The notes beneath the pieces were generated by a model. The model was not told the DNA's origin and did no database searches. It was given only the letters and a program-made list of their open reading frames with translations. Both the position numbers and the translations under genes were made by a program. A stretch of DNA of 64,000 nucleotides from Thermodesulfobacterium thermophilum DSM 1276 (GTDB taxonomy: Bacteria; Desulfobacterota; Thermodesulfobacteria; Thermodesulfobacteriales; Thermodesulfobacteriaceae), in the NCBI RefSeq assembly GCF_000421605.1, contig NZ_ATXI01000003.1, positions 62,001-126,000 on the forward strand, given 5' to 3'. Positions 1 to 64,000 of this stretch are shown piece after piece (positions within the stretch are counted from its first letter, which is position 1; each line of letters begins with the position of its first letter).

Positions 1-869
1 AAAAGGCACTTGGCAAAGGGCTTTCTGAACTAATACCTGACATAGACCAGGGGATCTCTTTACAAGAAAAAACTGACCATAAAGGTATAAGGTTTATTCC
101 TGTAGATCACATACTTTTTTCTCCACTACAACCCAGATTGGTGTATAAAGAAGATGAAGAGTTTGAAGAGCTGGTTAAGTCCATAAAAGAGACAGGGGTT
201 TTGCAACCTATTTTAGTACGAGAAAAAGGAGAAGGGTTGTTTGAGTGTATTGCAGGAGAACGCAGACTTAGAGCTTGTAAAAAAGCTGGACTCTCTGAAG
301 TCCCTGCCATCATCAAAAATCTTTCTGATGAAGAGGTCTTAATAGTTGCGCTGATAGAAAACCTGCAAAGGAAAAATCTCAATCCCTTAGAAGAGGCGAT
401 AGCTTATAAAAACCTTGCAGAAAAGTTCGGTTATACCCAAGAAGAGATTGCAGCCAAAGTAGGTAAAGACCGTGCCACTGTAGCTAATCTGCTCAGGCTT
501 TTAAACCTTCCTCAAGAAATCCAGCAAGACCTTATGGAGGGAAAGCTTACGGTAGGGCACGCTAAGGCCCTTCTATCTCTAAGTTCTAAAGAACAACAAT
601 TAGAGGTAAGAAACCTTATCCTACAAAAAGGTCTTTCAGTAAGAGAAACTGAAAGGCTGGTTAACAAGCTTTTAGCAGGAGAAAAAACCAAAAAACTAAA
701 ACAACCTGACCCTAATCTTCTATATCTATCTGAAGAAATAAGTAAGCTTGTTGGCACAAAGGTTAACGTAAAAGTACAAAACAAAAAAACCTATTTTATC
801 TTCGAATTTGAAGAAACAGAGAGGGTAGAAGATTTTTTGGAAGGTCTTAAAAAAGCCTTTGGTATTTAG
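1..869 (+). CDS. parB: Chromosome partitioning protein ParB (5' end outside window)
   Basis: Codons are open in one frame from base 3 to the stop at 869 (288 visible residues), so the true start lies upstream of the window. The first visible residues (KALGKGLSELIP) match the usual ParB N-terminus. The GERRLRA box of the CTP-binding N-domain is at about 255-275, followed by the ENLQRKNLNPLEEA segment, a helix-turn-helix for parS binding (about 420-510) and a C-terminal dimerisation region. ParB loads on parS sites near the origin and works with the ParA ATPase in chromosome segregation; parA is expected just upstream. I saw no parS palindrome in the window. The gene is convergent with the dsrE-like gene 16 bases away. 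Confidence 0.95.
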   Translation, partial: KALGKGLSELIPDIDQGISLQEKTDHKGIRFIPVDHILFSPLQPRLVYKEDEEFEELVKSIKETGVLQPILVREKGEGLFECIAGERRLRACKKAGLSEVPAIIKNLSDEEVLIVALIENLQRKNLNPLEEAIAYKNLAEKFGYTQEEIAAKVGKDRATVANLLRLLNLPQEIQQDLMEGKLTVGHAKALLSLSSKEQQLEVRNLILQKGLSVRETERLVNKLLAGEKTKKLKQPDPNLLYLSEEISKLVGTKVNVKVQNKKTYFIFEFEETERVEDFLEGLKKAFGI

Positions 870-885
870 ATCTTTTTTCTAACAT

Positions 886-1227
886 TTAAGCCCTTACATA
901 GGCATATCCTTCTTGTTGCAGCTCGACTAAAGCTTTAATACCTGCTGGGACAGTTTTACCTCCTTTAGGCACTGCCTCAAAAGGTATGTTAAATCCTTTT
1001 AAAGCGTTTTCACAAAAATAAACCTCTCCTCCTAAAGCAAGTAGCTCGTTAAAAAGGTCTGTATAAGGGGTAAAATCTTTTAAAACGGTTATTCCTTCAA
1101 AGTTCACGATTATTTTAACCAAAGGTTGTTCTTCAGAACTACAGGCATTAAGGAAATTTTTAGCCATCTTCAGGGCTGGTAAAAATCTTTCAGATTGAGG
1201 TACATGTAATAAAAGCTTTAACCCCAT
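886..1227 (-). CDS. DsrE/DsrF-like small protein
   Basis: A 113-residue soluble protein with the alpha/beta pattern of the DsrE/DsrF (YchN-like) family: a short beta strand at the start, a KIIVNFEG strand near residue 40, and a GGEVYFCENAL segment carrying the only cysteine in the usual reactive position. Relatives bind or relay sulfane sulfur or are of unknown function, which would fit a sulfur-metabolising organism. Start ATG at 1227 has a GGAGGGG Shine-Dalgarno site. It is the last gene of the long minus-strand unit, 16 bases after gpsA. The exact role cannot be read from the sequence. Confidence 0.7.
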   Translation of the reverse strand: MGLKLLLHVPQSERFLPALKMAKNFLNACSSEEQPLVKIIVNFEGITVLKDFTPYTDLFNELLALGGEVYFCENALKGFNIPFEAVPKGGKTVPAGIKALVELQQEGYAYVRA

Positions 1228-1243
1228 AATTACCCCTCCTCAT

Positions 1244-2260
1244 CTATGATAATATATTCAAGTTCTCAAACTCTTTTTTAAGACTCCTTGAAAGGAGCCT
1301 TTTTAAACATTTTTGAGGTTTTTCCTTTCCAAAAAGGACATGGTAAACCTCTTCACAGATAGGCATCTCTATCTTAAAATGACGGGCTAAACTTCTTACT
1401 ACCTTAGCAGTTTTAACTCCTTCAGCTACCTCTCTCAAGTTTTGCAGAATATCTTCTAATTTTTCTCCCTTCCCTATTCGGTATCCTACTTGATAATTCC
1501 GAGAAAGGGCACCTGTACAGGTTAAAACAAGGTCTCCAAGACCTGCTAGCCCATAAAAAGTAGAAGGCTGTCCCCCCATCTTGATACCTAAACGTATCAT
1601 CTCTATAAGACCACGGGTTATCAAAGAAGCCCTGGCATTAAGTCCTAATTGAAGTCCGTCGCAAATCCCAGAAGCTATGGCTATCACGTTTTTTATAGCT
1701 CCAGCGATCTCAACCCCAAGAGGGTCATCGCTTCTGTAAACCCTAAAATAAGGCTGGGCAATTAGTTCTTGGATCTTTTTGGTTTCTTCTTCTTTTTTCC
1801 CAGCCAAAACCACCGCTGTAGGAAGCTCCTTAGCCACCTCTTTAGCAAAAGAAGGTCCCCCCAATACCATCACTTCACAACTTTCAGGCAACAATTCCGT
1901 TAATATATTATAAGGAGTCTTTCCTGTTTCCAAATCTATCCCCTTGATAGCGGAAACATGATATTTTATCCGTTCAGCCAAAGATTTTAACCCTTCTAAC
2001 AAATGTCTTAAGGCATAAGAAGGCACCACCCAAAAAACAGCCTCAGAATTACCAAAAGCTTCTTCTGGGTCTAAGGTAGCTTTTAATTTTTTAGGTAGCT
2101 TAATTCCTGGGAGGTAAAAAGGATTTTCTTTTTCTTTATTGATACTATCACAAACGACCTCCCTTCTAACTAAAAGAGAAACCTCGATGTCTTTTGAGGC
2201 TAATACTTTACCTAAAGATGTTCCCCAACTTCCTCCTCCTACTACCGTTATCTTCTTCAT
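1244..2260 (-). CDS. gpsA: Glycerol-3-phosphate dehydrogenase [NAD(P)+]
   Basis: 338 residues, normal family length. The N-terminal Rossmann loop is GGGSWG at residues 8-13, and the catalytic lysine lies in the EIAGAIKNV motif near residue 185, followed by the conserved GLNARASLITRG stretch. It reduces dihydroxyacetone phosphate to sn-glycerol 3-phosphate, the backbone for phospholipids. pgpA of phosphatidylglycerol synthesis lies about 4 kb upstream in the same run of genes, so two phospholipid steps share the unit. Confidence 0.96.
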   Translation of the reverse strand: MKKITVVGGGSWGTSLGKVLASKDIEVSLLVRREVVCDSINKEKENPFYLPGIKLPKKLKATLDPEEAFGNSEAVFWVVPSYALRHLLEGLKSLAERIKYHVSAIKGIDLETGKTPYNILTELLPESCEVMVLGGPSFAKEVAKELPTAVVLAGKKEEETKKIQELIAQPYFRVYRSDDPLGVEIAGAIKNVIAIASGICDGLQLGLNARASLITRGLIEMIRLGIKMGGQPSTFYGLAGLGDLVLTCTGALSRNYQVGYRIGKGEKLEDILQNLREVAEGVKTAKVVRSLARHFKIEMPICEEVYHVLFGKEKPQKCLKRLLSRSLKKEFENLNILS

Positions 2261-2277
2261 ATACTCATGCCTCTTTG

Positions 2278-3915
2278 TTATGGTATCAAATATTTTTGTC
2301 TTTCTTTAGGAACCCACCATTCTTCTAAGTTATACCCTATTCCTATGGCTGAGGTTTTCACCTCCTGAACCCTTGAACTTATAGCCTCTAAACTCATAGG
2401 TATATAAAGAAATGTATAGGGTTGGTCTTCAGCCAAGATCTCTTGTACTTTAAAATAGATTTTCCTTCGTTTTTTTACATCTAAGGTATATCTTCCTTGT
2501 TCTAAAAGACGATCAAGTTCAGGATTAGCGTATCCCACAAAATTTAACCCAGGAGAGACTGTTTTGGAAGAATGGAAAATGTCGTAAAGGTCTGGGTCTG
2601 GGCCAGTAGACCAACCCAAGATAACTGCTTCAAACCTTCTTTTGTCTATAAACTGATGGATAAGGGTGGTCCATTCTAAAGTTCGAATGTTTACCTTTAT
2701 TCCTATTTTTGAAAGCTCTTGTTGAATAATCTGAGCGGCAAGAAGCCTTGGAAGGTTACCTTGATTAACCAATAGGGTAAACTCAAAGGGTTTACCTTCC
2801 CTTTCTAACAAACCTTTTTCGTTTCTCTTAAAACCTGCTTCTAAGAGTAAGGTTAAAGCCTTTTGAGGATCATAAGGACAACTTTTTTCTATCGCCGGGT
2901 TGTAAAACCATGTATCAGGTTTATAAGGACCATAAGCCGGTATCCCCTGACCTAAAAGCGCCCCCTTTACTATCTTTTGTTTATCTATCGCATAACACAA
3001 AGCCTTTCTTACCCTTTTGTCTCTAAAAATCGGATGAGCCAGGTTATACCCTATGTAAGTAAAAGAAAAAGCAGGATATTTATAGATATGAAAAGACTTT
3101 TCTATTTCTTTTTCCCTCTGAAGTTTTAAGTATTGAAGAGGGGTTAAGGAAACCCAATCTATACTCCCAGAACGAAGTTCCATAAAAAGGGTTGTAGGGT
3201 CAGGAATGATACGATAGATAAGATAGTTTAAATAAGGTCTACCTTTATAGTAAAGAGGATTAGCTTTTAAAACAATTTCCTGCTGAGTCTTCCATCGTAC
3301 CAACATAAAAGGGCCATTACCGATGGGATTTCTTCCAAAAACATTTTTTAAATAATCAAGGTCCTTCCCCTCAAGCAGATGTTTCGGAAGAACCACCAAA
3401 TTACCCCAAGAAGACAGAGCTAAAGCAAATGGCCTTTTATAGGTAACCCTAAAGGTATAAGGATCAAGTATCTCAAACTTTTCTACCTCAAGAAAATCGC
3501 TGGCATAGGGAGTAGGTATCTTAGGGTCAGTAATCAACCGGTAACCAAAAGCTACATCTTCTGCTGTAACCTCAACCCCATCACTCCATTTAACTCCTTT
3601 TCTTAAATAAAAAGTAAAAGTTTTTTGATCTTTTGATATTTCATACCTTTCAGCCAATTCCCCTACAAGATTAAGGTCAGGTCCGTATTTAACCACCCCC
3701 AAAAACAGATGCCCCCCTATCGTATGACTCATAACATCTGTGGCTATCATAGGCACCATCACGCTGGCATCAGCTATAGCTCCTATAACCAGGGCATCTC
3801 CATAATCTTTAGAAAGACACTGTTTTGAAGAATTTCCATATGATAAAATCACCACCCCAAAGCTCAAGGTTAAACATAAAACTAATAAAATTAAAACCTT
3901 TGGTTTCAACGACAT
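2278..3915 (-). CDS. Peptide/dipeptide-type ABC transporter substrate-binding protein (SBP family 5)
   Basis: 545 residues with an N-terminal hydrophobic export signal (about residues 5-27), then the extracytoplasmic solute-binding protein family 5 fold. The motif TFTFYLRKGVKWSDG near residue 95 and the downstream DVAFGYRLI segment are typical of OppA/DppA-like proteins. No permease or ATPase gene is adjacent, so it may serve a transporter encoded elsewhere or act as a lone binding protein. It ends 17 bases before gpsA and starts 2 bases after the PsiE-like gene. The ligand cannot be told from sequence. Confidence 0.9.
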   Translation of the reverse strand: MSLKPKVLILLVLCLTLSFGVVILSYGNSSKQCLSKDYGDALVIGAIADASVMVPMIATDVMSHTIGGHLFLGVVKYGPDLNLVGELAERYEISKDQKTFTFYLRKGVKWSDGVEVTAEDVAFGYRLITDPKIPTPYASDFLEVEKFEILDPYTFRVTYKRPFALALSSWGNLVVLPKHLLEGKDLDYLKNVFGRNPIGNGPFMLVRWKTQQEIVLKANPLYYKGRPYLNYLIYRIIPDPTTLFMELRSGSIDWVSLTPLQYLKLQREKEIEKSFHIYKYPAFSFTYIGYNLAHPIFRDKRVRKALCYAIDKQKIVKGALLGQGIPAYGPYKPDTWFYNPAIEKSCPYDPQKALTLLLEAGFKRNEKGLLEREGKPFEFTLLVNQGNLPRLLAAQIIQQELSKIGIKVNIRTLEWTTLIHQFIDKRRFEAVILGWSTGPDPDLYDIFHSSKTVSPGLNFVGYANPELDRLLEQGRYTLDVKKRRKIYFKVQEILAEDQPYTFLYIPMSLEAISSRVQEVKTSAIGIGYNLEEWWVPKERQKYLIP

Positions 3916-3917
3916 GC

Positions 3918-4409
3918 TTATTCCTGTAAAGAGCTAATCCGAGGTTTTCTAAAAATTTTTATTCCCTTGTATATTATCAAAATAAACCTGCTCACTACCA
4001 CCAAAACAATAGCAAAAGCCCACCAAAAAACCTCAAACCCTGTGACCCTTCCTTCAAAAAGATGTATCATAAACTCTCTTATCAAGAAGGCTATCAAAGC
4101 CTCTATCAGGATTTCCATACTCACTGCCTCGTGTTCAAAATAATCTACAAAAGCCCTTATCAATTCAAGTACCACTATCAAACTCAATACGTTGGTTACC
4201 AGATCTTTAAAACTTGCCCTAACTGTGGGTTCACTAAAAACAAAGGTAAGGTCTTTGACGGTTTTAAAAATTCCTATACCTAAACTTATGATCAAAATGA
4301 TGATGGCTAAATTAAAAGCAAGCTTAATGATACCTTTATAAACACATAAAACAACATTTTGTAAAGCCTCTAACTGAGAAGGTGGGCTACAGGGAAGGTC
4401 TTTTTTCAT
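3918..4409 (-). CDS. PsiE-like inner-membrane protein
   Basis: 163 residues with four predicted membrane helices (about 28-50, 65-85, 95-115, 128-150). Spacing and the charged patch AFVDYFEHEAVSMEILIEA resemble the phosphate-starvation-inducible PsiE family, whose molecular role is unknown. The start overlaps the stop of the 2H phosphoesterase gene by 4 bases, so translation is likely coupled. The family assignment is from remembered pattern only. Confidence 0.65.
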   Translation of the reverse strand: MKKDLPCSPPSQLEALQNVVLCVYKGIIKLAFNLAIIILIISLGIGIFKTVKDLTFVFSEPTVRASFKDLVTNVLSLIVVLELIRAFVDYFEHEAVSMEILIEALIAFLIREFMIHLFEGRVTGFEVFWWAFAIVLVVVSRFILIIYKGIKIFRKPRISSLQE

Positions 4410-4978
4410 ACCTTTAGTCCTACCTCCTTAAAAATTTTATAGACAGGACCTTTAGGGGTTAGTTTGCTCTCAAAAAAATCAATCTTTCTTACAGGAAACT
4501 TTATACCTTCAAGTCTTTCAGCCTCTTTGTAAAGGTTCTTAAAGTAGTCTTCAAAGGCTGACTTGTCTTTTATTTCTTTTATCCTAAATAGGGTGATATG
4601 AGGGTGAAACCTCTGATCAAGGCTTAACTTAAATCTTTTGAAAGCTTTATGTAGATCTTCTACCAGTTTAAACAAAGTCCCTGTATCTTCTTTAATCCCT
4701 ATCCAAACCACCCTGGGATTGCCTTTTTCAGGGAAAAACCCAAGTTTATCTACGGATAAAACAAAACTTTGATGTTGGGTAGCCACCTTTTCTACAGACT
4801 TAATCAATCTTTCCAAAAGGTTAGCCCCGATTTCTCCGAAAAAAACTAAGGTAAGATGAAAATTTTCCAGTTCTACCCATTTAGTCCTAAGACCTTCTGG
4901 TTGTTTAATTTTTTCTAAATCAGCAAGACCTTTCTTCAACTCCGAGGGTAAATCTATACCTAAGAAAACTCTCATCAT
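4406..4978 (-). CDS. thpR: RNA 2',3'-cyclic phosphodiesterase (2H family)
   Basis: 190 residues with both HxTL-type signatures of the 2H phosphoesterase superfamily: FHLTLVFFG near residue 43 and FHPHITLFRI near residue 125. These histidines form the active site that opens 2',3'-cyclic phosphates on RNA (the enzyme was formerly called a 2'-5' RNA ligase). The ATG at 4978 has an AGGAGG site ten bases upstream, inside cinA, so the coding regions truly overlap by 59 bases. Its partner genes are general housekeeping, giving no further hint of substrate. Confidence 0.9.
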   Translation of the reverse strand: MMRVFLGIDLPSELKKGLADLEKIKQPEGLRTKWVELENFHLTLVFFGEIGANLLERLIKSVEKVATQHQSFVLSVDKLGFFPEKGNPRVVWIGIKEDTGTLFKLVEDLHKAFKRFKLSLDQRFHPHITLFRIKEIKDKSAFEDYFKNLYKEAERLEGIKFPVRKIDFFESKLTPKGPVYKIFKEVGLKV

Positions 4979-6188
4979 ATAGGATAAGCCTCCTTAACAT
5001 GTCTAAAGTGGTATAACTACTCATCAACTGAACCTCTCTTCTTTCTAAACCATAAAATCCAAATTTGAAAGCCTTAACCTTGTTTTGATAAGCAAGTCCT
5101 ATGTAGACTGTTCCCACCGGGTTTTCAGGAGTACCTCCTCCAGGGCCTGCATAACCTGTAATTCCGATAGCAAAGTCTACCTTTACCTGTCTTCTTACTC
5201 CCTCTGCCATATCTAAAGCCACCTGATAACTCACCACCCCAAACTGTTCTATATGCTCCTTTTTTACCCCAAGTAGTTCCATTTTGCTCTCAGGACTATA
5301 AGTCACCCAACCTCTTTCAAAATAGTTAGAACTTCCTCCAACTGAGGTTAAAAGAGAAGCCAACATCCCTCCTGTACAGGATTCGGCAACCGCTACCTTT
5401 TTTCCTCGTTCTATCAAAAGACTCCCAACCACTTCTACCAAAGAACGATCGTCTTCGCTTACCAAAAAAACACCAAACTCTTCTTTTAATTTATATATCA
5501 CCTCTGATAAAAGGGTTTCATCTCTACTTCTAAGAAACAATTTAACCTCAGGCCAGAGGGGATAGTATCCTATCTTTAAGTCTTGAGTATTTAAAGTATA
5601 ACTTTTTAAAAATAAATTAAGGTCTGTTTCATTTAGGTCAAAAAATCGCAAAGATTTAGATAACTCTAAACCTTCCGCCTTAAACCTCTGAGATAAAAGT
5701 GGTAGCACCTTGTGGGTTAAAAGATATTCAAACTGATGAGGTACTCCAGGCAAAACAAAAATAAGTTTTTCTTTAAAGTCTAAAAGATATCCTGCCATCG
5801 TTAAGTTATCTGCTAAGGGAACTGCACCCTCAGGAAGCAAAGACATCTTTTTGGCTACTTCTTGAGAACTGGCATATTCTTTAGAATCCGTTATAGCCTT
5901 AGAAATTTCCTGATTTTCTATTAAATTAAGCCCTAAAGCCTCAGCCACAGCCTGGTTAGTCAGGTCATCATCTGTAGGTCCAAGCCCACCAGACAAAATT
6001 AAAAAAGAATACTTAAAACATAAATCCTGTAAATAAAATTTCACCAGAGACAGATCATCAGGGATGGTCACTATCTCTCTAACCTGAAACCCATGTAAAG
6101 AAAGTTCCCTGGTAGCCACGATAACGTTGGTGTTTACCACCAACCCAGAAACCAGCTCATCTCCGATAAAAACTAAGGCACCTTTCAT
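4920..6188 (-). CDS. cinA: CinA-family protein (NMN deamidase / ADP-ribose pyrophosphatase type)
   Basis: 422 residues with two domains. The N-terminal MoaB/Mog-like domain carries LSGGLGPTDDDLT near residue 65. The C-terminal deamidase domain carries AVAESCTGGMLASLL near residue 265 and the GITGYAGPGGGTPENPVG loop near residue 345. Characterised homologues hydrolyse ADP-ribose and deamidate nicotinamide mononucleotide in NAD recycling. The 3' end overlaps thpR by 59 bases, and the gene follows pgpA by 13 bases. Confidence 0.94.
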   Translation of the reverse strand: MKGALVFIGDELVSGLVVNTNVIVATRELSLHGFQVREIVTIPDDLSLVKFYLQDLCFKYSFLILSGGLGPTDDDLTNQAVAEALGLNLIENQEISKAITDSKEYASSQEVAKKMSLLPEGAVPLADNLTMAGYLLDFKEKLIFVLPGVPHQFEYLLTHKVLPLLSQRFKAEGLELSKSLRFFDLNETDLNLFLKSYTLNTQDLKIGYYPLWPEVKLFLRSRDETLLSEVIYKLKEEFGVFLVSEDDRSLVEVVGSLLIERGKKVAVAESCTGGMLASLLTSVGGSSNYFERGWVTYSPESKMELLGVKKEHIEQFGVVSYQVALDMAEGVRRQVKVDFAIGITGYAGPGGGTPENPVGTVYIGLAYQNKVKAFKFGFYGLERREVQLMSSYTTLDMLRRLILYDESFLRYRFTLGVEERSC

Positions 6189-6201
6189 CTTAGAGATAAG
6201 T

Positions 6202-6693
6202 TTATATCAAACCAGAAAATTTGACAACATAGACTAACAAGGTTACGATGGCATTGGTAAGGAGCCCTGCCAACAGATCGTCTAACATAATCCCCCATCC
6301 TCCAGGAAAAGCCTCTAATCTGCCGATAAAAAATGGTTTTTTGATGTCTAAAACCCTAAAAACCACAAAGGCTAAAACAAACTCAAGCAAGGTATGTTTG
6401 CCAATTAAAGAAACCCACATCCCTGCTATCTCGTCTATCACCACAAACTCTGGGTCTTTCTGTCTAACGATTTTACTTGATAAATGGCTGGATAAAACCC
6501 CTAAGATTGCAAGGCTCAAAGTTAAAAAAATTTGAGTTAACAGGTCTGCCTGTTTGATAAACCAAAAATATATAAGCCCAGTTAAAGCTCCCAAAGTACC
6601 GGGGCAAACAGGTAAAAACCCTACAAAACCACCTGAAGCAATAAAAATCCATAAAAGATTCCTTAAAAAGTTAGGCTGTTTAGAAAGGGGCAT
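6202..6693 (-). CDS. pgpA: Phosphatidylglycerophosphatase A
   Basis: 163 residues with several membrane segments and the family signatures: PVCPGTLGALTG near residue 27, DEIAGMWVSL near residue 87 and GIMLDDLLAGLLTN near residue 135, whose acidic residues form the metal-dependent phosphatase site. It removes the terminal phosphate of phosphatidylglycerophosphate to give phosphatidylglycerol in the inner membrane. Its start overlaps the end of the upstream lipoprotein gene by 14 bases. Confidence 0.93.
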   Translation of the reverse strand: MPLSKQPNFLRNLLWIFIASGGFVGFLPVCPGTLGALTGLIYFWFIKQADLLTQIFLTLSLAILGVLSSHLSSKIVRQKDPEFVVIDEIAGMWVSLIGKHTLLEFVLAFVVFRVLDIKKPFFIGRLEAFPGGWGIMLDDLLAGLLTNAIVTLLVYVVKFSGLI

Positions 6694-7258
6694 GTTCTAT
6701 CTCTTGGTTAAATTTTTCATAATCTTCTAAAGCCATCAAAGACCTTAGTTTCCACAAATATAGTTCTATCCTTAACCTTTCTTCTCCTTTTTTGTTTTTT
6801 AATATCTTTTTAGCCTTTTGTTCCACAGCTTGATATCGTTGCATCGCCTCTCTTTTCAAGGTTTCTCGGTAGGTTTCAAGCTTGTTTTTTAAGGTTTCTA
6901 CCTTAGGTTTAAATCTTTTCAACTCCCTTTCGCACTTTCTATAATACTTCTTTTTGTAATACTCTTCTATACGTTCCCACTCCTTTAAAACAGCCTTATG
7001 TTCTTCCTTATAAAGGTCAGGCACTTTAGCTCCTTTTATCCATTCTAACATCCCTTTTATCTCTTGATAAAGCTCTTTGGGAGGAGGATAAAGAGAGACA
7101 TATTTTCTTACCAAAGGAAGGTTTGAAAGAAGCACCTTAACACGTTCTACGTTGTCCTCCTTAAACTCCTGAAAACGTTCTTTCAGGGTACAAGAAGACA
7201 AAAAGAAGGTTAAAGTTAAAATCACAACCAAATTTTTAATCAACCCCTTTCTACCCAT
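6680..7258 (-). CDS. Putative lipoprotein, helical and highly charged
   Basis: 192 residues. An N-terminal signal with lipobox LSSC (cysteine at about residue 23) predicts lipid attachment. The rest is Lys/Glu-rich and almost certainly alpha-helical, with short tandem helices that could be TPR-like (EEYYKKKYYRKCERELKRF). I do not recognise the family. It overlaps the potassium-channel gene by 8 bases and pgpA by 14 bases, so it belongs to the long operon. A peptidoglycan- or envelope-associated structural role is possible but unsupported. Confidence 0.6.
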   Translation of the reverse strand: MGRKGLIKNLVVILTLTFFLSSCTLKERFQEFKEDNVERVKVLLSNLPLVRKYVSLYPPPKELYQEIKGMLEWIKGAKVPDLYKEEHKAVLKEWERIEEYYKKKYYRKCERELKRFKPKVETLKNKLETYRETLKREAMQRYQAVEQKAKKILKNKKGEERLRIELYLWKLRSLMALEDYEKFNQEIEHAPF

Positions 7259-8258
7259 TAGTCATCTCTTTCTCAAATAATTCAAGTTTATCTGGAGGTC
7301 CTATAGCTAAAAGAATGTCTCCAGGCAGGATGTAGCTTTCTGCAGAAGGATTAAACTCTATCTTTCCTTCTCGTCTTTTTATTCCTACGATAATTACTCC
7401 GAAAATCTTGCCTATTTCTGCTTCCTTCAGTGTCTTACCTGCATAAGGAGATTTTTCTGATACATAAATTTCTTCTATGTCCACGTTTAGGTATTCTGAG
7501 CTGGTTATAAACTCCCAGAAATCAACCACGTTAGGCTTTAAGAGAGTGTGTGCCATCCTTAAACCGCCTATATGATAAGGACATACCACTTTGTTTGCCC
7601 CTACCATCTTTAGTTTTTTTCTGGCTGACTCTTCTGCAGCCCTGGCTATGATAAAAAGGCCAGGGTTTAAAGCCCTGGCACTTAACACCACGTAGAGATT
7701 ATCGGCATCTGAAGAAAGAACTGATACAAGCCCTTTGGCTCTTTCAATACCTGCTTCTTTAAGAATCTCATCTTTGGTTGCATCTCCTATCACAAATAAG
7801 TATCCCTCTTCCTTAGGGTCAAAATGTTTTTCTATCACCACTACCTCCTTACCATTAGCCTTAAGTTCTTTTGCAATAATCCTTCCCATCCTACCATAAC
7901 CACAGATGATGTAATGACCCTTAAGTTTTTCTAACATCTTTCTTCTTCTCCTTTCGTTAAAAACGTCTTTTAGCTCTCCTTCTATCAAAACTTGGGCAAT
8001 GGTTGTGGCTGCATAGGTAAAAACCCCAAAACCCAGGACAATAAGAACTATGGTGAAAACTTTACCTACTTCACTAAGCTCTTTGACCTCTCTAAAACCC
8101 ACGGTAGCTAAAGTTATAACCGTCATGTATAAAGCATCCAAAAAACATAATTCCTCGATTACCATATAACCAACAGTTCCTAAACCTACCACCACCAAAA
8201 GTAATGTTAAAATAAAAAAAAGACGTTTACTTATCGAATATGAATATTCTGTAGGCAT
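7251..8258 (-). CDS. Two-helix potassium channel with RCK (TrkA-N/TrkA-C) domains
   Basis: 335 residues. Two membrane helices (about 12-34 and 66-88) flank a pore loop whose selectivity filter reads TVGF (52-55) followed by REV rather than GDV. This variant is common in bacterial channel-RCK fusions of this type. A Rossmann RCK domain begins with IICGYGRMGRI near residue 117, and a TrkA-C domain occupies the last 90 residues. It should mediate nucleotide- or ion-gated K+ flux. It overlaps the diguanylate cyclase stop by 1 base. Confidence 0.87.
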   Translation of the reverse strand: MPTEYSYSISKRLFFILTLLLVVVGLGTVGYMVIEELCFLDALYMTVITLATVGFREVKELSEVGKVFTIVLIVLGFGVFTYAATTIAQVLIEGELKDVFNERRRRKMLEKLKGHYIICGYGRMGRIIAKELKANGKEVVVIEKHFDPKEEGYLFVIGDATKDEILKEAGIERAKGLVSVLSSDADNLYVVLSARALNPGLFIIARAAEESARKKLKMVGANKVVCPYHIGGLRMAHTLLKPNVVDFWEFITSSEYLNVDIEEIYVSEKSPYAGKTLKEAEIGKIFGVIIVGIKRREGKIEFNPSAESYILPGDILLAIGPPDKLELFEKEMTNG

Positions 8259-10069
8259 TAACTTAACACCTTAATAACTCCTCTTCCTTCAAACTTGGCT
8301 TTGTAAAGTGCCTGATCTACTTTAAGCAACAACTCCTCTAACTCCCTATCTGGCTCTATCTTAATAATCCCTATACTGACAGAACCTACCACTTCTTTTC
8401 CGTTTGCTTTGATGCGGATTTTTTTAATCTCTTGTAAAATTCTTTCAGCTACCTTTTGAGCTCCTTCAAGGTCTGCTCTAAGAATTAAAAGAAATTCATC
8501 CCCTCCCCATCTGACAGGAATGTCCTCGGCCCGAGCATTTTTCTTTATTGCCTCAGCCACACCTCTTAAATACTCATCCCCTATCAAGTGACCAAACTGA
8601 TCGTTTATCTCCTTTAGATAATCCACATCCATAAAAAGTAAACAGTAGTTTTGTCCTCTCTTTACCAACTCGAAAATCCGTTTGATAACATCCTTTAAAT
8701 ATACCCTGTTATAAAGTCCTGTAAGTTGATCTTTAGTTGTTATATCAAAAAGTTGTTCCACCCTTTCTTTAAAGTGAGAAACATCATATCCTATAACTAA
8801 GTAATACAAACTATATTCTTTTATAGGGATTATCTCAAAGCTGAAACATACTTCTTTTCCACTTTTTGTTTTTAAACAAAACTCAAAACTCTCCCCTTTT
8901 TCTAAATCTTTTGAATCCATTAAAGACAAAAAGGAAGATAAAGATTTATCGTCCATCAAGTTTTTCCATAAACTGTTTGCATATATCAAATTTTTTTCTT
9001 CATCAAATACCGCAACCACCAAGTTAGAACGTTCTGCTATCATCTGATAGATCTTCTTAGCTTGGTTGATTTCTTCAAGCTGGAGTTTTAAGAGTGAATA
9101 AACTTCGTTAAAATGTGCTACCAGTTCAACAAGCTCATCTTCTCCTTTTAAGGTGATCGTTTCCTTTTTACCCTGAGCAATCTGTTCTATTTCATCTTTT
9201 ACAGAATGTATCCTTTTTAACACTTTCATCATATGAAAATAATATATTCCGAAAATAAGTGCTAAAAATAAGGCTTGTATCAGGATAAACTCCCAAAGAT
9301 ATTTTTCAAACATCAACTTTCTTGGAGCAGTAAAACTCAGAATCAAAGGATTACCAAAGAAATCTCTAAGTGTGGTGACAACCTCATAAACCCCTCTTTC
9401 ATCAAATTTAATGCTATTCTCGACCTTTCTACCTTTATAATAAACAAAACTTACTTCACTAAGCCCAAAAATGTTTTTAATCAAATCTAACTTCTCTTCG
9501 TCTAAAGGAGAAACCATAACCAAAATCCCTACAGGTGGCTTTATGCCCTCTGAATCACTTACAGGATAAAAACTGACTATAGATGGAACGTTTTTATAAA
9601 AAGAAAGCGCGGTATAAACAGAAGTTAAGGTTATCTCTTTATAAAGAGAACGATAATAGCGATAGTGTTCCTCTAACCATAAAGGGTCTACAGGAAGGAT
9701 CTGTTTAGTTTTCTTATCAAAAAAACCTCCTGCCTTTACCCTTCCGTCAGGATAAAGATAGATAATCACAGAAAGTTTGTTGTTTTTATAGGATTCCTTG
9801 TTTAAGTTTGACTTAGGAAAATTAGGATTTTTATCCTGTAAAAATTCATATGCCTCATCCCCAACCGCCCAATCTCTGGTTAAAAGTTCAACTCTCTTTT
9901 TCTCTGCTTCAAGGTATCTTATTACTTCTATACTTGTTGAAGCAATCCAATTTTTTTCTATTTCAAGTAAAACTTTTTTTAAAAAACCAGAATAAATCCC
10001 CCAACTTAAAACTAAAAACAGAAAAAGTTGGACAAAAAGCCAGATCAAAATCTTCTTTTTAAGTCTCAT
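8258..10069 (-). CDS. Membrane diguanylate cyclase (CHASE4-like sensor, HAMP, PAS, GGDEF)
   Basis: 603 residues. A membrane helix at about 8-27, an extracytoplasmic sensor region of some 225 residues (CHASE4-like), a second helix at about 258-281, a HAMP-like linker, a PAS domain (about 335-425) and a GGDEF domain. The active site is the canonical GGDEF, and an RxxD inhibitory site (RAED) sits five residues before it, so the enzyme should make cyclic di-GMP and be product-inhibited. No PilZ or EAL protein is adjacent. Spacing of 57 bases to cca could hold a weak internal promoter, but I saw none that is convincing. Confidence 0.9.
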   Translation of the reverse strand: MRLKKKILIWLFVQLFLFLVLSWGIYSGFLKKVLLEIEKNWIASTSIEVIRYLEAEKKRVELLTRDWAVGDEAYEFLQDKNPNFPKSNLNKESYKNNKLSVIIYLYPDGRVKAGGFFDKKTKQILPVDPLWLEEHYRYYRSLYKEITLTSVYTALSFYKNVPSIVSFYPVSDSEGIKPPVGILVMVSPLDEEKLDLIKNIFGLSEVSFVYYKGRKVENSIKFDERGVYEVVTTLRDFFGNPLILSFTAPRKLMFEKYLWEFILIQALFLALIFGIYYFHMMKVLKRIHSVKDEIEQIAQGKKETITLKGEDELVELVAHFNEVYSLLKLQLEEINQAKKIYQMIAERSNLVVAVFDEEKNLIYANSLWKNLMDDKSLSSFLSLMDSKDLEKGESFEFCLKTKSGKEVCFSFEIIPIKEYSLYYLVIGYDVSHFKERVEQLFDITTKDQLTGLYNRVYLKDVIKRIFELVKRGQNYCLLFMDVDYLKEINDQFGHLIGDEYLRGVAEAIKKNARAEDIPVRWGGDEFLLILRADLEGAQKVAERILQEIKKIRIKANGKEVVGSVSIGIIKIEPDRELEELLLKVDQALYKAKFEGRGVIKVLS

Positions 10070-10126
10070 AAAAAAACCTTAGTTTTTTAATCTATACGCT
10101 AATTTTAATAAAAAAAGCAAATTTTA

Positions 10127-11437
10127 CTACTCATTTTTAACCAAAAACTTTTTTAAAAACTTTATTTCATCTTCTTTAGTTTTAACCTTTCCTTCTAACC
10201 TTTTTAAACGAAGGATCTTTAAAATCTCTCCTATTTCTTTCCCTGATCTAAAACCCAATTTTTTTAAATCTTCACCGTTTAACTCAGGTCTAACCTTAGA
10301 ATAAACCTTTAAATACCGAAAAATTTCTTCTTTAAGTTCAGGGAAAATAACTGCAAAGGCACAAAGATACTCCCTACGGACTTTATCAAACCACTCTAAC
10401 TTTTCTTTCAAGCTTAATTGGTTTATTTTATGATAAAATCCTCTAAAGTTATTGAGAAGGTTCTCAATCCTTGTAATCTCTACCTCACTAAAACCTAATC
10501 TCTCTAAACCACTTAAGCTTTCAACCATCCCTAAAAAATAAACCTTTTCCCTTTCTTTGGGACTAAACTCTTCTTTTACCTCTTTTAACACCTCACAAAG
10601 TAACGGAAAATTTTCCCTGGCTACCTCAAGCCCTGCTTTTTCAAAAATCCCAAGCTGATAAGTAGTTTCAAGAAGCTCTAACAGAATCTCTTCCCCTTCT
10701 TTAAACAAATAAAGTCTCAGCTCATTTGCCAACCTTGCGGAAGAAAGCTTTTTTAAAGCTTCCTTTTGATAACAAGCCTCTAAAGCCTGATAAAACTCCT
10801 CAGAAAAATCAAATCCAAGCCTTACTTTGTACCTTATTCCCCTAAAAATACGGGTAGGATCTTCCACAAACGAGTTAAGGTGCAAGGGTCTAACAAGAGA
10901 AGCTTCAAGGTCTTTTAAACCGTCTAACGGGTCAAGCAAAAGCCCTTCATAAGGAAGAGAAAGACCTATGGCTAAAGCATTTATCGTAAAATCCCTTCTT
11001 AAAAGGTCATCCATAAAGTTAGAGGGAAAAACCTTAGGAAGCTGGGCAATTTCTTCATAAACCTCTCTTCTTGCTGTGATAAAGTCCACCTCCAGAGGTT
11101 CTCCGTCTAAAAAAAATCTTACTTTGTAGGTAAGAAATTGAGACTTAAAAAGGATTTCTTTGTTTAGATCTTCGTTTAGTTCCTGTAAAAACTCCTCTAA
11201 GTTTCCCTCTAAAACGATATCAAAATCTTTAGAACTTTGAGGGTTTAGTTTACCTTTTTTAGAAAGGAGGTAATCCCTTACCACCCCTCCTGCAAAATAC
11301 AAAAATTCCCCTCTTTTTTTGGCTAATTCCCTGAGTCTATCCAAAAATTCTTTGGTTTCCCTTTCCTTAGCCACAAAATCTAAAAAATCTTCGAAATCAA
11401 CAGGATAAACCTTAGGCCCTTGGGTGATGTTTGTCAT
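10127..11437 (-). CDS. cca: CCA tRNA nucleotidyltransferase / poly(A) polymerase family
   Basis: 436 residues, class II nucleotidyltransferase. AGGVVRDYLL (near residue 49), the catalytic aspartates in SKDFDIVLEG and the RRDFTINALA motif with the downstream DPTRIFRGIRY segment are all present; a helical C-terminal domain follows. It adds or repairs the 3' CCA of tRNAs, which matters here because the tRNA-Arg fragment in this window has no encoded CCA. Full CCA-adding and A-adding paralogues cannot be told apart by eye. Overlaps xerC by 26 bases. Confidence 0.88.
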   Translation of the reverse strand: MTNITQGPKVYPVDFEDFLDFVAKERETKEFLDRLRELAKKRGEFLYFAGGVVRDYLLSKKGKLNPQSSKDFDIVLEGNLEEFLQELNEDLNKEILFKSQFLTYKVRFFLDGEPLEVDFITARREVYEEIAQLPKVFPSNFMDDLLRRDFTINALAIGLSLPYEGLLLDPLDGLKDLEASLVRPLHLNSFVEDPTRIFRGIRYKVRLGFDFSEEFYQALEACYQKEALKKLSSARLANELRLYLFKEGEEILLELLETTYQLGIFEKAGLEVARENFPLLCEVLKEVKEEFSPKEREKVYFLGMVESLSGLERLGFSEVEITRIENLLNNFRGFYHKINQLSLKEKLEWFDKVRREYLCAFAVIFPELKEEIFRYLKVYSKVRPELNGEDLKKLGFRSGKEIGEILKILRLKRLEGKVKTKEDEIKFLKKFLVKNE

Positions 11438-12296
11438 AAACCTCTTTAAGCCTATTGTAGTCTAAGTGAGTATAAATCTGGGTGGTAGCTAAGCTACTAT
11501 GTCCAAGCATAAGTTGAAGGGCTCTTAAATCTGCTCCTCCTTGCAGGAGATGAGAAGCAAAGGAATGTCTTAACACATGAGGAGAAACCTTTTCAGGGTC
11601 TATCCCGGCTTTTAAGGCATACTGTTTAATTAACTGCCAAAATCTTTGTCTGGTAAGAGGACCTCCCCTTCGGTTTAAGAACACATAGTCTTTACTTTTA
11701 GGGTTGGCAAACAAAGGCCTTATGTTATAAAGATAGCCCTTTAAAAACTCAAGGGCATAATCTCCCATCGGAACAAGCCTCTCTTTTCCACCCTTACCCA
11801 TAACCCTTAAAAAACCTAACTCAAGGTTGAAATCCTTGATCTTTAGTTCTACCAATTCAGAAACTCTGAGGCCTGTCGCATACATTACCTCAAGCATCGT
11901 CCTATCTCTATATCCCAACGGATGGGTCAGGTCTGGTTGAGACAACAACCTTTCTGTCTCATCAATACTTAATACCTTAGGGAGTCTCATCGGAAGTTTA
12001 GGGTTTTCAAACCAATCCGAACCGATGGTAAGTCCCTTTTCTACCTGTAGAAATTTTAAAAAACTCCTAAGACTTGAAAGCTTTCTTGCCACGGTAAAAG
12101 GATTATAACCTTTGGTCTTCAAATACTCTAAGTATTCGTTGAAATTGCCTATGGTTTCTACATTTAACACGCCTTTTTTTTGTAAAAACTCTTCTAAATC
12201 TCTCAGGTCATACCCATAGGAAACAATCGTGTTGAAAGAAGCATTTTTTACTGCCAAAAGATAAGACAAAAATTCTTCGATATATTCCTTAATCAA
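11412..12296 (-). CDS. xerC: Tyrosine recombinase XerC/XerD
   Basis: 294 residues, the normal length for Xer proteins. Catalytic residues are all present: R143 (ATGLRVSEL), K168 region (GKGGKERLVP), H240 and R243 (SPHVLRHSF), H266 (LGHSSLATT) and nucleophile Y275 (QIYTH). An N-terminal SAM-like core-binding domain covers residues 1-90. It should resolve chromosome dimers at dif. The setting between housekeeping genes argues for the chromosomal Xer enzyme rather than an element integrase. Whether it is the XerC or XerD partner, or a single-protein XerH-like system, is open. Confidence 0.9.
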   Translation of the reverse strand: MIKEYIEEFLSYLLAVKNASFNTIVSYGYDLRDLEEFLQKKGVLNVETIGNFNEYLEYLKTKGYNPFTVARKLSSLRSFLKFLQVEKGLTIGSDWFENPKLPMRLPKVLSIDETERLLSQPDLTHPLGYRDRTMLEVMYATGLRVSELVELKIKDFNLELGFLRVMGKGGKERLVPMGDYALEFLKGYLYNIRPLFANPKSKDYVFLNRRGGPLTRQRFWQLIKQYALKAGIDPEKVSPHVLRHSFASHLLQGGADLRALQLMLGHSSLATTQIYTHLDYNRLKEVYDKHHPRA

Positions 12297-12787
12297 AGGG
12301 AAAGTTCCTTTAGAAGGGTTTCTACCTTAAAACTTATGGTTTCATCCTTAGAAGTAAGCACCAACGTTTTTAGCTTAGAAAGCATACCCTGTTTTTCTGT
12401 GGTAGTCCTTTGAGGAAAAAGTTCCTTTATTTTTTCTAAGGTTTTGATTACCAAATTTTTGTCGTCCAGGTCTAAAAAAAGCATAAGGGTCCGCCAATCT
12501 TCAGGCAACCCATATCTTTCCACAAACTCTTTGGCTAATTTTTTGAAATTCTTATTTCCATATTGCTGGTGTAACCGCTCTAAAAAACTCTGCTTTTCCA
12601 GCTCTTCTTTATCTACAAAAAGTTTATCAAGCTCTTTAAGGTATTTTTGTTTGTTTTTGGTGTCTATCCCAGAGGAAGCCTTATCTTTTCTTTCAAGTTT
12701 TTTTCTGATTTTACTTAAACCACTTTGAGACTTTAGTTTGTCTATCTCTCGCCAGGAAAGTTTTCTGTCTCCATCGTCTTTCGACAT
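12293..12787 (-). CDS. Uncharacterised charged helical protein
   Basis: 164 residues, no signal peptide or membrane helix. The N-terminal third is Lys/Asp-rich and probably disordered (WREIDKLKSQSGLSKIRKKL); the rest is predicted helical with HEAT-like pairs. I do not recognise it. It overlaps xerC by 4 bases and follows the phosphatase gene by 2 bases, so it is co-translated with both. It may be a lineage-specific conserved protein. Confidence 0.55.
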   Translation of the reverse strand: MSKDDGDRKLSWREIDKLKSQSGLSKIRKKLERKDKASSGIDTKNKQKYLKELDKLFVDKEELEKQSFLERLHQQYGNKNFKKLAKEFVERYGLPEDWRTLMLFLDLDDKNLVIKTLEKIKELFPQRTTTEKQGMLSKLKTLVLTSKDETISFKVETLLKELSL

Positions 12788-12789
12788 GG

Positions 12790-13470
12790 CTACCTCCTAC
12801 TTTTACATTTTACCTGAAAAAATTTTATATCTGGTAACATAACCGCCGTTAGAAAACCTCCATACACACAACCTGTGTCTATACCTATCCTATCAGGACC
12901 TAAAAATGGAGTTGGAAAAGGGGTATGACCAAAAACTACTGTTTTAGGTAGAACCTTTTTTGACTCATAAAAGAGCCCTCTTATCCATAAAAAATCTTCT
13001 TCTGTTTGATCTTTCAAACTCTTATAAGGATTTATCCCAGCATGCACAAACAAGTAATCTTTACACTCAAAAAACAACCTTAACTCCTGAAAAAAAATCT
13101 GATGCTCTAAAGGAAGCTCAACCATTCGTTTCTCTGAATTATAATACTGACTAATAGTGACCTCTCCTCCGTTATAGAGAAAAAGTTCCACGTTTTTCCC
13201 CTCTAAAAACCATTCAAACATCAACTCGTGGTTTCCTTTAAGGGTAATTACATGCTCTGGATACTTCTTTTTTAAGGTTATAATTTTTTCTACCACCCCT
13301 CTCGGATTTTCTCCCCGGTCTATGTAATCACCTAAGAAAATCAACAGATCCTTTCCCCAGTTAATCGGCAAGATTTCCAGCAAGGCTTCTAAACTTTCCA
13401 GACATCCATGAATGTCTCCAACAGCAAAGATCTTTAAACCCTCATACATATACAACCTTACAGATCCCAA
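12790..13470 (-). CDS. Calcineurin-like serine/threonine-type metallophosphatase
   Basis: 226 residues with the complete PPP-family metal-site series: GDIHG near residue 18, FLGDYIDRG near residue 45, LKGNHELM near residue 78 and FGHTPF near residue 185. Relatives include protein phosphatases (PrpA-like) and dinucleoside tetraphosphatases; sequence alone does not decide the substrate. Overlaps the radical SAM gene by 13 bases. Confidence 0.88.
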   Translation of the reverse strand: MGSVRLYMYEGLKIFAVGDIHGCLESLEALLEILPINWGKDLLIFLGDYIDRGENPRGVVEKIITLKKKYPEHVITLKGNHELMFEWFLEGKNVELFLYNGGEVTISQYYNSEKRMVELPLEHQIFFQELRLFFECKDYLFVHAGINPYKSLKDQTEEDFLWIRGLFYESKKVLPKTVVFGHTPFPTPFLGPDRIGIDTGCVYGGFLTAVMLPDIKFFQVKCKSRR

Positions 13471-14402
13471 AACCTTGCCCTGCGATCATCAAGACGCTTA
13501 AGCCCATACTTTTTTGCCCAACCTAAAGCTCTTTTCCATTCCTCTTGGGTAATCTTTCTATCAAGGGGAGGATATTTCCAGGCATCTCCACAAGGTCTGT
13601 ACTGATCCATAAGGTTAAAGTAGGTATCCTTTGAAACCTCTTCAGCGATAAACTTAATCACCTCTTCTGTCTGAGAAAGGTCTTCAGGTAAAACTAAATG
13701 TCTTACAATCAAACCTCTTTTGGCTATACCCCCTTCTATCACCAAATCTCCCACCTGTCTATGCATCTCTTTTACAGCTTCCCTTACCACAGAAGAGTAG
13801 TTTTTTACTTTAGAAAGTTTTAAAGCAATTTTATCATCCATATATTTGATATCAGGCATGTAAATATCTACTATGTCTTCCAATAATCTTAAAGTTTCTA
13901 AAGATTCATAACCTCCGCAGTTATAAACAATCGGAAGCCTTAGCCCCATTTCTGCTGCTAACTTTATAGCCTTTACAATGAAAGGAACTTGATGGGTAGG
14001 AGTAACTAAGTTGATGTTATGACAGCCCCAGACCTGAAGGATAATCATGATCCTTGCTAAATCCTCTACTTCTAATAAGTCCCCTTCTCCTAAATGACTG
14101 ATTTCCCAGTTCTGGCAATAAACACAAGCCATATTGCAGTAAGTAAAAAAGATAGCTCCAGAACCGTTTTCCCCTACCAGAGGTCTTTCTTCTCCAAAAT
14201 GAGGGCCATAACTTGAAATCATAGGCTTATCTAAAACCTTGCAAAAACCTCTTTCCCCCTTGAGCCTGTTAACCCCACACCGATTGGGACAAAGGTCACA
14301 ACTTTCAAGCTTGGCATAAAGAATTTCTATCCTTTTATTTATCTCTCCGGTTTCCATCAGTTTAAGATAAGATGGGTAGACACTCATAACAACTCTAACC
14401 AA
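13458..14402 (-). CDS. Radical SAM protein, PflX-like (putative activating enzyme)
   Basis: 314 residues. The radical SAM cluster motif is YCNMACVYCQNW (CxxxCxxC) near residue 92. It is preceded by an extra cysteine cluster, CDLCPNRCGVNR, characteristic of the COG1313/PflX subfamily of putative pyruvate-formate-lyase-activating enzymes. Such proteins generate a 5'-deoxyadenosyl radical, but the target of this subfamily is unknown and no glycyl-radical enzyme is nearby. Overlaps the next upstream gene by 19 bases. Confidence 0.85.
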   Translation of the reverse strand: MVRVVMSVYPSYLKLMETGEINKRIEILYAKLESCDLCPNRCGVNRLKGERGFCKVLDKPMISSYGPHFGEERPLVGENGSGAIFFTYCNMACVYCQNWEISHLGEGDLLEVEDLARIMIILQVWGCHNINLVTPTHQVPFIVKAIKLAAEMGLRLPIVYNCGGYESLETLRLLEDIVDIYMPDIKYMDDKIALKLSKVKNYSSVVREAVKEMHRQVGDLVIEGGIAKRGLIVRHLVLPEDLSQTEEVIKFIAEEVSKDTYFNLMDQYRPCGDAWKYPPLDRKITQEEWKRALGWAKKYGLKRLDDRRARFWDL

Positions 14403-15451
14403 TGCTTTATCTGAGGAGGTGAGCTTAATACCATGTTAAAATTAAGAAAACAACCGGCACAAAATGTGGCAACAACCTTTACCTTTACTAAGTTTTGAAT
14501 CCAAACCCGTTTATATTTCTCCGGAAAACCTTCCCAATAAAGAGAAATCTTTGGAGAACCACAACAAAACTCACTTACCTTTATTTTATTTTTTACCAAA
14601 GAAAACTCTTCTGTCAAGTGGCAAGGAAGATGAAAAAGAACAGAACTATCCTTTGATCTCTCAGCTAAAACCTTTAACTCCTCTTCTCCAAACAAAGAAA
14701 GGGCTTTATAGGCAGAAATTCCTCTTTTAACTAAGTCTAAAAAATCCTTTTCATAAGAGGTGCCTTCGAAAAACTTAGGATAAACCTTTTTAAACATCCA
14801 GAGACAGGTAGCACAGAAAAAAACCACAGGAGCCTCTACTTCTTGCAAAACCTTAAGGTTTTTTAATGCCCTTTGTTTTACCAAAGAGGGGAACCCTAAG
14901 CTTAAAAAATGCGCCCCGCAACATTCAGAGTCCTCAACTACCCAAACGTTTATTCCTTTCTTCTTTAGCAAACTTAAAAATTTTTCTAAAACCTGAGGAT
15001 AAAGATGTTTTAAGTCACAAGAAAAATAAACCAACAAATCTGGTTTTCCCTGATTTTCTTTAAAAGAATAGATCTTTTTAGGGTTAACTTTACCTTTTTC
15101 TGGTAATATCTTGTCAAACCTGTCTAAAAACCGAAGTTTAGATAGGATTTGTAGGGGATGACCCCCTATAAGGTCAGAGGCTTCTTTCAAAATTATGGGT
15201 TCTTTTTTATCCTTTATAATTTCAAGGCCTGACTCTACAAACCCAACCCTGTTGGGGCACACCCTTTCACATTTTCCACAAAACAAACAAGCCTCAAGGG
15301 ACTGATGATATATTCCTCTTTGAAAAAAAAATAACCTACCTCGTGGGGAATAAGTCTCAGACCTAAAAACCCTGTAGGTTGGGCAATAAGGAACACATTT
15401 GCCACAACGAGTGCAGAGGTTAGCGTTGATGTTTTTTACGGTAGAGGTCAT
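14384..15451 (-). CDS. Iron-sulfur oxidoreductase subunit, GlcF/HdrD-like (CCG domains)
   Basis: 355 residues. Two N-terminal [4Fe-4S] ferredoxin motifs (CTRCGKCVPYCPTY near residue 13 and CLFCGKCERVCP near residue 55) are followed by two CCG domains: DSECCGAHF with FFCATC, and SEFCCGSPK with FCAGC. This is the architecture of glycolate/lactate dehydrogenase iron-sulfur subunits and heterodisulfide-reductase-like proteins. No FAD subunit (GlcD) is adjacent, so the electron donor is unknown. Overlaps the HD gene by 32 bases. Confidence 0.83.
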   Translation of the reverse strand: MTSTVKNINANLCTRCGKCVPYCPTYRVFRSETYSPRGRLFFFQRGIYHQSLEACLFCGKCERVCPNRVGFVESGLEIIKDKKEPIILKEASDLIGGHPLQILSKLRFLDRFDKILPEKGKVNPKKIYSFKENQGKPDLLVYFSCDLKHLYPQVLEKFLSLLKKKGINVWVVEDSECCGAHFLSLGFPSLVKQRALKNLKVLQEVEAPVVFFCATCLWMFKKVYPKFFEGTSYEKDFLDLVKRGISAYKALSLFGEEELKVLAERSKDSSVLFHLPCHLTEEFSLVKNKIKVSEFCCGSPKISLYWEGFPEKYKRVWIQNLVKVKVVATFCAGCFLNFNMVLSSPPQIKHWLELL

Positions 15452-16019
15452 TGTTTTTTATCAAAAAGTTATACCACCAGCTACACCAATCAGTTTCCAA
15501 AATAGTTTCAACCAGAGTTTTAGCCACCTCGGTGATTAACTTTGGTTTAGCATAATCGATCCATTTTTGAGCATAAGGGTTATTGAGGTCCTTTTGTTCT
15601 TTAAGCTGTATGATAAGGTCGATTACGTCTGCGTCATGAACCAGTCTTGCCTCTAAAGAGTTTAGGCTTCTATACTCCTTCCATAGCTCAAGAACTTCCT
15701 CACTTAAGGGTATACCCTGAAAGGCGTCTTCAAGAGCCTTTTTTTCGTCAGTTTGGTTGTAAAGCTTGTTTAAAGCATTAAAATCTCCAGTCCTTGTCTC
15801 TGGAAGGTCATGTATTAAGGCTATCTTGAAAAGCTTTTCTTTATCTACTTTTTCTTTTACAAGCTCTGAAAGTATCCAAGAAATAAAAGCAACTCCAAAG
15901 GAATGAGAGGCTACATTTTCATGCCCTGTACCAAGATAGGGATATCCTGTCCTTTCTACTCTCTTTAGAAAAGCTACCTCAAAAAGAAGATTAGCATATC
16001 GATTATAAAAGTCCTTCAT
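15420..16019 (-). CDS. HD-domain hydrolase, 5'-deoxynucleotidase (YfbR-like)
   Basis: 199 residues with HD-domain metal ligands: the early ENVASHSF histidine near residue 34, the IALIHDLPETRTGD core near residue 68 and the HDADVIDL aspartate near residue 128. This pattern is typical of YfbR/YGK1-like phosphohydrolases acting on deoxynucleoside 5'-monophosphates. Overlaps the agmatinase stop by 17 bases. Confidence 0.82.
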   Translation of the reverse strand: MKDFYNRYANLLFEVAFLKRVERTGYPYLGTGHENVASHSFGVAFISWILSELVKEKVDKEKLFKIALIHDLPETRTGDFNALNKLYNQTDEKKALEDAFQGIPLSEEVLELWKEYRSLNSLEARLVHDADVIDLIIQLKEQKDLNNPYAQKWIDYAKPKLITEVAKTLVETILETDWCSWWYNFLIKNNDLYRKKHQR

Positions 16020-16869
16020 TTTTAGCGGCCAGATATACAGCTACCTTAAAAATAAGTTTAGCTGCCAAGAACTCTGTAACAGGATTCACAGGGTCTGGCT
16101 TTACCTCAACCAAATCCATACCTATCAACCGATGCTTTACCAGGGTTTTAAGTATGTTTAACGCTTCCCACCAATCAATCCCTCCTGGTTCAGGAGTTCC
16201 AACCCCAGGGGCTACCGCAGGGTCAAACACATCCATATCAAAACTAAGAAAAATATAACCATCTTTGACAAAACTTTCTACCTTTTTAAGGCCTTCTTTA
16301 AAATCAACCTTTAAATCTTTAGCCCAGATGACAGGATAGTTTTCCTGTTTTATAAACTCATACTCTTCTTTACACAGGGTACGAATTCCTATGCTTAAAA
16401 CAGGAACACCGAGCTCATAAATCCTTCTCATAACTGTAGCATGGGTAATTGAACTCTGGTTATAACGGTCTCTAAGGTCTAAATGAGCGTCAAGATGAAC
16501 CACCTTTAAACCGGGAAAAATCTTTTTTAAAACCCTTATACTTCCTAAAGTAACCGTATGTTCTCCTCCGATAACAATAGGAAATCTGTTAAAGCTAAAG
16601 GTTTCTTCTACTTTTTGGGATATCTCTTTTAGCGCCTCTTCAGGGTCAAAGGATAACTCCTCTACCGGATAGGTAAAAAAACCCATCTTTTCTGAAGGGT
16701 CTAAGAAATATTCTTCGTCAAAAAACTCCATGTTAGGACTTACTTTAAGGATTTCTAAAGGAGCTTCTTTGGTACCCTTTTTCCAAGAGGTAGAATACTC
16801 GAGAGGAGCTGGGATAAGGGCTACCTTGGCCTGAGGATGGTCAGGTAGCCCTAAAAAAGAAATTTTCAT
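16003..16869 (-). CDS. speB: Agmatinase / ureohydrolase
   Basis: 288 residues, arginase/agmatinase family. The binuclear manganese site is visible as GGEHT near residue 100, HLDAHLDLRD near residue 124 and SFDMDVFDP near residue 210. Agmatinase gives putrescine plus urea. The gene follows speD by 4 bases, so agmatine hydrolysis and decarboxylated-SAM formation are coupled here. In some thermophiles the order is aminopropylagmatine first, with the ureohydrolase acting on N1-aminopropylagmatine; sequence does not decide. Confidence 0.92.
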   Translation of the reverse strand: MKISFLGLPDHPQAKVALIPAPLEYSTSWKKGTKEAPLEILKVSPNMEFFDEEYFLDPSEKMGFFTYPVEELSFDPEEALKEISQKVEETFSFNRFPIVIGGEHTVTLGSIRVLKKIFPGLKVVHLDAHLDLRDRYNQSSITHATVMRRIYELGVPVLSIGIRTLCKEEYEFIKQENYPVIWAKDLKVDFKEGLKKVESFVKDGYIFLSFDMDVFDPAVAPGVGTPEPGGIDWWEALNILKTLVKHRLIGMDLVEVKPDPVNPVTEFLAAKLIFKVAVYLAAKNEGLL

Positions 16870-16873
16870 AAAC

Positions 16874-17320
16874 TTATATTATAAGGTCCTTTCTTTCCAT
16901 CTTGATAAATTTTTCTACTGCCCTGATAGAACGAGGGAACTCAAGCCCTCTGTCAAAGAACTTTATCTCACTCTTTTGGATTTCAAAAATCTGGGAGACA
17001 TCGGTTATAACCTTATCAGCGTTAAAAGGTTTACAGGAAAATACATCGATGCTGAGGTAAAGCTTCTCTGGGAAGGTATGGATGCTTATATGACTTTCCG
17101 CGATGATAACAAACCCAGAAATACCCCAGTCCTCAGGCACAGGAGCATAATATTTAAACACATAGGGAGGCATAATCTTGGTCATTTCTATCTCTTCAGG
17201 ATATTTACTAAGAAAATTATATATAAAATCTAAATCCATAAGCTTTTCTCTGTTAGCACCATAACCATCTATCACCAAATGCTGACCAAAACCATACTCA
17301 AACTTTTCCATCTCTTTCAT
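16874..17320 (-). CDS. speD: S-adenosylmethionine decarboxylase proenzyme (SpeH type)
   Basis: 148 residues, short prokaryotic (SpeH) form. The self-cleavage site is between E75 and S76 in [12 protein letters not shown]; the serine becomes the pyruvoyl cofactor. Product: decarboxylated SAM, aminopropyl donor for spermidine. It is the first gene of the long minus-strand unit. ATG 17320 has a GGGGGGAT Shine-Dalgarno site, and a short inverted repeat (CTAAC-CTAA-GTTAG) overlaps the leader just upstream, which could modulate ribosome access. Confidence 0.94.
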
Positions 17321-17369
17321 CTTTATATCCCCCCTAACCTAAGTTAGATTAAACCTCAAGTCGGCTTTT

Positions 17370-17397
17370 AAAATATATCAGAAAAAAAATTTGTCAA
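17370..17397 (-). promoter_or_regulatory. Putative sigma-70 promoter for the speD-to-dsrE unit
   Basis: On the minus strand a perfect TTGACA (17397-17392) is followed after 16 bases by TATTTT (17375-17370), or after 14 bases by the better TATATT (17377-17372). The predicted start would leave a leader of roughly 45 bases before the speD ATG. This is a by-eye call; the ambiguous spacing lowers confidence. Confidence 0.55.
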
Positions 17398-17510
17398 GAT
17401 TTTTCCTGTAAAATTTTGAAAAATTTTTAATTATCTAATAATAACCTGATTAAAACCCTAAAAGCTTTAAATTTTTTTGTTTATTCTTTATTTTTTGGTA
17501 AAATTTGTCG

Positions 17511-17539
17511 TTGACTTATTAAACTTTAATTTTTATAAT
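17511..17539 (+). promoter_or_regulatory. Sigma-70 promoter for the M48 protease gene
   Basis: TTGACT at 17511-17516 and a perfect TATAAT at 17534-17539 with a 17-base spacer, the consensus arrangement. Predicted transcription start is near 17546, some 75 bases before the ATG at 17620. Confidence 0.75.
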
Positions 17540-17619
17540 ATGTTTATAAATAATTACCTTTTTGAGTTGTGCCTTGGTTCGAAATTTTTTGAGAGGTTTT
17601 AATTTTAAATCAATTTTTT

Positions 17620-18909
17620 ATGATTAAAAGTACAAAAGACATTTTTTTAAAAAAATTTTTAACAACCATTTACCTGTTTTTGGTGCTTTTTGTTTCTGGT
17701 TGTGCCAACTCTAACGGACCTTTTTTAAACTTAATTCCTGAAGAAAAAGAGATAGAATTAGGGAACCTATATGTCTATCCTGCTATAGATGAATATGATG
17801 GGCTTTATCCTGAGAAAATGGTGCAAGAGTATGTATCAGGCTTAGGACAAAGGCTTGCCAGGTTTTCTGAAAGAAAGCTCCCTTATAAATTCTATGTAGT
17901 AAACTCTGACGTGGTAAATGCCTTTGCTCTACCAGGAGGTCCGGTGATAGTTACCAGAGGTCTACTTTTAACCTTAGACAAAGAAAGTCAGCTTGCTGGG
18001 GTTTTAGCCCACGAAATAGGACATATAACCGCTAAACATCATGTAAAAATGTTAGAAAAACAGCTGGCCCTAAACTTTCTTCTTCAAATAGGAAGCCTGT
18101 TAGTCCCACAAGACCTTACAGGAGAAATTTTGTTAAAATTAGGGGCTGTGTCTGCTTCACTACTCCAGCTTAAGTTTAGTAGAGATCAAGAAAAAGAGGC
18201 AGACTACTATGGTTTTCTCTTTGCCTATAAAGCAGGATATTCTCCGCAAGGCATGATAGAGGTCTTTGAAAAGTTTAAACAGATGGAAAAAGAACGACCT
18301 CCTGAATGGCTTTCTACCCACCCCTTACCTGAAACGAGAATTAAAGAAGCTCAAAACTATATCAACACCTTTAAACCCTCTGGTGCCTTTATCTCTGACA
18401 CCGAAAAATTTCAAAAAATAAAAAACTTGTTGGTTACCACTAAACCTTCTTACCAACAAGTATCCAAAGGTAAGGCTGAGTATAAGAAAAAGAACTTCGA
18501 TGCAGCAGAAGCTTATTTTAAAGAAGCCTTAAGTTTATATCCTCAAAACACTGTGGCCTTGGTTTACTTAGCTTCTATTAGGTTAGAAAAGAAAGATTTT
18601 GAGGGTGCAAAAACCTATGCCATAAAAGCTGTAGAAATAGACCCTAACTTTTTCTCAGCTCAGCTAATCGCAGGTATTTCCTGCTTCAAGATAGGAGAAT
18701 TAAGTAATTCCCTTGTTTACTTAGAAAAGGCCTCACAGCTTATTCCTTTTAACGGGATTTCTTATTATTATAAAGGTAGAGTTTATGAAACTCAAAAACA
18801 ATTCTCTTTAGCCTTAAAAAACTATCAAAAAGCCTTAGAATTAGGCCCAAAACAAGCCTCTTGGTATTCTGACTGTAAAGCACGATATGAACGATTGAGA
18901 CTACATTAA
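17620..18909 (+). CDS. M48-family metalloprotease lipoprotein with TPR repeats (BepA/YfgC-like)
   Basis: 429 residues. Signal with lipobox VSGC (C28). The M48 zinc site is HEIGH at 131-135 with the third ligand E193 in EKEADYYG. The C-terminal half (from about 280) has TPR repeats, as in BepA, which acts on outer-membrane protein and LPS assembly factors in the periplasm; lptE elsewhere in the window is a possible client system. No good Shine-Dalgarno precedes ATG 17620. Confidence 0.9.
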   Translation: MIKSTKDIFLKKFLTTIYLFLVLFVSGCANSNGPFLNLIPEEKEIELGNLYVYPAIDEYDGLYPEKMVQEYVSGLGQRLARFSERKLPYKFYVVNSDVVNAFALPGGPVIVTRGLLLTLDKESQLAGVLAHEIGHITAKHHVKMLEKQLALNFLLQIGSLLVPQDLTGEILLKLGAVSASLLQLKFSRDQEKEADYYGFLFAYKAGYSPQGMIEVFEKFKQMEKERPPEWLSTHPLPETRIKEAQNYINTFKPSGAFISDTEKFQKIKNLLVTTKPSYQQVSKGKAEYKKKNFDAAEAYFKEALSLYPQNTVALVYLASIRLEKKDFEGAKTYAIKAVEIDPNFFSAQLIAGISCFKIGELSNSLVYLEKASQLIPFNGISYYYKGRVYETQKQFSLALKNYQKALELGPKQASWYSDCKARYERLRLH

Positions 18910-18911
18910 GT

Positions 18912-19826
18912 ATGAAAAAAATGGATAATCTCTTAGACCTTTTATTAACCTCTTTACCTTGGGTTGTAACCTTTAAGACTTCAGGGGTAACCACCTCTCT
19001 TCTACTACCTCCTTTAGTTGCTTTTGTCATCTCTTTTCTCTGTGCCTCTGGAGGAATAAGCGGTGCTTTTTTACTTTTACCTTTTCAGGTAAGTGTCCTT
19101 AGGTTTACCACTCCTGCGGTTAGTGCAACCAACCATCTTTTTAACGTGTTTGCCATTCCTTTTGGGGTCTATAGGTACTGGAAAGAAAAACGTTTTTTCT
19201 ATCCGTTAACCTTAATAATTGCTGTAGGCACCTTACCTGGTGTGATTATAGGATATTTTTTAAGAATAGGCTATTTTCAGGAACTGGTAAGATTTAAGCT
19301 TTTGGTTGGTGCTGTACTTTTGGTAATAAGCTTAAAGCTTCTTTATGATATCATATTTCCTCCTAAAAAAGATGCATCTTTTTCTCCAGAGCCTCCAAAA
19401 CTTCTCCAGTTTAACTGGAAAACCTTAGCATTCATCTATGACCATAAAACCTACCAAGTAAGTTCTTTAGCTATATCTTTGGTTGCCTTTTTTATAGGAA
19501 TTATAGGTGGTATTTATGGGATAGGAGGAGGGGCTTTGATGGCCCCTATCTTGCTTGGTTTTTTTCACCTACCTCCTTATGTGTTTGCTGGAGCCACTCT
19601 TCTTGGAACTTGTTTAACCTCAGTCGTGGGAATACTGATTTTTACCTTTGGAGGAAATCCGCCAGACTGGGTGCTTGGAGCTCTTTTAGGTTTAGGGGGG
19701 GCAGCTGGACTATATTTAGGGGCTAAAGCCCAAAAAAGAATGCCTCAAAAGTTTATAAGGGTTATAATAACAGCGTTGGTGCTTTTTATAAGCTTAAGAT
19801 ATCTCTATTCTTACTTTATGCGGTAA
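18912..19826 (+). CDS. TauE/SafE-family membrane permease
   Basis: 304 residues with about eight membrane helices and the family glycine-rich repeats, FLCASGGISGAFLLLPF near residue 41 and IGGIYGIGGGALMAPIL near residue 200. The family exports sulfite, sulfoacetate and other organosulfur anions, which fits a sulfur-metabolising host, but the substrate is unproven. Starts 2 bases after the protease stop (co-transcribed) and ends convergently, overlapping the siroheme decarboxylase 3' end by 11 bases. Confidence 0.87.
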   Translation: MKKMDNLLDLLLTSLPWVVTFKTSGVTTSLLLPPLVAFVISFLCASGGISGAFLLLPFQVSVLRFTTPAVSATNHLFNVFAIPFGVYRYWKEKRFFYPLTLIIAVGTLPGVIIGYFLRIGYFQELVRFKLLVGAVLLVISLKLLYDIIFPPKKDASFSPEPPKLLQFNWKTLAFIYDHKTYQVSSLAISLVAFFIGIIGGIYGIGGGALMAPILLGFFHLPPYVFAGATLLGTCLTSVVGILIFTFGGNPPDWVLGALLGLGGAAGLYLGAKAQKRMPQKFIRVIITALVLFISLRYLYSYFMR

Positions 19827-20796
19827 AAACATCGTCATAAAAAAGTTTTAACCTAATCTTTTTTAATTCTTTTAGTGTAGTAAGCATAAGATATTCGGTG
19901 ATATCTATCTTTTGAGCCAGTTCTTCTATCAACCTTTTTTCCTCTTCGTTCTTAAAATGACACATCGTATACAGGTTATAATCCCAAAAAGGATAGGTCT
20001 TTCTTTCATAACAATGGGTGATAAAAGCTTTTTTAATAACTTCCTTCACAAAAGGTTCTATTTTTTGGGGAGGGATCTTCCAGGCTACCATGACGTTAGT
20101 TTTATATCCTAAGCGGTCATGTTTTACCAAGGCCCCAAACCTTCTTAAACCGCCTTGCTTTTTCACTTCCATCAACCAAGAAAAAATCTCATCTTCTCTG
20201 ACACCGAGTTTTTCAGCTATAGGTTTAAAAGGTTCTTTTATCAAAGGAAGAGGCTCTTGAAGATGTTTAACAAACCACACATCTTTTTCTGAAAACTTCT
20301 TACTTGTTTGCTTATAAAAACCAATTTCTTCGTCTTTTTCGTTTTCGTAATTTTCTACTTCTAAAACCGTAGATATCTTAAAAACCCTTAAAGCAGGTAA
20401 AAATAAAAAATCTTCTATTTGGCATCTCTTACAAAGATTGTCTGCCTCAGTCAAAAGGTCTTTTCCTGGGGGCACTACCAGAATAAACCAAAGGTTGTAA
20501 TCATGAGATCTTAAGTAGTTATGACTTACCCCTTGATGGCTGTTTATGATCTCTATTGTCTGAATAAGGTTTTCTTCCTTAGCCCTTAAGGCAAAAAGCC
20601 CAGACCTATGACCAAAAAAAGAAGGATTAAAAACCGCAGAAACCTGTCTTATTATTCTTTTTTCTTGTAACTCTTTAACTTTTTCTATAAAAAAATCTTC
20701 TTCTAAACCAATCTTTTCAGCTAATCGCAAAAAGGGCCTATTTTCTAAGGGAAAATCTTTTTGGATAACAGAAAGAATTTTTTTCTCAAAATCCAT
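19816..20796 (-). CDS. Fused siroheme decarboxylase, AhbA-AhbB type (two Lrp/AsnC-like modules)
   Basis: 326 residues containing two tandem modules of about 150 residues, each with an AsnC/Lrp-like helix-turn-helix start (ERNRPFLRLAEKIG-like and KPIAEKLGVREDEI) and a following alpha/beta domain. The motif IIRQVSAVFNPSFFGH in the first and LRRFGALVKHDRLGY in the second match siroheme decarboxylase subunits AhbA/AhbB (NirDL). It would convert siroheme to 12,18-didecarboxysiroheme in the alternative heme pathway of sulfate reducers. Here both subunits are one chain. Located 3 bases after rpoD. Confidence 0.85.
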   Translation of the reverse strand: MDFEKKILSVIQKDFPLENRPFLRLAEKIGLEEDFFIEKVKELQEKRIIRQVSAVFNPSFFGHRSGLFALRAKEENLIQTIEIINSHQGVSHNYLRSHDYNLWFILVVPPGKDLLTEADNLCKRCQIEDFLFLPALRVFKISTVLEVENYENEKDEEIGFYKQTSKKFSEKDVWFVKHLQEPLPLIKEPFKPIAEKLGVREDEIFSWLMEVKKQGGLRRFGALVKHDRLGYKTNVMVAWKIPPQKIEPFVKEVIKKAFITHCYERKTYPFWDYNLYTMCHFKNEEEKRLIEELAQKIDITEYLMLTTLKELKKIRLKLFYDDVFTA

Positions 20797-20799
20797 ACG

Positions 20800-22344
20800 T
20801 TAAGAACCATAAATAAGAAAATTCTTTAAAAGTTTTATCCTCTGAGGATGTTTCAGTTTACGCAGAGCGATGCTTTCTATCTGTCTGATTCTTTCTTTAG
20901 TAACCCCAAACTTGTTTCCTACCTCTTCTAAAGTATAGGATTCTCTTTCACCTATTCCAAATCGTAGTCTTATAATCTTTTCCTCCCTGGGGGACAAACC
21001 TTTTAGAAGTTCTCTTATTTTTTCTGATAGAGCTTGATTAAAGGTAATTTCATCAGGTTTTAAGGCTTTCTGGTCTTCTATGAAATCTCTTAGTGTAGAA
21101 TCGTCTTCTTCTCCTATGTTAGTTTCCAGAGAAATAGGTTGTTTCATGATCTTAAATATGTAGTTAAGTTTTTCTATAGAAAGGCCTGTCTCTTTAGAAA
21201 GTTCCTCTAAAGTTGGGTCTCTGCCATATTCTTGATAAAACTTATTAGAAATGAGCTTGCTTATTTTGTATATAGTTTCTATTATATGGAGAGGGATCCT
21301 TATGGTCCTGGTATTTTCTGCCAGATACCTGGTGATAGACTGTCTTATCCACCAGGTAGCATAGGTGCTAAACTTAAATCCTTTTCGGTAATCAAATTTT
21401 TCTATGGCTTTAAGAAGACCTATGTTTCCTTCCTGTATTAAATCAGAAAGAAACATCCCTTTTGGAGAATACTTACGAGCTATAGAAATGATAAGCCTAA
21501 GATTAGATTTTACCAACTCCTCTTTGCAGGCCTTTATAACTTGAAAGGCCTTATAAATCTTCTCTCCACTTTGGTATACCTTCTCTAAGGGCTCTCCAAA
21601 GAATTCATCAAAATGTTTCATAAACTTACGATGTTCGTTTACTTCTTTTACCAGCTTGTCTAAATCTATCTTATCGATAGAGAATCTTTCTGCTAAACGA
21701 AGAAAATTAATCTGTCTTCCGTTAACTGAAAAAATTTTTTCTATCGTGATAGGCTTGATCTCGTATTTAGTTTGTAGTTTGTTTTTCAATCTATTTAGGT
21801 TGTTAACCCTGTGGTAGGTTTCTAAAATCTCACAACAAAGCTCATCTAACAGCAATTTACTTGGTCTTACCTGATAAACAAGTTCTATGCTATTTTCCAA
21901 AAGCTCAGGTTTAACACCATTGGAGTTAAAAGACTCTAAAATGTCACTTAAGTTTTGTTTTAAACTTTGTATCCAATGTTCAAAATTTTCTTTATGTTTT
22001 TGTAATTCATCACAATCCTTAAAAAGCAGTCCTAACTTACCATGTCTTTCTGATTGAACAACCAGATGAAAAAACTTGGCGGTAGTAGCATAATAGCTGA
22101 GAACCTCTTTCAATATTTCCCTTTCCTTTTCTTCTATAGTCCTTCCTATCCTTATTTCATCTTCTTTGGTAAGAAGTTTATGAGAAAAAACTTCCTTAAA
22201 ATAGATCTTTATAGGGTCTTCGTCTTTAACTACAGACTTTTTTTCCTCTTCATCAGGTAGCCAGAATTTTTCTGAAGAAACCTCCTCTAAGAGCATTTCC
22301 TCTTCTTCAAAAAGACAAAAAGTTTTTTTGTTTCGGAGGCTCAT
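20800..22344 (-). CDS. rpoD: Primary RNA polymerase sigma factor
   Basis: 514 residues. Region 1.2 and a non-conserved insert are followed by region 2 (DLIQEGNIGLLKAIEKF, with the -10-reading TYATWWIRQSITRYL segment), region 3 and region 4 (EEVGNKFGVTKERIRQIE). This is the housekeeping sigma-70; promoters in the window (TTGACA/TATAAT) fit it. It lies downstream of dnaG by 42 bases in an rpsU-mutS2-dnaG-rpoD order. Confidence 0.95.
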   Translation of the reverse strand: MSLRNKKTFCLFEEEEMLLEEVSSEKFWLPDEEEKKSVVKDEDPIKIYFKEVFSHKLLTKEDEIRIGRTIEEKEREILKEVLSYYATTAKFFHLVVQSERHGKLGLLFKDCDELQKHKENFEHWIQSLKQNLSDILESFNSNGVKPELLENSIELVYQVRPSKLLLDELCCEILETYHRVNNLNRLKNKLQTKYEIKPITIEKIFSVNGRQINFLRLAERFSIDKIDLDKLVKEVNEHRKFMKHFDEFFGEPLEKVYQSGEKIYKAFQVIKACKEELVKSNLRLIISIARKYSPKGMFLSDLIQEGNIGLLKAIEKFDYRKGFKFSTYATWWIRQSITRYLAENTRTIRIPLHIIETIYKISKLISNKFYQEYGRDPTLEELSKETGLSIEKLNYIFKIMKQPISLETNIGEEDDSTLRDFIEDQKALKPDEITFNQALSEKIRELLKGLSPREEKIIRLRFGIGERESYTLEEVGNKFGVTKERIRQIESIALRKLKHPQRIKLLKNFLIYGS

Positions 22345-22386
22345 TCAATCCTCCTTTATTTAAAAATTTTTATGTAAACTTTTATT

Positions 22387-24141
22387 TTAATTCTTTACTT
22401 TGTCTAAACCACAAACCTTATTAATCAAAGTGGCTTGCAAAAGACAAAGATATTGATTTTTTTCTTCTTTTGCCCCTACATTTTCTAAATTTTTTATGCT
22501 CTCTGCAAGTTTTTTTAACTCCAGCTTGATTAAAGACTTTTGAAGAAAGGATTTTATGTCTTCGAGAACCTCCTCTCGACTTTCAAAAGGAGGGCTAAAA
22601 AGAAGATCGCTTAGAATAGACTGAAATTCAGGATCAGAGACACAAGAAAGCTCTCCCAGCCCTTTTTTCAAACTCTCGATTAACTTTGTTAAAAAAACCG
22701 CATACTTAGAACCACAAGCTTCTAAATACTTAGAAAGTCCTGACTCCTCTAAAATTTCTAAATCTTCAGGATAACTTACTAAGTATTGAGCAATCATCCT
22801 TAAACAACTATCTTCCTTAGGCTCAACCAAACTCTTTTCAAAAGATGAAATAAATACAGCAGGTTTTTGAGATACTCCCTTTTTAGATAAACTTTTTAAA
22901 ATCTCTGTTTCAGATAAATCCAGTTTAAAGCTCAGTTCCTTAGCTACTTTTTTCTTTAAAAACGGGTCTTCTATACCCTGAAAAACCTCAATCAATTCTT
23001 GATAAGCCTTAGAAGGATTTTGTTTAAATTTTTCTTGGTAAAAAGAAACTACAAAAGAAATTCCGTCCTGGGTTAAGTCCTTTATCTTTTCTTTAACCTC
23101 TGATCTGTCTACCTTATTTTTTTGGACGAAAGAATCTGGATCTTCTCCTTCAGGTAAAACGACACATTTAGGTAAAATCCCTTCTTTTACAAACAAAGAC
23201 ACAGCCTTTACCGTAGCCTTTTTCCCGGCTTCATCGCTATCATAACATACCAATATCTCTTCTGATAATCCTTTAAGAATCTTTACATGATTAGGGGTAA
23301 GGGCTGTACCACAGGTAGCAACCGTATTTCTTATCCCAGCCTCCCAGAAAGAAAGGAAATCAAAGTATCCCTCTACTAAAAAACAGGTTTTTTCTTTCTT
23401 GATATATTCTTTAGCCTGATAAAGACCATAAAGGATTTCTGATTTTTTATAAATTTTAGACTCAGGGGTATTTAAATACTTGGGCTCGTCTTCTTTAAGA
23501 AGAGCTCTTCCTCCAAAACCAACACACTCTCCCTTGTAATTAAAAACAGGAAAGATTACCCTAAACTTAAAAAGGTCTACAAAAGACCCGTCTTGTACTT
23601 GTTTGATCAAACCAAGCTCTTCTGCGTGTTTAAATTCTTCTTTTGAGGTTCTCAAATAACTGGTTAACACCCTACCTTCTTGAGGAGCAAAACCTAAAAG
23701 AAAATGCTTTATAGTCTCTTCAGAAAGGCCTCTTTCTAAGAGATATTCTCTTCCTTCTTTAGCCCCAGGATGAAAAAACAACAAATGATGGTAAAACTTG
23801 GCTACTTTATAAACCAGGCTAACAAGCTCGTCTTCTTTTCTTTTTTCTAAAAACACCTTTTCTTCTACATAAATTCCTGCTTTCTCTGCTAATTCTAAGA
23901 TAGCCTCTTTAAAGGATAACCCCTTTATCTTCATATAAAAAGTCACCACATCCCCAGACTCTCCACATCCAAAACATTTAAAAATCTGTTTCTCAGGACT
24001 GACTACAAAAGAAGGGGTTTTCTCTGAATGAAAAGGACAAAGCCCTACAAAATTTTTGCCTACCCTCTTTAACCTTACATAGTTAGACACTACTTCTACA
24101 AGGTCATAGATTTCTTTTATCTTTTCAAAAAGTCCTTCCAA
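22387..24141 (-). CDS. dnaG: DNA primase
   Basis: 584 residues. The N-terminal CHC2 zinc finger is intact: CPFHSEKTPSF followed by FKCFGCGESGDVV (residues about 37-65). The RNA-polymerase/TOPRIM core has LVEGYFDFL and YDSDEAGKKA. A helicase-binding C-domain follows. It primes replication with DnaB. Its zinc finger is a useful contrast to the degenerate one in the element primase at 61651-63579. Confidence 0.95.
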   Translation of the reverse strand: MEGLFEKIKEIYDLVEVVSNYVRLKRVGKNFVGLCPFHSEKTPSFVVSPEKQIFKCFGCGESGDVVTFYMKIKGLSFKEAILELAEKAGIYVEEKVFLEKRKEDELVSLVYKVAKFYHHLLFFHPGAKEGREYLLERGLSEETIKHFLLGFAPQEGRVLTSYLRTSKEEFKHAEELGLIKQVQDGSFVDLFKFRVIFPVFNYKGECVGFGGRALLKEDEPKYLNTPESKIYKKSEILYGLYQAKEYIKKEKTCFLVEGYFDFLSFWEAGIRNTVATCGTALTPNHVKILKGLSEEILVCYDSDEAGKKATVKAVSLFVKEGILPKCVVLPEGEDPDSFVQKNKVDRSEVKEKIKDLTQDGISFVVSFYQEKFKQNPSKAYQELIEVFQGIEDPFLKKKVAKELSFKLDLSETEILKSLSKKGVSQKPAVFISSFEKSLVEPKEDSCLRMIAQYLVSYPEDLEILEESGLSKYLEACGSKYAVFLTKLIESLKKGLGELSCVSDPEFQSILSDLLFSPPFESREEVLEDIKSFLQKSLIKLELKKLAESIKNLENVGAKEEKNQYLCLLQATLINKVCGLDKVKN

Positions 24142-24271
24142 AGGTTACCTCTGTGAACTTTGTTTGGTCTTTAAAGTTAAAGTATTAAAGATAAAGATTG
24201 AAAGAAATTTTTTCATCAAAAATTTTATAATACACTTTTTTAAATATGCAATAGTGAAATAAAAAACCTCC

Positions 24272-26572
24272 TTAATAGTTTTTTTCCAGGAAAACTACAG
24301 TAACCCCTGTGCCTCCCTTACTTTGTTCTGCAAATCTAAACTCTTTTACCAGAGGATGGTCTTTTAGGTGTTTCTGAATAGCCTCTCTTAACCTTCCTGA
24401 CCCATGCCCATGAACAAGATAAACCTCAACTACCCCCTCTAAAAAGCTCCTGTTAAGTTCTTTTTCTACCGCTTCCAAAGCCTCATCAACTGTTAACCCC
24501 AAAAGATTAACACTTCTCCTATTTTCTTTAGACGTTGGGGAAGTAGAAGGTCTTGAGAGAAATCCCTGAGAGTAGTCTGATTTTAGTTTGTGAGTTTCTA
24601 AGGAAACTTTCGATAACCTTTCTAACGGTATCTCTAACCTTAAAGCACCACATAGAACCTCTGCTAAATTATCTCTTATCTTTATAACTTTCCCTTTCTG
24701 GTTAAACCCTTTTATTAATACATAATCACCTTCCTGAATAGTTTCTTCTTGATGACTTTCTTTTAAAACCTTAGCCACAAACTTTTCAAACTCTTTCGCC
24801 CCACCTTTTTTACCTATACCCTTTTCACTCAATTTCCCTATCAGTTTCTTAAAATCTCTTTCCCATTCTTTAAACTTAAGTTCGAGTTGTTTGGCATAAT
24901 GTTTTTCAAGTTCTTCTTTTTTATGGTTAAGTTGAAGCTCTCTTTGCTCTAATTCTTTTTCTTTGTATTCTAAAGACTCTCTAAGCTTTTTTACTCTATC
25001 AAACTCTTTTTCCCAAAGTTTATACCACTCCCAGTATTCTTTATTTTGCAAGTATTCAAAGGCTCTATCTAAAATTCGCTCAGGAATACCTATTTTTTTG
25101 GCCAGCTCAAAGGCTAAAGAATCCCCATAAACATCATAAACCAACCTGTAAGTAGGTTCTTTAGTCTGAAGATTATACTCCATCGTAGCAACCTTTAACC
25201 CTTCTATCTTAAGCCCTAAAGTTTTCAAAAACTGAGAATGGGTGGTAACCACTACTTTGACCCCTCTGTTTAAAAGCTCTTCCAACACCGCAGCAATGAG
25301 TGCCATACCTTTTTCAGGGTCTGTACCTCTTCCTGGTTCATCAAGAAGCACCAAGGTTTGACTATCTGCCTGATCTAAAATCTCTTTAAGACCTCTTAAA
25401 TGAGAAGAAAAAGAAGACTCGCCCTGGAAGATATCCTGATCATCTCCAATGTCAGCAAACACTTTGTCAAAAACCGGGATTTCAGCCCTTTCTGCAGGTA
25501 TTAAAAAACCTGTCTGAGCCATTAAACAAATCAAACCTATGGTTTTTAGAGAAACTGTCTTACCACCTAAGTTAGGTCCTGTAATAAGCAATCCTTTTTC
25601 TAAGAAAAAATCATTTCTAATTGCTTTAACCTGTTTTTCCTTAGCTTGATTAAGTAATAGAAAAGGATGAATCCCTTGCCAAACCTTAAGGCTCCCTTGA
25701 GGTTTTAAATCAGGGAAAATCCCTCGATAAGCCCTTCCTAAGTTTACCTTACCCCAGGCTACTTCGAACTCCAAATAAAGGTTTTCAAGCTCAAAAAAAA
25801 GATCTTTTTTTAGAAATAGCTCTTGAGAAACTTCTTTTAAAATCTTTAGTTCTTCTCTTTGCTCTTGATGACGAAGGGTTTCCAACTCGTTTGAAAGACC
25901 TATTATAGAAACTGGTTCTATAAAAGCAGTAGCCCCACTTGAAGAAAGTCCGTGGAAAATCCCTTTCACCTTATTTTTAAATTCAACCTTAACCGGAAGA
26001 ACATACCTACCTTCTTTTTGGGTATAAAGATTTTCCTGCAAATAGCCTTTTTTAAAAAAATGTTCTCTAAGCTTATCAAGTTTCCCATACAGAAGGTCTA
26101 AAGCCTCTCTAATTTTCTTTCTTATCACATAAAGTTGATAGGAAGCTTTGTCTTTAATTTCCTTTCTTTCATAATCAAGTACACGGTCTAAAACTTGTTG
26201 CTCTAGCTCCATAACACCTTGATAGACCTCCACAAGCCGAGAAAAAGGAGAATTATTGAGAATTGAAGATAATCTTTTTAAAACTGTAAACCACTGCTTA
26301 ATCTGTATAAGTTCTAAAGGAAGGAAAACAGAACGCTTTTGAGCCTTAAGAAAAAGAAATTTTAACGATTTAAGGGGGACAAGGTCTAACCTTTCCCCCT
26401 TTTCTATAAGATTCCAGAGATAACTTGTTTGCGCCTGAAGTATACAGGCTTTTTCAAAATCAAAATTAGGTAATAATTGTTTTACTTCTTGTTTAACAAA
26501 ATCACTAACTACGTTTTCAGAAAGATAATCTAAAAGTTTAGACCATTCAAGTTTAACAAAAAATTTCAACAC
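24272..26572 (-). CDS. mutS2: MutS2 (Smr-domain MutS paralogue)
   Basis: 766 residues. Walker A GPNLGGKTVSLK and Walker B LLDEPGRGTDPEKG near residues 340-420, a long coiled coil (about 510-590), and a C-terminal Smr nuclease domain with the HGHGSGRLREAI motif. It lacks the MutS mismatch-recognition domain. MutS2 suppresses recombination or rescues collided ribosomes, depending on species. Its place between rpsU and dnaG is unusual; the 130-base gap after it may carry a dnaG promoter. Confidence 0.93.
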   Translation of the reverse strand: MLKFFVKLEWSKLLDYLSENVVSDFVKQEVKQLLPNFDFEKACILQAQTSYLWNLIEKGERLDLVPLKSLKFLFLKAQKRSVFLPLELIQIKQWFTVLKRLSSILNNSPFSRLVEVYQGVMELEQQVLDRVLDYERKEIKDKASYQLYVIRKKIREALDLLYGKLDKLREHFFKKGYLQENLYTQKEGRYVLPVKVEFKNKVKGIFHGLSSSGATAFIEPVSIIGLSNELETLRHQEQREELKILKEVSQELFLKKDLFFELENLYLEFEVAWGKVNLGRAYRGIFPDLKPQGSLKVWQGIHPFLLLNQAKEKQVKAIRNDFFLEKGLLITGPNLGGKTVSLKTIGLICLMAQTGFLIPAERAEIPVFDKVFADIGDDQDIFQGESSFSSHLRGLKEILDQADSQTLVLLDEPGRGTDPEKGMALIAAVLEELLNRGVKVVVTTHSQFLKTLGLKIEGLKVATMEYNLQTKEPTYRLVYDVYGDSLAFELAKKIGIPERILDRAFEYLQNKEYWEWYKLWEKEFDRVKKLRESLEYKEKELEQRELQLNHKKEELEKHYAKQLELKFKEWERDFKKLIGKLSEKGIGKKGGAKEFEKFVAKVLKESHQEETIQEGDYVLIKGFNQKGKVIKIRDNLAEVLCGALRLEIPLERLSKVSLETHKLKSDYSQGFLSRPSTSPTSKENRRSVNLLGLTVDEALEAVEKELNRSFLEGVVEVYLVHGHGSGRLREAIQKHLKDHPLVKEFRFAEQSKGGTGVTVVFLEKNY

Positions 26573-26601
26573 TACGTTCTAAAATTTTAGAGGAATACCC
26601 C

Positions 26602-26814
26602 TTATTTTTCTTTCATTTTTTGTTGCAACTTTTTAAGTTTTTTCATCAGTTTTTTACGGGCTGCTTGCATCTTTTTTCTACGTCTAACCCCAGGCTTTTC
26701 ATAAAACTCTCTTTTTTTAACCTCAGACAGTATTTTTGTTTTTTCTACAAGCCTTTTAAACCTTTTTAAAGCTTGTTCTAAAGACTCTCCATCTTTAACG
26801 ACTATCCCCGCCAA
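26602..26814 (-). CDS. rpsU: Small ribosomal subunit protein bS21
   Basis: 70 residues, basic, with the family core [16 protein letters not shown] and the [12 protein letters not shown] tail. It begins with TTG (26814) seven bases after a GGAGGGG site, which fixes the start. bS21 helps translation initiation. First gene of the macromolecular-synthesis-like unit. Confidence 0.93.
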
Positions 26815-26848
26815 AAGATAACCCCTCCTTTTCTAAAAATTTTGGTTT

Positions 26849-26876
26849 AGTCTAACGGGTTTTCTGATTTTGTCAA
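26849..26876 (-). promoter_or_regulatory. Putative promoter for rpsU-mutS2-dnaG-rpoD
   Basis: Minus-strand TTGACA (26876-26871), 16-base spacer, TAGACT (26854-26849). The -35 is perfect and the -10 is 4 of 6. It sits about 35 bases before the TTG start of rpsU. Confidence 0.5.
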
Positions 26877-26991
26877 GTTTTTAAAAGGCTTAATATGTAT
26901 TTTATAATAAGGTTTATAAATACCCAAAAACTAAAACACAAAACTTTTAAAAGGGTTGTTTTTTAAAAATTATTAAATAAAATTATTGGAT

Positions 26992-29019
26992 ATGGAGAAT
27001 ACTGCAAAACAATTAAAAGATTTACTTACTGAAAATCTCAACAACTTTCTTGTTTTCAAAAAAATTCTAGAGGATTACGAACAAAAAATCCAACCTTATG
27101 AGCTTTTAGACATTTTAATAAGTCTTCTTCAAAAAAAAGAGGCATTAAGTAAAGAGGTAGAGATTTTCCTCTTGTCAAAGCTTGCCTATATTTGCGAAAA
27201 TATCTATGAATTTAAAAAGGCCTTTAACATCTACAAACAGCTATTTATTTCTACTTCTGACCCTAAATACTTGGAAAAAACAGAAAAACTTCAAATATTA
27301 AAAAAGATCGAAAGATTAAAATATGTTTTCAAAAAACTTAATCTTAAGATAGAAGAACTTTTAAAACTTTATACCGAAAGTTTAGAAACTAACAAAAGCT
27401 TAGAACTTTTACTTATAGAACGTTATAAAGTGAAGAAGTCAGAAATACTTGAGTCTGTTAAAAACGTTTATCAAATCCCAGTTATTGACGCAAGAGATTT
27501 AACAAAGTATTCTAAAATGCCTCAAGTTTTAGGGGTAAAAAAACAGTTTTTTTTAGATGCTCTTTGTGTACCCCTAAAAGAAAAAGAAACCGGTAGGATT
27601 TATCTCGTCTGTTATGATCCTGAAGACCAAGAAAACATAGAAAAAGTTAAAAAAGTCCTTCAACTTTCTTCTGAAAACTTGGTGTTAAGTTTTGCGATCA
27701 AAGAAGATTTGATGGACATCGTAGATAATTATTTTTCTGAAGGGAGCTTGTCCATACCAGAAGAGGTTGGGATAGAAGAGGTACAGGAAGAGGAAGAAAT
27801 AGAAGATGTATCTTTGATAGATAGTGCCATCGTTCAACTGGTTAATTTCATCATAGAAGAGGCTTATAAAAGGAGAGCCTCAGACATTCATTGGGAAAGT
27901 TTAACCGGGAAGAAGGGGTTGCAAGTAAGATTTAGGGTGGATGGAGAGTGCTTTCATTATTCTACCATTCCTGAACATCAGAAAAGACAGGTTATCTCTC
28001 GTATTAAAATCATGGCGAATCTTAACATTGCAGAAAAAAGACTTCCCCAAGACGGAAAGATAAAATTTAGAACCAAAGAAGGCAAAGAGTTTGAAATAAG
28101 GGTAGCTACCCTTCCTACGGTTGACAACAACGAAGACGTAGTGATGAGAATTTTAGGAGGGATAGAGTTTAAACAATTAGAAGAAATAGACCTGTTAGAA
28201 GAAAACTACCAAAACTTCAAAAAAATTTTAGACTATCCCTATGGGTTGATCTTAGTAGTAGGGCCTACTGGTTCAGGTAAAACCACCACCCTTCATGCTG
28301 CTTTAAAATATTTAAATAAGCCAAACAAGAAGATCTGGACAGCAGAAGACCCGGTAGAAATCGTACAAGAAGGGCTTCGTCAGGTGCAAGTTAACCCTAA
28401 GATCGGACTTACCTTTGCCAAAGTACTTCGGGCCTTTTTACGTGCAGACCCTGACATCATCATGATAGGAGAAACAAGAGATGAAGAAACAGCACATACT
28501 TTAATAGAAGCCTCTCTTACCGGGCATTTAGTTTTAAGCACCTTACATACTAACAGCGCCCCTGAAACCATCACCAGACTTTTAGGTATGGGTATAGATC
28601 CGTTTAACTTTGCAGACGCTTTACTGGGAGTGCTTGCCCAAAGATTGGCTAAAAGGCTCTGTAAAGAATGTAAGGAACCTTATACTCCTTCAGAAGAAGA
28701 GATAGAACGTCTTAAAAGAGAATACGGATTTCATCCTACTAAACCTCTGACCGATGAAATGATTGAAAAAGCTACTTTTTTCAGGCCTGTAGGGTGTCCT
28801 CAATGTAATGATACAGGTTTTAAAGGTAGGATGGCTATCCATGAACTTCTTACCCCTGATGAAGAGCTAAAAGACTATATTATCAAAAACAAACCTGCTA
28901 ACGAGATCAGAAACCTGGCTATCACTAAAGGGTTTACGACCCTTAAACAAGACGGTATTTTAAAAGTTTTAAAAGGCGAAACTACCTTAAAACAAGTGCT
29001 TGCTGTAACCGTAAGGTAA
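26992..29019 (+). CDS. Type II secretion / type IV pilus assembly ATPase (GspE/PilB family)
   Basis: About 675 residues from ATG 26992 (a TTG two codons earlier is also possible; neither has a clear ribosome site). Residues 1-120 are an unusual helical, TPR-like N-terminal extension. Then come the GspE N-domain, Walker A GPTGSGKTTT, the Asp-box/Walker B region RADPDIIMIGETRDEETA and a tetracysteine zinc motif (CKEC ... CPQC). It powers pilus or pseudopilus assembly. No other pilus genes are adjacent. TATAAT at 26903-26908 with a weak TTTAAA -35 may be its promoter. Confidence 0.92.
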   Translation: MENTAKQLKDLLTENLNNFLVFKKILEDYEQKIQPYELLDILISLLQKKEALSKEVEIFLLSKLAYICENIYEFKKAFNIYKQLFISTSDPKYLEKTEKLQILKKIERLKYVFKKLNLKIEELLKLYTESLETNKSLELLLIERYKVKKSEILESVKNVYQIPVIDARDLTKYSKMPQVLGVKKQFFLDALCVPLKEKETGRIYLVCYDPEDQENIEKVKKVLQLSSENLVLSFAIKEDLMDIVDNYFSEGSLSIPEEVGIEEVQEEEEIEDVSLIDSAIVQLVNFIIEEAYKRRASDIHWESLTGKKGLQVRFRVDGECFHYSTIPEHQKRQVISRIKIMANLNIAEKRLPQDGKIKFRTKEGKEFEIRVATLPTVDNNEDVVMRILGGIEFKQLEEIDLLEENYQNFKKILDYPYGLILVVGPTGSGKTTTLHAALKYLNKPNKKIWTAEDPVEIVQEGLRQVQVNPKIGLTFAKVLRAFLRADPDIIMIGETRDEETAHTLIEASLTGHLVLSTLHTNSAPETITRLLGMGIDPFNFADALLGVLAQRLAKRLCKECKEPYTPSEEEIERLKREYGFHPTKPLTDEMIEKATFFRPVGCPQCNDTGFKGRMAIHELLTPDEELKDYIIKNKPANEIRNLAITKGFTTLKQDGILKVLKGETTLKQVLAVTVR

Positions 29020-29811
29020 ATGCCTTTGTCTTCCTCGATCAAGTCTAAAAAAGTATGGAAAGTAAAAACCAACCAAGATATCTCTGAGTTTGAAGATTTA
29101 CTGGCGATAGAAACCAAGATCAAGCTTTTGATAAACGAGCAAGAAATCCTCTCCCTTGCAGCCACCCCTATGCACCTTAAAGAACTAATCGTAAGCTTTG
29201 TCCTTACAGAAGGACTGATACAGAATGTCTGGTGTCCAGAAGAGCTTGAATTAATAGAGAAAAACGGAGAGATCATCGCTAAGATATATACCTATGAAAA
29301 AGTAGACCTTCCTTCAAAAACCCTTTCTTCAGGATGCTTTGCCTCATACAGTTTCCTCTCTGAGGTACAACCTTATAACTCTTTTAATTTTAAGGTTGGT
29401 AAAGACTCTATATTTAGCTTGTTTAAGGCTTTTGTTAAAAAAGCAGAACTATTTAAGCTTACAGGTTGTTTGCACTCAGCAGCCATTTGTAGCCAAGAAG
29501 ACATAATTTTTTATGCAGAAGACATAGGAAGACATAATGCGGTTGACAAGGTATTAGGATATGCCCTTCTAAATGGTCTTTCCTTAGAAGACAAGCTTAT
29601 CCTCGTAAGCGGTAGAATTTCTTCGGAAATGGTACTTAAGGTGGGGAGATGGAAAGTTCCCTTTTTAATAAGCCGCAGTGCACCTACCTCCTTAGCCGTG
29701 GAGCTTGCCGAAAAAATTGGAATTACCTTGATAGGGTTTTTGCGGGGAGAAAGGTTTAATGTTTACACCCATCCTCAAAGAATATTAGATTTCTCAAAAC
29801 ATGGAGGTTAA
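29020..29811 (+). CDS. fdhD: Formate dehydrogenase sulfurtransferase FdhD
   Basis: 263 residues beginning directly after the GspE stop. Motifs KLTGCLHSA and AEDIGRHNAVDKV are typical of FdhD, which hands sulfur from IscS to the molybdenum/tungsten bis-MGD cofactor of formate dehydrogenase. The catalytic-loop cysteine is C106 (LSSGCF); the second cysteine of the usual CxxC is a serine (S109). No formate dehydrogenase is in the window. Confidence 0.9.
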   Translation: MPLSSSIKSKKVWKVKTNQDISEFEDLLAIETKIKLLINEQEILSLAATPMHLKELIVSFVLTEGLIQNVWCPEELELIEKNGEIIAKIYTYEKVDLPSKTLSSGCFASYSFLSEVQPYNSFNFKVGKDSIFSLFKAFVKKAELFKLTGCLHSAAICSQEDIIFYAEDIGRHNAVDKVLGYALLNGLSLEDKLILVSGRISSEMVLKVGRWKVPFLISRSAPTSLAVELAEKIGITLIGFLRGERFNVYTHPQRILDFSKHGG

Positions 29812-29812
29812 A

Positions 29813-31210
29813 ATGGGATTTAAAATTGGTTTTTACGGAGGAGCAGGAGGAGTAACGGGAAGTTGTTTTCTTTTAGAAATAAGAAATACAAAGATCTTAG
29901 TTGATTGTGGGCTTTTTCAGGGGCTTGAAAGTTCAAAAAATCAAAACCATTTTCCTTTTAACCCTAAGGAAATCTCTTATCTTATTCTTACTCATGCCCA
30001 TATCGACCATTGTGGAAGGATACCTCTTTTAGTAAAAGAAGGATTTAGGGGTAAGATCATCTGTACTAAACCTACTTCTCAAATAGCTAAGATTATGCTT
30101 CTTGACGCGGCAAAAGTAATGAGAGAGCATTATAAAACGCTATACAAAAAATCGATTAAGAGAGGATTAGACTTACCCCCTCCTCCTCTTTATGACGAAT
30201 ACGATGTATTAGAAAGTTTTAACTTTTTTAAAATAAACCTCAATTTTGATACACCTTTGATTTTAGAAAACAAAATAAAAGTCCTTTTTAAAGACGCAGG
30301 CCATATCCTTGGGTCCTGTTTTGTTCAGATAGAGGACTTAGAAACTAAACAAAAAATAACCTTTTCTGGAGATTTAGGAAATAAGAACAAACCTATCGTA
30401 AAAGACTTTGACTATCCCTTACCTACAGACTTTTTATGTATAGAAACCACTTATGCAGATAGAGATCATAAATCTTTTGAAGAATCAAAAAAAGAACTGT
30501 TAGAAGCAATTCTTGAAACCTTCGAAAGAGGAGGAAACGTCTTTATTCCCACTTTTGCTCTCGAGAGAGCTCAAGAAATTCTTTACACGTTGAGAGAATT
30601 TTATGAACAAAAACTTCTTCCCCCTTGCTATGTCTTTTTAGATAGTCCTCTTGCCATCAAGGCTACCAAAATATTTAAAGACAACCCTGAATTTTTTGAT
30701 GAAGAGGCTTATAAAGTGTTTACTCAAAAAGACCCTTTTGAGTTCCCCTATCTAACCCTTACAGAAGACGTAGAAGAATCTAAACAGATAAATAACGTAA
30801 GATCACGGGCTATAATCATTGCAGGAAATGGCACTATTACTGGAGGAAGAATTCTTCATCACCTAAGAAACAACATATATCGCCCAGAATGTAGTTTGGT
30901 TTTTGTAGGTTTTCAGCCTAAGGGAACCTTAGGGAGGCTCATCGTAGATGGAGCTAAAAAAATACATATTTTTGGTGAAGAACTACCTGTTCGACTAAAG
31001 GTTTACACCATAAACGGTTTTTCCTCCCATGCAGGACAAAAGGAGTTGTTAGAATGGATTTCTCGTTTAGACCATGTTAAAAAATTGTTTTTAGTACATG
31101 GAGAACCTGAAAAGATGGAGGTCTTTAAAAAAATCCTTTTAGAAAAATATCCTGAAAAATTTGATGAAATCCATATTCCAGCATTATTTGAAGAGATGGT
31201 TTTAAACTAA
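29813..31210 (+). CDS. Metallo-beta-lactamase/beta-CASP RNA-processing nuclease (CPSF-like)
   Basis: About 465 residues. The zinc motif LTHAHIDHCGR is near residue 60 and FSGDLG near residue 185. The beta-CASP cap and C-terminal RMMBL motifs follow: IIIAGNGTITGGR and FSSHAGQKELL. Family members are endo/exonucleases of RNA maturation. I chose ATG 29813 over 29801 because GGAGG (29803-29807) sits five bases before it. The RNA-ligase-partner gene follows 21 bases later, suggesting shared RNA metabolism. Confidence 0.9.
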   Translation: MGFKIGFYGGAGGVTGSCFLLEIRNTKILVDCGLFQGLESSKNQNHFPFNPKEISYLILTHAHIDHCGRIPLLVKEGFRGKIICTKPTSQIAKIMLLDAAKVMREHYKTLYKKSIKRGLDLPPPPLYDEYDVLESFNFFKINLNFDTPLILENKIKVLFKDAGHILGSCFVQIEDLETKQKITFSGDLGNKNKPIVKDFDYPLPTDFLCIETTYADRDHKSFEESKKELLEAILETFERGGNVFIPTFALERAQEILYTLREFYEQKLLPPCYVFLDSPLAIKATKIFKDNPEFFDEEAYKVFTQKDPFEFPYLTLTEDVEESKQINNVRSRAIIIAGNGTITGGRILHHLRNNIYRPECSLVFVGFQPKGTLGRLIVDGAKKIHIFGEELPVRLKVYTINGFSSHAGQKELLEWISRLDHVKKLFLVHGEPEKMEVFKKILLEKYPEKFDEIHIPALFEEMVLN

Positions 31211-31231
31211 GCAAAAAAATTGGAGTAAGAC

Positions 31232-31813
31232 ATGGAAAAAGAGAGATTAGTTCCAGATACAAGTATTTTTACCAATCCTGACGTTTATAAACAGTTTGGT
31301 TCAAACCCTTCAGAAGCCTTCACTAACTTTCTTTTAATGGTGGCAGAATTAGAAGGAGAGATAAACGTTTATTTACCAAGTTCTGTGTTCGAAGAGCTAA
31401 AAAGGATGCTTAAAAACCTTAAGCTTCCCCCTAAGGCAAGATCAGTGCTTAAGGTGAAATCTCCCAAAAAATACGAGCTCTATATTCCTGCTTTTTTGAT
31501 GTATGAATTTATAGAAGAATTAAGAAATAGGATCAACAAAGGCCTTAGAGTAGCAGAAGAGGCGGTAAAAGCCTCTACTTATAAAAAACCTGAAGAGGTT
31601 CTTAAATTTTTAAGAAGAAGATATAGAGAAGTATTAAGGGAAGGGATAGTTGACTCTAAAGAGGACTTAGAGATTATCCTTTTAGCCCTTGAGCTCGATG
31701 CCCTTGTACTTTCTGCAGACAAAGGGGTTCTCAATATGGCTGATAAGTTAGGCCTAAGATACCTTGAACCTCAGGATATAAAAGAAACCTTAGAGGGATT
31801 TAAACTCTGGTAA
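31232..31813 (+). CDS. RNA ligase partner protein (PIN-like, UPF0278)
   Basis: 193 residues. The N-terminal VPDTSIFTNPDVY motif, the SSVFEELKRML segment and the C-terminal LSADKGVLNMADKLG acidic motif match the PIN-fold family named RNA ligase partner protein, normally encoded beside an Rnl3-type RNA ligase. The acidic residues suggest a metal-dependent RNase. Here its neighbour is a beta-CASP nuclease, and no ligase is in the window. Confidence 0.85.
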   Translation: MEKERLVPDTSIFTNPDVYKQFGSNPSEAFTNFLLMVAELEGEINVYLPSSVFEELKRMLKNLKLPPKARSVLKVKSPKKYELYIPAFLMYEFIEELRNRINKGLRVAEEAVKASTYKKPEEVLKFLRRRYREVLREGIVDSKEDLEIILLALELDALVLSADKGVLNMADKLGLRYLEPQDIKETLEGFKLW

Positions 31814-31818
31814 GGGTT

Positions 31819-32355
31819 TTATAGTTTCAACTCGTTAAACATTATGTCTTGAAGTATAATTTCAGCTAAATCTTGAGAAAGAAGTTTTAAGGCCTCTTCT
31901 CTACCAGGGTCTAAAAAATTAACCACCTGTTGTTGAGCTACACGATAAACCTCATAACGGCTAATCGGTCGTTTTAAAATAACCTTTCCGGTTTTTCTTT
32001 CGATAAGCTGATATTCTCCCTCAAAAGATATCTTTCTTTCTTTGGTAACCAAAAAAGTTTCATAAGAAATAGGATCTAAATAAACCCTTTTTATTTCACC
32101 TTTTAAAACCAGATCTGCCCTGTCTTCATCATATACAGGAAGTAAAAACTGACCTTGTGCAAACTTATGTCTTAAGTAATAAGAAAGATATTCTCCTAAG
32201 GAGGTTTCTGAAGAATAGTTTTTCCAAGGGGGGATATAAATGGTCTTCCAGTCTTCTTTTAAATATAAAGGGCGCTGGTAAAAACTATAACCACAACCCA
32301 AAAGTATAAAACTAAACCACAAAATTAATAAGTTTCTTAGGGACAAAAACCACAT
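31819..32355 (-). CDS. lptE: LPS-assembly lipoprotein LptE
   Basis: 178 residues. Signal with lipobox LLGC (cysteine near residue 21), then the LptE-like start GYSFYQ and [18 protein letters not shown] region. With LptD it forms the outer-membrane translocon for lipopolysaccharide, so the organism has an LPS-type outer membrane. Its start overlaps the 3' end of leuS by 44 bases. Confidence 0.85.
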
Positions 32356-34897
32356 TTTTGATTTGTTTTCCTTCTAAATATTTTTTTACCTTTGGTCTCT
32401 CTTTTATCATAGATTCTAACTCTTCCTTAGTAGCCTCAACCGAAACCTCCACCTGATCTCTCACCTTACCGTTAACCTGAACCACAAGCATATAGGTCTC
32501 ATCTACCAACCAGGCTTCTTCGTACTCAGGGAAACGTTCACAGGAAATAAAAGTCTTCTTTCCAAGCTCTTGCCACAACTCTTCTGCCAAATGAGGACAT
32601 ACAGGAGATATAAGTAACACCACCTTTTCTAAACACTCTTTTATCAGTTTTTTGTGCATCATGTTATTTAAATCTATTTCTTTTAGATAATCCTGAAATA
32701 GGTTTAAAAACTCCATGATAGCCGCAATCCCTGTGTTAAACCTTAGTCTTTTTTCAAAATCTTCAGAAACTTTTTTAATAGTCTTATGAAGTTTTTTTCT
32801 AAGAGGCACTAACTTGGGATCAAGATTTTTAAACTCTTCAGAGGAATATTCTATTCCTCTTAAGTCCTCTGCATATTCTAACACTAAATGATAAAGTCTT
32901 TTTAAAAACCTGTATGCACCTTCTATACCATGGTCACTCCACTCAAGGTCTTTTTCAGGTGGAGCTGCAAAGGAGATAAAAAGTCTTACGGTGTCTGCTC
33001 CGTATCTTTTAATCATCACATCAGGGTCTACTACATTACATTTACTTTTTGACATCTTTTCAAACTTTCCTACGATGATTTCTTGACCACATCCTGGTTT
33101 TAAACATCTTCCTTCAGGAGAAACCTCTTCAGGATAGACCCATCCATGCACCGGACATTTATAGGTTTCTTTGATAACCATACCTTGGGTAAGTAAATTT
33201 TTAAAAGGTTCGTTTATCTTGAAATAACCAAGGTCTCTTAAAACCTTAGTAAAAAATCTGGCATAAAGAAGGTGTAAAATCGCATGTTCTATACCACCGA
33301 TATACTGGTCTACAGGCAACCAGTAATGGATATCCTCTGGATTAAAGGGTTCAGGATAATCAGGACAGGCAAACCTTGCGAAATACCAGGAAGACTCCAT
33401 AAAGGTATCAAAGGTATCGGTTTCTCTTTTAGCTGGACCTCCACACTTAGGACAGGTAGTATTAACAAAATCAGACAACAAAGGCAAAGGAGATCTCCCA
33501 GTAAAGTCTATCTGAACGTCTGTAGGTAAAACTACCGGGAGGTTTTCCAGTTTCTCAGGAACAATACCGCACTTATCACAATATACCATAGGTATAGGAC
33601 AACCCCAGTATCTTTGCCTCGAAACCCCCCAGTCTCTAAGCCTGTAAGTTACCTTTTTTCGGCCCAAACCTTTTTCTTCGAGATAAGCAGTTATTTTACT
33701 TTTTCCTTCTATACTTGGGAGACCGTTAAAAGGCCCTGAATTTACCATAATCCCAGGTTTTTCATAAGCTTCTTCAAGGTCTTCAGGGTTTAAGTTCATA
33801 CCTTCTGGCTGGATCACTATTTTTATAGGAAGATTATATTTTTTGGCAAACTCAAAGTCTCTCTGGTCGTGCGCAGGAACACACATAATAGCTCCAGTCC
33901 CATATTCCATAAGTACAAAATTAGCTGCATAAACAGGAAGTTTCTCCCCAGTCAATGGATGGATGGCATAACTTTCCAAGAATAAACCCTCTTTTTCTGC
34001 CATACCTGTTTCAATTTCTCTTCTTTCCTTTCTGACTTTATCTATAAACTCAGCTAAAGCTTGAGACAAACCCTTTTTTTCAGCTAATCTCTGAGCTAAT
34101 GGATGTTCAGGGGAGAGAGAAATAAAGGTAGCACCATAAAGGGTATCAGGGCGGGTGGTGTAAACTATTAAGTCTTCTCCTATTTCTGGTAAAAAGAACT
34201 TTATCTCAGCCCCTTCACTTTTTCCTATCCAGTTTCTCTGCATTGTAATAACTCTTTCAGGCCAGTATTTCTCAAGCTCATCAAGCTCTTTTAAAAGTTC
34301 CTCTGCATAAGCTGTTATTCTTAAAAACCAACCTTCCATTTCTTTATAAGTGACCTCAGTTCCACAACGCCAACAACATTCATCCTCCACCTGTTCGTTA
34401 GCAAGTACCGTATGGCAAGAAGGGCACCAGTTAACCAACGAGGTTTTCCTATAGGCAAGTCCTCTTTCATACATCTCGATAAAAAACCTTTGTTCAAACT
34501 TATAATAACTTGGGTCACAGGTAGCTAACTCCCGTTTCCAGTCGTAACTAAAACCAAGTTTTTTTAACTGATTTTTCATGTAGGCTATGTTATCATAGGT
34601 CCATTTAGCAGGATGAACCCCATGTTTTAAAGCGGCATTTTCTGCAGGGAGGCCAAAGGCATCCCATCCCATAGGATGAAGTACATTATACCCTTTCATC
34701 CTTTTTACTCGGGCTAAAATATCACCTAAGGTATAGTTTCTTACATGCCCCATATGAATCCTTCCAGAAGGATAAGGAAACATTTCAAGCACATAATATT
34801 TAGGTTTAGAAGGGTCTGTTTTAGCTTCAAAAATCTGATGTTTTTCCCAAAGTTCTTGCCATTTTTTTTCTATAGTAGAAGAATCATACTTTTTCAT
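32312..34897 (-). CDS. leuS: Leucyl-tRNA synthetase
   Basis: 861 residues. HIGH-type signature HMGH in [12 protein letters not shown] (near residue 48), the CP1 editing domain with [12 protein letters not shown], the zinc-finger-like [21 protein letters not shown] stretch split here into its two CxxC pairs, and [10 protein letters not shown] near residue 615. Charges tRNA-Leu. Overlaps the ferredoxin gene by 14 bases. Confidence 0.97.
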
Positions 34898-35093
34898 AAG
34901 GCCCCCCTTCCGCAGAAATAGCTTTTACAGGACAGTTCTCTATGGCAGATATACAATCACAAGATTTGCACCCCTCAAAATTATAAACCAAAGCCTTTCT
35001 TTCAGGACCCCACGTAAAGACCTCAGGACATATCTCTATACAATATCCACAGCCTATACAACTTTCCTGGTCTACTTCTAAAGAAGTAACCAT
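34884..35093 (-). CDS. Small ferredoxin, [4Fe-4S]
   Basis: 69 residues. First cluster motif [12 protein letters not shown] (CxxCxxCxxxCP) at residues 11-22. A second group, CKSC, a further Cys, and the ENCP motif, gives four more cysteines with odd spacing, so it may bind one cluster plus a disulfide or a second cluster. It starts exactly where icd ends (1-base overlap), a possible link of isocitrate dehydrogenase and ferredoxin-dependent steps. Confidence 0.88.
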
Positions 35094-36319
35094 TATATTC
35101 CTTCCTTGTAAATGTTTTCTACTATAGCTTCTGCAAACTCAGAACATTTAACCTCTTTTGCACCTTCAAGCTGCCTTGCTAAATCATAAGTCACTATCTT
35201 TTGCTGGATGGTTTTGGTAAGACCTTTCCAAATAAGTTCAGCAGCCTCCTTCCATCCAAGATATTCAAGCATCATTTTTCCAGAAAGTATCAAAGAAGAA
35301 GGATTAACCTTGTCTAACCCTGCATACTTAGGGGCTGACCCGTGAGTAGCCTCAAAAACAGCATATCCATCTCCTATGTTAGCACCAGGGGCCATCCCAA
35401 GACCCCCTACCTGGGCAGCTAAAGCATCAGAAAGATAGTCTCCGTTTAAATTGGGAGTAGCAAGTACCCCATAGTCCTCTGGTCTAAGTAAAGCCCACTG
35501 AAACATAGCATCGGCTATTCTATCGTTAATGATAACCATACCCTGAGGAATACCCTCGGAAAATCTTTCTTTTAACTCTTCCTCTAAAACTACCTTGTCT
35601 GAAAATTCTGCCTTGGCTACTTCATAACCCCAAGCTCTAAAAGCACCTTCGGTATATTTCATGATGTTACCTTTATGCACCAAAGTAACTGTTTTATATC
35701 CATTATTTAAGGCATACTGAATGGCTTTTTTTACCAACCTTGCGGTTCCAAACTTACTGATAGGTTTTATCCCTATACCTGAACCTTCCCTTATTTCTTT
35801 TCCAAAATTTTCTTTGATAAACTCTATCAGTTTTTTAGCTTCAGGTGACTCTGCTGGAAACTCTATGCCTGCATAAACATCCTCCGTATTTTCTCTAAAA
35901 ACTACCATGTTTACCTTTTCGGGATGTTTAACAGGTGAGGGAGTACCAGGGATCCACCTTACAGGCCTTACACATGCATAAAGATCAAGAACCTGCCTTA
36001 AAGTAACGTTTAAACTTCTAAAACCTCCTCCTACCGGGGTAGTCAACGGTCCTTTTAAAGCCACGACCGAACTTTTGATAATTTCTAATGTTTCTTCAGG
36101 AAGATAGGTACCTGTCTCTTTATAGGCCTTTTCTCCTGCTAAAACCTCTTTCCACAAAATCTTTTTCTTACCTCCATAAGCCTTGTCAACCGCTGCATTT
36201 AATACCTTTAAAGTGGCCTTCATTATGTCAGGCCCAATTCCGTCACCTTCGATATAAGGAATTTCTGGATCATCAGGTACGATAAGAGAGAAATTTTCAC
36301 CAATTTTAATTTTAGCCAT
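35093..36319 (-). CDS. icd: Isocitrate dehydrogenase (NADP+)
   Basis: 408 residues. The [12 protein letters not shown] start, the substrate loop [13 protein letters not shown] near residue 105, [14 protein letters not shown] near residue 145 and [11 protein letters not shown] near residue 330 identify the decarboxylating isocitrate dehydrogenase. With the 2-oxoacid:ferredoxin oxidoreductase at 45.7-48.3 kb it can run in an oxidative or a reductive TCA direction. Preceded by AAGGGGG ribosome site. Confidence 0.95.
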
Positions 36320-36460
36320 CCTGTCCCCCTTATAGAAAAATTGATTTTTTTTTCAAATCTACCACATCTTAGTTAAACTAACAACTTTTTATCAACCTGA
36401 TTTTAAACAAATTTGTGTTGACACTTGAATAGAGAATTTTAATAACGAACTATGTAAAAA

Positions 36461-38824
36461 CTATTTTTTGGACCTTTTTGTTTTAGAGGTTTTAGAGGTT
36501 TTTACCTTTTCTTTACTTAGCTCGTAAAGCCTTTTAAGACCTTTGCTAACCTCTTTATGAAAACTTTCAGGCTTTTTTCCGGTAAGAAGCTCTATCACAT
36601 CGTCTATCGTTTCTACAGTATACACCTGAAAAACACCTTTCTTTATATCTTCCAAAACCTCGTCATCCAAAAGGAGATTATCAACATTTTGACGTGGTAT
36701 AATAACCCCTTGATTTCCTGTAAAATTTTTTATTTTACAAACCCGATAAAAGCCTTCTATCTTTTCTTTAATACCTCCTACAGGTTGGATATTACCAAAC
36801 TGATCGATAGATCCAGTGAGAGCAAGGTTTTGCTTGATAGGAATTTTTGATACTGCCGAAAGGATAGCCATAAGTTCTGCGGCTGAAGCACTATCTCCTT
36901 CTACCGGTTCATAAGCCTGTTCAAAAGTAAGGGTGCAAGAAAACTGAAGAGGAAAATTGGTACTATAACGATGGTAAAAATAGGAAGAAAGGATAAAAAC
37001 ACCCTTTAAGTGAATAGGTCCACTCATATCTATTTCTCTTTCTATGTTAACCACCCCTCGACTTCCAGGGAATACATTAGCGGTTATACGAGAAGGCCTA
37101 CCAAAACTGTAGTCTCCAAGCATATAAACACTGAGCCCGTTTATCTGACCAACCTTTTCACCCTCTACATCTATGATGATTTTTCCTTCTCTTATAAGCT
37201 CCCTTATCTTTTCCTCTATGATGTTAACCCTGTAAATTCGATCTCTAACAGCCTGTTTTATCTCTTTTTCTGTTATATATTGATTCGAAGAAAGGGTGCT
37301 TGCTTCTCTTAAAAGGTCGATCAAATCTTGTATGATTAAACTTATTTTCTGTTTATGGCCTGACTGATAAACCGCATACTTAAAGAGCTCGCTAAGACCT
37401 GAGCTATCAAGGTCTTTTAGCCCTTCTTCTTCTATTACTTTTTTTACAACCTTGGGAAATATAGATACCAGCTCTTCCTCTATAGAAACCACAGGTTCAA
37501 ACTCTGCTTTAAGTTTAAACAGCTGAGAAAACTCAGGGTCATAAAACATAAGAAGTTGGTAAAGGTAAGGATCTCCTATCAAAAAGACTTTAGCAGAAAA
37601 AGGCACTGGCTCTGGCAAGATACCTACATGAGGTACAGGAATTTCCTCTATCATACCTCCCATAAGATGAAGTTCTTTATGAAGAAGTGTCCTCTTTAAA
37701 AGAAACCATACATAGGGGTTTTTTAAAACCTCCCAAAGATCAAGGACTACATATCCTCCGTTAGCCTTATGAAGAATACCTGGAGCTAAGCTTAGATGAT
37801 CAGCATAAAGTATTCCCATCTCTGCCTTATAATTTATCTGTCCAAAAAGCCCTTTCAAAGTAGGTATCCTTTCATAAACTACAGGTGCACCCTCGGTTTC
37901 AGAATTATCAACCAGCACGTTTACCCTAAACATGTTTAACGCACGGTTGATGTTATTTTGAACCATTATATTACCTTTTAATTTTTCCCAATCTATAAAG
38001 ATTTGAATGTTTTTAACAATTTCTTGTTTAAAAGTTTTTAAGTATGTCTGAAATCCCTCAATCTTAGAAAATTCCTCTTCTAAAGTTTTACACGCTTTAT
38101 CCACCAAATTTTCAGCGATCTTTTGTCTTAATTTTAAAAGGTTTTCTCCTAAAATATTATCAAGCTCTCTTAATTTTCTCAGATAATCCCTAAACTTAGG
38201 TTCAAAAGCCTCAAGGTTTCTATGATATTCTTCTCTAAGCTGAGGATTGCTTAAAAATTCTTCCTGAGGAAGAGAGGTTTGTACCTTAAAGAGAGGCATT
38301 AACCTTACTCCTTCAGGACCGAAAAGAACCATCAGGTTATAAGATTTTGCCTCCTCTACTAATTGATTTATTACTTTCTCTTTTTGCAGGTCGATTTCCT
38401 TAGTAATTGCGTTTAACTCTTCTTCATACTCTTTACCTTCAAAAACTTTAAAAGTTTCTTTTTTTAAAAACTCTAAGATATTTTCTATATGCTCAGCCAG
38501 TTTTTTTCCATAACCAGAGGGTAGAATCAAAACCTTAGGTTTATACGGCTCTTGAAAATTATTGACATAGCAGATGTCTTTAGGAGTAGGTTTAGAAGAG
38601 GCTATCTCTCTTAGTCTTTTTAAAGTGTACCTACTTCTTCCTATACCATTAGGACCACACACATAGACGTTATAATCTTCTTTGTCGATGCTTAAGGCAA
38701 GGTCGAAGGTCTTTTCAACCCGTTTTTGTTTGAAATAACATTCCTCAACCTGAATATTCTCAGTACCAAAAGAAAACTCTATCCCTACTTTTAGATCTTT
38801 TTTTTCAACCTTTTGCCAGCCCAT
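36461..38824 (-). CDS. Lon-like ATP-dependent protease (S16 family, AAA_32 type)
   Basis: 787 residues. A divergent P-loop GPNGIGRS near residue 59 has Arg in place of Lys, seen in this subfamily. A long helical insert is followed by the LADHLSLAPGILHKANGGYVVLD region split over residues 342-368, and the S16 domain with catalytic Ser in EGDSASAAEL and Lys in PVGGIKEKI. This type is soluble and distinct from canonical LonA. It stands alone, flanked by non-coding spacers. Confidence 0.88.
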   Translation of the reverse strand: MGWQKVEKKDLKVGIEFSFGTENIQVEECYFKQKRVEKTFDLALSIDKEDYNVYVCGPNGIGRSRYTLKRLREIASSKPTPKDICYVNNFQEPYKPKVLILPSGYGKKLAEHIENILEFLKKETFKVFEGKEYEEELNAITKEIDLQKEKVINQLVEEAKSYNLMVLFGPEGVRLMPLFKVQTSLPQEEFLSNPQLREEYHRNLEAFEPKFRDYLRKLRELDNILGENLLKLRQKIAENLVDKACKTLEEEFSKIEGFQTYLKTFKQEIVKNIQIFIDWEKLKGNIMVQNNINRALNMFRVNVLVDNSETEGAPVVYERIPTLKGLFGQINYKAEMGILYADHLSLAPGILHKANGGYVVLDLWEVLKNPYVWFLLKRTLLHKELHLMGGMIEEIPVPHVGILPEPVPFSAKVFLIGDPYLYQLLMFYDPEFSQLFKLKAEFEPVVSIEEELVSIFPKVVKKVIEEEGLKDLDSSGLSELFKYAVYQSGHKQKISLIIQDLIDLLREASTLSSNQYITEKEIKQAVRDRIYRVNIIEEKIRELIREGKIIIDVEGEKVGQINGLSVYMLGDYSFGRPSRITANVFPGSRGVVNIEREIDMSGPIHLKGVFILSSYFYHRYSTNFPLQFSCTLTFEQAYEPVEGDSASAAELMAILSAVSKIPIKQNLALTGSIDQFGNIQPVGGIKEKIEGFYRVCKIKNFTGNQGVIIPRQNVDNLLLDDEVLEDIKKGVFQVYTVETIDDVIELLTGKKPESFHKEVSKGLKRLYELSKEKVKTSKTSKTKRSKK

Positions 38825-38973
38825 AATAATAGAAATTTTAAAATAAAAAAAACAAAAGACAAGACTTTTAAGGCAGGTGTTTTACAAATATTATAAAATC
38901 TCGATTGGCCCCGCCCCATTAATCATTACCACCTTCTTTTCGTAAAAATTCGGAAAAAGGTGCTTTCTAAGGA

Positions 38974-39001
38974 TTGACTTAAAAACTATAAAGTTTAAAC
39001 T
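38974..39001 (+). promoter_or_regulatory. Possible promoter of the glycine-zipper lipoprotein gene
   Basis: TTGACT at 38974-38979 with TAAACT 16 bases downstream (38996-39001). The -10 is 4 of 6. The strong ribosome site GAGGAGGGG lies just before ATG 39046. Confidence 0.4.
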
Positions 39002-39045
39002 TTAATATTAAAGCAGCTTTATTATACTCTCATGAGGAGGGGATC

Positions 39046-39459
39046 ATGAAAAACAAACTTATGCGTTGTTTGAGTTTTTTTATGGTTTTTTGTTTGATAG
39101 GGTATTTACTTACCGGATGTGTTCCTGAAACAAGTCAAAAAACTAAGGAAGGAGCTACGATAGGTGCTGTAGCTGGGGCAGTTTTAGGTGCCCTGATAGA
39201 TAAAAACAATCGTTGGAGAGGAACAGTTATCGGTGGGGTTATTGGTGGTATCATCGGAGGGACGGCTGGAAGCATCATGAACAAAGCAGCGGCTGAGGCA
39301 GCTACTACAGGAAAACCGGTAGAATATGTTAGCGAAGACCAGGCTCAAAAGGTTTATGCTACTCCTATAGGGAAAAAAGACAACTGCGAACAAGTAAAAG
39401 TACAATACTATGAATATGGAAAATTAGTAAAGGAAGAAATAAAAACCGTCTGCAATTAA
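39046..39459 (+). CDS. Glycine-zipper 2TM-domain lipoprotein
   Basis: 137 residues. Lipobox LTGC (cysteine near residue 25), then a glycine-zipper region, GATIGAVAGAVLGALI and GTVIGGVIGGIIGGTAG, forming two close-packed hydrophobic helices. The C-terminal part has CEQVKVQYYEYGK. Such proteins (Rickettsia 17-kDa-antigen-like) sit in the outer membrane with unknown function. It is alone on the plus strand between two minus-strand blocks. Confidence 0.82.
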   Translation: MKNKLMRCLSFFMVFCLIGYLLTGCVPETSQKTKEGATIGAVAGAVLGALIDKNNRWRGTVIGGVIGGIIGGTAGSIMNKAAAEAATTGKPVEYVSEDQAQKVYATPIGKKDNCEQVKVQYYEYGKLVKEEIKTVCN

Positions 39460-39478
39460 ACCATTCTATCTAAGCTTT

Positions 39479-40678
39479 CTATCTCAGTTGAGATAGGGCC
39501 TGCTTTATCCTATGGCAGGCCTCTTTTAAACTTTCTTCAGAGTTTGCAAAGGAAAGCCTTATAAAACGATCATCTCCAAAGGCTATCCCAGGAACAACAG
39601 CAACTCTTGCTTCATCTAATAGATATTCAGCTAAATCTAAAGAAGTAACGATTTCTTTTCCTTCTTTGGTTTTCTTTCCATAATAAGCTGAAACGTCAGC
39701 AAAAAGATAAAAAGCACCTTTAGGTTCGATAAACTTTATACCAGGAATTTTTTTCAATTCTTCAGAAAGCACCTTTGCTCTTTTAGCAAAAACACGGCAC
39801 ATCTTTTCTACCTCTTCCTGAGAAGAGGTAAGAGCGGTTTCACAGGCTTTCTGGGCAAAGCTGGTAGCATGAGAAGTGCTCTGGCCCTGTATGTTAGCAC
39901 AGATTTTTATTATCTCCTTTGGTCCAACAAGCCAACCTATCCTCCAACCGGTCATGGCATAGGTTTTAGAAACCCCGTTTACTATAAAAACCCTTTCTTT
40001 AAGATCTGGGGCCACAGATAATATGTTTTTAGGTGGCGCAAAGTCAAACCTTAGTTTATCATAAATGTCATCACTTAGTACCCAAATGTCTTTTCCTCTT
40101 AACAATTCTGCAAGGTCTTTTAAAAATCTATCAGAGTAAATACAGCCTGTAGGATTTGAAGGGCTGTTAAGAATAATACCTACGGTATTAGAATTAATAG
40201 CTACCTCGATATCACTGATAGATGGCTCAAAGTTATTGGCCATGTCAGAGGGGATAAACTTTGGAGTACCTCCAGCTAACTCAACCATCGCAGGATAAGA
40301 AACCCAGTAAGGAGAAAGAATTAAAACCTCGTCTCCTTTATCAACCAAGGCTAATAGCAAGTTAAAGATAGCTTGTTTTGCTCCTGTAGTTACCAATACC
40401 TCTTCTGGTGTGTATTCAAACCCATAGTCTGACTTTATCCTTTCACATATAGCCTTCCTTAAACTTAAAAGTCCAGGGGTTGGGATATACTTAGTTAAAC
40501 CCTCATCCAAAGCTTTCTTACAACTCTCTTTAATGTAAGATGGGGTGTCAAAATCTGGCTCCCCTGCAGAAAGATTTATCACGTCAATCCCTTGGGCTTT
40601 TAGGGCTTTGGCCTTTGCATCTACCGCTAAAGTAGCAGAGGGTTTTAAATTTTTAGCTCTTTCAGAAAGTTTAAACAT
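39479..40678 (-). CDS. Class I aminotransferase (aspartate aminotransferase-like)
   Basis: 399 residues, fold type I PLP enzyme. The PLP lysine is in NGVSKTYAMTGWRIGW near residue 235, with NSPSNPTGCIY near residue 170 and the C-terminal FIRLSFANS arginine motif. Closest to the AspB/AspC 1-beta subgroup acting on aspartate and sometimes prephenate. Specificity is not certain. Confidence 0.92.
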   Translation of the reverse strand: MFKLSERAKNLKPSATLAVDAKAKALKAQGIDVINLSAGEPDFDTPSYIKESCKKALDEGLTKYIPTPGLLSLRKAICERIKSDYGFEYTPEEVLVTTGAKQAIFNLLLALVDKGDEVLILSPYWVSYPAMVELAGGTPKFIPSDMANNFEPSISDIEVAINSNTVGIILNSPSNPTGCIYSDRFLKDLAELLRGKDIWVLSDDIYDKLRFDFAPPKNILSVAPDLKERVFIVNGVSKTYAMTGWRIGWLVGPKEIIKICANIQGQSTSHATSFAQKACETALTSSQEEVEKMCRVFAKRAKVLSEELKKIPGIKFIEPKGAFYLFADVSAYYGKKTKEGKEIVTSLDLAEYLLDEARVAVVPGIAFGDDRFIRLSFANSEESLKEACHRIKQALSQLR

Positions 40679-40716
40679 AACGCTACTCCATCAATCTTTT
40701 TATCTTATTAAGATTC

Positions 40717-41499
40717 TTATTCGAGCTTTCCAACTCCTGTAGCTTTAAATTCTACCACTACTTGAACTGGTCTGTCAACAGGTAAGGGAGAGGCGGTTTT
40801 CAAACATCTTTCCACGGCAGAATTAAACTCCCCAACCGAGGATTTTTTGACAAAAGTATAACTTAACACCCTTCCGTCAGACCCAATGTGTATCCTTACC
40901 ATAGCTATTAAGTCCTTCTGAGTTCTTAAATAAATAGGAATTTCAAAATGGTTCTGCAACTTCCTTTTTATCAAAAGTAGATATTCTTGACTTAAAGCTT
41001 GACCACCTGCTTTAAAACCGTAGGTTCCCTGACCTAAAGAGTACCCTGTACTTCCTCCATGACTGCCTTGCTGTTCTATCCTATAGTTTGCACTCACTCC
41101 TTCTTTAGCTTTCTTTTTTAGACTCGCAATCTTTTTGTTTAAAAGACCTAATTCTTCTGTTGTAGTTTCTACCTCTTTTTGTTTTGACTTTGTAATCTTG
41201 CTTAATCTTTCTTCCAATAACTTCTCCTCTTCAATTTCCCTTATGCCAGATTTTTCTTCTCTTTTAGATAATGCCTCTTTAGATTGAGACTGACTTTGTT
41301 CAAACTTAGTTTCAACCAAAGGTCCAGAGGCTGGTTGAATGTTAAAATTTTCTGAGGTCATAACATTAGAAACTAATTTTACTTTTAAAGTCTCAGGTGT
41401 TTTAGAAAAAAACTGGAGGTTAGAAAAAAGTAAAAATAAAAAACAAAAGTTTAAAAATAAAGAAAGAACATAATAACCCAAGTTGTATCTTATAAACAT
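40717..41499 (-). CDS. TonB-like energy transducer (TonB C-terminal domain)
   Basis: 260 residues. One N-terminal membrane helix (about 9-28), a charged, helix-rich periplasmic linker, and a TonB/TolA C-terminal domain with PIYLRTQKDLIAMVRIHIG and DGRVLSYTFVKKSSVG. It would transmit the proton-motive force to outer-membrane receptors or act as TolA. Follows the ExbD/TolR gene by 5 bases. Confidence 0.84.
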   Translation of the reverse strand: MFIRYNLGYYVLSLFLNFCFLFLLFSNLQFFSKTPETLKVKLVSNVMTSENFNIQPASGPLVETKFEQSQSQSKEALSKREEKSGIREIEEEKLLEERLSKITKSKQKEVETTTEELGLLNKKIASLKKKAKEGVSANYRIEQQGSHGGSTGYSLGQGTYGFKAGGQALSQEYLLLIKRKLQNHFEIPIYLRTQKDLIAMVRIHIGSDGRVLSYTFVKKSSVGEFNSAVERCLKTASPLPVDRPVQVVVEFKATGVGKLE

Positions 41500-41504
41500 G
41501 GTAT

Positions 41505-41906
41505 TTATTGTTGTTCAGATTGCGTTAACAATCCTAATTCTGAAAACCCAGCTTTTTTTAATTCAGAAAGCACCTTAGCTACTATACCATAAGGACAATC
41601 TTTATCAGCTTCTATCTGAATTTCTTTGGCTAACTCTCTTTGCTTTGCTTCTTCAGCCCATTTGGATAAAACTTCTAAACTCACCTCTTGTCCATAAAGC
41701 TTGATCTTTCCTTCTTTGGTGATGGTAATCTTGATTGGCTGAACTTCCTTTTGGGTTATAGGGAAATTTTTGGTTTTAGGAAGTTCTACTTCAATCCCAG
41801 AGGTCATAAGAGGAGCGGTTATCATGAAGATGATAAGGATCACCAAAACTACATCAACCAAAGGGATGATGTTTATTTCTCCCTGAAGGTCTTTTCCTAT
41901 TTTCAT
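41505..41906 (-). CDS. ExbD/TolR biopolymer transport protein
   Basis: 133 residues. One membrane helix near residues 14-34 carrying the essential aspartate in IIPLVDVVLVILIIFM, then a periplasmic domain. Works with ExbB/TolQ, which is not adjacent. The upstream neighbour is the YkgJ-like gene, 15 bases away. Confidence 0.9.
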   Translation of the reverse strand: MKIGKDLQGEINIIPLVDVVLVILIIFMITAPLMTSGIEVELPKTKNFPITQKEVQPIKITITKEGKIKLYGQEVSLEVLSKWAEEAKQRELAKEIQIEADKDCPYGIVAKVLSELKKAGFSELGLLTQSEQQ

Positions 41907-41921
41907 CAGCCTACAAAGTTA

Positions 41922-42647
41922 TTACCATAAGTCTTCTTCCGAAAGAAGAACGTCTCGAATGTGAATTATTCCCTTTTCTAAAAGTTTTTCTTCAGGAAGT
42001 TCAAGGTCTGCCTTAGAAAAACCTGTTACCTCAGCTTTTTTTATCATCTCTTTTAATTCAGGTAAATTATAAGAAAACAAAAATATAAGTTCAAGTACAT
42101 CGGCGTTTAAAGGAGTGTCTATAAATTTCTGTCTTTTTGACACCACTTCAGCCCAAAGGTCATTATAGTATAAATATTCTTCTAATCCTTGCTCTTTAAT
42201 ATATTCCACAACCTTGATAACCTTGGGTTCATAGTGACCTTTGCAATGGGTTTCTCTTATGATTTTAAAGATTTCCTGCTTTTCTCCTTTTTGGTCTTTG
42301 CTGATGTATCTTGCTAAAGGATAGAGCCTGCAAGAAGCAGGCCTATCCTGATAAACCTTACAACCTTCCTTTTCATCTAAAAAGGGACAGGCCATCGAAT
42401 AGGGATCCATGTTAACAGAAATAACCGGAAGTTGGGTCACCTCACCGATGTAGGCCTCTCCAAACTTTTCTACAAACTCCTCAACTGAGAGGTTTAATGC
42501 TTTTCTTAATCTTAAGAAATCATAGGGGGTAAGTACAAGTTTTACGTCATAGCAACAGCGGTTAAAACATATAATCCCTTTATAACAAGCAAACTTTATC
42601 TGGTCTTCAAGGGTAAAATCCTTGGGGTCAAAAATAAACTGGTGCAT
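41922..42647 (-). CDS. YkgJ-family cysteine-cluster protein
   Basis: 241 residues. Cysteines in CYKGIICFNRCCYDVKL near residue 22, CPFLDEKEGC near residue 87 and PASCRLYPL near residue 103 form the metal-binding cluster of the CxxxCxxCC (YkgJ/FliB-like) family. Its function is unknown; zinc or Fe-S binding is presumed. Overlaps the aldolase/phosphatase stop by 1 base. Confidence 0.8.
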   Translation of the reverse strand: MHQFIFDPKDFTLEDQIKFACYKGIICFNRCCYDVKLVLTPYDFLRLRKALNLSVEEFVEKFGEAYIGEVTQLPVISVNMDPYSMACPFLDEKEGCKVYQDRPASCRLYPLARYISKDQKGEKQEIFKIIRETHCKGHYEPKVIKVVEYIKEQGLEEYLYYNDLWAEVVSKRQKFIDTPLNADVLELIFLFSYNLPELKEMIKKAEVTGFSKADLELPEEKLLEKGIIHIRDVLLSEEDLW

Positions 42648-43786
42648 TATTCTGCTATTTCTCCTTCAGAAGAAAATTTAGGTCTTTCTGTTTCTACCAG
42701 CTTAAACCTATCTTTTAGCTTTTCAAGCACCTTAGGAAGGGTGGTATATTCCATCTCTTCAGGAGGAAGTCTGTGAGGTTCAAAAATTCCTTGACGCCTT
42801 AGAATATCTGACATCTTGTTACATTCTTCTCTTGCGTGATCAAAGGCAGGGTCATCAAACAAGTCAGATGGTCCGATCAAATACCCATCTGCTATCTGAT
42901 AACCCGCTGCTATCACACGAGGAGGCCCGTCAAACCTGGTGGGTTTAGCATTTTTAAAAGCAACTGGCATAAGAGGACCGGTATGAGACCCTCTCATCCA
43001 TCCTTCTACCAGCCAAGGCCTTGCAAAAGGCTCTAAAATCTCACCTACGGCTGGAAAACCGCTCTGAGCTCTAACGATAAGCACTGGGTCGTCTTTTCCC
43101 ACATACCTTCCTGCCATAAAAGAAAGTTTCTGAGTAGAAGCAGCGGCTGCTATCTCTCCGTCAGATTTTCTATAGACAGCCCTTACTACATACCTACTGG
43201 TAGCACCTATAAAAACCAAAAGGTCATAAAGCTCTTCAGGGGTTTTTAGTTGGATACCCATACCGGTATAGGCATCCATCACGTCGAAAATAAAACCTTC
43301 ATGCATAGAAGGGTCTATCACCAGCCCTGCAGTGTTCATAGGGTCAGCAAACATCTCATAAAGTGGTAAGTTCCAGGCACTGGGAGAGGTTTTGTCTGCA
43401 AAAAACACAATAACAGGTTCGCTTTTCCTTTCTACAAACTCCATCTCTGCTATCCCTGGTCCCATTCCCTTAACATTACCTGAAAAAGCCTCAGCCAAAA
43501 GGTCTTGTCCTGCTCCATACATCTTTAATTTTTTAGCAACCTCTGTCCCTTCCTTAAAGGCATTCCATGCAAGCTCATGTACCTCTGAAGAATCAACCCC
43601 TTTAGTATGGGTCATAACTAAAGCTATATCATCTCCACAAACCAAAACAGAAAGGTCTCTTATTATCCCTTTATCTTTTCCCTCTTCAGCTACTTCCCTA
43701 ACCTTGGCAAGCACATCTTTATGGACAGAAGAATGACCTACAAACCCACCGATATCAGCCTTTATAACCGATAATGTAAGCCTCAT
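42647..43786 (-). CDS. fbp: Bifunctional fructose-1,6-bisphosphate aldolase/phosphatase (class V FBPase)
   Basis: 379 residues, the typical length. GGFVGHSSVH near residue 12, MTHTKGVDSSEVHELAW near residue 58, the AMMEGFIFDVMDAY-like stretch and VRAVYRKSDGEIA near residue 205 match the archaeal/thermophile enzyme that condenses triose phosphates and dephosphorylates the product, making gluconeogenesis irreversible. It is a marker of thermophilic autotrophs. ATG 43786 has AAGGAGGTTGAT. Confidence 0.94.
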   Translation of the reverse strand: MRLTLSVIKADIGGFVGHSSVHKDVLAKVREVAEEGKDKGIIRDLSVLVCGDDIALVMTHTKGVDSSEVHELAWNAFKEGTEVAKKLKMYGAGQDLLAEAFSGNVKGMGPGIAEMEFVERKSEPVIVFFADKTSPSAWNLPLYEMFADPMNTAGLVIDPSMHEGFIFDVMDAYTGMGIQLKTPEELYDLLVFIGATSRYVVRAVYRKSDGEIAAAASTQKLSFMAGRYVGKDDPVLIVRAQSGFPAVGEILEPFARPWLVEGWMRGSHTGPLMPVAFKNAKPTRFDGPPRVIAAGYQIADGYLIGPSDLFDDPAFDHAREECNKMSDILRRQGIFEPHRLPPEEMEYTTLPKVLEKLKDRFKLVETERPKFSSEGEIAE

Positions 43787-43838
43787 ATCAACCTCCTTTA
43801 CAAATTTTAATTTTTACCGAAAATAAATAAAATAAGAC

Positions 43839-43867
43839 TTGAATGAATTATAGCACATACTTATAAA
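43839..43867 (+). promoter_or_regulatory. Promoter for the FlhB-C gene, near-leaderless
   Basis: TTGAAT at 43839-43844, 17-base spacer, TATAAA at 43862-43867. The predicted start near 43874 is only about 7 bases before ATG 43881, and no Shine-Dalgarno precedes the ATG. It overlaps the divergent promoter at 43847-43875. Confidence 0.6.
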
Positions 43868-43875
43868 AATGTAAA
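43847..43875 (-). promoter_or_regulatory. Promoter for the aldolase/phosphatase-YkgJ-ExbD-TonB unit
   Basis: Minus-strand TTTACA (43875-43870), 17-base spacer, perfect TATAAT (43852-43847). The leader would be about 55 bases and carries the strong ribosome site. Interleaves with the plus-strand promoter listed above. Confidence 0.65.
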
Positions 43876-43880
43876 CCAAA

Positions 43881-44177
43881 ATGGAAGACCAAAACAAAGA
43901 AAAAACAGCAGTAGCCATTAAATACGAGCCAGGAGATGAGGCTCCTAAGGTAATAGCCAAAGGAAAAGGATATCTTGCTGACCTTATACTCGAGATAGCT
44001 AAAAACCATAACATCCCAATTAAAAAAGACTCTAAACTGGTACAACAACTGTATAAGATCGAATTAGAAAAACCTATACCTCCAGAACTTTATCAAACAG
44101 TAGCTGCTGTATTAGCCTGGGCTTATAATTTAAATCAAAAATTAAAAGAAAAATTTATCAAAAATTTTTCAAAATAA
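43881..44177 (+). CDS. Stand-alone FlhB C-terminal-like protein
   Basis: 98 residues that match the cytoplasmic C-terminal domain of the flagellar/type III export switch protein FlhB, beginning just after where the NPTH cleavage site would be: [20 protein letters not shown], then [16 protein letters not shown]. Free-standing copies (YlqH/FhlX-like) occur in bacteria and can replace the cleaved FlhB tail. No flagellar genes are near. Predicted to be translated from an almost leaderless mRNA. Confidence 0.85.
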
Positions 44178-44181
44178 ACAC

Positions 44182-44209
44182 TTGTCAATTTTAAAAAATT
44201 CGTTATAAC
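44182..44209 (+). promoter_or_regulatory. Promoter for the GcvH-like/fabD unit
   Basis: TTGTCA at 44182-44187, 16-base spacer, TATAAC at 44204-44209. Both are 5 of 6. The ATG at 44243 is preceded by a GGAGG ribosome site. Confidence 0.6.
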
Positions 44210-44242
44210 ACTCTTTTAATTACAATCTCACGGAGGTTTTTT

Positions 44243-44674
44243 ATGTTTAAGGTCCCTGAAGATAGACTATATACCGAAGGGCATCTCTGGGTGAAAAAAA
44301 AGAAGAAAAAAATAGTAAGATCAGGTATAACCGAATATTTTATCTTAAAAAATATGGAGATAATCGATATTGACCTTCCTGAAGAGGAAGAAGAGTTTGA
44401 AAAAAATGAAATTTTTGGAAGTATCGAAACCATAGAGCAAGTTTTCGACCTTCTGATGCCTGTTTCTGGAAAAATCGTAAAGGTTAACGAAAAAGTTTTA
44501 GAAGACATAGAAATACTTAACGAGGACCCTCTTGATGAAGGATGGCTTATCGAAATAGAGATGACCAACCCGGCTGAACTTGAGGAACTTTTACCTCCAG
44601 AGGATTACGAGCTTCGGCTTGAAGATTTAGAAGATGTTGGACCAGAAAAATTTTTGGAGGAAGAAGAAGAATGA
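44243..44674 (+). CDS. GcvH-like protein lacking the lipoylation lysine
   Basis: 143 residues. The start (TEGHLWVK) and the core GSIETIEQVFDLLMPVSGKI align with glycine cleavage H proteins, whose site reads ESVKAASD...PVSGEI. The position of the lipoyl lysine is Glu65 here. An acidic tail (LEEEEE) follows. It therefore should not carry lipoate in the normal way; it may be a structural or regulatory paralogue. Stop overlaps the fabD start by 4 bases, tying it to fatty-acid synthesis. Confidence 0.75.
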   Translation: MFKVPEDRLYTEGHLWVKKKKKKIVRSGITEYFILKNMEIIDIDLPEEEEEFEKNEIFGSIETIEQVFDLLMPVSGKIVKVNEKVLEDIEILNEDPLDEGWLIEIEMTNPAELEELLPPEDYELRLEDLEDVGPEKFLEEEEE

Positions 44675-45615
44675 TTGCCTGTGTTTTTCCCGGACAAGGA
44701 TCTCAGTATATAGGAATGGGTAAAGAGTTTTACGAACATTTCGAATATGTCAAAGACCTCTTTATCAAAAGCGAAGAAGTCACCGGTCTTCCTGTAAGAA
44801 AATTATGTTTTGAAGGACCTATGGAAGAGCTTACCCAAACAGAAAACCTTCAAGTGTGTCTTACGGTGGTTAACATAGCTTGTTTTAATGTGCTTTTAAA
44901 TGAGGTTTTAGATGGAAATAAAAGTCTGATTTCTTTTGTAGCCGGGCATAGTCTGGGTGAATACAGCGCACTTTTTGCAGCTGAAGTTTTATCCCTGGAA
45001 GAGGTTCTTTCAGCAGTCAAACTAAGAGGTAAGGTTATGCAAGAAGCCGCTGAGAAAAATCCTTCTGGGATGTATGCCATCATCGGAATTAGCAAAGACG
45101 AGTTAGAAAAAATCATTCAACAGGTCAACGGGTTGATAGTCATTGCCAATTTTAACTCTCCTAAGCAGTTGGTGGTAAGTGGAGAAGTTTCTGCTTTAGA
45201 AGAATTAGCGAAAAAAGTCAAAGAATTAGGGGCTAAGGCTGTTAAACTTAAGGTAAATGCTGGTTTTCATAGTCCTTTCATGAAAGAAGCCGAGGATAAA
45301 CTTGCCTCTTATTTAGAATCTTTTTCCTGGAAAAATCCCAGAATACCTGTAGTAACTAATGTTTCTGGTAGAGCTGAAATCGAAGGGAAAAAACTTAAAG
45401 AACTTATGAAATCCCAGATTACTTCTTCTGTTAAATGGACAGACTGTGTTCAGTTTATGTTTCAGCAAGGAGTAAAAACTTTTATAGAAGTAGGTCCTAA
45501 AAAGGTTTTGTGTGGCCTTATAACTCAAACTTTAGAAAACCAGACTTTTAACTGTTTTAATCTGGAAAATTTAGAAACGTTACAAGCTTTAAAATTGGGT
45601 TTACAAAATACTTAA
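44671..45615 (+). CDS. fabD: Malonyl-CoA:ACP transacylase
   Basis: 314 residues, usual length. FPGQGSQYIGMG at the start, the nucleophile in GHSLGEYSAL near residue 91, the catalytic histidine in AGFHSPFM near residue 200 and EVGPKKVL near residue 280. It loads malonyl onto ACP for fatty-acid synthesis. Other fab genes are not adjacent. Confidence 0.94.
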   Translation: MIACVFPGQGSQYIGMGKEFYEHFEYVKDLFIKSEEVTGLPVRKLCFEGPMEELTQTENLQVCLTVVNIACFNVLLNEVLDGNKSLISFVAGHSLGEYSALFAAEVLSLEEVLSAVKLRGKVMQEAAEKNPSGMYAIIGISKDELEKIIQQVNGLIVIANFNSPKQLVVSGEVSALEELAKKVKELGAKAVKLKVNAGFHSPFMKEAEDKLASYLESFSWKNPRIPVVTNVSGRAEIEGKKLKELMKSQITSSVKWTDCVQFMFQQGVKTFIEVGPKKVLCGLITQTLENQTFNCFNLENLETLQALKLGLQNT

Positions 45616-45631
45616 TTGAATTATATTAAAA

Positions 45632-45651
45632 CCCTTATATGAAGATAAGGG
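45632..45651 (+). other. Stem-loop between fabD and korD
   Basis: CCCTTAT (45632-45638), 6-base loop, ATAAGGG (45645-45651): a perfect 7-bp stem. It is not followed by a T-run, so it is more likely an RNA-processing or stability element than an intrinsic terminator. Confidence 0.45.
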
Positions 45652-45689
45652 ACGAGTACACAAGTAAATCTTAATTAGGAGGTACGGAA

Positions 45690-45908
45690 ATTTTTAAGAT
45701 AAAGATAGACGAAAACAGATGTAAAGCCTGTGGTTTGTGTATACATTTTTGTCCTAAACAAGTATTAGCCTTTTCTGAAAAAAGAAATCTTCAGGGTTAT
45801 AAAATTGTTTATGCTAAAAACCCTGAAGCCTGTACTATGTGTGGTATTTGTTATCTTGTATGTCCAGATATAGTGTTTACAAAAGAGGATGAAAATGAAA
45901 AAGGATAA
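45690..45908 (+). CDS. korD: 2-oxoacid:ferredoxin oxidoreductase, ferredoxin-like delta subunit, with probable ATT start
   Basis: 72 residues. Two [4Fe-4S] motifs, CKACGLCIHFCP and CTMCGICYLVCP, identify the delta subunit that passes electrons to ferredoxin. The frame has no ATG, GTG or TTG before the first cluster. A strong AGGAGGT (45677-45683) is 6 bases before an in-frame ATT (45690); the only other near-cognate codon, ACG at 45684, abuts the ribosome site. ATT is therefore the likely start, as in infC. The 3' end overlaps korA. Confidence 0.85.
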   Translation: MFKIKIDENRCKACGLCIHFCPKQVLAFSEKRNLQGYKIVYAKNPEACTMCGICYLVCPDIVFTKEDENEKG

Positions 45909-46980
45909 AAAAATCTTAGCTAAGGGTGTTGAAGCTATTGTATTTGGAGCTTTAGAAGCGGAATGTAAATGTTATTTTGGATATCCGATAACCCCTCAAA
46001 ACGACATCCCAGAGCTTATGTCAAGAGAGCTACCTAAAAGAGGTGGGGTGTTTTTACAGGCTGAAAGTGAGCTTGCAGCCATCAACATGGTGCTTGGTGC
46101 CTGTGCTACTGGGGCTAGAGCAATGACCAGTTCTTCAAGCCCTGGTATTTCCCTTATGTGTGAATCTTTTTCTTATTTAGCGGCTCTTGAGCTTCCAGCG
46201 GTAGTTGTAAACGTAATGAGAGGTGGACCTGGTTTAGGAGGAATTGAAACCTCTCAGGGAGACTACTTTCAAGCAACTAAAGGTTCTGGGCATGGTGATT
46301 TTAGATTTTTGGTGTTAGCTCCTTCTAACGCTCAAGAAGCTTATGAACTTACTGCCAAAGCTTTTGAACTTGCAGAAAAATATAGAAACCCTGTGATGAT
46401 TCTTTCAGATGCTATTTTAGGTCAGATGAAAGAACCTCTTGTTTTAAAAAAGTTAAAAATAAAAAAGTACCCACCAGAGACTTGGGCTTTGACCGGAGCT
46501 AAAGGCAGAAATAGCAGATTTTTTAGAAGTCTTTTTTTAGATGCTGAAGAACTTAGACAACATAACTTAAAGCTGATGAAAAAATACCAAACCATGCAAA
46601 AAGAAATAAGATATGAGGCAAAAGTTGAAGAAGATACTGAGGTCTTAGTCGTTGCCTTTGGTTCTATGGCAAGATTGGCTAATGAGGCTATCGAGGATCT
46701 TAGGAATAAAGGTTATCAGGTAGGATATTTTAGGCCTATTACTTTATATCCTTTCCCTTATAAAACTCTGAAAGAAATAGTAACTAAGGCCAAAAAACCT
46801 CTTAAAATTTTAGTGCCTGAACAAAACTGTGGGCAGATGTTTGAGGATGTGAAACTGGCGGTAGAAGGAAAAGCAGAGGTAATTTCTTTACCTTATCCTC
46901 CGAGCGTAGTTCCTTTTCCAGAAGACCTTAAAAAGGAGATTAAAAAATGTCTAAACCCTTCCAAGTCCCGAAAAGTTTAA
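45895..46980 (+). CDS. korA: 2-oxoacid:ferredoxin oxidoreductase alpha subunit
   Basis: About 361 residues. The N-terminal pyrimidine-binding domain has FGYPITPQNDIPE and QAESELAAINMVLGA; the second domain includes VVAFGSMARLANEAIEDL. I chose ATG 45895 over 45889 because the GAGG at 45885-45888 is six bases before the former and adjacent to the latter. KorABCD oxidises 2-oxoglutarate (or a branched-chain oxoacid) to the acyl-CoA with ferredoxin, or runs in reverse in the reductive TCA cycle. Confidence 0.9.
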   Translation: MKKDKKILAKGVEAIVFGALEAECKCYFGYPITPQNDIPELMSRELPKRGGVFLQAESELAAINMVLGACATGARAMTSSSSPGISLMCESFSYLAALELPAVVVNVMRGGPGLGGIETSQGDYFQATKGSGHGDFRFLVLAPSNAQEAYELTAKAFELAEKYRNPVMILSDAILGQMKEPLVLKKLKIKKYPPETWALTGAKGRNSRFFRSLFLDAEELRQHNLKLMKKYQTMQKEIRYEAKVEEDTEVLVVAFGSMARLANEAIEDLRNKGYQVGYFRPITLYPFPYKTLKEIVTKAKKPLKILVPEQNCGQMFEDVKLAVEGKAEVISLPYPPSVVPFPEDLKKEIKKCLNPSKSRKV

Positions 46981-47705
46981 AGAAAACACCTTTTCATTAT
47001 TGTCCTGGTTGTCAACATGGCGTAGCTCATAGATTAGTATGTGAGGTAATAGACGAATTAGGTATCCAAGATAAAAGTCTTGCTATTTCTTCTATCGGAT
47101 GTTCTGTTTTTCTTTATTTTTATATAGATGTAGACATGACAGAAGCCCCTCATGGAAGAGCCTGTGCCGCAGCTACAGGAGCCAAAAGAGCAAGGCCAGA
47201 TTTAGTGGTGTTTACCTATCAGGGAGACGGAGATTTTGCTGCTATAGGTTTTAATGAAAGTTTTCAAGCAGCAGCAAGAGGAGAAAAAATCACCTCTATT
47301 ATGATTAACAACACTATCTACGGAATGACCGGAGGTCAAGCCTCTCCTACCACCCTCCCTGGACAAAAGACAACCACCACGCCAGCAGGAAGGGATCCAG
47401 AAACCTTTGGGTACCCTCCTAAGATAGCTGAGATTTTGGCTACCCTTGAAGGAGTTGCCTATTCAGCCAGAGTAGCCCTAAACTCTCCTAAAAGGATTGT
47501 AGAAGCTAAAAGAGCGATCAAAAATGCCTTTTTAGCTCAAATAAACAATTTAGGATTTGGGTTTGTAGAAATTCTTTCTACTTGTCCTATCAACTGGAAG
47601 ATGGACCCTGTATCTGCGGTTAAAGCTGTAGATAAAGTTATCGAATATTTTCCTTTAGGAATATTTAAAGATAAAGTAACTCCCTTTTTAAAAAATCAAA
47701 AATAA
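46947..47705 (+). CDS. korB: 2-oxoacid:ferredoxin oxidoreductase beta subunit
   Basis: 252 residues. It binds thiamine diphosphate through GDGDFAAIGFNE and the NTIYGMTGGQASPTT segment; CPGCQHG at the start carries cluster cysteines. ATG 46947 has AAAAGGAG upstream and overlaps the korA 3' end by 34 bases, so the overlap is real. Confidence 0.93.
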   Translation: MSKPFQVPKSLKKTPFHYCPGCQHGVAHRLVCEVIDELGIQDKSLAISSIGCSVFLYFYIDVDMTEAPHGRACAAATGAKRARPDLVVFTYQGDGDFAAIGFNESFQAAARGEKITSIMINNTIYGMTGGQASPTTLPGQKTTTTPAGRDPETFGYPPKIAEILATLEGVAYSARVALNSPKRIVEAKRAIKNAFLAQINNLGFGFVEILSTCPINWKMDPVSAVKAVDKVIEYFPLGIFKDKVTPFLKNQK

Positions 47706-47717
47706 GGAGAGAAGACC

Positions 47718-48290
47718 TTGAGGTTAGAACTTATCATAGCAGGTTTTGGAGGACAAGGAGTTCTTTTTACAGGAAATTTAATCGCTCAAGCCTCTATGCT
47801 TGCCGATTATCACGTAACCTACTTACCGGTATATGGTCCTGAAATGAGGGGAGGCACATGTAATTGTACTGTAATTATCTCAGACAATCCTATTGCCTCT
47901 CCTTTAGTTCTTAATCCTTCATTTTTGATCATACTCAATCTTCCTTCTTTTCTTAAGTTTATCCCAAGACTCAAAAACAAAGGCAGAGCTATCATTAATT
48001 CAGACTTAGTAAAACCTGAAGAAATTGACAACATAGAAGCCTTACAAAAAAAATATAAACTCTACTTTGTGCCAGTAAACTCTTTGGCTGAAAGTTTAGG
48101 GAAACAGATGTTAGCTAACATCTGTGCTTTAGGGGCTTTTTATAAGGTTTCTAAAATCTTTTCAAGACAAAATTTTGAAGAAGCTCTAAAATACATGCTT
48201 GGAGAAAGTAAAGCTCATCTTATCGAACCCAACTTAAAAGCCTTTGAGCTTGGTTCAAAGTATATAGAGGAACACTACCAGGTTAGATGA
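47718..48290 (+). CDS. korC: 2-oxoacid:ferredoxin oxidoreductase gamma subunit
   Basis: 190 residues. [17 protein letters not shown] at the N-terminus and [16 protein letters not shown] near residue 39 are typical of the gamma domain. Starts with TTG at 47718 after GGAGAGAAG. Overlaps dtd by 4 bases. Confidence 0.93.
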
Positions 48291-48739
48291 AGGCTGTTAT
48301 CCAACGGGTTAAAGAAGCTTCTGTTTCTGTAGACGGGAAAATTATCTCTCAAATCAACCAAGGGCTCTTGGTATTAGCCTGTGTAGAAAAAGGAGACGAT
48401 GAAAAAACTGTTGAGTGGATGGCAGATAAAATCGTCAATCTAAGAATTTTCCCAAACCCTGAAGGTAAGTTTAACCTCAGTTTAAAAGACATAAACGGTG
48501 AGGTATTATTGGTTTCAAACTTTACGATATGCGGACAACTTAAAAAAGGTACACGACCTTCTTTTCACTTAGCAGAAGACCCAGCCCAAGCTGAAGCTAT
48601 CCTGAAGAGTTTATCTGAAAAAATCAAACAAAAAGGAATAAACATAAAAGAAGGGGTATTTAAAGCCTACATGGACATTGCCTTAATCAACGATGGCCCT
48701 GTTACCATAATCTTAGAAAAATCTAACCTAAAATCTTAG
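48287..48739 (+). CDS. dtd: D-aminoacyl-tRNA deacylase
   Basis: 150 residues, normal length. [17 protein letters not shown] start, the VSNFTICGQLKKGTRPSF motif near residue 77 (SNFT in place of the commoner SQFT), and the cross-subunit Gly-Pro in NDGPVTI near residue 138. It removes D-amino acids (and glycine) from mischarged tRNA. Last gene of the kor unit. Confidence 0.93.
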   Translation: MKAVIQRVKEASVSVDGKIISQINQGLLVLACVEKGDDEKTVEWMADKIVNLRIFPNPEGKFNLSLKDINGEVLLVSNFTICGQLKKGTRPSFHLAEDPAQAEAILKSLSEKIKQKGINIKEGVFKAYMDIALINDGPVTIILEKSNLKS

Positions 48740-48875
48740 CTTCTATCAACCACATCTAATCCACTTTAACTTTTGAAGTATAGTTTTAATTTTACACTTA
48801 AATTGATTAAAAATTTAATAAACATCTTGATATCATACAATCAAATGATAAAATGATAGCATAATCATAAAATCA

Positions 48876-48925
48876 ACCTAAAAATAAAAGAAATGAAATT
48901 ACCTAAAAATAAAAGAAATGAAATT
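48876..48925. repeat. Perfect 25-bp tandem duplication covering the start of the NERD gene
   Basis: The 25 bases at 48876-48900 are repeated exactly at 48901-48925. Each copy contains ATG (48893 and 48918); only the second is in frame with the NERD protein because 25 is not a multiple of 3. A recent duplication by slippage is likely. Confidence 0.85.
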
Positions 48926-49661
48926 TTATATAATTACCTCACATTTAAAAGACCAGATTGAAGTAAACCAAAAGATTGTTGACAGGTATTTTTGGTACAT
49001 TTTACTTTCATTAACAGGTATCCCCATAGGAATATTTTTAGGTAATACTTTTTCTAACTTTACAATAACCTTTTTAATATGTTCTATTTCCATCTTATTA
49101 AGTCTTTTTTTCCTCTTAAAACGAAATATATTAGCAAACATAAAAAATATACATGAACATGGGTTTTTAGGAGAAAATCAATTAAAGGATTATCTTTTAA
49201 AAACCTTTAATGACGATTACACTGCATTTTTTGGAATTCCGTTAAACAATTTAGGAGATATCGATTGTTTTCTGGTAGGCCCCAAAGGGGCGTTTATCAT
49301 AGAAGCTAAAAATCATAAAGGATTTATCAGATATACCGAAGGAGGCTGGGATCATATTAAAGTTGGAAGGAAAGGAACAACCTACCGAGGGAATATAGGT
49401 AACATTTCAGCTCAGATTTCCAAACAGCTCAATCACATAAAACACGAAGTCCCAACTTTGTCAAACGTATACGTTCATAAAATTATCTGTTTTACCAACC
49501 CTGAGGTAGAACTGATAGTTGAAAAAGAACCAAAAAATTTAACGGTATGCAAATTGGAAAATCTTAAGGACTGCATATTAAACAGTAAAAGTCATTTGAA
49601 AGAAAACGAGGTTAAAAGAATAGTTGACGAGATAAAAAATTACTGTGGAATAGAAAAGTAA
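48918..49661 (+). CDS. NERD-domain membrane protein (nuclease-related)
   Basis: 247 residues. Two membrane helices (about 26-44 and 47-68) precede a NERD domain. The PD-(D/E)xK-like site is LGDIDCFLVGPKGAFIIEAK (residues about 112-131), with D and E-x-K in place. NERD proteins are found in plasmids, defence loci and stress genes; their action on nucleic acid is inferred. It lacks a Shine-Dalgarno and stands at the left edge of the accessory region, on the strand opposite to the secreted-protein genes. Confidence 0.8.
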   Translation: MKFYIITSHLKDQIEVNQKIVDRYFWYILLSLTGIPIGIFLGNTFSNFTITFLICSISILLSLFFLLKRNILANIKNIHEHGFLGENQLKDYLLKTFNDDYTAFFGIPLNNLGDIDCFLVGPKGAFIIEAKNHKGFIRYTEGGWDHIKVGRKGTTYRGNIGNISAQISKQLNHIKHEVPTLSNVYVHKIICFTNPEVELIVEKEPKNLTVCKLENLKDCILNSKSHLKENEVKRIVDEIKNYCGIEK

Positions 49662-49785
49662 AAACCGCGGGAGGGAGTGTTTATTTAATTATAATTTGGG
49701 TAAGAAGTCCCATCCTAAAATTAGCTATTTTTTTCTTTCAACCCTGAAAACCTCTATAAACCTCTCTATTTTTGTTTATTCGTAG
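49662..49785. other. Spacer between NERD gene and the secreted-protein operon
   Basis: 124 bases, convergent 3' ends. No convincing terminator hairpin was seen; a T-run at about 49727-49737 is the only terminator-like element on the plus strand. Confidence 0.4.
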
Positions 49786-50010
49786 CTAATTACATTTTTC
49801 TTCATATTGAGCGCAGACTTTATACAGCGCACATATTTGCCTGTCAGGAAAAACAGGATCTGGACGACAATCTCTTCTTTCTTCCCATTTAATACATACT
49901 TTTTCACACTTTTTGCCGTTAGAACCACTGGTTTTGTTGTACTGATTGTCCTCTGCCCAACCAAAGTTACTTACTAAAACAAAGGAAAGGATAAACAAAA
50001 AGTTTCTCAT
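49786..50010 (-). CDS. Small secreted six-cysteine protein, paralogue 1
   Basis: 74 residues. Signal peptide of about 19 residues ending GWA, then a mature chain of about 55. Cysteine pattern C-x3-C-x8-C-x11-C-x5-C-x6-C, with the shared CIKWEERRDC and CAQYEEKC pieces. Start ATG 50010 has a near-perfect AGGAGGTGAG site. Three more copies of this pattern lie at 52875, 53168 and 59211. Likely disulfide-bonded and exported. I know of no described family; function unknown. Confidence 0.8.
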   Translation of the reverse strand: MRNFLFILSFVLVSNFGWAEDNQYNKTSGSNGKKCEKVCIKWEERRDCRPDPVFPDRQICALYKVCAQYEEKCN

Positions 50011-50059
50011 AGCTCACCTCCTGCAAATTTTTTAATCACATACTTCCTAAGTTTTTTTT

Positions 50060-51652
50060 TTACTCTAATCCACCGATTTCTATCTCCTCGGGTGCCTCTA
50101 TAGAAAATTTAACCTTAAAGGTCTTCTTTTCTCCTGGATTTAATTTTAATTCCCACTGAATAATTCCATCTTCTCCTATCTTTGCCTCTCCTTCTTTTGG
50201 AAGCTCTCTAATAACTTTTATCTTTTCGTTCCTTGATACAGGAAACTGATCTTTGAGATTAATATTTATACCTGTCTTTTTGCCATTTGTTATGATTATT
50301 TCATACTCATAGTTTATTCTTTTTTCCTTAGAAAGTATGCCTGTGTATTCTGTAAATTTCTTCACAAGTTTTCTTTCGATTTTTATTGATTCATCTATTC
50401 CAAGGCTTAAATCCATATTCTCATCCGGAAGTATCTGTTTTCTTATATTTATTCTGTTCACAAATCTTCCATCTACAAATATATTTACAATTCCTGAAGT
50501 GATCGGATATGACAGAGGGTTTTTAAAACTTCCATTAAGATAGGCGTATGAAGAAAGTTTGGGTACTGCTGAGTAATTTAAAATGATATCACTTGTTGCT
50601 GTTGTTATTACTATAGAATGAGGTTTTCCGTCTGATGGAACAGTGAGCTTTTTTGGAAATATAAACGTGAAAGAGCTTACTTCTTCCCTTACCTCTGGCT
50701 CTGGCTCTTTTTCCTCAAGAAATTCTTCAGGGCTTATAGCTTTCGTTTTCAATTTTTTATAAACCACAGGAGGTCTTGGTGTATACACATCAATATACCA
50801 TGGATAAAGCTCTGGCAAGGGTCCGTGGTGAGGTTTTGCCGTTGAGATTTCTAACTCGACATTCTTCCAGTCTTCTTGAGCGTTCTGGGCTATCTCTGCA
50901 AGGTTTACAACATCAACTTTCTTTGTTTTACTATCTATTCTCAATTCGTATTTTGGTTTCCAGCCTGCATTTTCAACCATGTATGAAAGCTCAAGAGTTA
51001 ATTCTTTTGGACTGTTTGAAGTAAAAATAACAGTAACCACCTTGCTAAAATCACCAGATTTTCTTAACTGAGATAGTTCCTTTTCAATCATTGCCTTTTC
51101 TTCATTCAGTTTCTTTATTGTTTTTTCTAATTTTGATACCCTATCAAGTCTCTCTTTTAAACTTCTTTCAAGATATTTTGCAAAGCTTTCTACTTCTGCT
51201 TCATTAGTTTTTAAGTTTTGAGAAAAGGGTGTAGATTTTTTAATAAATTCAATAGATGTCTTTAAAATCTCAAGATCATCTTGATTTTTGGTTATTGTTT
51301 CTTCTAACTCTTCTATTTTTTTCTCCAGACTCTTTATCTTTCCCTGAATAACTTTCCTTAGATAAGTTTTTTCAATCTTTACATCAAGTATCTTTATGCC
51401 TTTCTCATCTTTCGTTGAAATATTAACTGATTCATCAACTAAGTCTCCTGGAAGATCATAAATATTTAAAACATTTTCTCCGACCTGAGCTTTAAATCTA
51501 AGTTCTTTTTTGACAATAGCACCCTGTGGGTAAATGATTACTTTTCTTATAGTTGCCTCAGGCGTAATCTCAGAAGAATTGGCTTTTACCATTGCTATTA
51601 ACAAAATCAGCCATGTCAGAAGTATTAAATGGAAAAATCTATCACCCTTCAT
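50060..51652 (-). CDS. Secreted coiled-coil protein, DUF4139/MuiA-like
   Basis: 530 residues. Signal peptide (about 1-25), a DUF4140-like beta domain (VIIYPQGAIVKKEL), a long coiled coil at about 105-205, then a beta-rich DUF4139 domain (LELSYMVENAGWKPKYELRI near residue 225 and EISTAKPHHGPLPELYPW near residue 275). The mucoidy-inhibitor A family has this plan; its biochemical role is unknown. It lies between the first Cys-rich gene and the membrane protein gene in one transcription direction. Confidence 0.78.
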   Translation of the reverse strand: MKGDRFFHLILLTWLILLIAMVKANSSEITPEATIRKVIIYPQGAIVKKELRFKAQVGENVLNIYDLPGDLVDESVNISTKDEKGIKILDVKIEKTYLRKVIQGKIKSLEKKIEELEETITKNQDDLEILKTSIEFIKKSTPFSQNLKTNEAEVESFAKYLERSLKERLDRVSKLEKTIKKLNEEKAMIEKELSQLRKSGDFSKVVTVIFTSNSPKELTLELSYMVENAGWKPKYELRIDSKTKKVDVVNLAEIAQNAQEDWKNVELEISTAKPHHGPLPELYPWYIDVYTPRPPVVYKKLKTKAISPEEFLEEKEPEPEVREEVSSFTFIFPKKLTVPSDGKPHSIVITTATSDIILNYSAVPKLSSYAYLNGSFKNPLSYPITSGIVNIFVDGRFVNRINIRKQILPDENMDLSLGIDESIKIERKLVKKFTEYTGILSKEKRINYEYEIIITNGKKTGININLKDQFPVSRNEKIKVIRELPKEGEAKIGEDGIIQWELKLNPGEKKTFKVKFSIEAPEEIEIGGLE

Positions 51653-51666
51653 AACAAACCTCCTCC

Positions 51667-52521
51667 TTAATGTCTCTCTTTCATCCGAAGGACAATAGAT
51701 TTAATCACCAAAAGCAGAATTAATGGTGGAGCAAACAATATATTTGATATTAAAAAGGGTATAAGCATTAAAGACGTGAGAGCATCTAAAGTGTGAGGAA
51801 TTTCATAAATGCCAGATATCTTTTTTAAGACTATAAAGCTTAACTTTATACCCAATATTACACCTGGAATCGTAGCAGTAATAAACCACATCCATGCTAA
51901 AATCTTTATTGCTTTTGTTAGTTTATCTACTTTGCCAGATTCTTTAATGTTAATCTTTTTAAGTCTTTTTCTTTCTTTTTCTAAAGTTAGTGTTTTTAGT
52001 TCACGACCTTCTCCGTGTTGAAGTTTTAGATCAACGGTCAGGACTATCCAGATTATGAAAAAGGCAATCTGTTCTGGAATATCGTTTTTTATTTCAAGGG
52101 TCCATTGTCTTAAGCTGAAAAGTGCTTTTATCTTGTGTATAAATCCTTCAGGCCATTTTCGTGGTTCTTTTTTTATCTTTCCTATTAGCTCACCATTTTC
52201 AAATATAGAGTCATTATTTTTAACAAAACCAATTTCTAATTTTATTTCTCTACCATCAAACTCTATGAAATAATTGTATCCTATCTGAAATCCATCCGGT
52301 CTCTTTACCTCATACACTGTGCCATCGGGACATTCCATCCATAAATTAATGTTAATATCTCCTCCTACAAGATATTTTGCCCCTTCAGAGGTTACTATGG
52401 TGTCGTAGTCTGAGGCACTTTGAGTTATCTGAGCCAATTTTGAACCATCCGGAGAAAGAACCTCATAGGTGCGAGAAAAGAAACTTCTTTTTATGGGAAT
52501 TATTCTGTAGAAACTTTTCAT
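51667..52521 (-). CDS. Unrecognised membrane protein with beta-rich N-domain
   Basis: 284 residues. No signal peptide. Residues 1-125 form a beta-rich cytosolic domain (YEVLSPDGSKLAQI, EVKRPDGFQIGYNYFIEF) that loosely resembles tubby/LURP-one-type domains. Membrane helices occur at about 147-165, 205-228 and 245-275. Overlap with none; 14 bases before the DUF4139 gene and 2 bases after the Pro-rich gene. It may be the membrane anchor of the secreted system, but that is inference. Confidence 0.55.
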   Translation of the reverse strand: MKSFYRIIPIKRSFFSRTYEVLSPDGSKLAQITQSASDYDTIVTSEGAKYLVGGDININLWMECPDGTVYEVKRPDGFQIGYNYFIEFDGREIKLEIGFVKNNDSIFENGELIGKIKKEPRKWPEGFIHKIKALFSLRQWTLEIKNDIPEQIAFFIIWIVLTVDLKLQHGEGRELKTLTLEKERKRLKKINIKESGKVDKLTKAIKILAWMWFITATIPGVILGIKLSFIVLKKISGIYEIPHTLDALTSLMLIPFLISNILFAPPLILLLVIKSIVLRMKERH

Positions 52522-52523
52522 AA

Positions 52524-52820
52524 CTAATCTTCAGGTTGTTCGTGATGAGGATTCACGGTATCAAAGGGTGGCACTGGAGGCTTAGGAAGTCTCTGTCTAT
52601 CTCTATCTTCTTGCTTATCTGGCTTAGGTCTAGGACGTTCACGATCCTTTTTGTCATGTTTGTCATAGGATTGATCTCTTTCAGGATTTTCAGGCAGAAT
52701 AGAACTTATAAAAATTTGACTATTGGTTGTAGTGTCTCGCACTTGACTGAAAGAAGCCTGTGACTGACCTCCTAAAAACAACCAGGCAATAATAAAAACA
52801 CACAGTATTGAATATTTCAT
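52524..52820 (-). CDS. Small secreted proline/charge-rich protein
   Basis: 98 residues. Signal peptide of about 22 residues (ending SQA), then a low-complexity chain rich in Asp, Lys, Arg and Pro (RERPRPKPDKQEDRDRQRLP), probably disordered. ATG 52820 is preceded by AGGAGGTGAG, the same ribosome site as other island genes. Not recognised. A surface linker or partner role is possible. Confidence 0.6.
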   Translation of the reverse strand: MKYSILCVFIIAWLFLGGQSQASFSQVRDTTTNSQIFISSILPENPERDQSYDKHDKKDRERPRPKPDKQEDRDRQRLPKPPVPPFDTVNPHHEQPED

Positions 52821-52874
52821 AACTCACCTCCTGGGTTTTTTAAATTATAATAACACTCTACTGACTAAACTTAT

Positions 52875-53129
52875 TTAAGGTCTACACACCTCTACATACT
52901 TAACACATTCTCTATATATAGTGCAAATTTGTTCTCCAGGACAACATGGATTGGATTTACACTCTTTCTTTGGAGGTCCATATTCAACACACACCTTTAC
53001 TATCTCTTCGCATTCCTTCTTAGACTCAGAAGTTTTGTTATCAGATTCCGAGGCAGACAAAATTCCATTACTAACAACTAAAATAAACGAGTTTACTAAA
53101 AGAAAAAATAAAAAAAGAAATTTTTTCAT
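52875..53129 (-). CDS. Small secreted six-cysteine protein, paralogue 2
   Basis: 84 residues from ATG 53129 (AGGAGGG seven bases upstream; an upstream ATG at 53159 lacks one). Signal peptide about 25 residues. Cysteine pattern C-x6-C-x9-C-x11-C-x5-C-x6-C, with an extra CC pair inside the x11 loop, so this is the most divergent copy. Shares CTIYREC and CVKYVEVC with paralogue 1. Confidence 0.75.
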   Translation of the reverse strand: MKKFLFLFFLLVNSFILVVSNGILSASESDNKTSESKKECEEIVKVCVEYGPPKKECKSNPCCPGEQICTIYRECVKYVEVCRP

Positions 53130-53167
53130 AACCTTCCCTCCTAAAGTATCAGACTTCATTCCAATTT

Positions 53168-53422
53168 TTATTCTGACTTTTTGTCTGATCCATTTTTATC
53201 GGACTTAAGCATCGGTTCCTTACATCTTTTTTCGTATCTTTTACATACAGTGCGAAGCTCACAAATCTTAGACTCACTATCAGGACCAACTATTTTACAC
53301 TCTTCCTTTGTTTCCCACTCTACACATTCTGTTTTACAGTCTACTTCTGCAACAACAATACTACTAAATAGTGTTAAAGTTATACAGAAAAACAAAACTT
53401 TAAGAAGAATCATTTTCATCAT
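53168..53422 (-). CDS. Small secreted six-cysteine protein, paralogue 3
   Basis: 84 residues from ATG 53422 (GGAGGTGAT directly upstream; 53419 is a second possible start). Signal peptide ends near VVA. Pattern C-x3-C-x8-C-x11-C-x5-C-x6-C: CKTECVEWETKEEC, KIVGPDSESKIC, CELRTVC, CKRYEKRC. The KIVGPDSE loop is shared with paralogue 4 at 59211, its closest relative. An acidic/basic tail (LKSDKNGSDKKSE) follows the last cysteine. Confidence 0.78.
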   Translation of the reverse strand: MMKMILLKVLFFCITLTLFSSIVVAEVDCKTECVEWETKEECKIVGPDSESKICELRTVCKRYEKRCKEPMLKSDKNGSDKKSE

Positions 53423-53530
53423 ATCACCTCCCAAATTTTTACTTTCTAAGTTTTTTACTTTAATCTCCTGATTTTCATTTCTTACAATAAGATTCAACTT
53501 ATCCTTTCTAAAGTATTAATTTAGTGTAAC

Positions 53531-55435
53531 TCATAAAGCAGTCTTTTTAAATCTAACTTCATTTAAAAGCTGCCTATAAACTGCATTTCTGGTTTTTAAA
53601 AGTTGCTCTGGTAGTCGGTTGTAAAACTTCTTGGCAAGCTCTATCTGTCCGGCCTTAGAATAAACTACAATCCTTACAAGCGAGAAAAGATTATCCTGGT
53701 AGTTTGACTCTAATTTTTTCAATATCTCAATAGCTTCTTTGTGTCTTCCTTTATCACAATATAAAAGCGACATTGCCATACAAGCAAGTGGATTCTCTGG
53801 ATTTAATTCGTAAGATTTAACGGCATAGTTTTCAAACTCCTGAGAATTACCTGTTATTCTTAAAATGATTGCTTTAAAACCTAAAGCTTCGGAAGCTTCT
53901 GGAGATGTTAAAACCTCAGGTTTGATTTCTAAATCTCTCAGTTCAGAAGAGTTCCCGGATTGGATAGTAATTTTGACTATCTCATTCCCTTGTATATATT
54001 TAGTAACCTTATCTAACATGTTTCCTTCTTGTCTATAAAGTCGCAAGTCTCTGTTATCAATATTTATTATCTTGTCTCGAGGTTTCAAACCTGCCTTTTC
54101 TGCTGGAGAGTTCCTATAAACACGAATAATCTCTGGATAGATTTCACCCTGTATAACCTCTGCTCCTATACCATTGTTGGTAAAACCTGAAATAATGTCA
54201 TCCAAGATTTCAAAGGCTTTTTTATATTCTCCTTTACCGGCATAAGTAAAGGCAATGTGAATCTTCTCTAAAGGATTCGCTTCTGTTAGAGGAGCAATAG
54301 TGTCTATTAAAGCCTTCGCTTCATTAAACCGCTCAAGCATGTTGAGACTATGTAAAATTTCTATCTGATAAGGTAAAGCAGAAACATCACACATCGTTGC
54401 CTTATCCTCTCCCCAAAATCTCAGTGAAAAATACTCACACCTCTCTCTAACATGCTCTAAAACTTTTTTAAAATAAAATATTGCCTTCCTATAATCATTT
54501 TTAAATTCAGCTATTTTTCCGAGAATGTAATAAGCTTCGTATAAATCTATTCCAAAAACATCAGGATCAAATATTAATGCTGTTTCTGCAAAGGCTTTTG
54601 CTTTATCATACTTTTTTTCGTATAAGTAAATTTTTGCAAGTGATAAATAGTGAGAGGGATTGTAAGGAGAATTTTTTATTTGATGAAATAAAATATTTTT
54701 TGCCTTTTCATATTGACCTGTTGCCATATAAAAAAGTAAAAGGTCACTATAATCAGGATTTTCAGAAACTTCAATTGCTTTTTTGAATGCCTTTTCTGCT
54801 TTATCTAAATCTAATCTGGAGAAGTACTTCTTTCCAAGATTGTCTAAATCAGCTACATTCTTTTGCTTAGCATGAATTTCAAGAACCTCATCAAAACTAT
54901 ACCTACACCCATCACTTGCTGGTGGGGTTTCAGCATAACAGAAAAATTCGTGAGAAGCACCTCCAAAGCCGTCAAAAACTACAAATGTTCTGTGAGGCAT
55001 TTCAAGACCGAGTTTTTTAGCTACTTGTTTTATAGTTGGATAAAGAGGATAATCCGGAGTAAGTAAAGGAGAAATTTTAGCACGATAAAACCTGATCACG
55101 AATGTTTGATAATTTAGCACATCAGTGCCTTCAGTGTCAGGATTACGACATTCAATAACAAAAAGATCGTTCTTTTCAATATTACCATTTTCAACAAGCC
55201 TTCTCGTTTCTTGATAGGTAATTGTCCTGTTATTGACCTTTAATTTCAGGTTTTCTGGGACACAATTATTCAAAACGAATTCCACGGTATTGTCTTTTTT
55301 TATAGCATACTGAATTTCACCATTCACCAGGTCCGTTCTTGTTTCTATGCAGGTGTATTTTTCCTGAGCATATGCAAAATTTAACAAAGATAAAAAAATA
55401 ACTAATATAAGAAAAAGTTTCGCACTTTTTCTCAT
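53531..55435 (-). CDS. Secreted TPR protein with a central PDZ domain
   Basis: 634 residues. Signal peptide 1-23 (ending AYA). An N-terminal unknown domain (about 25-190) includes FVVFDGFGGASHEFFCYA. TPR repeats follow (about 195-440), then a PDZ domain (about 445-535) with VYRNSPAEKAGLKPRDKIINI, then more TPR-like helices. No protease triad is visible, so the PDZ probably serves binding. Likely a scaffold in the periplasm or on the surface for the small proteins of this operon. Confidence 0.78.
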   Translation of the reverse strand: MRKSAKLFLILVIFLSLLNFAYAQEKYTCIETRTDLVNGEIQYAIKKDNTVEFVLNNCVPENLKLKVNNRTITYQETRRLVENGNIEKNDLFVIECRNPDTEGTDVLNYQTFVIRFYRAKISPLLTPDYPLYPTIKQVAKKLGLEMPHRTFVVFDGFGGASHEFFCYAETPPASDGCRYSFDEVLEIHAKQKNVADLDNLGKKYFSRLDLDKAEKAFKKAIEVSENPDYSDLLLFYMATGQYEKAKNILFHQIKNSPYNPSHYLSLAKIYLYEKKYDKAKAFAETALIFDPDVFGIDLYEAYYILGKIAEFKNDYRKAIFYFKKVLEHVRERCEYFSLRFWGEDKATMCDVSALPYQIEILHSLNMLERFNEAKALIDTIAPLTEANPLEKIHIAFTYAGKGEYKKAFEILDDIISGFTNNGIGAEVIQGEIYPEIIRVYRNSPAEKAGLKPRDKIINIDNRDLRLYRQEGNMLDKVTKYIQGNEIVKITIQSGNSSELRDLEIKPEVLTSPEASEALGFKAIILRITGNSQEFENYAVKSYELNPENPLACMAMSLLYCDKGRHKEAIEILKKLESNYQDNLFSLVRIVVYSKAGQIELAKKFYNRLPEQLLKTRNAVYRQLLNEVRFKKTAL

Positions 55436-55493
55436 TTTAGCCCCTTTTTCTTATCTTTTTAATTAGACTGTTTTAATTCCAATTAAAATTACT

Positions 55494-57491
55494 TTATCGT
55501 ATGTTTTCTTCATCTACCCTTTCAACCGAATCAACGTAAACATAATAATTTCCTATTGGTCCAAAATATTCTCTTTTATAGACAAGATAAAGTTTTAGTT
55601 TGTATTTTCCTGATTGTAATATGCTTAAATCATCTCCCTCTATTCCTGCGATATGATAAAATGGTCCAGACTTGGTCATTCCAACTACTTCAAGAACAGA
55701 TCCATAGTCATAAGGTTTAGTTACTACCACCTCAACTTCTCTTTCAACAGGTGGCATCAGTGGACCAAATTTAGATACTTCAATGGGATTGCTTGAACTC
55801 TGTCCATCGTGAGTTAGCTTGTAATCCGTTGTTCCCATGTTTTCAAATCGCTTTAACTCATTCTCTAAATAGGCAATTTTTTGTTGTTTATCAGGATGCT
55901 GCGATGCTTTATATCTCTTTATCTCCATTTTTATAGCTCTTATTGTGGCATCTATAAGTCTTTTTTTCAAAAGCTCTGTCCCAAGATCAACTTTAATGCT
56001 AATGTTTATAGGTCCTGTGTGTTGATAAAGGTTAGAAAATATAAAGAATGGTTCATCTCTAACCATCGGAATAACAAGATTTTTTATCTCTACTGTATAT
56101 GGCATCTGGAAACCAAATTCTTTCTGAAGGTCGTAAACTAAGACTGTTCCCTCAGGCAATAAAGCTTTACAGTTATCAGGTTCTGTCCTTTTAAACACTA
56201 TCTGATAGGTTGGAACTTGATTGTCAATTTTGTAAATTCTATTTACTTCAGCTTTGACAGAATTTTTATCTGTGCAGCCTTTAGTGTTTACTGTTATGGC
56301 TATTTTGTGTTCTTTAACCTCAACTGCTCTTAATACCAGTATTCCTGTATCCGTAGCCAGAAAGGAGTACTCAGGCTTCATTTTAATGTCCGAATTTACG
56401 GGATCTTTGGAAATTCCTCCCCATTCAACTGCGGTAAAACCCTTTCTTTTAATAGGTTGTATTTTTGGTGGTTTGATATCCCTGTATTCATCCACCGCTT
56501 CAAAGTAAAGAATAACCCTGATGACTGTCTGAGGCTCTGGTATGATGCTGAGTTTCAGGTTTTTTTCTAAAAATTCTCTATCAACCATTTTGATGATATA
56601 GTACCTTGCAGGTGATAAAGCTTTTATCCAGTAATCCTTAAAATCTTTAATTTCTCTTTCTTTCAGTCCCATCTGTGGAAGATATTCATCAAACCAGTTT
56701 TCAAGGTTACAATACGGAACGATCCATCCTTCATCAGGCAGTTTAATGGTCTCTTCAAGCTGGGCTTCATAAAAAAGATAGTCATATTTCCCATCGATTT
56801 TACCATCAGGCGTAACCCTAACCTCCCAGCCAGTTTTATATTCTGGAATACTATCTGTAATGGTTCCTTTAATATTCAGATCAACTTTTATTCTGGTTGG
56901 TTTTTCAGGGTAAAGATATATAGCAGGTTTTTTAACTACCGGTGCCTCTTCACACTGGATAAGCTCAATTCCATCAAAAGTAAAACAAAGAAGTTCTTTC
57001 TTAGATGGACAGCAAGACGGATCACTTTCTTTGTGGGTTAACATATCAAGAAGAATTTCTAATCTCATTGTAGGAAAAATTGGTCTATTTACCACTTCGA
57101 TGTTTTCTATTTTTAATCTATCACCTAAAACGATAGATTTTGTTTGAAAAACAGTGTCATCAGCTTTAGAAATCAAGGCTGTTAACTCATAGAAAATTCC
57201 ACTTCCACCACCAGACTGACCAAGAACAACCACTGCATCAGGTATACTATCTCCGTTCAGATCTTTAATCAGAAATTTTTCAACCCAAACTTTCAGGTAA
57301 TCAGGAAAGGGTTGTTCGTATTTACCATCTTTTAAGGTAACAGTACGGTTTCCAAAGGTTAAACGATAAGTAAAATTGTTAACTAAATCACTATCAATTT
57401 TTTTATGACTTGCAATAGAAGAGTTAACGTTAAAAAAAGTGAGAAACAAAAGGATTATGAATGTAATTAAAGATAAAGAGCTCGATCTCAT
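55494..57491 (-). CDS. Large secreted protein with FG-GAP-like calcium loop and KPxIYLYP domain
   Basis: 665 residues. Signal peptide about 1-27. A DLNGDSIPD loop (77-85) resembles the calcium loops of FG-GAP/VCBS proteins. Residues from 188 begin KPAIYLYPEKPTRIKVDL, a motif I recall from conserved uncharacterised bacterial secreted proteins. The last 270 residues are beta-rich. Cysteines at 160, 161, 169 and 180 could pair. No enzyme motif was seen. ATG 57491 follows a GAGAGG ribosome site. Confidence 0.6.
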   Translation of the reverse strand: MRSSSLSLITFIILLFLTFFNVNSSIASHKKIDSDLVNNFTYRLTFGNRTVTLKDGKYEQPFPDYLKVWVEKFLIKDLNGDSIPDAVVVLGQSGGGSGIFYELTALISKADDTVFQTKSIVLGDRLKIENIEVVNRPIFPTMRLEILLDMLTHKESDPSCCPSKKELLCFTFDGIELIQCEEAPVVKKPAIYLYPEKPTRIKVDLNIKGTITDSIPEYKTGWEVRVTPDGKIDGKYDYLFYEAQLEETIKLPDEGWIVPYCNLENWFDEYLPQMGLKEREIKDFKDYWIKALSPARYYIIKMVDREFLEKNLKLSIIPEPQTVIRVILYFEAVDEYRDIKPPKIQPIKRKGFTAVEWGGISKDPVNSDIKMKPEYSFLATDTGILVLRAVEVKEHKIAITVNTKGCTDKNSVKAEVNRIYKIDNQVPTYQIVFKRTEPDNCKALLPEGTVLVYDLQKEFGFQMPYTVEIKNLVIPMVRDEPFFIFSNLYQHTGPINISIKVDLGTELLKKRLIDATIRAIKMEIKRYKASQHPDKQQKIAYLENELKRFENMGTTDYKLTHDGQSSSNPIEVSKFGPLMPPVEREVEVVVTKPYDYGSVLEVVGMTKSGPFYHIAGIEGDDLSILQSGKYKLKLYLVYKREYFGPIGNYYVYVDSVERVDEENIR

Positions 57492-57516
57492 GTTTACAAA
57501 CCTCTCAAATTTTTAA

Positions 57517-58569
57517 TCAATCTATGCAAATGTTTCTACAAGCTTCAACCGAATCAAAAGGTACCACATCATCACATCCACCATAAAAAAATTTTTCACA
57601 CTTATCTAAACCAGGTATAAAATATGCTCCCCAGAATAGTCCTTTACAGGGGCCCACTTGAGGTATTAAATAACATCTCTTTTTAATATCTATTTTTTTT
57701 CCTTGAGTTCTTTCCAAAGTTTCTTTTAAAAACAAAGCTATATTTTTTCTTCCTTTAAAAACGCAAAAGTCTAAATCCTTTTCTGTCGGAACATTACCTT
57801 TTTCAACAAGTAATTTAACAAGTTTTACCGAATCACTGTTAGTACAAACATAACTAATCGATTTTTCTTGTAATACATTAACACCTTTTCTTATTAAAAT
57901 ATCTACTATATCTTCATAGCCCTTTATTAAAGCTTTTTCCAATGTTTTTTCATTAACTGGTACACCCCAATTAATTAACATCAAACCTACTTTTTTGTGG
58001 CCTCTACTTAAAAATTCATTTAAAGTTTCTACATCGATGTTTTCTTTAACCTTAAATCCTTTTTGTACGCAAAGATTAAAAATTTCCATAATCTTTGAAT
58101 CTAAAGTTTCTGGATAAAAGACAAAATTATATAAAGGTATTTTCCCATAACCATCTTTGTAAACACAATCAGCCTTGTTTTGAATAAGAAAAGAAATGGT
58201 AGTTATGTCTCGTGCATAAAGTATTGCCTGATGTAAAGGAGTTTCTCCTATATTGTTGGGTGTATTGATATCTATCCCTTTTTCTAATAAAAGTCTAATG
58301 ATTTCTTTATAATTTTTCCTGACCGCATAGTGAAGTAAAGTATCTCCGTATTTATCTCGAATGTTTAGATCTTCTTGCTTTAATATATATTCTTTCATCC
58401 TCTCAGGATCTTCAGAAATCTCTTTTAATTCAGCAGTTATTGAATTTAACAATTTTTCGTAAAGATCGGCTGGAGCAGAGAATGATCGTATACTATGTAA
58501 AAGGAGAAGAAAAAAAGTTAGCAACAAAACTTGATAAATCCAAACTTTGTTATCAATAGAATTTTTCAC
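57517..58569 (-). CDS. Secreted ankyrin-repeat protein with C-terminal Kunitz/BPTI domain
   Basis: 350 residues, GTG start at 58569 with GAGGTC upstream. N-terminal signal/anchor helix (about 11-27), ankyrin repeats from about 70 (YGDTLLHYAVRKNYKEII, GETPLHQAI), then a Kunitz domain at 299-348. Its six cysteines are spaced 8, 15, 7, 11 and 3 apart, against 8, 15, 7, 12 and 3 in BPTI; GPCK and FYGGC are identical to the family hallmarks. The reactive P1 residue would be Lys, predicting inhibition of trypsin-like proteases. Confidence 0.85.
   Translation of the reverse strand: MKNSIDNKVWIYQVLLLTFFLLLLHSIRSFSAPADLYEKLLNSITAELKEISEDPERMKEYILKQEDLNIRDKYGDTLLHYAVRKNYKEIIRLLLEKGIDINTPNNIGETPLHQAILYARDITTISFLIQNKADCVYKDGYGKIPLYNFVFYPETLDSKIMEIFNLCVQKGFKVKENIDVETLNEFLSRGHKKVGLMLINWGVPVNEKTLEKALIKGYEDIVDILIRKGVNVLQEKSISYVCTNSDSVKLVKLLVEKGNVPTEKDLDFCVFKGRKNIALFLKETLERTQGKKIDIKKRCYLIPQVGPCKGLFWGAYFIPGLDKCEKFFYGGCDDVVPFDSVEACRNICID
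57526..57675 (-). other. Kunitz/BPTI inhibitor domain region
   Basis: Part of the preceding protein (residues 299-348). Segments CYLIPQVGPC, KGLFWGAYFIPGLDKC, EKFFYGGC, DDVVPFDSVEAC and RNIC give all six disulfide cysteines and the Lys P1 position after the second cysteine. Expected disulfides are 1-6, 2-4 and 3-5. Confidence 0.85.
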
Positions 58570-58604
58570 ATTTTTTGACCTCTATCTTTTCAATTAAATT
58601 TTTG

Positions 58605-58901
58605 TTACTTTAACTCTTTATCAATTTGAGGAGTAGGTGTTGGTATGTATTCCATTCCTCCTCCGCTTAAGTTTGAAGGCCTTGAGGTATCAAAGCCCTG
58701 CCCTGCCTGGTATCTCGATCTTTCCCAAGAACTATTTAGGTCTTTATAATTTCCAGGATGTGCTGAATCTTTTTCTGCTTGCCAGGAACTACCGGAAGTC
58801 CCTGAAGCCTGATCATAAGCAGAATCTTTAGCTATACAAACCCCAGATGATAAAAATACTACTACTCCTGCTAAACCAACCAAAAGTTTCAAGTTTTTCA
58901 T
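58605..58901 (-). CDS. Small secreted Ser/Gly-rich protein
   Basis: 98 residues. Signal peptide about 24 residues (ending CIA). The mature chain is polar and has no cysteine: SAYDQASGTSGSSWQAEKD and GGGMEYIPTPTPQ. ATG 58901 has an AAGGGGGTGGG site. Probably disordered and exported; not recognised. 35 bases upstream of the ankyrin-Kunitz gene. Confidence 0.6.
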   Translation of the reverse strand: MKNLKLLVGLAGVVVFLSSGVCIAKDSAYDQASGTSGSSWQAEKDSAHPGNYKDLNSSWERSRYQAGQGFDTSRPSNLSGGGMEYIPTPTPQIDKELK

Positions 58902-58924
58902 AACCCACCCCCTTAAATTTAAGG

Positions 58925-59191
58925 TTATTTACCGTGACCATACTGGCCTTTACGGTTAATATTAGGAACACTATATTTTGGCGAACCTCTAAGTCTTTCC
59001 TTGAAATCTTTGTTTTGGGTATCTGTATTTTTTGAGGAACTTGTTGAAGTATTGATTTCATAATTATTCGAAGATACCGTACTTGTTGAACTACTAACCG
59101 ATTGATTTGAATCGTTGGTAGCTTTAAGGTCTTTTATTAAAAATATACATATTAACAAACAAAAATTTAAAATAAAACTCTTTTTTTTCAT
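58925..59191 (-). CDS. Small secreted Ser/Thr/Asn-rich protein
   Basis: 88 residues from ATG 59191, chosen because AGGAGG lies just upstream and the following residues (MKKKSFILNFCLLICIFLI) are a signal peptide; an earlier ATG at 59299 would overlap paralogue 4 and lacks a ribosome site. The mature part is Ser/Thr/Asn-rich (SVSSSTSTVSSNNYEINTS) with a basic C-terminus. Function unknown. Confidence 0.55.
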   Translation of the reverse strand: MKKKSFILNFCLLICIFLIKDLKATNDSNQSVSSSTSTVSSNNYEINTSTSSSKNTDTQNKDFKERLRGSPKYSVPNINRKGQYGHGK

Positions 59192-59210
59192 CGTTAACCT
59201 CCTGCAAATT

Positions 59211-59501
59211 TTATAATATAGGCCCTTCCTCACATATTGTGTCATATTTTTTACATACAGGACGTAGAACGCAGGTTTTAGCTTCGCTATCAGGTCCAAC
59301 TATTTTACATTCCTCCTCTGTCCCCCATACTACACATACCTTTTTACAATGCATTTTTGTTTTTTGGTGATGATCTTTATGATTATCAGACTTATCCATG
59401 TCAGGCATCGGTCTTTCTTCAGCCATGCTGGCACTTCCACTAAGAAACACTAAAATAAAAGAAACCAAACAAAATAGAATTAAAAAAAACACCTTATTCA
59501 T
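59211..59501 (-). CDS. Small secreted six-cysteine protein, paralogue 4 (first gene of the island operon)
   Basis: 96 residues. Signal peptide about 27 residues (ending SMA), a His/Asp-rich linker (NHKDHHQKTKMH), then the C-x3-C-x8-C-x11-C-x5-C-x6-C core (CKKVCVVWGTEEEC, KIVGPDSEAKTC, CVLRPVC, CKKYDTIC). It shares the KIVGPDSE loop with paralogue 3. The His/Asp linker could bind metal. It is promoter-proximal in the operon. Confidence 0.8.
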   Translation of the reverse strand: MNKVFFLILFCLVSFILVFLSGSASMAEERPMPDMDKSDNHKDHHQKTKMHCKKVCVVWGTEEECKIVGPDSEAKTCVLRPVCKKYDTICEEGPIL

Positions 59502-59561
59502 AGTCTTACCTTCTATTTAAAAGAATTTTTAATTTATTAGTTAATTCCTATTAAAAATAAA

Positions 59562-59587
59562 ATTATATAATCTTTTTTTCTTGTCAA
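59562..59587 (-). promoter_or_regulatory. Putative promoter of the secreted-protein operon
   Basis: Minus-strand perfect TTGACA (59587-59582) and perfect TATAAT (59567-59562) but with a short 14-base spacer. The leader to ATG 59501 would be about 55 bases. The same short spacing occurs at the speD promoter, so a spacer-tolerant or activated promoter is possible. Confidence 0.5.
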
Positions 59588-60194
59588 TAGATAAAAATTT
59601 TTTTAATTTATATTTACTGTCGAGCATCCCCCTTTTGTTTTTCAATATAGATAGATATAAAATTTTTACCCACAAAAACTTTGTTTTGTTTTTGACCTTT
59701 TTGGATACACTATAAACTTTTAACCTATATAAAATGATTTTTTATTGTCTGACGGACTAAGAACAGAAGTTGCAATCAATATAGCTTAATCTTTGGAATC
59801 AACTACCAGTATTCACAAAAAATCCATAATAAATTTAACCTTCTTCAGAAAGCAAACAAGCTCTTATAAATTCTTTTAGAGAGACAAAGTGCTTAAGATT
59901 ACACGACTAAAAAACCTTTACCACTATAAATTCAACAAACAGAAAAGACGGTGTTGAAGATATTCTGGAAGACATTATAGAATACTGCCTTTTAGAGTTT
60001 TATTATCGTCAAAAAGAATCGCAGGCAAAGGCTAATTAGCTTAAGCATAGATTTAATTAGGCTTTCAGGCAAAAAGGGCAGGCAATTTTTATTACCTGAA
60101 GATTACCTGCAAATGCAGGCAAAAAGGATACGAAATTCCACTAAATTCCGTGAAAGGGATTTCTTAAAACCTTTGAAAAATCTTAAAAACCAAG

Positions 60195-60238
60195 CGCGCC
60201 CGGCAGGACTCGAACCTGCAACCTTTGGATTCGTAGTC
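60195..60238 (-). other. 3' half of tRNA-Arg(ACG): probable displaced attachment site
   Basis: On the minus strand the bases from 60238 down to 60195 form tRNA-Arg positions about 30-73: anticodon loop CTACGAA (anticodon ACG at 60234-60232), a 3' anticodon arm TCCAA, T arm GCAGG-TTCGAGT-CCTGC (60219-60203), acceptor strand CGGGCGC and discriminator G (60195). No CCA is encoded. The 5' half is missing; preceding bases do not pair with TCCAA beyond two pairs. This is the footprint left when an element integrates into a tRNA gene. Confidence 0.8.
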
Positions 60239-60301
60239 GGGTTTTTTCTCATTTTTTCTTTAATTTTCTCACTTTTTCTTCAATTTTTGATTGACAAAAA
60301 T

Positions 60302-60550
60302 TTAAAACGCTCTTTTATTGAATTTTTTGAGCTCCCCCGCTGGGATTAAAATTTTATTTCCTAATTTTGTGCTTGCAAGCTTGCCTTGTTTTACATATTT
60401 CCAAATTGTCTGAGGGTGCAGCCCGACAAGACTTGCAAATTCTGTTATCGTGTAAGCTTCCCTTTCTTTAGCCTCTTCTTTCACTACACGCTCAAACTCA
60501 TCAAGCAGATCTCTCATTATTTCAATCATCTCAATAAGCTTTTCTTTCAC
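60302..60550 (-). CDS. Excisionase-like helix-turn-helix protein
   Basis: 82 residues from GTG 60550 (GGAGGG six bases upstream). An N-terminal helix is followed by a MerR/excisionase-type winged helix: YTITEFASLVGLHPQTIWKYV and KLGNKILIPAGELKKF. It faces the tRNA fragment 60 bases away, as element xis genes often do. It could be an excisionase or a small repressor. No integrase is in the window. Confidence 0.75.
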   Translation of the reverse strand: MKEKLIEMIEIMRDLLDEFERVVKEEAKEREAYTITEFASLVGLHPQTIWKYVKQGKLASTKLGNKILIPAGELKKFNKRAF

Positions 60551-60640
60551 TTCTTACCCTCCCCTTTTTTACATTTATTAACCTTGACAATTTTTAAAAA
60601 TGTATTAGTTTTCAAAATTAAGATATGTTTTACTTTTCCG

Positions 60641-60725
60641 ACCTGCTCCTTTGAGGGGCAGGTACCCCTTTTAGGGGTTAGCCGATTTCGGCTTAGTCCC
60701 TAATTGATAGGGACAGCGAAATCGG
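60641..60725 (+). other. Cluster of four hairpins with a larger alternative stem
   Basis: Hairpin 1: ACCTGC/GCAGGT (60641-60663). Hairpin 2: ACCCC/GGGGT (60664-60678). Hairpin 3: AGCCG/CGGCT (60680-60693). Hairpin 4: GTCCCTA/TAGGGAC (60696-60714). CCGATTTCG (60682-60690) can instead pair with CGAAATCGG (60717-60725), enclosing hairpin 4. It may be a structured RNA, a single-strand origin or a nicking-site element. Confidence 0.6.
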
Positions 60726-60865
60726 AGCGTCCAGATTAGAAAGTTTTAAAAAGCAGTGTTTTAAAGTGTAAGTCAAGTAAAAAAATTAAAAAAGTCAAAA
60801 AATTAAAAAAAGTTAGAAGTCAAGAAAGTTAAATAAAGTCAAGTAGTCTCAAAAGTCTTAAAGTC

Positions 60866-60989
60866 TTAAAAATTTTCAAAAATCTCAAAAATTCAACTTC
60901 TCAAATCTTCAAAAATTCTCTGTAAAAATCCCCCCCCAAAAAAGTTTTATAAAACAAAAAAAAGAAAAAAGTTTAAAAATTTTCAAAAA
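60866..60989. repeat. Pair of 17-bp direct repeats in AT-rich DNA
   Basis: TTAAAAATTTTCAAAAA occurs exactly at 60866-60882 and 60973-60989, 107 bases apart. Short A-tract repeats fill the area, so chance is possible; an iteron or unwinding role is speculative. Confidence 0.35.
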
Positions 60990-61124
60990 GACTCAAAATC
61001 CTGAAAAAGCTCAAATTTTTCAGTTATTACCTCTTCAATATTTTAAAAATCTTTTCAAAAATCCTTAAACCCCCAAAAAAAGCATAAAAAAACGCTATTT
61101 TCTTAAATTACTGAAAGCTAAGTC

Positions 61125-61154
61125 CCGCGGGTTTAATTACAACCCGCGGTTTTT
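61125..61154 (+). terminator. Inverted repeat with T-run, first of two terminator-like hairpins
   Basis: CCGCGGGTT (61125-61133), 7-base loop, AACCCGCGG (61141-61149), then TTTTT: a perfect 9-bp GC-rich stem, a strong intrinsic terminator on the plus strand. Confidence 0.7.
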
Positions 61155-61156
61155 AC

Positions 61157-61178
61157 GGGGCTTCCCCCTTTTTTTTTT
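61157..61178 (+). terminator. Second terminator-like hairpin with long T-run
   Basis: GGGG (61157-61160), CTT loop, CCCC (61164-61167), one C and ten T. It lies just upstream of the 61235 gene, so it ends a plus-strand transcript arising in the hairpin region or attenuates read-through into the operon. Confidence 0.6.
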
Positions 61179-61234
61179 ATGAGTTGTTACTGCACACACA
61201 TTTAATATTTAAAAAACTTTAAAAGGGGGGACAA

Positions 61235-61654
61235 ATGAACCCGACCCCGCAACAGCTAAATTGGAATCTTATCTACAATTTTTCAGAGCATATAATAAAA
61301 AAACGCTTCTGGGACAGTCGCTATGAAGTAAAAGACATCGTTCAAGAGTTTCTTTTGTATCTTCTTGGAGTAATCAAAAAAAACCCTTCTCCCTGGTTTG
61401 AAGTTTCTAAAAAAACTTCTCTCATTTACAAAAGAATTTCCTGGGAGTTCTCAAAGTTTATCACACGCTATGACTATACTCATTTGCAGTCCCTCATCAC
61501 CCCCGGGTGGCACGAAAAAAACGGAAAAAACGGAAAAAACGGAAAAAACAACAAAGGACAGCTCAAGTTTTTTGACACAGAAGAAAAAAAAGAAGTGTTC
61601 TGCATTGTGAGCTTTGAAGACTTTAAAAAACAAGATAAGGGGGAGAAACTATGA
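61235..61654 (+). CDS. Unknown element protein, weakly sigma-factor-like
   Basis: 139 residues, ATG 61235 after AAAAGGGGGG. Residues 30-75 (YEVKDIVQEFLLYLLGVI) faintly resemble region 2 of ECF sigma factors, but region 4 is absent. Three 9-bp repeats (61522-61548) encode a GKN tract. Its stop overlaps the next start by 4 bases (ATGA), so it is coupled to the primase-like gene. Confidence 0.55.
   Translation: MNPTPQQLNWNLIYNFSEHIIKKRFWDSRYEVKDIVQEFLLYLLGVIKKNPSPWFEVSKKTSLIYKRISWEFSKFITRYDYTHLQSLITPGWHEKNGKNGKNGKNNKGQLKFFDTEEKKEVFCIVSFEDFKKQDKGEKL
61522..61548 (+). repeat. Three tandem 9-bp repeats inside the 61235 gene
   Basis: CGGAAAAAA is repeated three times at 61522-61530, 61531-61539 and 61540-61548, giving a short Gly-Lys-Asn tract. 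In-frame slippage can change its length. Confidence 0.8.
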
Positions 61655-63579
61655 TAATAAAAGAAAAAAATAATACAATCAATTCAATTCTTTCAGAAAT
61701 GTATATTAACACTTTCACAGAAAGCATTAATACAGTCTTCAAAACTTTTTTCTCAACTGAGCTTGAAGAAGACGAATACATTGAAGTAGTCTTTGACAGT
61801 GCTGATAAGCAGTTTAACAAAGCAAAACACGTAAAAACTTTTGAAGAGTTTCTCTTTCTTGTGAAAAGTCTTGACAAAAAGTTTAACGTGACATTTTGTC
61901 CTGCAGTGAGAAAAATTACAGAAGACAAAAAAAACAGAAGAACAGGGTTAGAAAACATTTCAAGAGTAAAAGGCATTGTTCTTGATGTAGAGAAGAAAAA
62001 CGATCACAACACGAAAAAAGAAAGCACAGAAGTCATTAAACTTATAGACTCAGTTTACAGTCAGCTCCCTGATGAGTTGAAACAAGCTGTTTTCTATACC
62101 GCCTACACCGGGGGCGGAGGGCAGATAGCAATCGTTTTCAACCGCTTTCTTGACAGAGAAAAAGCAAAAGAAGTTTACGAGAAACTGAAAGAATATCTTT
62201 CGCATGTTGAAAACGTTGACTTGATGAGTTTCAACATTGCTGGCTGTCAAAGGCTGATTGGGACTACAAACTTGAAATATGATGTGCAGAGCTTTCTTCT
62301 CTGGAAAAATCCCAGGGTGGTTCCTATTGACATTGAAACGTTTTTGAAAGGTGCTGAAGAATCAGAAAATGCAGTAAACGAACTTTCTGTTGAAGTTGAA
62401 AAAGCAACTGAAAAGCAAGTAGTTTTTCATAGAATAGACAAAGACTGCATTGACGAAATCAAAAGAAGAGTATCGTTTGCAAGCATTTTTGACGAAATCG
62501 GAGTGCAGTATAAAAGATATGCCCACTACCTTTCTGTAATTTGCCCCTTCCATTCCGAAAGGCACCCTTCTTTCGTAGTTTTTTTCTCAAATTCCTATCG
62601 GGACTGGGAGCTTGCTGTTGATTATCACGACAATGAAAGATACGACATCATAAGCTTTGTACAAAAATACTACGACATAAGCTTTTCAAAAGCTATTGAA
62701 ATGCTTGCCGAAAAAGCGGGCATAAAAGTAAAAAAACTTAGAGGAAGACCTAAAAAAGAGGAAGAGGGAGAAGAAGAGGAAAAAATAACAGATGCGAGAG
62801 AGTTTTTTAGCATTCTTGGCGTTGAAAAAATTCTTAGATACGTTGAAGAAGAAGAGCATCACTACGAATTTCACTTTCAGGACAAGGATGGGATGAGACA
62901 CGTTTTGAAGATGGCGTTCATAGACCTAATGTATGATGCCAAAAAATTTTTAACTGCATGGGGGGCAAAAAGCGGAATTTCCCCCATTGTAGCCCTGAAT
63001 GGTGTAAAGTATTCATGGAGAGATATACTAAGCAGTCTTGACGAAATAGCCGAGAAGCACGAATACTTCTACAGAGCCTCAGAAAAAGAACTTCTTGCCG
63101 AAGAGCTAAGACAATTCATCATCTCTCAACCTTTTACTGATGACCTTGATGGAATTACTATGCAAAACGCTGCGGCACTCAAATATGTAGAAGAGGAGAA
63201 AGTCTATATCTCTCTCACTTCTCTTGCAACAAAAATCCGCTACCTTGCACCCCATTTACCTGCAAGTATCAAAAAACTTGTTGAACTTCTGCAATACTTA
63301 GGGTGCAGAAACAAAAGATTGAAAAAAGGGGAAAAAAAATACAGATTGTGGGAGCTTCCTGGGAACCCAGAAGATTGGAGAGTGCCTGCAAAAACAAAGA
63401 CAGAGCAGCCTGAAATAAAATCTGAGGCTGTTGAAGAAAAAGAAGAAAAAAGGGTGTCTGAAACCAAAGAAAGAAAAGGAGAAAAGAAAGAAGAGGAAAG
63501 AATAGTAAAAGACTTCTGGGACTGGAGCAAAGTTCAGGAGGAGATTGAATCGGTGAAAGAATCCGAAATCCCTTTTTAG
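61651..63579 (+). CDS. Primase-like protein: archaeo-eukaryotic primase-like N-half and degenerate CHC2 zinc-finger region
   Basis: 642 residues. The N-half has features of AEP/PrimPol primases: D112-x-E114 in GIVLDVEKK, TGGGGQIAIVFNR near 153-165 and CQRLIGTTNLKYD near 200-211. Residues 275-365 align with the DnaG zinc-finger region (CPFHSERHPSFVV at 298-310, then IISFVQKYYDISFSKAIEMLAEKAGI), but the FKCFGC pair is replaced by VDYHD near 323-327, so zinc binding is doubtful. The tail is charged. Likely the element's replication initiator or primase. Confidence 0.65.
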   Translation: MIIKEKNNTINSILSEMYINTFTESINTVFKTFFSTELEEDEYIEVVFDSADKQFNKAKHVKTFEEFLFLVKSLDKKFNVTFCPAVRKITEDKKNRRTGLENISRVKGIVLDVEKKNDHNTKKESTEVIKLIDSVYSQLPDELKQAVFYTAYTGGGGQIAIVFNRFLDREKAKEVYEKLKEYLSHVENVDLMSFNIAGCQRLIGTTNLKYDVQSFLLWKNPRVVPIDIETFLKGAEESENAVNELSVEVEKATEKQVVFHRIDKDCIDEIKRRVSFASIFDEIGVQYKRYAHYLSVICPFHSERHPSFVVFFSNSYRDWELAVDYHDNERYDIISFVQKYYDISFSKAIEMLAEKAGIKVKKLRGRPKKEEEGEEEEKITDAREFFSILGVEKILRYVEEEEHHYEFHFQDKDGMRHVLKMAFIDLMYDAKKFLTAWGAKSGISPIVALNGVKYSWRDILSSLDEIAEKHEYFYRASEKELLAEELRQFIISQPFTDDLDGITMQNAAALKYVEEEKVYISLTSLATKIRYLAPHLPASIKKLVELLQYLGCRNKRLKKGEKKYRLWELPGNPEDWRVPAKTKTEQPEIKSEAVEEKEEKRVSETKERKGEKKEEERIVKDFWDWSKVQEEIESVKESEIPF

Positions 63580-63589
63580 GAGGTGAGCT

Positions 63590-64000
63590 ATGGGCAAGGT
63601 AATAAAGATCTTTGGCCCCCCGGGGACAGGAAAAACAACCTCAATTGTTTCTCTTTTAAAAAAGCTTATTGCAAGAAAGGAAATTAGAGAAAAAAGCGTT
63701 TACGCTGTCTCCCTTACAAAAGCAACGAAGTATGCCTTTCTCAAAAAGTGCAGAGATGAAGGAATCGAAATCCCCCCCGCAAACGTGAGAACCCTTCACA
63801 GTTTTGCTTACAAAAAACTTAAAGAAGAGGGTGAAAAAGTGAAATTAATTAAAGCGGAGGAACTCAAAGAATTTTTCAGGGAAAAAGGCTTTGAGTTTGA
63901 GATTGGAGAACTGGACGAAGAAAACTCATATTCACAATCTGAATATTCAGACCTTCCAGGGAATCGGGCTTTTGCGGGTTTTCAAAAACTGAGACTTACC
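63590..64000 (+). CDS. UvrD/PcrA-like superfamily 1 helicase (3' end outside window)
   Basis: 137 visible residues, open to the window end. ATG 63590 follows AGGAGGTGAG. Walker A FGPPGTGKTTSI at residues 8-19, motif Ia-like VSLTKATKYAFL, and NVRTLHSFAYKKL typical of UvrD-family helicases. With the primase-like gene 10 bases upstream it forms a replication module of the element. Confidence 0.85.
   Translation, partial: MGKVIKIFGPPGTGKTTSIVSLLKKLIARKEIREKSVYAVSLTKATKYAFLKKCRDEGIEIPPANVRTLHSFAYKKLKEEGEKVKLIKAEELKEFFREKGFEFEIGELDEENSYSQSEYSDLPGNRAFAGFQKLRLT

Follow-up and report, generated by a model that had tools for sequence, protein, structure and literature searches.

Exported six-cysteine proteins on a tRNA-gene island of Thermodesulfobacterium thermophilum: predicted beta-hairpins that may inhibit proteases

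In a 64,000-nucleotide stretch of the Thermodesulfobacterium thermophilum DSM 1276 genome, referred to as the window, four genes were detected that encode homologous small proteins with six conserved cysteines (C1 to C6). Judged from their sequences, they appear to constitute a previously unclassified, lineage-specific family with no counterpart in the catalogues searched, and the predicted fold is a disulfide-stapled beta-hairpin. Since their island also encodes a Kunitz-type protease inhibitor, and that of a relative a serpin-type one, we infer that the family may consist of lineage-specific hairpin protease inhibitors with a reactive loop between C3 and C4, a reading to which we assign a probability of about 0.4.

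Gene arrangement, cysteine pattern and export

Twelve genes on the minus strand run from 59501 to 49786 with gaps of about 110 bp or less throughout, and plausibly form one operon. These genes and the adjacent tRNA gene fragment are as follows:

49786-50010, minus: six-cysteine protein, predicted to be exported; last in the putative operon; type nearest to the single copies of genomes G004 and G010
50060-51652, minus: MuiA-like DUF4140/DUF4139 exported protein (TIGR02231, E=2.9e-100; PF13598, E=2.5e-60)
51667-52521, minus: membrane protein, no Pfam family
52524-52820, minus: small exported protein of proline/charged type, no Pfam family
52875-53129, minus: six-cysteine protein, predicted to be exported; variant spacing x6-x9-x11-x5-x6, loop with two extra cysteines
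53168-53422, minus: six-cysteine protein, predicted to be exported; spacing C-x3-C-x8-C-x11-C-x5-C-x6-C, lysine-rich C-terminal tail
53531-55435, minus: exported TPR and PDZ protein (Pfam); its homologue L041_2665_4572 (E=5e-29) lies downstream of the serpin gene of G029
55494-57491, minus: exported protein of 665 residues, no Pfam family; recurs in the G004 and G010 islands (homologues: two in L024, also L025)
57517-58569, minus: secreted ankyrin-repeat protein with a C-terminal Kunitz/BPTI domain (PF00014, E=4.7e-7, and Pfam ankyrin families)
58605-58901, minus: exported protein of 98 residues, no family match; homologues with 59-61% identity in the G004 and G010 islands
58925-59191, minus: small exported protein, homologue in T. 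hveragerdense only; start set by the ribosome-binding site
59211-59501, minus: six-cysteine protein, predicted to be exported; first in the putative operon; core C-x3-C-x8-C-x11-C-x5-C-x6-C
60180-60238, minus: 3' fragment of tRNA-Arg(ACG), marking the island end at an integration hot spot

A first-pass annotation had placed four six-cysteine genes in the window, and at all four positions open reading frames are present, each on the minus strand. The spacing it had described was recovered exactly in three of the four copies, the 52875 copy deviating in the first two intervals as had been reported, and the residues said to be shared near C2 and C5 were seen as C2-[VI]-x-[WY] and C5-x-x-Y. Two extra, non-conserved cysteines are located within the x11 stretch of the 52875 copy (CKSNPCCPGEQIC); its T. 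hveragerdense orthologue lacks this pair (CAPNPFRPGEQIC). The exact pattern occurs three times in the six-frame translation of the window, compared with no occurrence in 200 first-order Markov windows. Since the copies are also mutually homologous and conserved across species, with dN/dS values of 0.26-0.40 per gene, the pattern is not due to chance, and the homology of the four proteins can be regarded as secure.

A ribosome-binding site that resembles GGAGG or is weaker precedes each gene, and the proposed signal peptides could be read in all four proteins, with A-x-A-like ends (WA/ED, VVA/EV, SAS/ES, SMA/EE). Export is well supported by these predicted signal peptides and by the surrounding genes for exported proteins. 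The mature proteins would comprise ~50-70 residues, with cores of about 43 residues, and their net charge, between -2 and +2, is close to neutral. Oxidation of the cysteines is presumed; a clear DsbA was not found in the host genome, the sole candidate being a sub-threshold VKOR-thioredoxin-like match.

Distribution, selection and predicted fold

That no described family shows this pattern, as had been claimed, was borne out by profile searches. The four proteins gave no match in Pfam and NCBIfam at curated cut-offs or in PHROGs at a significant E-value, the best hit among PDB sequences (E 0.16) was at chance level, and every Foldseek match of the predicted fold to the PDB had E>1. Weak family-scan matches, including those to Shiga-toxin B models (E 0.03-0.1), reflected signal-peptide similarity and were judged to be chance, and the classical patterns of knottins, Kazal domains and hirudin are incompatible with the spacing. 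Phage, plasmid and viral-contig searches gave no match. In 395 genomes searched phylum-wide, no convincing member was detected beyond G000, G004, G010 and G020; weak matches in G056, G120, G174 and G300 covered the core only in part, and a second match in G010 falls in a DnaE-like frame.

The family is present in four of 14 Thermodesulfobacterium genomes and in one genome of a sister genus. Copies have been gained and lost, including a decayed fifth one, and T. thermophilum, a hot-spring sulfate-reducing bacterium, harbors four. The product of 49786-50010 is 53-54% identical to the G004 and G010 copies. For 53168-53422 orthologue identity is 91-92% (dN/dS 0.39), and the T. hveragerdense orthologue of 59211-59501 is located at L028:12106-12390 (dN/dS 0.40). 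The selection suggested by the first-pass annotation proved to be purifying, with a pooled dN/dS of 0.32. Values were 0.12 for hairpin strand codons and 0.70 for loop codons, a contrast based on five versus seven nonsynonymous changes, with most loop changes stemming from a single gene pair.

AlphaFold2 predicted one long two-stranded antiparallel beta-hairpin, with a core pLDDT of 95-97 in two family members, from an input alignment of 11 sequences and with a pTM of 0.45-0.48. A hairpin was modelled for the 52875 copy, but its C1 lies outside the predicted strand. Cysteines and aromatic residues are spaced as mirror images on either side of the turn (C-3-C-2-W-5-C / C-5-C-2-Y-3-C), which matches the register of the model; this symmetry would imply bonds C1-C6 at the base and C3-C4 at the tip. 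In the model, C2 is opposite Tyr and C5 opposite Trp, three residues off and on opposite faces by parity, and a pairing partner for either is not visible in the hairpin. Register and parity of the predicted model, not coordinates, were the grounds for rejecting a C2-C5 bond within the hairpin. Apart from C1-C6 and C3-C4, no pair is aligned across the predicted strands, so the monomer may not have all six cysteines oxidised.

Linkage to protease inhibitors and alternative roles

The tRNA-Arg site of the island is empty in one relative and carries different cargo in another. Neither this island setting nor the nearby inhibitor genes had been pointed out in the first-pass annotation. In all four Thermodesulfobacterium genomes with the family, an inhibitor gene resides in the same island as a six-cysteine gene, Kunitz in three and serpin in one, while none of the ten genomes of the genus without the family contains a Kunitz or serpin gene. 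In G000 and G006 the sole Kunitz protein is encoded in the same gene run as the six-cysteine proteins; G010 has one Kunitz gene and one six-cysteine gene, about 2 kb apart. The Kunitz assignment in the window rests on a PF00014 score of 30.3 bits against a gathering score of 21, six cysteines and a GPC-P1 loop; the cysteine spacing is 8-15-7-11-3, compared with 8-15-7-12-3 in G010, and the inferred P1 residue is Lys (GPC-K-G). The only serpin gene of G004 ends 37 bp before the genome's only six-cysteine gene, which is on the same strand, and the serpin has a signal peptide (PF00079, 1.4e-128). Both this serpin and that of G029 (PF00079, 1.3e-86) contain the hinge EEGTEAAAA, corresponding to the hinge motif ExGTEAAAA of inhibitory serpins (PMC8233489). 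Lys is the inferred P1 residue in all Kunitz domains (C-K-G) and in both serpins (K-S). In the sister-genus genome G020, which has a six-cysteine gene, a Kunitz or serpin gene was not found.

If the proteins are inhibitors, the hairpin, closed by C1-C6 and C3-C4, would present an extracytoplasmic protease of the trypsin-like (Lys/Arg-directed) type with its rigid 11-residue, usually proline-containing C3-C4 loop, in the manner of canonical-loop inhibitors. This loop would be the variable working surface, differing among paralogues, and the proteins would act alongside the Kunitz or serpin inhibitors of the same horizontally exchanged island. Most of the loops contain Lys or Arg (RPDPVFPDRQI, QPDPVFPGKQI, KIVGPDSESKI, RYFSDPRIPPV); that of the 52875 copy, KSNPCCPGEQI, has Glu at the position of the Arg/Lys of the 49786 type. 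Lys and Arg are abundant all along the proteins, which counts against this reading. The case for inhibition is one of guilt by association, and island cargo moves together; for most neighbours (MuiA, TPR-PDZ, the 665- and 98-residue proteins, and SIMPL in relatives) no inhibitor function is known. A bolder version is rather doubtful: a new scaffold, a mirror-symmetric stapled hairpin with a swappable C3-C4 loop, would have evolved within the Thermodesulfobacterium family and be carried with serpins and Kunitz proteins in mobile 'anti-protease' islands, with C2 and C5 possibly linking hairpins into covalent multi-loop dimers or chains.

The predicted off-register position of the invariant C2 and C5 on opposite faces means that they would need partners outside the hairpin, and would also fit a structural or adhesive role, in which hairpins join outside the cell through C2/C5 into disulfide-linked dimers or polymers of a surface layer, together with the neighbouring exported proteins without assigned role. 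We consider this unlikely, as repeats, an anchor and a secretion gene are all absent and what accompanies the gene in the single-copy genomes G004 and G010 is an inhibitor, not additional structural genes. Marginally less probable is passive cargo, that is, exported accessory proteins for MuiA/SIMPL envelope functions unrelated to proteolysis, linked to inhibitors by shared island transfer only. Genes for SIMPL proteins are found repeatedly in the vicinity of six-cysteine genes (G004, G010 and G020), a MuiA protein is encoded in the window, and G020 is without inhibitors; however, the G004 and G010 islands hold different, non-homologous inhibitors, each the sole one in its genome, which is not expected if a single block had simply been transferred as a whole.

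Involvement of C2 and C5, or of all six cysteines, in thiol-redox chemistry or metal binding in a sulfidic habitat, instead of structural disulfides, appears improbable. The strictly anaerobic, sulfate-reducing lineage, the VKOR-like match as the only oxidation candidate and the invariance of the cysteines are in its favour, but a CxxC redox or CxxCH haem motif is absent, His is not conserved, and the distribution of the cysteines over two strands, where both outer pairs are in register with each other, fits disulfides better than a metal site. Least probable seems a secreted antagonistic peptide, a beta-hairpin antimicrobial or toxin-like molecule, as might be suspected from small, exported, cysteine-stapled proteins with fast paralogue turnover on a mobile island. 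The near-neutral charge is unlike that of cationic hairpin antimicrobials, an immunity gene or dedicated exporter is not evident, and PHROGs and NCBIfam hold no matching family.

Relation to known systems

Should the family inhibit proteases, it would provide a minimal inhibitor scaffold of thermophilic origin that could serve for loop grafting, and would bear on the question why serpins and Kunitz domains are retained in scattered free-living bacteria; here these inhibitors share exchangeable tRNA-gene islands with orphan exported proteins. With its single six-cysteine gene next to a serpin gene, G004 offers a direct way to test this.

Bowman-Birk inhibitors and frog Bowman-Birk-like peptides likewise present a small, disulfide-closed, proline-containing beta-hairpin loop. 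The end of the G020 loop, IPPVC, resembles the ...IPPIC of SFTI-1. Similar, too, is IPPKPC of frog OSTI (PMC5408667). The Bowman-Birk binding loop is the nine-residue CTP1SXPPXC (PMC7760496), with seven residues between the cysteines versus 11 in the six-cysteine family, whose six cysteines lie in two long strands. None of the C3-C4 loops matches this or other published canonical motifs; the C-x11-C loops lack T-P1-S, and neither a Pfam Bowman-Birk match nor sequence homology was detected. Kunitz/BPTI proteins share six cysteines and export, and a true member with a putative P1 Lys is encoded in the same putative operon, but their spacing (8-15-7-12-3 versus 3-8-11-5-6) and fold differ, and PF00014 matched none of the four proteins in the Pfam scan. 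The serpin (PF00079) directly adjoining the six-cysteine gene in G004 is unrelated in sequence, being a globular suicide inhibitor of ~370 residues. Cystine-knot growth factors (VEGF, PlGF, IL-17), with long beta-hairpins and cross-linking cysteines, were among the best Foldseek neighbours; all had E>1 and partial coverage, a generic hairpin similarity only. A two-stranded hairpin with ladder disulfides, as predicted here, is also the architecture of tachyplesin/protegrin-type antimicrobials. These peptides are about 17 residues long and strongly cationic, whereas the six-cysteine proteins have cores of more than twice that length and are near neutral.

The six-cysteine genes and their distribution

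All four genes proposed in the first-pass annotation for small secreted proteins with a common cysteine spacing are present, on the minus strand, and their signal peptides and ribosome-binding sites are readable. The translated cores are as follows, with cysteines set off by hyphens and numbered C1 to C6.

Cores of the six-cysteine proteins
49786-50010, minus strand, C-EKV-C-IKWEERRD-C-RPDPVFPDRQI-C-ALYKV-C-AQYEEK-C
52875-53129, minus strand, C-EEIVKV-C-VEYGPPKKE-C-KSNPCCPGEQI-C-TIYRE-C-VKYVEV-C
53168-53422, minus strand, C-KTE-C-VEWETKEE-C-KIVGPDSESKI-C-ELRTV-C-KRYEKR-C
59211-59501, minus strand, C-KKV-C-VVWGTEEE-C-KIVGPDSEAKT-C-VLRPV-C-KKYDTI-C

The spacing x3-x8-x11-x5-x6 claimed for the family is read in three of the four cores (49786, 53168 and 59211), and the 52875 copy deviates just as had been described, with x6 and x9 at the first two positions. 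Its protein also has two additional cysteines that are missing from its orthologue. In the six-frame translation of the window the exact pattern occurs three times versus not at all in 200 Markov windows. The proteins are homologous and conserved and, as judged from their signal peptides, exported.

Copies were found in few genomes. Among 99 relatives, four are present in the source genome and four in T. hveragerdense, while two other Thermodesulfobacterium genomes, G004 and G010, harbor one each; a genome of another genus, G020, is also positive, and its gene keeps the exact spacing. T. hveragerdense DSM 12571 is a close relative of the source organism, and three of the orthologues are located on a contig of 51,098 bases. 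A decayed fifth copy was detected in T. hveragerdense between a gene for a 98-aa protein and a Kunitz gene (L028:13045-13255); it is absent from the window. No further member was found in a sample of 395 genomes of the phylum, and no match among plasmids, phages and viral contigs. All GTDB genomes were also scanned, with a single copy as query and a reach of close relatives only.

Selection on the genes, another earlier proposal, is apparent from comparison of the source genome with T. hveragerdense: dN/dS ranges from 0.26 to 0.40 across the four genes (pooled 0.32). By region, values of 0.12 for strand codons and 0.70 for loop codons were obtained, the latter representing five nonsynonymous changes, mostly in one gene, for which no significance is claimed.

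Predicted fold and cysteine pairing

The proteins are predicted to form a hairpin. An AlphaFold2 model built from 11 natural sequences consists of one hairpin, whose two strands span residues 15-31 and 39-55, with a core pLDDT near 97 and a pTM of 0.45. The 52875 copy was also modelled as a hairpin, with strands interrupted at the insertion and C1 placed just beyond the strand. The core is mirror-symmetric around the turn, C-3-C-2-W-5-C / C-5-C-2-Y-3-C, and the unusual set of spacings can be explained by this symmetry. If the register is derived from a symmetric turn (i+j=70), the predicted hairpin pairs C1 with C6, C3 with C4, C2 with Tyr, and Trp with C5. In this model C2 and C5 are three residues out of register and, by strand parity, on opposite faces; they are therefore likely to be free or bonded between chains. 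The disulfides of these proteins are inferred. Searching PDB structures with the model yielded no match at E<1.

The island at tRNA-Arg and its protease-inhibitor genes

The junction of sirtuin, tRNA-Arg(ACG) and dtd genes is occupied by the six-cysteine island in the source genome and in T. hveragerdense, and vacant in G010, with 91 bp from the tRNA end to the dtd end. In the relative G013, the cargo at this site is devoted to sugar metabolism, including, as read from the genes, a trehalose/glycosyltransferase set. The tRNA-Arg(ACG)-dtd junction is an integration hot spot with cargo differing by species (48740-60238; L074; L075). The window retains a 3' fragment of tRNA-Arg at 60180-60238, and the intact tRNA adjoins the sirtuin gene on another contig. 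Past the fragment, a relaxase/primase-type element (60239-64000 and L049) is inserted at the same tRNA-Arg; it specifies an HTH_17 protein, a CHC2-type primase and, by reading, a UvrD-like helicase and a TraI-like relaxase. In G004, the neighbours of the island are tRNA-Asp/Val and an integrase of the phage type. A NERD-domain membrane protein is encoded on the opposite strand where the window island meets dtd (48918-49661).

From 59501 to 49786, 12 genes follow each other on one strand, never more than about 110 bp apart, and nearly all products appear to be exported. A TPR-PDZ protein and a MuiA-like protein are encoded in this run, as are unclassified proteins that recur alongside the six-cysteine family in G004 and G010. 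Genes of protease-inhibitor families are found in the run and in other genomes.

Protease-inhibitor genes
57517-58569, also L025:10996-12075 (G010) and L028:13293-14303 (T. hveragerdense), secreted ankyrin-repeat protein with C-terminal Kunitz/BPTI domain, P1 Lys
L024:9060-10292 (G004, Thermodesulfobacterium), secreted serpin with inhibitory hinge
L041:3-824 (G029, sister genus), secreted serpin with inhibitory hinge, cut by the contig end

In G004, the complete serpin gene lies 37 bp upstream of the sole six-cysteine gene; downstream of the G029 serpin, a homologue of the TPR-PDZ protein at 53531-55435 is located. Both serpins contain EEGTEAAAA and a probable P1-P1' Lys-Ser; a hinge of this type is taken as a hallmark of inhibitory serpins (PMC8233489). 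Among 30 genomes of the taxonomic family, serpins are restricted to G004 and G029, and Kunitz domains to the source genome, T. hveragerdense and G010; the latter were not found in the other 27 and had no match in 14 control genomes. Presence of an inhibitor and of six-cysteine genes agrees in 14 out of 14 genomes of the genus, a coincidence that is not independent, because both are linked within an island, although the inhibitors of G004 and G010 are unrelated to each other.

SIMPL (DUF541) proteins are encoded near a six-cysteine gene in three genomes (L024:10453-11175, L025:5679-6401, L026:8177-8944). A VKOR-like membrane protein with a thioredoxin-like tail, below the Pfam cut-off, is a candidate disulfide-forming enzyme (L045:889-1908).

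Role and placement of the family

Most likely, the six-cysteine proteins serve as inhibitors: the C3-C4 loop, the 11 residues between the third and fourth cysteines, would act on a Lys/Arg-directed protease and inhibit it, with both inhibition and target inferred. Competing explanations regard them as disulfide-linked structural proteins, or as thiol or metal proteins, or consider them passive cargo. They could also be antagonistic peptides, an explanation that is disfavoured because their charge is near neutral.

By every library searched (Pfam, NCBIfam, PHROGs, PDB sequences and folds) the family is new, which bears out the earlier statement that no described family shows this pattern. As its fold is a prediction and its activity a proposal, it is placed among the small exported disulfide-rich proteins.

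Follow-up and report, generated by a model that had tools for sequence, protein, structure and literature searches.

The window analysed here is a stretch of 64,000 nucleotides from Thermodesulfobacterium thermophilum DSM 1276, and its minus strand carries a gene encoding ankyrin repeats followed by a C-terminal Kunitz/BPTI domain (Table 1); the plus-strand reading of the same positions is full of stops. The gene sits inside a 133-kb bacterial contig, in a co-directional run of 11 genes that spans 50060-59501 and in which no gap exceeds 58 nt. The original prediction described this setting as an operon of cysteine-rich secreted proteins. Three small secreted cysteine-rich genes are indeed present, but they form a minority of the run, which also includes a secreted TPR-PDZ protein whose NCBIfam matches are confined to its PDZ or TPR part.

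Table 1. Features of the ankyrin-Kunitz gene and its cluster, in window coordinates.
Feature	Position	Strand	Details and basis
Ankyrin-Kunitz open reading frame	57517..58569	minus	350 aa, GTG start
AGAGG, likely ribosome-binding site	58579..58583	minus	Sequence reading; eight to nine bases upstream of GTG
Predicted N-terminal signal peptide, residues ~1-32 (VLLLTFFLLLL then SFSA)	58474..58569	minus	Sequence reading; model helix 5-28
Ankyrin repeat solenoid, residues ~37-289	57703..58461	minus	Pfam Ank_2; AlphaFold2 helices; DARPin match
Kunitz/BPTI domain, residues 299-348	57526..57675	minus	PF00014; AlphaFold2 on 32 relatives; BPTI 6pti match
P1 Lys309 codon (GPC-K-G), predicted reactive site	57643..57645	minus	K in 5/5 ankyrin-Kunitz proteins
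Neighbour gene, 665 aa, secreted, without Pfam match	55494..57491	minus	25 nt downstream of ankyrin-Kunitz
Neighbour C-terminal module (residues 508-657)	55521..55970	minus	BLASTP E 5e-13 and 2e-9
Neighbour N-terminal module (residues 32-170)	56982..57398	minus	39% identity, E 2e-22, to G229 gene
Small secreted protein (SAYDQA...)	58605..58901	minus	Kept in G398, G028 and the serpin-bearing G100 locus
Small secreted protein ending SPKYSVPNINRKGQYGHGK	58925..59191	minus	Related tail just upstream of Geomobilimonas luticola ankyrin-Kunitz
Small Cys-rich secreted protein A	59211..59501	minus	Paralogue of 53168-53497 across genomes, E 3e-14
Small Cys-rich secreted protein B	53168..53497	minus	Paralogue of protein A (59211-59501)
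Small Cys-rich secreted protein C	52875..53159	minus	
Secreted TPR-PDZ protein, without protease domain	53531..55435	minus	Pfam TPR and PDZ_6

The C-terminal domain matches Pfam Kunitz_BPTI (PF00014) with 30.3 bits against a cut-off of 21 (E = 4.7e-7) and the repeat region matches Ank_2 with E = 9.5e-21, scores that exclude chance as the source of the Kunitz match at the sequence level. The features from which the domain was originally predicted are exact in the minus-strand reading frame: six cysteines in Kunitz order with spacing 8-15-7-11-3, the GPCK loop and FYGGC. The canonical reactive loop is complete, GPCKG placing Gly at P4, Lys at P1 and Gly at P1'. Pairwise comparison with PDB sequences gave animal Kunitz proteins only among the 60 matches shown, the best being SmCI (E = 1e-15) and TFPI (E = 1e-12). 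This is the only Kunitz domain in the genome, and the protein that carries it has no match to the serpin family (PF00079).

In a full-length AlphaFold2 model built from four sequences (pLDDT 83) the Kunitz part reached a pLDDT of only 52-72, and the domain was therefore modelled alone on 32 bacterial relatives, giving a pLDDT of 93.4 and a two-stranded sheet with a C-terminal helix. All 50 PDB matches listed for this model are Kunitz chains, with TFPI (5nmv) the best (Z 8.4, rmsd 2.4 over 60 residues); APP-KPI (1aap) gave Z 8.2 and rmsd 1.6 over 55, and BPTI (6pti), the comparison proposed with the original prediction, Z 8.0 and rmsd 1.9 over 55 residues. The ankyrin fusion and the export of the protein are likewise borne out. 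About seven repeats precede the Kunitz domain in a solenoid that is continuous in the model to about residue 289, beyond the strongest Pfam stretch and with pLDDT mostly above 85, and whose best structural matches are DARPins and other ankyrin structures (DARPin 6mok_A, Z 18.8, rmsd 3.9 over 246 residues); the signal peptide, modelled as a helix, predicts that the protein is exported. By every available test of sequence and predicted fold the domain is Kunitz, but not of the animal subtype, having 11 residues between Cys4 and Cys5 and a Pro-Phe pair versus 12 residues and Asn-x-Phe.

The ankyrin-Kunitz fusion is present in two congeners, G398 (87% identity) and G028 (47%), and absent from the remaining congeners searched. 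It recurs in two distant members of the phylum: the metagenome-assembled genome (MAG) G229 (36% over 313 amino acids, E 8e-72; contig L038 is one and the same as the G229 contig) and the cultured Geomobilimonas luticola JCM 17780 (37% over 302 amino acids, E 1e-64). A genome-contig scan with the whole protein as query found no relative, and one contig-collection search used a four-row alignment whose fourth row was a constructed consensus, serving as bait only and entering no other result. The P1 Lys on which a trypsin-like target had been predicted is kept, followed by Gly or Ala at P1', in all five ankyrin-Kunitz proteins. Comparison of the window with G398 indicates purifying selection: dN/dS comes to 0.23 over the whole gene, 0.21 over its ankyrin region and 0.14 over its Kunitz region, where no more than 8 nucleotides differ.

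The surroundings of the cluster vary. Adjoining it, positions 60302-64000 of the window encode an HTH_17 protein, a CHC2 zinc-finger primase-like protein and a UvrD-type helicase, a gene content suggesting that a mobile element, or a segment resembling a plasmid, may lie upstream of the cluster. In G398, a tRNA-Arg (L029:8081-8155) lies about 0.7 kb upstream of the cluster and the flanking genes are unlike those of the window, so the position of the cluster is not conserved between species. Insertion of a genomic island at a tRNA was considered; no tRNA was found in the window, unlike in G398. The G028 cluster contains an IS110-family transposase (L030:7665-8864; Pfam E 4e-28). Small secreted proteins with a variable middle and the conserved tail SPKY.VP....KG.YG..K (58925-59191 in the window, L078:10297-10620 and L030:7148-7426) are encoded near ankyrin-Kunitz in three genomes.

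The 665-aa neighbour protein consists of two separable modules. Its gene lies next to that of ankyrin-Kunitz in G398 and in G229, and G028 has it within the same locus. G229 has the two modules apart: the N-terminal one is encoded on its own immediately downstream of ankyrin-Kunitz, and a homologue of the C-terminal one forms the C-terminal end of the ankyrin-Kunitz protein itself, a fusion that ties the two genes together as a 'Rosetta stone'. Of 395 genomes, 23 contain the neighbour, namely all three with ankyrin-Kunitz (G000, the genome studied here, G028 and G229) and 20 of the 392 others, a co-occurrence expected by chance with a probability of about 2e-4 assuming independent genomes, although two of the three come from congeners. 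It was rejected as a reliable marker of inhibitor loci, as it lies among unrelated genes in G073, G074 and G278. In G102 (L110:2322-5828), a 1169-aa Sel1-ankyrin protein is flanked by two copies of its N-terminal module.

Inhibitors of the BPTI type are treated as an animal family. HMM searches found Kunitz domains in 8 of 395 genomes of Thermodesulfobacterium's phylum, and in 5/296, 3/349 and 7/100 genomes of the phyla to which a Saprospiraceae, a gammaproteobacterial and a Neomarinimicrobiota MAG belong; 14 control genomes contained none, and plasmids, phages and viral contigs gave no match. Bacterial Kunitz domains are therefore rare, as originally stated. Architectures other than the ankyrin fusion include DUF2330-Kunitz proteins, small secreted proteins or lipoproteins with a single Kunitz domain, and a six-Kunitz protein. 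This last, from a Saprospiraceae MAG (L039; G424:C141:46609-47643), is secreted, and its tandem domains have K, E, K, E, K and R at P1. A secreted domain with a C-terminal Kunitz domain is found at L003, L004, L034, L036 and L037, DUF2330-like in L003 (25.4 bits, cut-off 24.7). The small secreted Kunitz proteins at L054 and L007, from G. luticola and G202, both continue past the Kunitz domain into a common C-terminal module, DPVE..DPRY ... W.SP.ELNP. The small lipoprotein-like Kunitz proteins of Neomarinimicrobiota (L053, L071-L074) have Glu at P1, an unusual choice which suggests that they may be aimed at Glu-specific proteases.

The short Cys4-Cys5 spacing noted in the original prediction is a common feature of these domains, found in 31 of 32 together with an invariant Pro-Phe; the exception, G028, carries an extra His and retains VVPF. 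In the 12 animal domains drawn from PDB alignments the spacing is 12 throughout, with Asn-x-Phe or Asn-x-Tyr. A maximum-likelihood tree of the 44 domains separates bacteria from animals with 100/95 support, and because it rests on 56 columns, with few animal rows (12) and a midpoint root used for drawing only, only this split and a handful of inner forks can be used. A recent acquisition from an animal, or a contaminated assembly, might be suspected since Kunitz domains are mainly animal and transfer has been suggested, without proof, for an Acinetobacter Kunitz protein (PMC11511053). Such an origin is extremely improbable, however: the gene lies within a long bacterial contig and a co-directional operon, its orthologues come from separately assembled genomes and one isolate, and the bacterial domains stand apart from the animal ones in the tree and have an indel in common. 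Thinly scattered across several phyla and marked by a deletion and a Pro-Phe signature of its own, the bacterial branch is relevant to how the family originated. Its reactive site is partly variable: P4 Gly is invariant and P1' is Ala or Gly in 31 of 32 domains, and P1 is Lys or Arg in 21, Glu in 7, Asp in 2, Leu in 1 and Gln in 1, so that trypsin specificity does not extend to the entire bacterial subfamily.

The congener G100 has no Kunitz domain (HMM search, 395-genome sample). At the position that ankyrin-Kunitz occupies in G028, between the SAYDQA and Cys-rich genes, the G100 locus encodes a serpin (L109:7062-8309; Pfam E 1.5e-128). Five genes match between the two loci, with identities of 71% for a 1024-aa gene, 69% for SAYDQA, 73% for the neighbour, 80% for SIMPL and 55% for the Cys-rich gene; the G100 cluster is also rearranged, with two neighbour copies. 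G. luticola has a serpin gene (E 3.7e-113) and three Kunitz genes clustered within about 13 kb; one of the three is ankyrin-Kunitz, 6 kb from the serpin. Both serpins contain the hinge EEGTEAAAATA, typical of inhibitory serpins. In serpins, P1 is located by counting 17 residues from P17, as in alpha-1-antitrypsin. Counted from the hinge, both read TK followed by S, giving a predicted P1-P1' of Lys-Ser and, by prediction, the same trypsin-like preference as ankyrin-Kunitz.

That one locus should hold either of two unrelated inhibitor folds with an identical predicted P1 suggests that it serves serine-protease inhibition; this is the best evidence for its function and comes from few cases, one syntenic locus (G100) and one nearby case (G. 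luticola). It lends independent support to the protease-inhibitory system originally proposed, as a predicted function, and suggests that the gene cluster may work as a bacterial anti-protease module. A broader proposal, put forward tentatively and at somewhat less than an even chance, is that the phylum keeps a dedicated anti-protease locus in which ankyrin-Kunitz and serpin interchange with P1 Lys kept, the Kunitz branch being old and purely bacterial. If true, interchangeable inhibitor folds would imply that a trypsin-like protease of competitors or predators exerts steady selective pressure, and the exchange of Kunitz and serpin with the same predicted P1 offers a testable case for the defence of some anaerobic bacteria against trypsin-like proteases.

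The ankyrin-Kunitz gene itself probably encodes an exported serine-protease inhibitor, predicted to block a trypsin-like protease with its Kunitz loop and to dock with its ankyrin arm. The Kunitz disulfides would form by oxidation in the periplasm, for which a VKOR-like protein is a candidate oxidant; this protein has one 21-bit match, below the cut-off of 27.5, with no Pfam match on rescan, and its CxxC and C-terminal CPNC motifs are no more than suggestive of a disulfide-forming enzyme. By the standard substrate-like mechanism, the loop would then plug the active site of the protease with Lys309 in the S1 pocket, and the ankyrin arm would bind elsewhere, either to another face of the protease or to a partner in the envelope, for which the neighbour protein encoded alongside is a possible candidate. 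A different role, considered unlikely, is that of a heat-stable, disulfide-rich binding or adhesion module without inhibitory activity, the protein serving as a scaffold in the envelope together with ankyrin, TPR and PDZ proteins. A parallel is offered by the animal Kunitz domains whose targets are channels or matrix; in addition, interaction domains abound in the cluster and proteases are missing from it, Glu or Asp stands at P1 in some of the bacterial Kunitz domains, and a lipoprotein-like Kunitz protein (L005, G285:C42, P0007) lacks Cys2 and Cys4, which form the disulfide beside the reactive loop, keeping the other four cysteines. Two points count against such a role: the P3-P1' signature is intact in each of the five ankyrin-Kunitz proteins, and the syntenic locus holds a serpin, which is an inhibitor by fold and has an inhibitory hinge.

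Assuming the protein is an inhibitor, its target would more likely be foreign, from community competitors or predators, than a protease of the cell itself. The only trypsin-fold protease found in the genome is one HtrA (G000:C18:19149-19553), the sole match to PF13365 or PF00089, and S1 pockets of HtrA proteases usually prefer small aliphatic residues, so a foreign trypsin-like target is the more likely. Internal regulation of this HtrA/DegP, which shares its compartment with the exported inhibitor, has a low probability: HtrA is near-universal (12/14 control genomes) and Kunitz rare, Lys at P1 does not suit such a pocket, and the HtrA gene is unlinked to the cluster. No peptidase family scored over the cut-off in the cluster genes scanned, and thus no cognate protease was found there.

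The closest known systems each match part of this protein. Bd3460 of Bdellovibrio is an exported ankyrin-repeat self-protection protein that sterically blocks two peptidoglycan DD-endopeptidases, one of them, bd3459, encoded next door in the same operon (PMC4686830). By analogy, ankyrin-Kunitz could confer immunity against an exported peptidase of the cell's own, with its Kunitz and ankyrin parts blocking different proteases, but this is very unlikely, as the ankyrin-Kunitz cluster lacks the peptidase gene that accompanies Bd3460, which itself has no Kunitz domain. Like ankyrin-Kunitz, F6W77 of Acinetobacter baumannii is a Kunitz protein annotated in a bacterial genome, and it inhibits serine proteases with a P1 Arg reported as key; it differs in having five tandem Kunitz domains, no ankyrin repeats and a suspected animal origin, and is likened here by description only (PMC11511053). 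Bacterial serpins (PF00079), at the G100 syntenic locus and near the G. luticola orthologue, have the same predicted P1 Lys but an unrelated fold, a suicide mechanism and no homology. One serpin phylogeny argues for ancient prokaryotic serpins over animal transfer (PMC8233489), a parallel and not evidence for Kunitz. Ankyrin-Kunitz proteins, of which no description was found in the open-access literature, belong with the Kunitz inhibitors (MEROPS I2). With BPTI, TFPI, APP-KPI, boophilin and SmCI the protein of the window has in common the six-cysteine framework, the predicted fold, P1 Lys, P1' Gly or Ala and P4 Gly, and it is set apart by a Cys4-Cys5 spacing of 11 in place of 12, Pro-Phe in place of Asn-x-Phe, the ankyrin fusion and a bacterial host.

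Follow-up and report, generated by a model that had tools for sequence, protein, structure and literature searches.

A probable integrative mobilizable element carrying its own coupling protein at tRNA-Arg(ACG) in Thermodesulfobacterium thermophilum

The tRNA-Arg(ACG) gene of Thermodesulfobacterium thermophilum DSM 1276 is probably occupied by an integrative mobilizable element (IME) of roughly 18 kb that carries its own coupling protein. One end of the element lies in the stretch of 64,000 nucleotides analysed here (the window; positions 62001-126000 of contig C3, in a genome of 46 contigs and 1.79 Mb), and the other end, where the tRNA is left functional, lies on contig C17. Most of the DNA-processing functions needed for conjugation are encoded in the element, but no recognisable transfer pore. 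The integrated copy is bounded by 44-bp direct repeats (attL/attR), and the corresponding empty attB is known from a congener, G006.

At positions 60195-60238 of the window, the minus strand repeats 44 nt from the 3' part of tRNA-Arg(ACG) without a mismatch; the reverse complement of these positions reads GACTACGAATCCAAAGGTTGCAGGTTCGAGTCCTGCCGGGCGCG. The first-pass annotation of this DNA had reported an isolated half tRNA over 60195-60241; the half itself is confirmed by identity at 44 of 44 nucleotides (BLAST E 7e-17) to positions 22367-22410 of C17 in the same genome, while the three bases at the right, 60239-60241, are not tRNA. The C17 copy falls inside an intact tRNA-Arg with anticodon ACG (74.4 bits with Rfam, and called by ARAGORN), which is the single intact gene of this kind in the genome and sits on C17, not C3; it is also the only other place in the genome with all 44 bases. 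The repeated block begins two bases 5' of the anticodon loop and extends as far as the discriminator base. A search with the anticodon-arm motif (18 nt, at most three mismatches) found a single place, this fragment, with 0.01 expected, and the next-best tRNA-like matches in the genome were ordinary other tRNA genes (84-93% over 25-33 nt). No whole tRNA gene was found in the 64-kb window by searches that included Rfam, whose sole sub-threshold match there, YrlA-like, lies on the tRNA fragment. The 78-aa ORF called across the fragment (60113-60349, plus strand) is likely spurious as a gene, its 'RPAGLEPATFGF' being the translated antisense of the tRNA fragment.

Both junctions can be placed by comparison with G006. 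Upstream of the intact tRNA on C17 lie a SIR2-like gene and then the 5' half of the tRNA, 99.4% identical to G006 over 1.4 kb, and this identity is lost where the 44-bp core ends on its 3' side. To the left of the window fragment, beyond its 3' end, positions 57517-60194 are about 91% identical to contig C11 of G006 just downstream of its intact tRNA-Arg, and here the match breaks off where the core begins on its 5' side. A single intact tRNA-Arg(ACG) connects both flanks in G006, and this locus is the empty site (attB). Because G006 joins the left flank of the fragment directly to the tRNA, that flank is original chromosomal sequence from downstream of the tRNA, outside the element, and the att core at 60195-60238 (minus strand) is the left junction of the element, made of the displaced 3' part of the tRNA. 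The empty site therefore fixes the direction, with the host to the left of 60195 and the element to the right, in agreement with the earlier deduction that the displaced half keeps the left flank and that the element lies rightward. Two further genomes were considered as empty sites and rejected: in G013 an intact tRNA is followed by a different flank, one that contains an IS remnant, and in G010 the sequence downstream of an intact tRNA is likewise different.

The flanks are unequal in their similarity to G006, at 99% on the SIR2/tRNA side (L051:9000-10411) and 91% on the other (L052:556-2239), possibly through recent recombination on one side. The left flank encodes, at 57517-58569 on the minus strand, an ankyrin-repeat protein that carries a Kunitz/BPTI domain at its C-terminus (PF00014, 30.3 bits, cut-off 21), which is unusual in a bacterium and has homologues in G006 (87%) and G010 (47%).

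The part of the element on C3 begins with an excisionase-like (Xis/RDF) helix-turn-helix protein of 82 aa (60302-60550, minus strand), which scores 37.0 bits against TIGR01764 'excise' (cut-off 28.8) and 40.3 bits against Pfam HTH_17. A block of replication genes on the plus strand opens with a small ORF of 139 aa (61235-61654) for which profile searches gave no family match. It is followed by a primase-like protein of 642 aa with a DnaG-type CHC2 zinc ribbon (61651-63579; PF01807, 46 bits; TIGR01391, 52 bits, partial) and by a UvrD/Rep-like helicase of 532 aa (from 63590 to the window end at 64000 and onward on C3; PF00580, 86 bits). The excisionase-like gene, primase and helicase named to the right of the fragment by the first-pass annotation are thus all supported by profile matches. 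Ahead of the replication genes, 60920-61230 is a long A/T-rich stretch with runs of poly-C and poly-A and a GC-rich inverted repeat near 61120-61160; it could hold an oriT or a replication origin, or be simply a terminator. Beyond the window, after the helicase, C3 encodes a MobF/TrwC relaxase fused to a helicase (1060 aa, L052:7996-11178; PF08751, 142 bits; NF041492 MobF, 130 bits, cut-off 100). Two exported-looking proteins without a family match in the profile searches come next, and the contig then ends in an IS256-type copy.

On C17 the element starts about 130 nt beyond the intact tRNA with a tyrosine integrase of 399 aa (PF00589, 111 bits), whose sequence contains the tyrosine-recombinase motifs R, HxxR, GH and Y. 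Exported-looking and small proteins follow the integrase, and a 178-aa protein is also encoded in this part; several of the small element proteins had no family match in profile searches. The minus strand further encodes a TraD/TrwB-type coupling ATPase of 432 aa, F-type TraD-like (L051:13957-15255; PF10412, 320 bits), and, 11 nt upstream of it, a 155-aa protein that by the appearance of its sequence looks like the membrane-spanning N-terminal part of a coupling protein (L051:15267-15734). The ATPase ORF has a good ribosome-binding site of its own, GGAGG, ahead of its start codon, and the TraD-like coupling protein seems to be divided between two genes, one for the ATPase and a small one whose product resembles a membrane protein. 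An intact tRNA-Arg(ACG) sharing the 44 bases, with a tyrosine integrase adjacent to it, had been predicted from the window, and both are present on C17. The prediction placed them rightward of the fragment; the tRNA exists but is not on the same contig, because the assembly breaks at the IS copy inside the element.

The two contigs can be connected across this IS. C3 breaks off within the left end of an IS element, and the right end of that IS, in matching orientation, makes up the final 41 bases of C17. As a yardstick, G013 carries a complete copy of 1339 bp, with a transposase of the Mutator/IS256 family and an 8-bp target duplication, CTTTCTCT. In T. thermophilum the octamer TAAAAAAA stands just before the IS on C3 and just after it on C17 (reversed), and these matching 8-bp duplications indicate that C3 and C17 flank one IS copy; the other IS ends in the genome have different octamers, except for the pair C24/C11, which match each other. 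The simplest order, strongly supported by these repeats, would be C3 - IS - C17 (reversed), with one IS copy between C3:132876 and C17:28785. Since the octamer is A-rich and the junction is deduced from it instead of being sequenced directly, the link is strong but short of proof. Given this order, the element measures about 18.4 kb from core to core (10,682 + 1,339 + 6,419 bp) and would have been about 17 kb before the IS arrived, an insertion that may have damaged expression.

The assignment to the IMEs follows from four features. The element has its own site-specific integrase, the 399-aa tyrosine recombinase, and is flanked by the 44-bp direct repeats with an empty attB in G006. It encodes a MobF/TrwC relaxase that scores above the NF041492 cut-off, while the oriT was not located. 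A complete transfer pore of its own is lacking within the searched genome, with a small gap left by the unreadable small contigs. In particular, searches of the genome with TraC_F_IV and P-loop_TraG (TraC/VirB4 ATPase) gave no match above cut-off, while the controls matched in the same searches, and inspection by eye of contigs 15, 16 and 18-36 revealed no recognisable pore genes; the ends of contigs 37-46, which are 1-2.7 kb long, read N, and these contigs stand outside these negatives. Because the genome has no recognisable TraC/VirB4 ATPase, the element looks mobilizable and not self-transmissible, and the mating-pair-formation genes with a VirB4/TraC ATPase that define an integrative conjugative element (ICE) were not found in the contigs searched. 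A very divergent pore ATPase could be missed by profile searches, and the two exported-looking proteins and the several small proteins without a family could be pore parts. A prophage was also considered and ruled out, as comparison of the element's proteins with Pfam and PHROGs gave no structural phage gene (capsid, terminase or portal); the weak score of the excisionase against a terminase small subunit reflects their shared helix-turn-helix. The reading of the fragment as the left end of an integrated element was correct in every testable part; that the element is of conjugation type was missed because the relaxase and coupling genes lie outside the window.

Among the alternatives, the one that we take most seriously, although we consider it unlikely, is a decayed ICE whose own F-type transfer pore has been lost, so that the relaxase and coupling protein are remnants. 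MobF relaxases are frequently found with F-type pores (PMC3158045), such pores occur in the genus, and an IS lies between the two halves of the element. However, the 8-bp duplication argues for a simple insertion of the IS without deletion at that place, and the ORFs of the relaxase, coupling ATPase, integrase and primase are all open. A complete ICE whose pore lies in sequence absent from the assembly appears very improbable: the assembly does break here, and ten tiny contigs gave N where they were examined, but the matching duplication leaves room for just one IS copy between the contigs, contigs 18-36 are without recognisable pore genes by eye, and TraC and P-loop_TraG are absent above cut-off from the whole genome.

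Plain pseudogene fragments of tRNAs do exist, and the window fragment might have arisen by chance as a pseudogene or by partial duplication of a tRNA, without any mobile element. We regard this as hardly credible in view of the exact att-type core, the integrase that adjoins the intact copy, the empty site in G006 and the excisionase-like gene beside the fragment.

On the IME reading, the tyrosine integrase recombined a 44-bp attP core with the 3' part of the tRNA gene, to which it is identical. The tRNA was rebuilt at the integrase end with the 3' part brought by the element, and the host's original 3' part was displaced to the other end, where it forms the window fragment, an arrangement that can be read directly from the DNA. 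We infer excision, the use of a helper pore and the roles of primase and helicase as follows. At the left end, the excisionase-like protein should promote excision of the element as a circle, after which the MobF relaxase-helicase would nick an oriT. The strand would pass through the TraD-like coupling protein encoded by the element to the pore of an F-type helper, with primase and helicase helping to make or unwind DNA around transfer. The congener G009 has the F-type pore genes TraC, TraE, TraU, TraN, TrbI-like and S26 peptidase, and G008 has TraC and S26 peptidase, so a fitting helper exists in the genus. That this is a thermophile IME which provides its own MobF relaxase, split F-type coupling protein, primase and helicase, and borrows only the F-type pore from other species of the genus, is a reading whose chances we hold to be evenly balanced.

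A review in 2017 stated that no canonical IME with a MobF relaxase had been reported, and listed two IMEs of Streptococcus that encode a coupling protein themselves (PMC5704250). MobF IMEs integrated at tRNA genes, including tRNA-Arg, were then described in Mesorhizobium by a survey in 2021, and those Mesorhizobium elements that lack traACD carry a VirD4-like coupling protein (PMC8627217). Since MobF IMEs at tRNA genes are published, the kind was already known, and the view of the present element as the first of its kind, taken from the 2017 review, was dropped; the individual element is new. It resembles the Mesorhizobium IMEs in its tRNA-gene site, MobF-family relaxase, RDF/excisionase-type gene and lack of a pore. 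It differs in phylum and in that most of those have a Ti-like TraA locus, whereas the present element has a TrwC/TraI-like relaxase and an F-type TraD-like coupling protein, the membrane part of which is apparently a separate ORF. The domain architecture of the relaxase-helicase and coupling ATPase is that of F and R388 (TraI/TrwC, TraD/TrwB), but the relaxase has around 30% identity to those of plasmids, and the element is chromosomally integrated and has no pore genes. Scans of collections of genome contigs and viral contigs returned no relatives of the integrase and relaxase.

Other genomes of the order have integrases at the same target gene. That of G030 at tRNA-Arg(ACG) is 46% identical, G018 has a related one there as a broken gene (pseudogene), and G012 has one (35%) with its own displaced tRNA fragment of 45 bases; the cargo of all three is different from that of the present element or cut by contig ends. 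In G012, a congener, the integrase adjoins the displaced fragment and not the intact tRNA as here, and this locus (L085:240-1667, contig C156), with a different integrase, an excisionase-like ORF and a displaced tRNA-Arg(ACG) 3' fragment, represents an element that occupies this tRNA independently. Integrases in this order share the tRNA-Arg(ACG) gene as an integration site.

While ordinary as a kind, this is a well-bounded element of conjugation type, with a defined attachment core and an observed empty site, in a lineage for which the open-access papers searched, of limited coverage, described no integrative element. It suggests that F-type conjugation is one way in which genes are transferred in high-temperature sulfate reducers.
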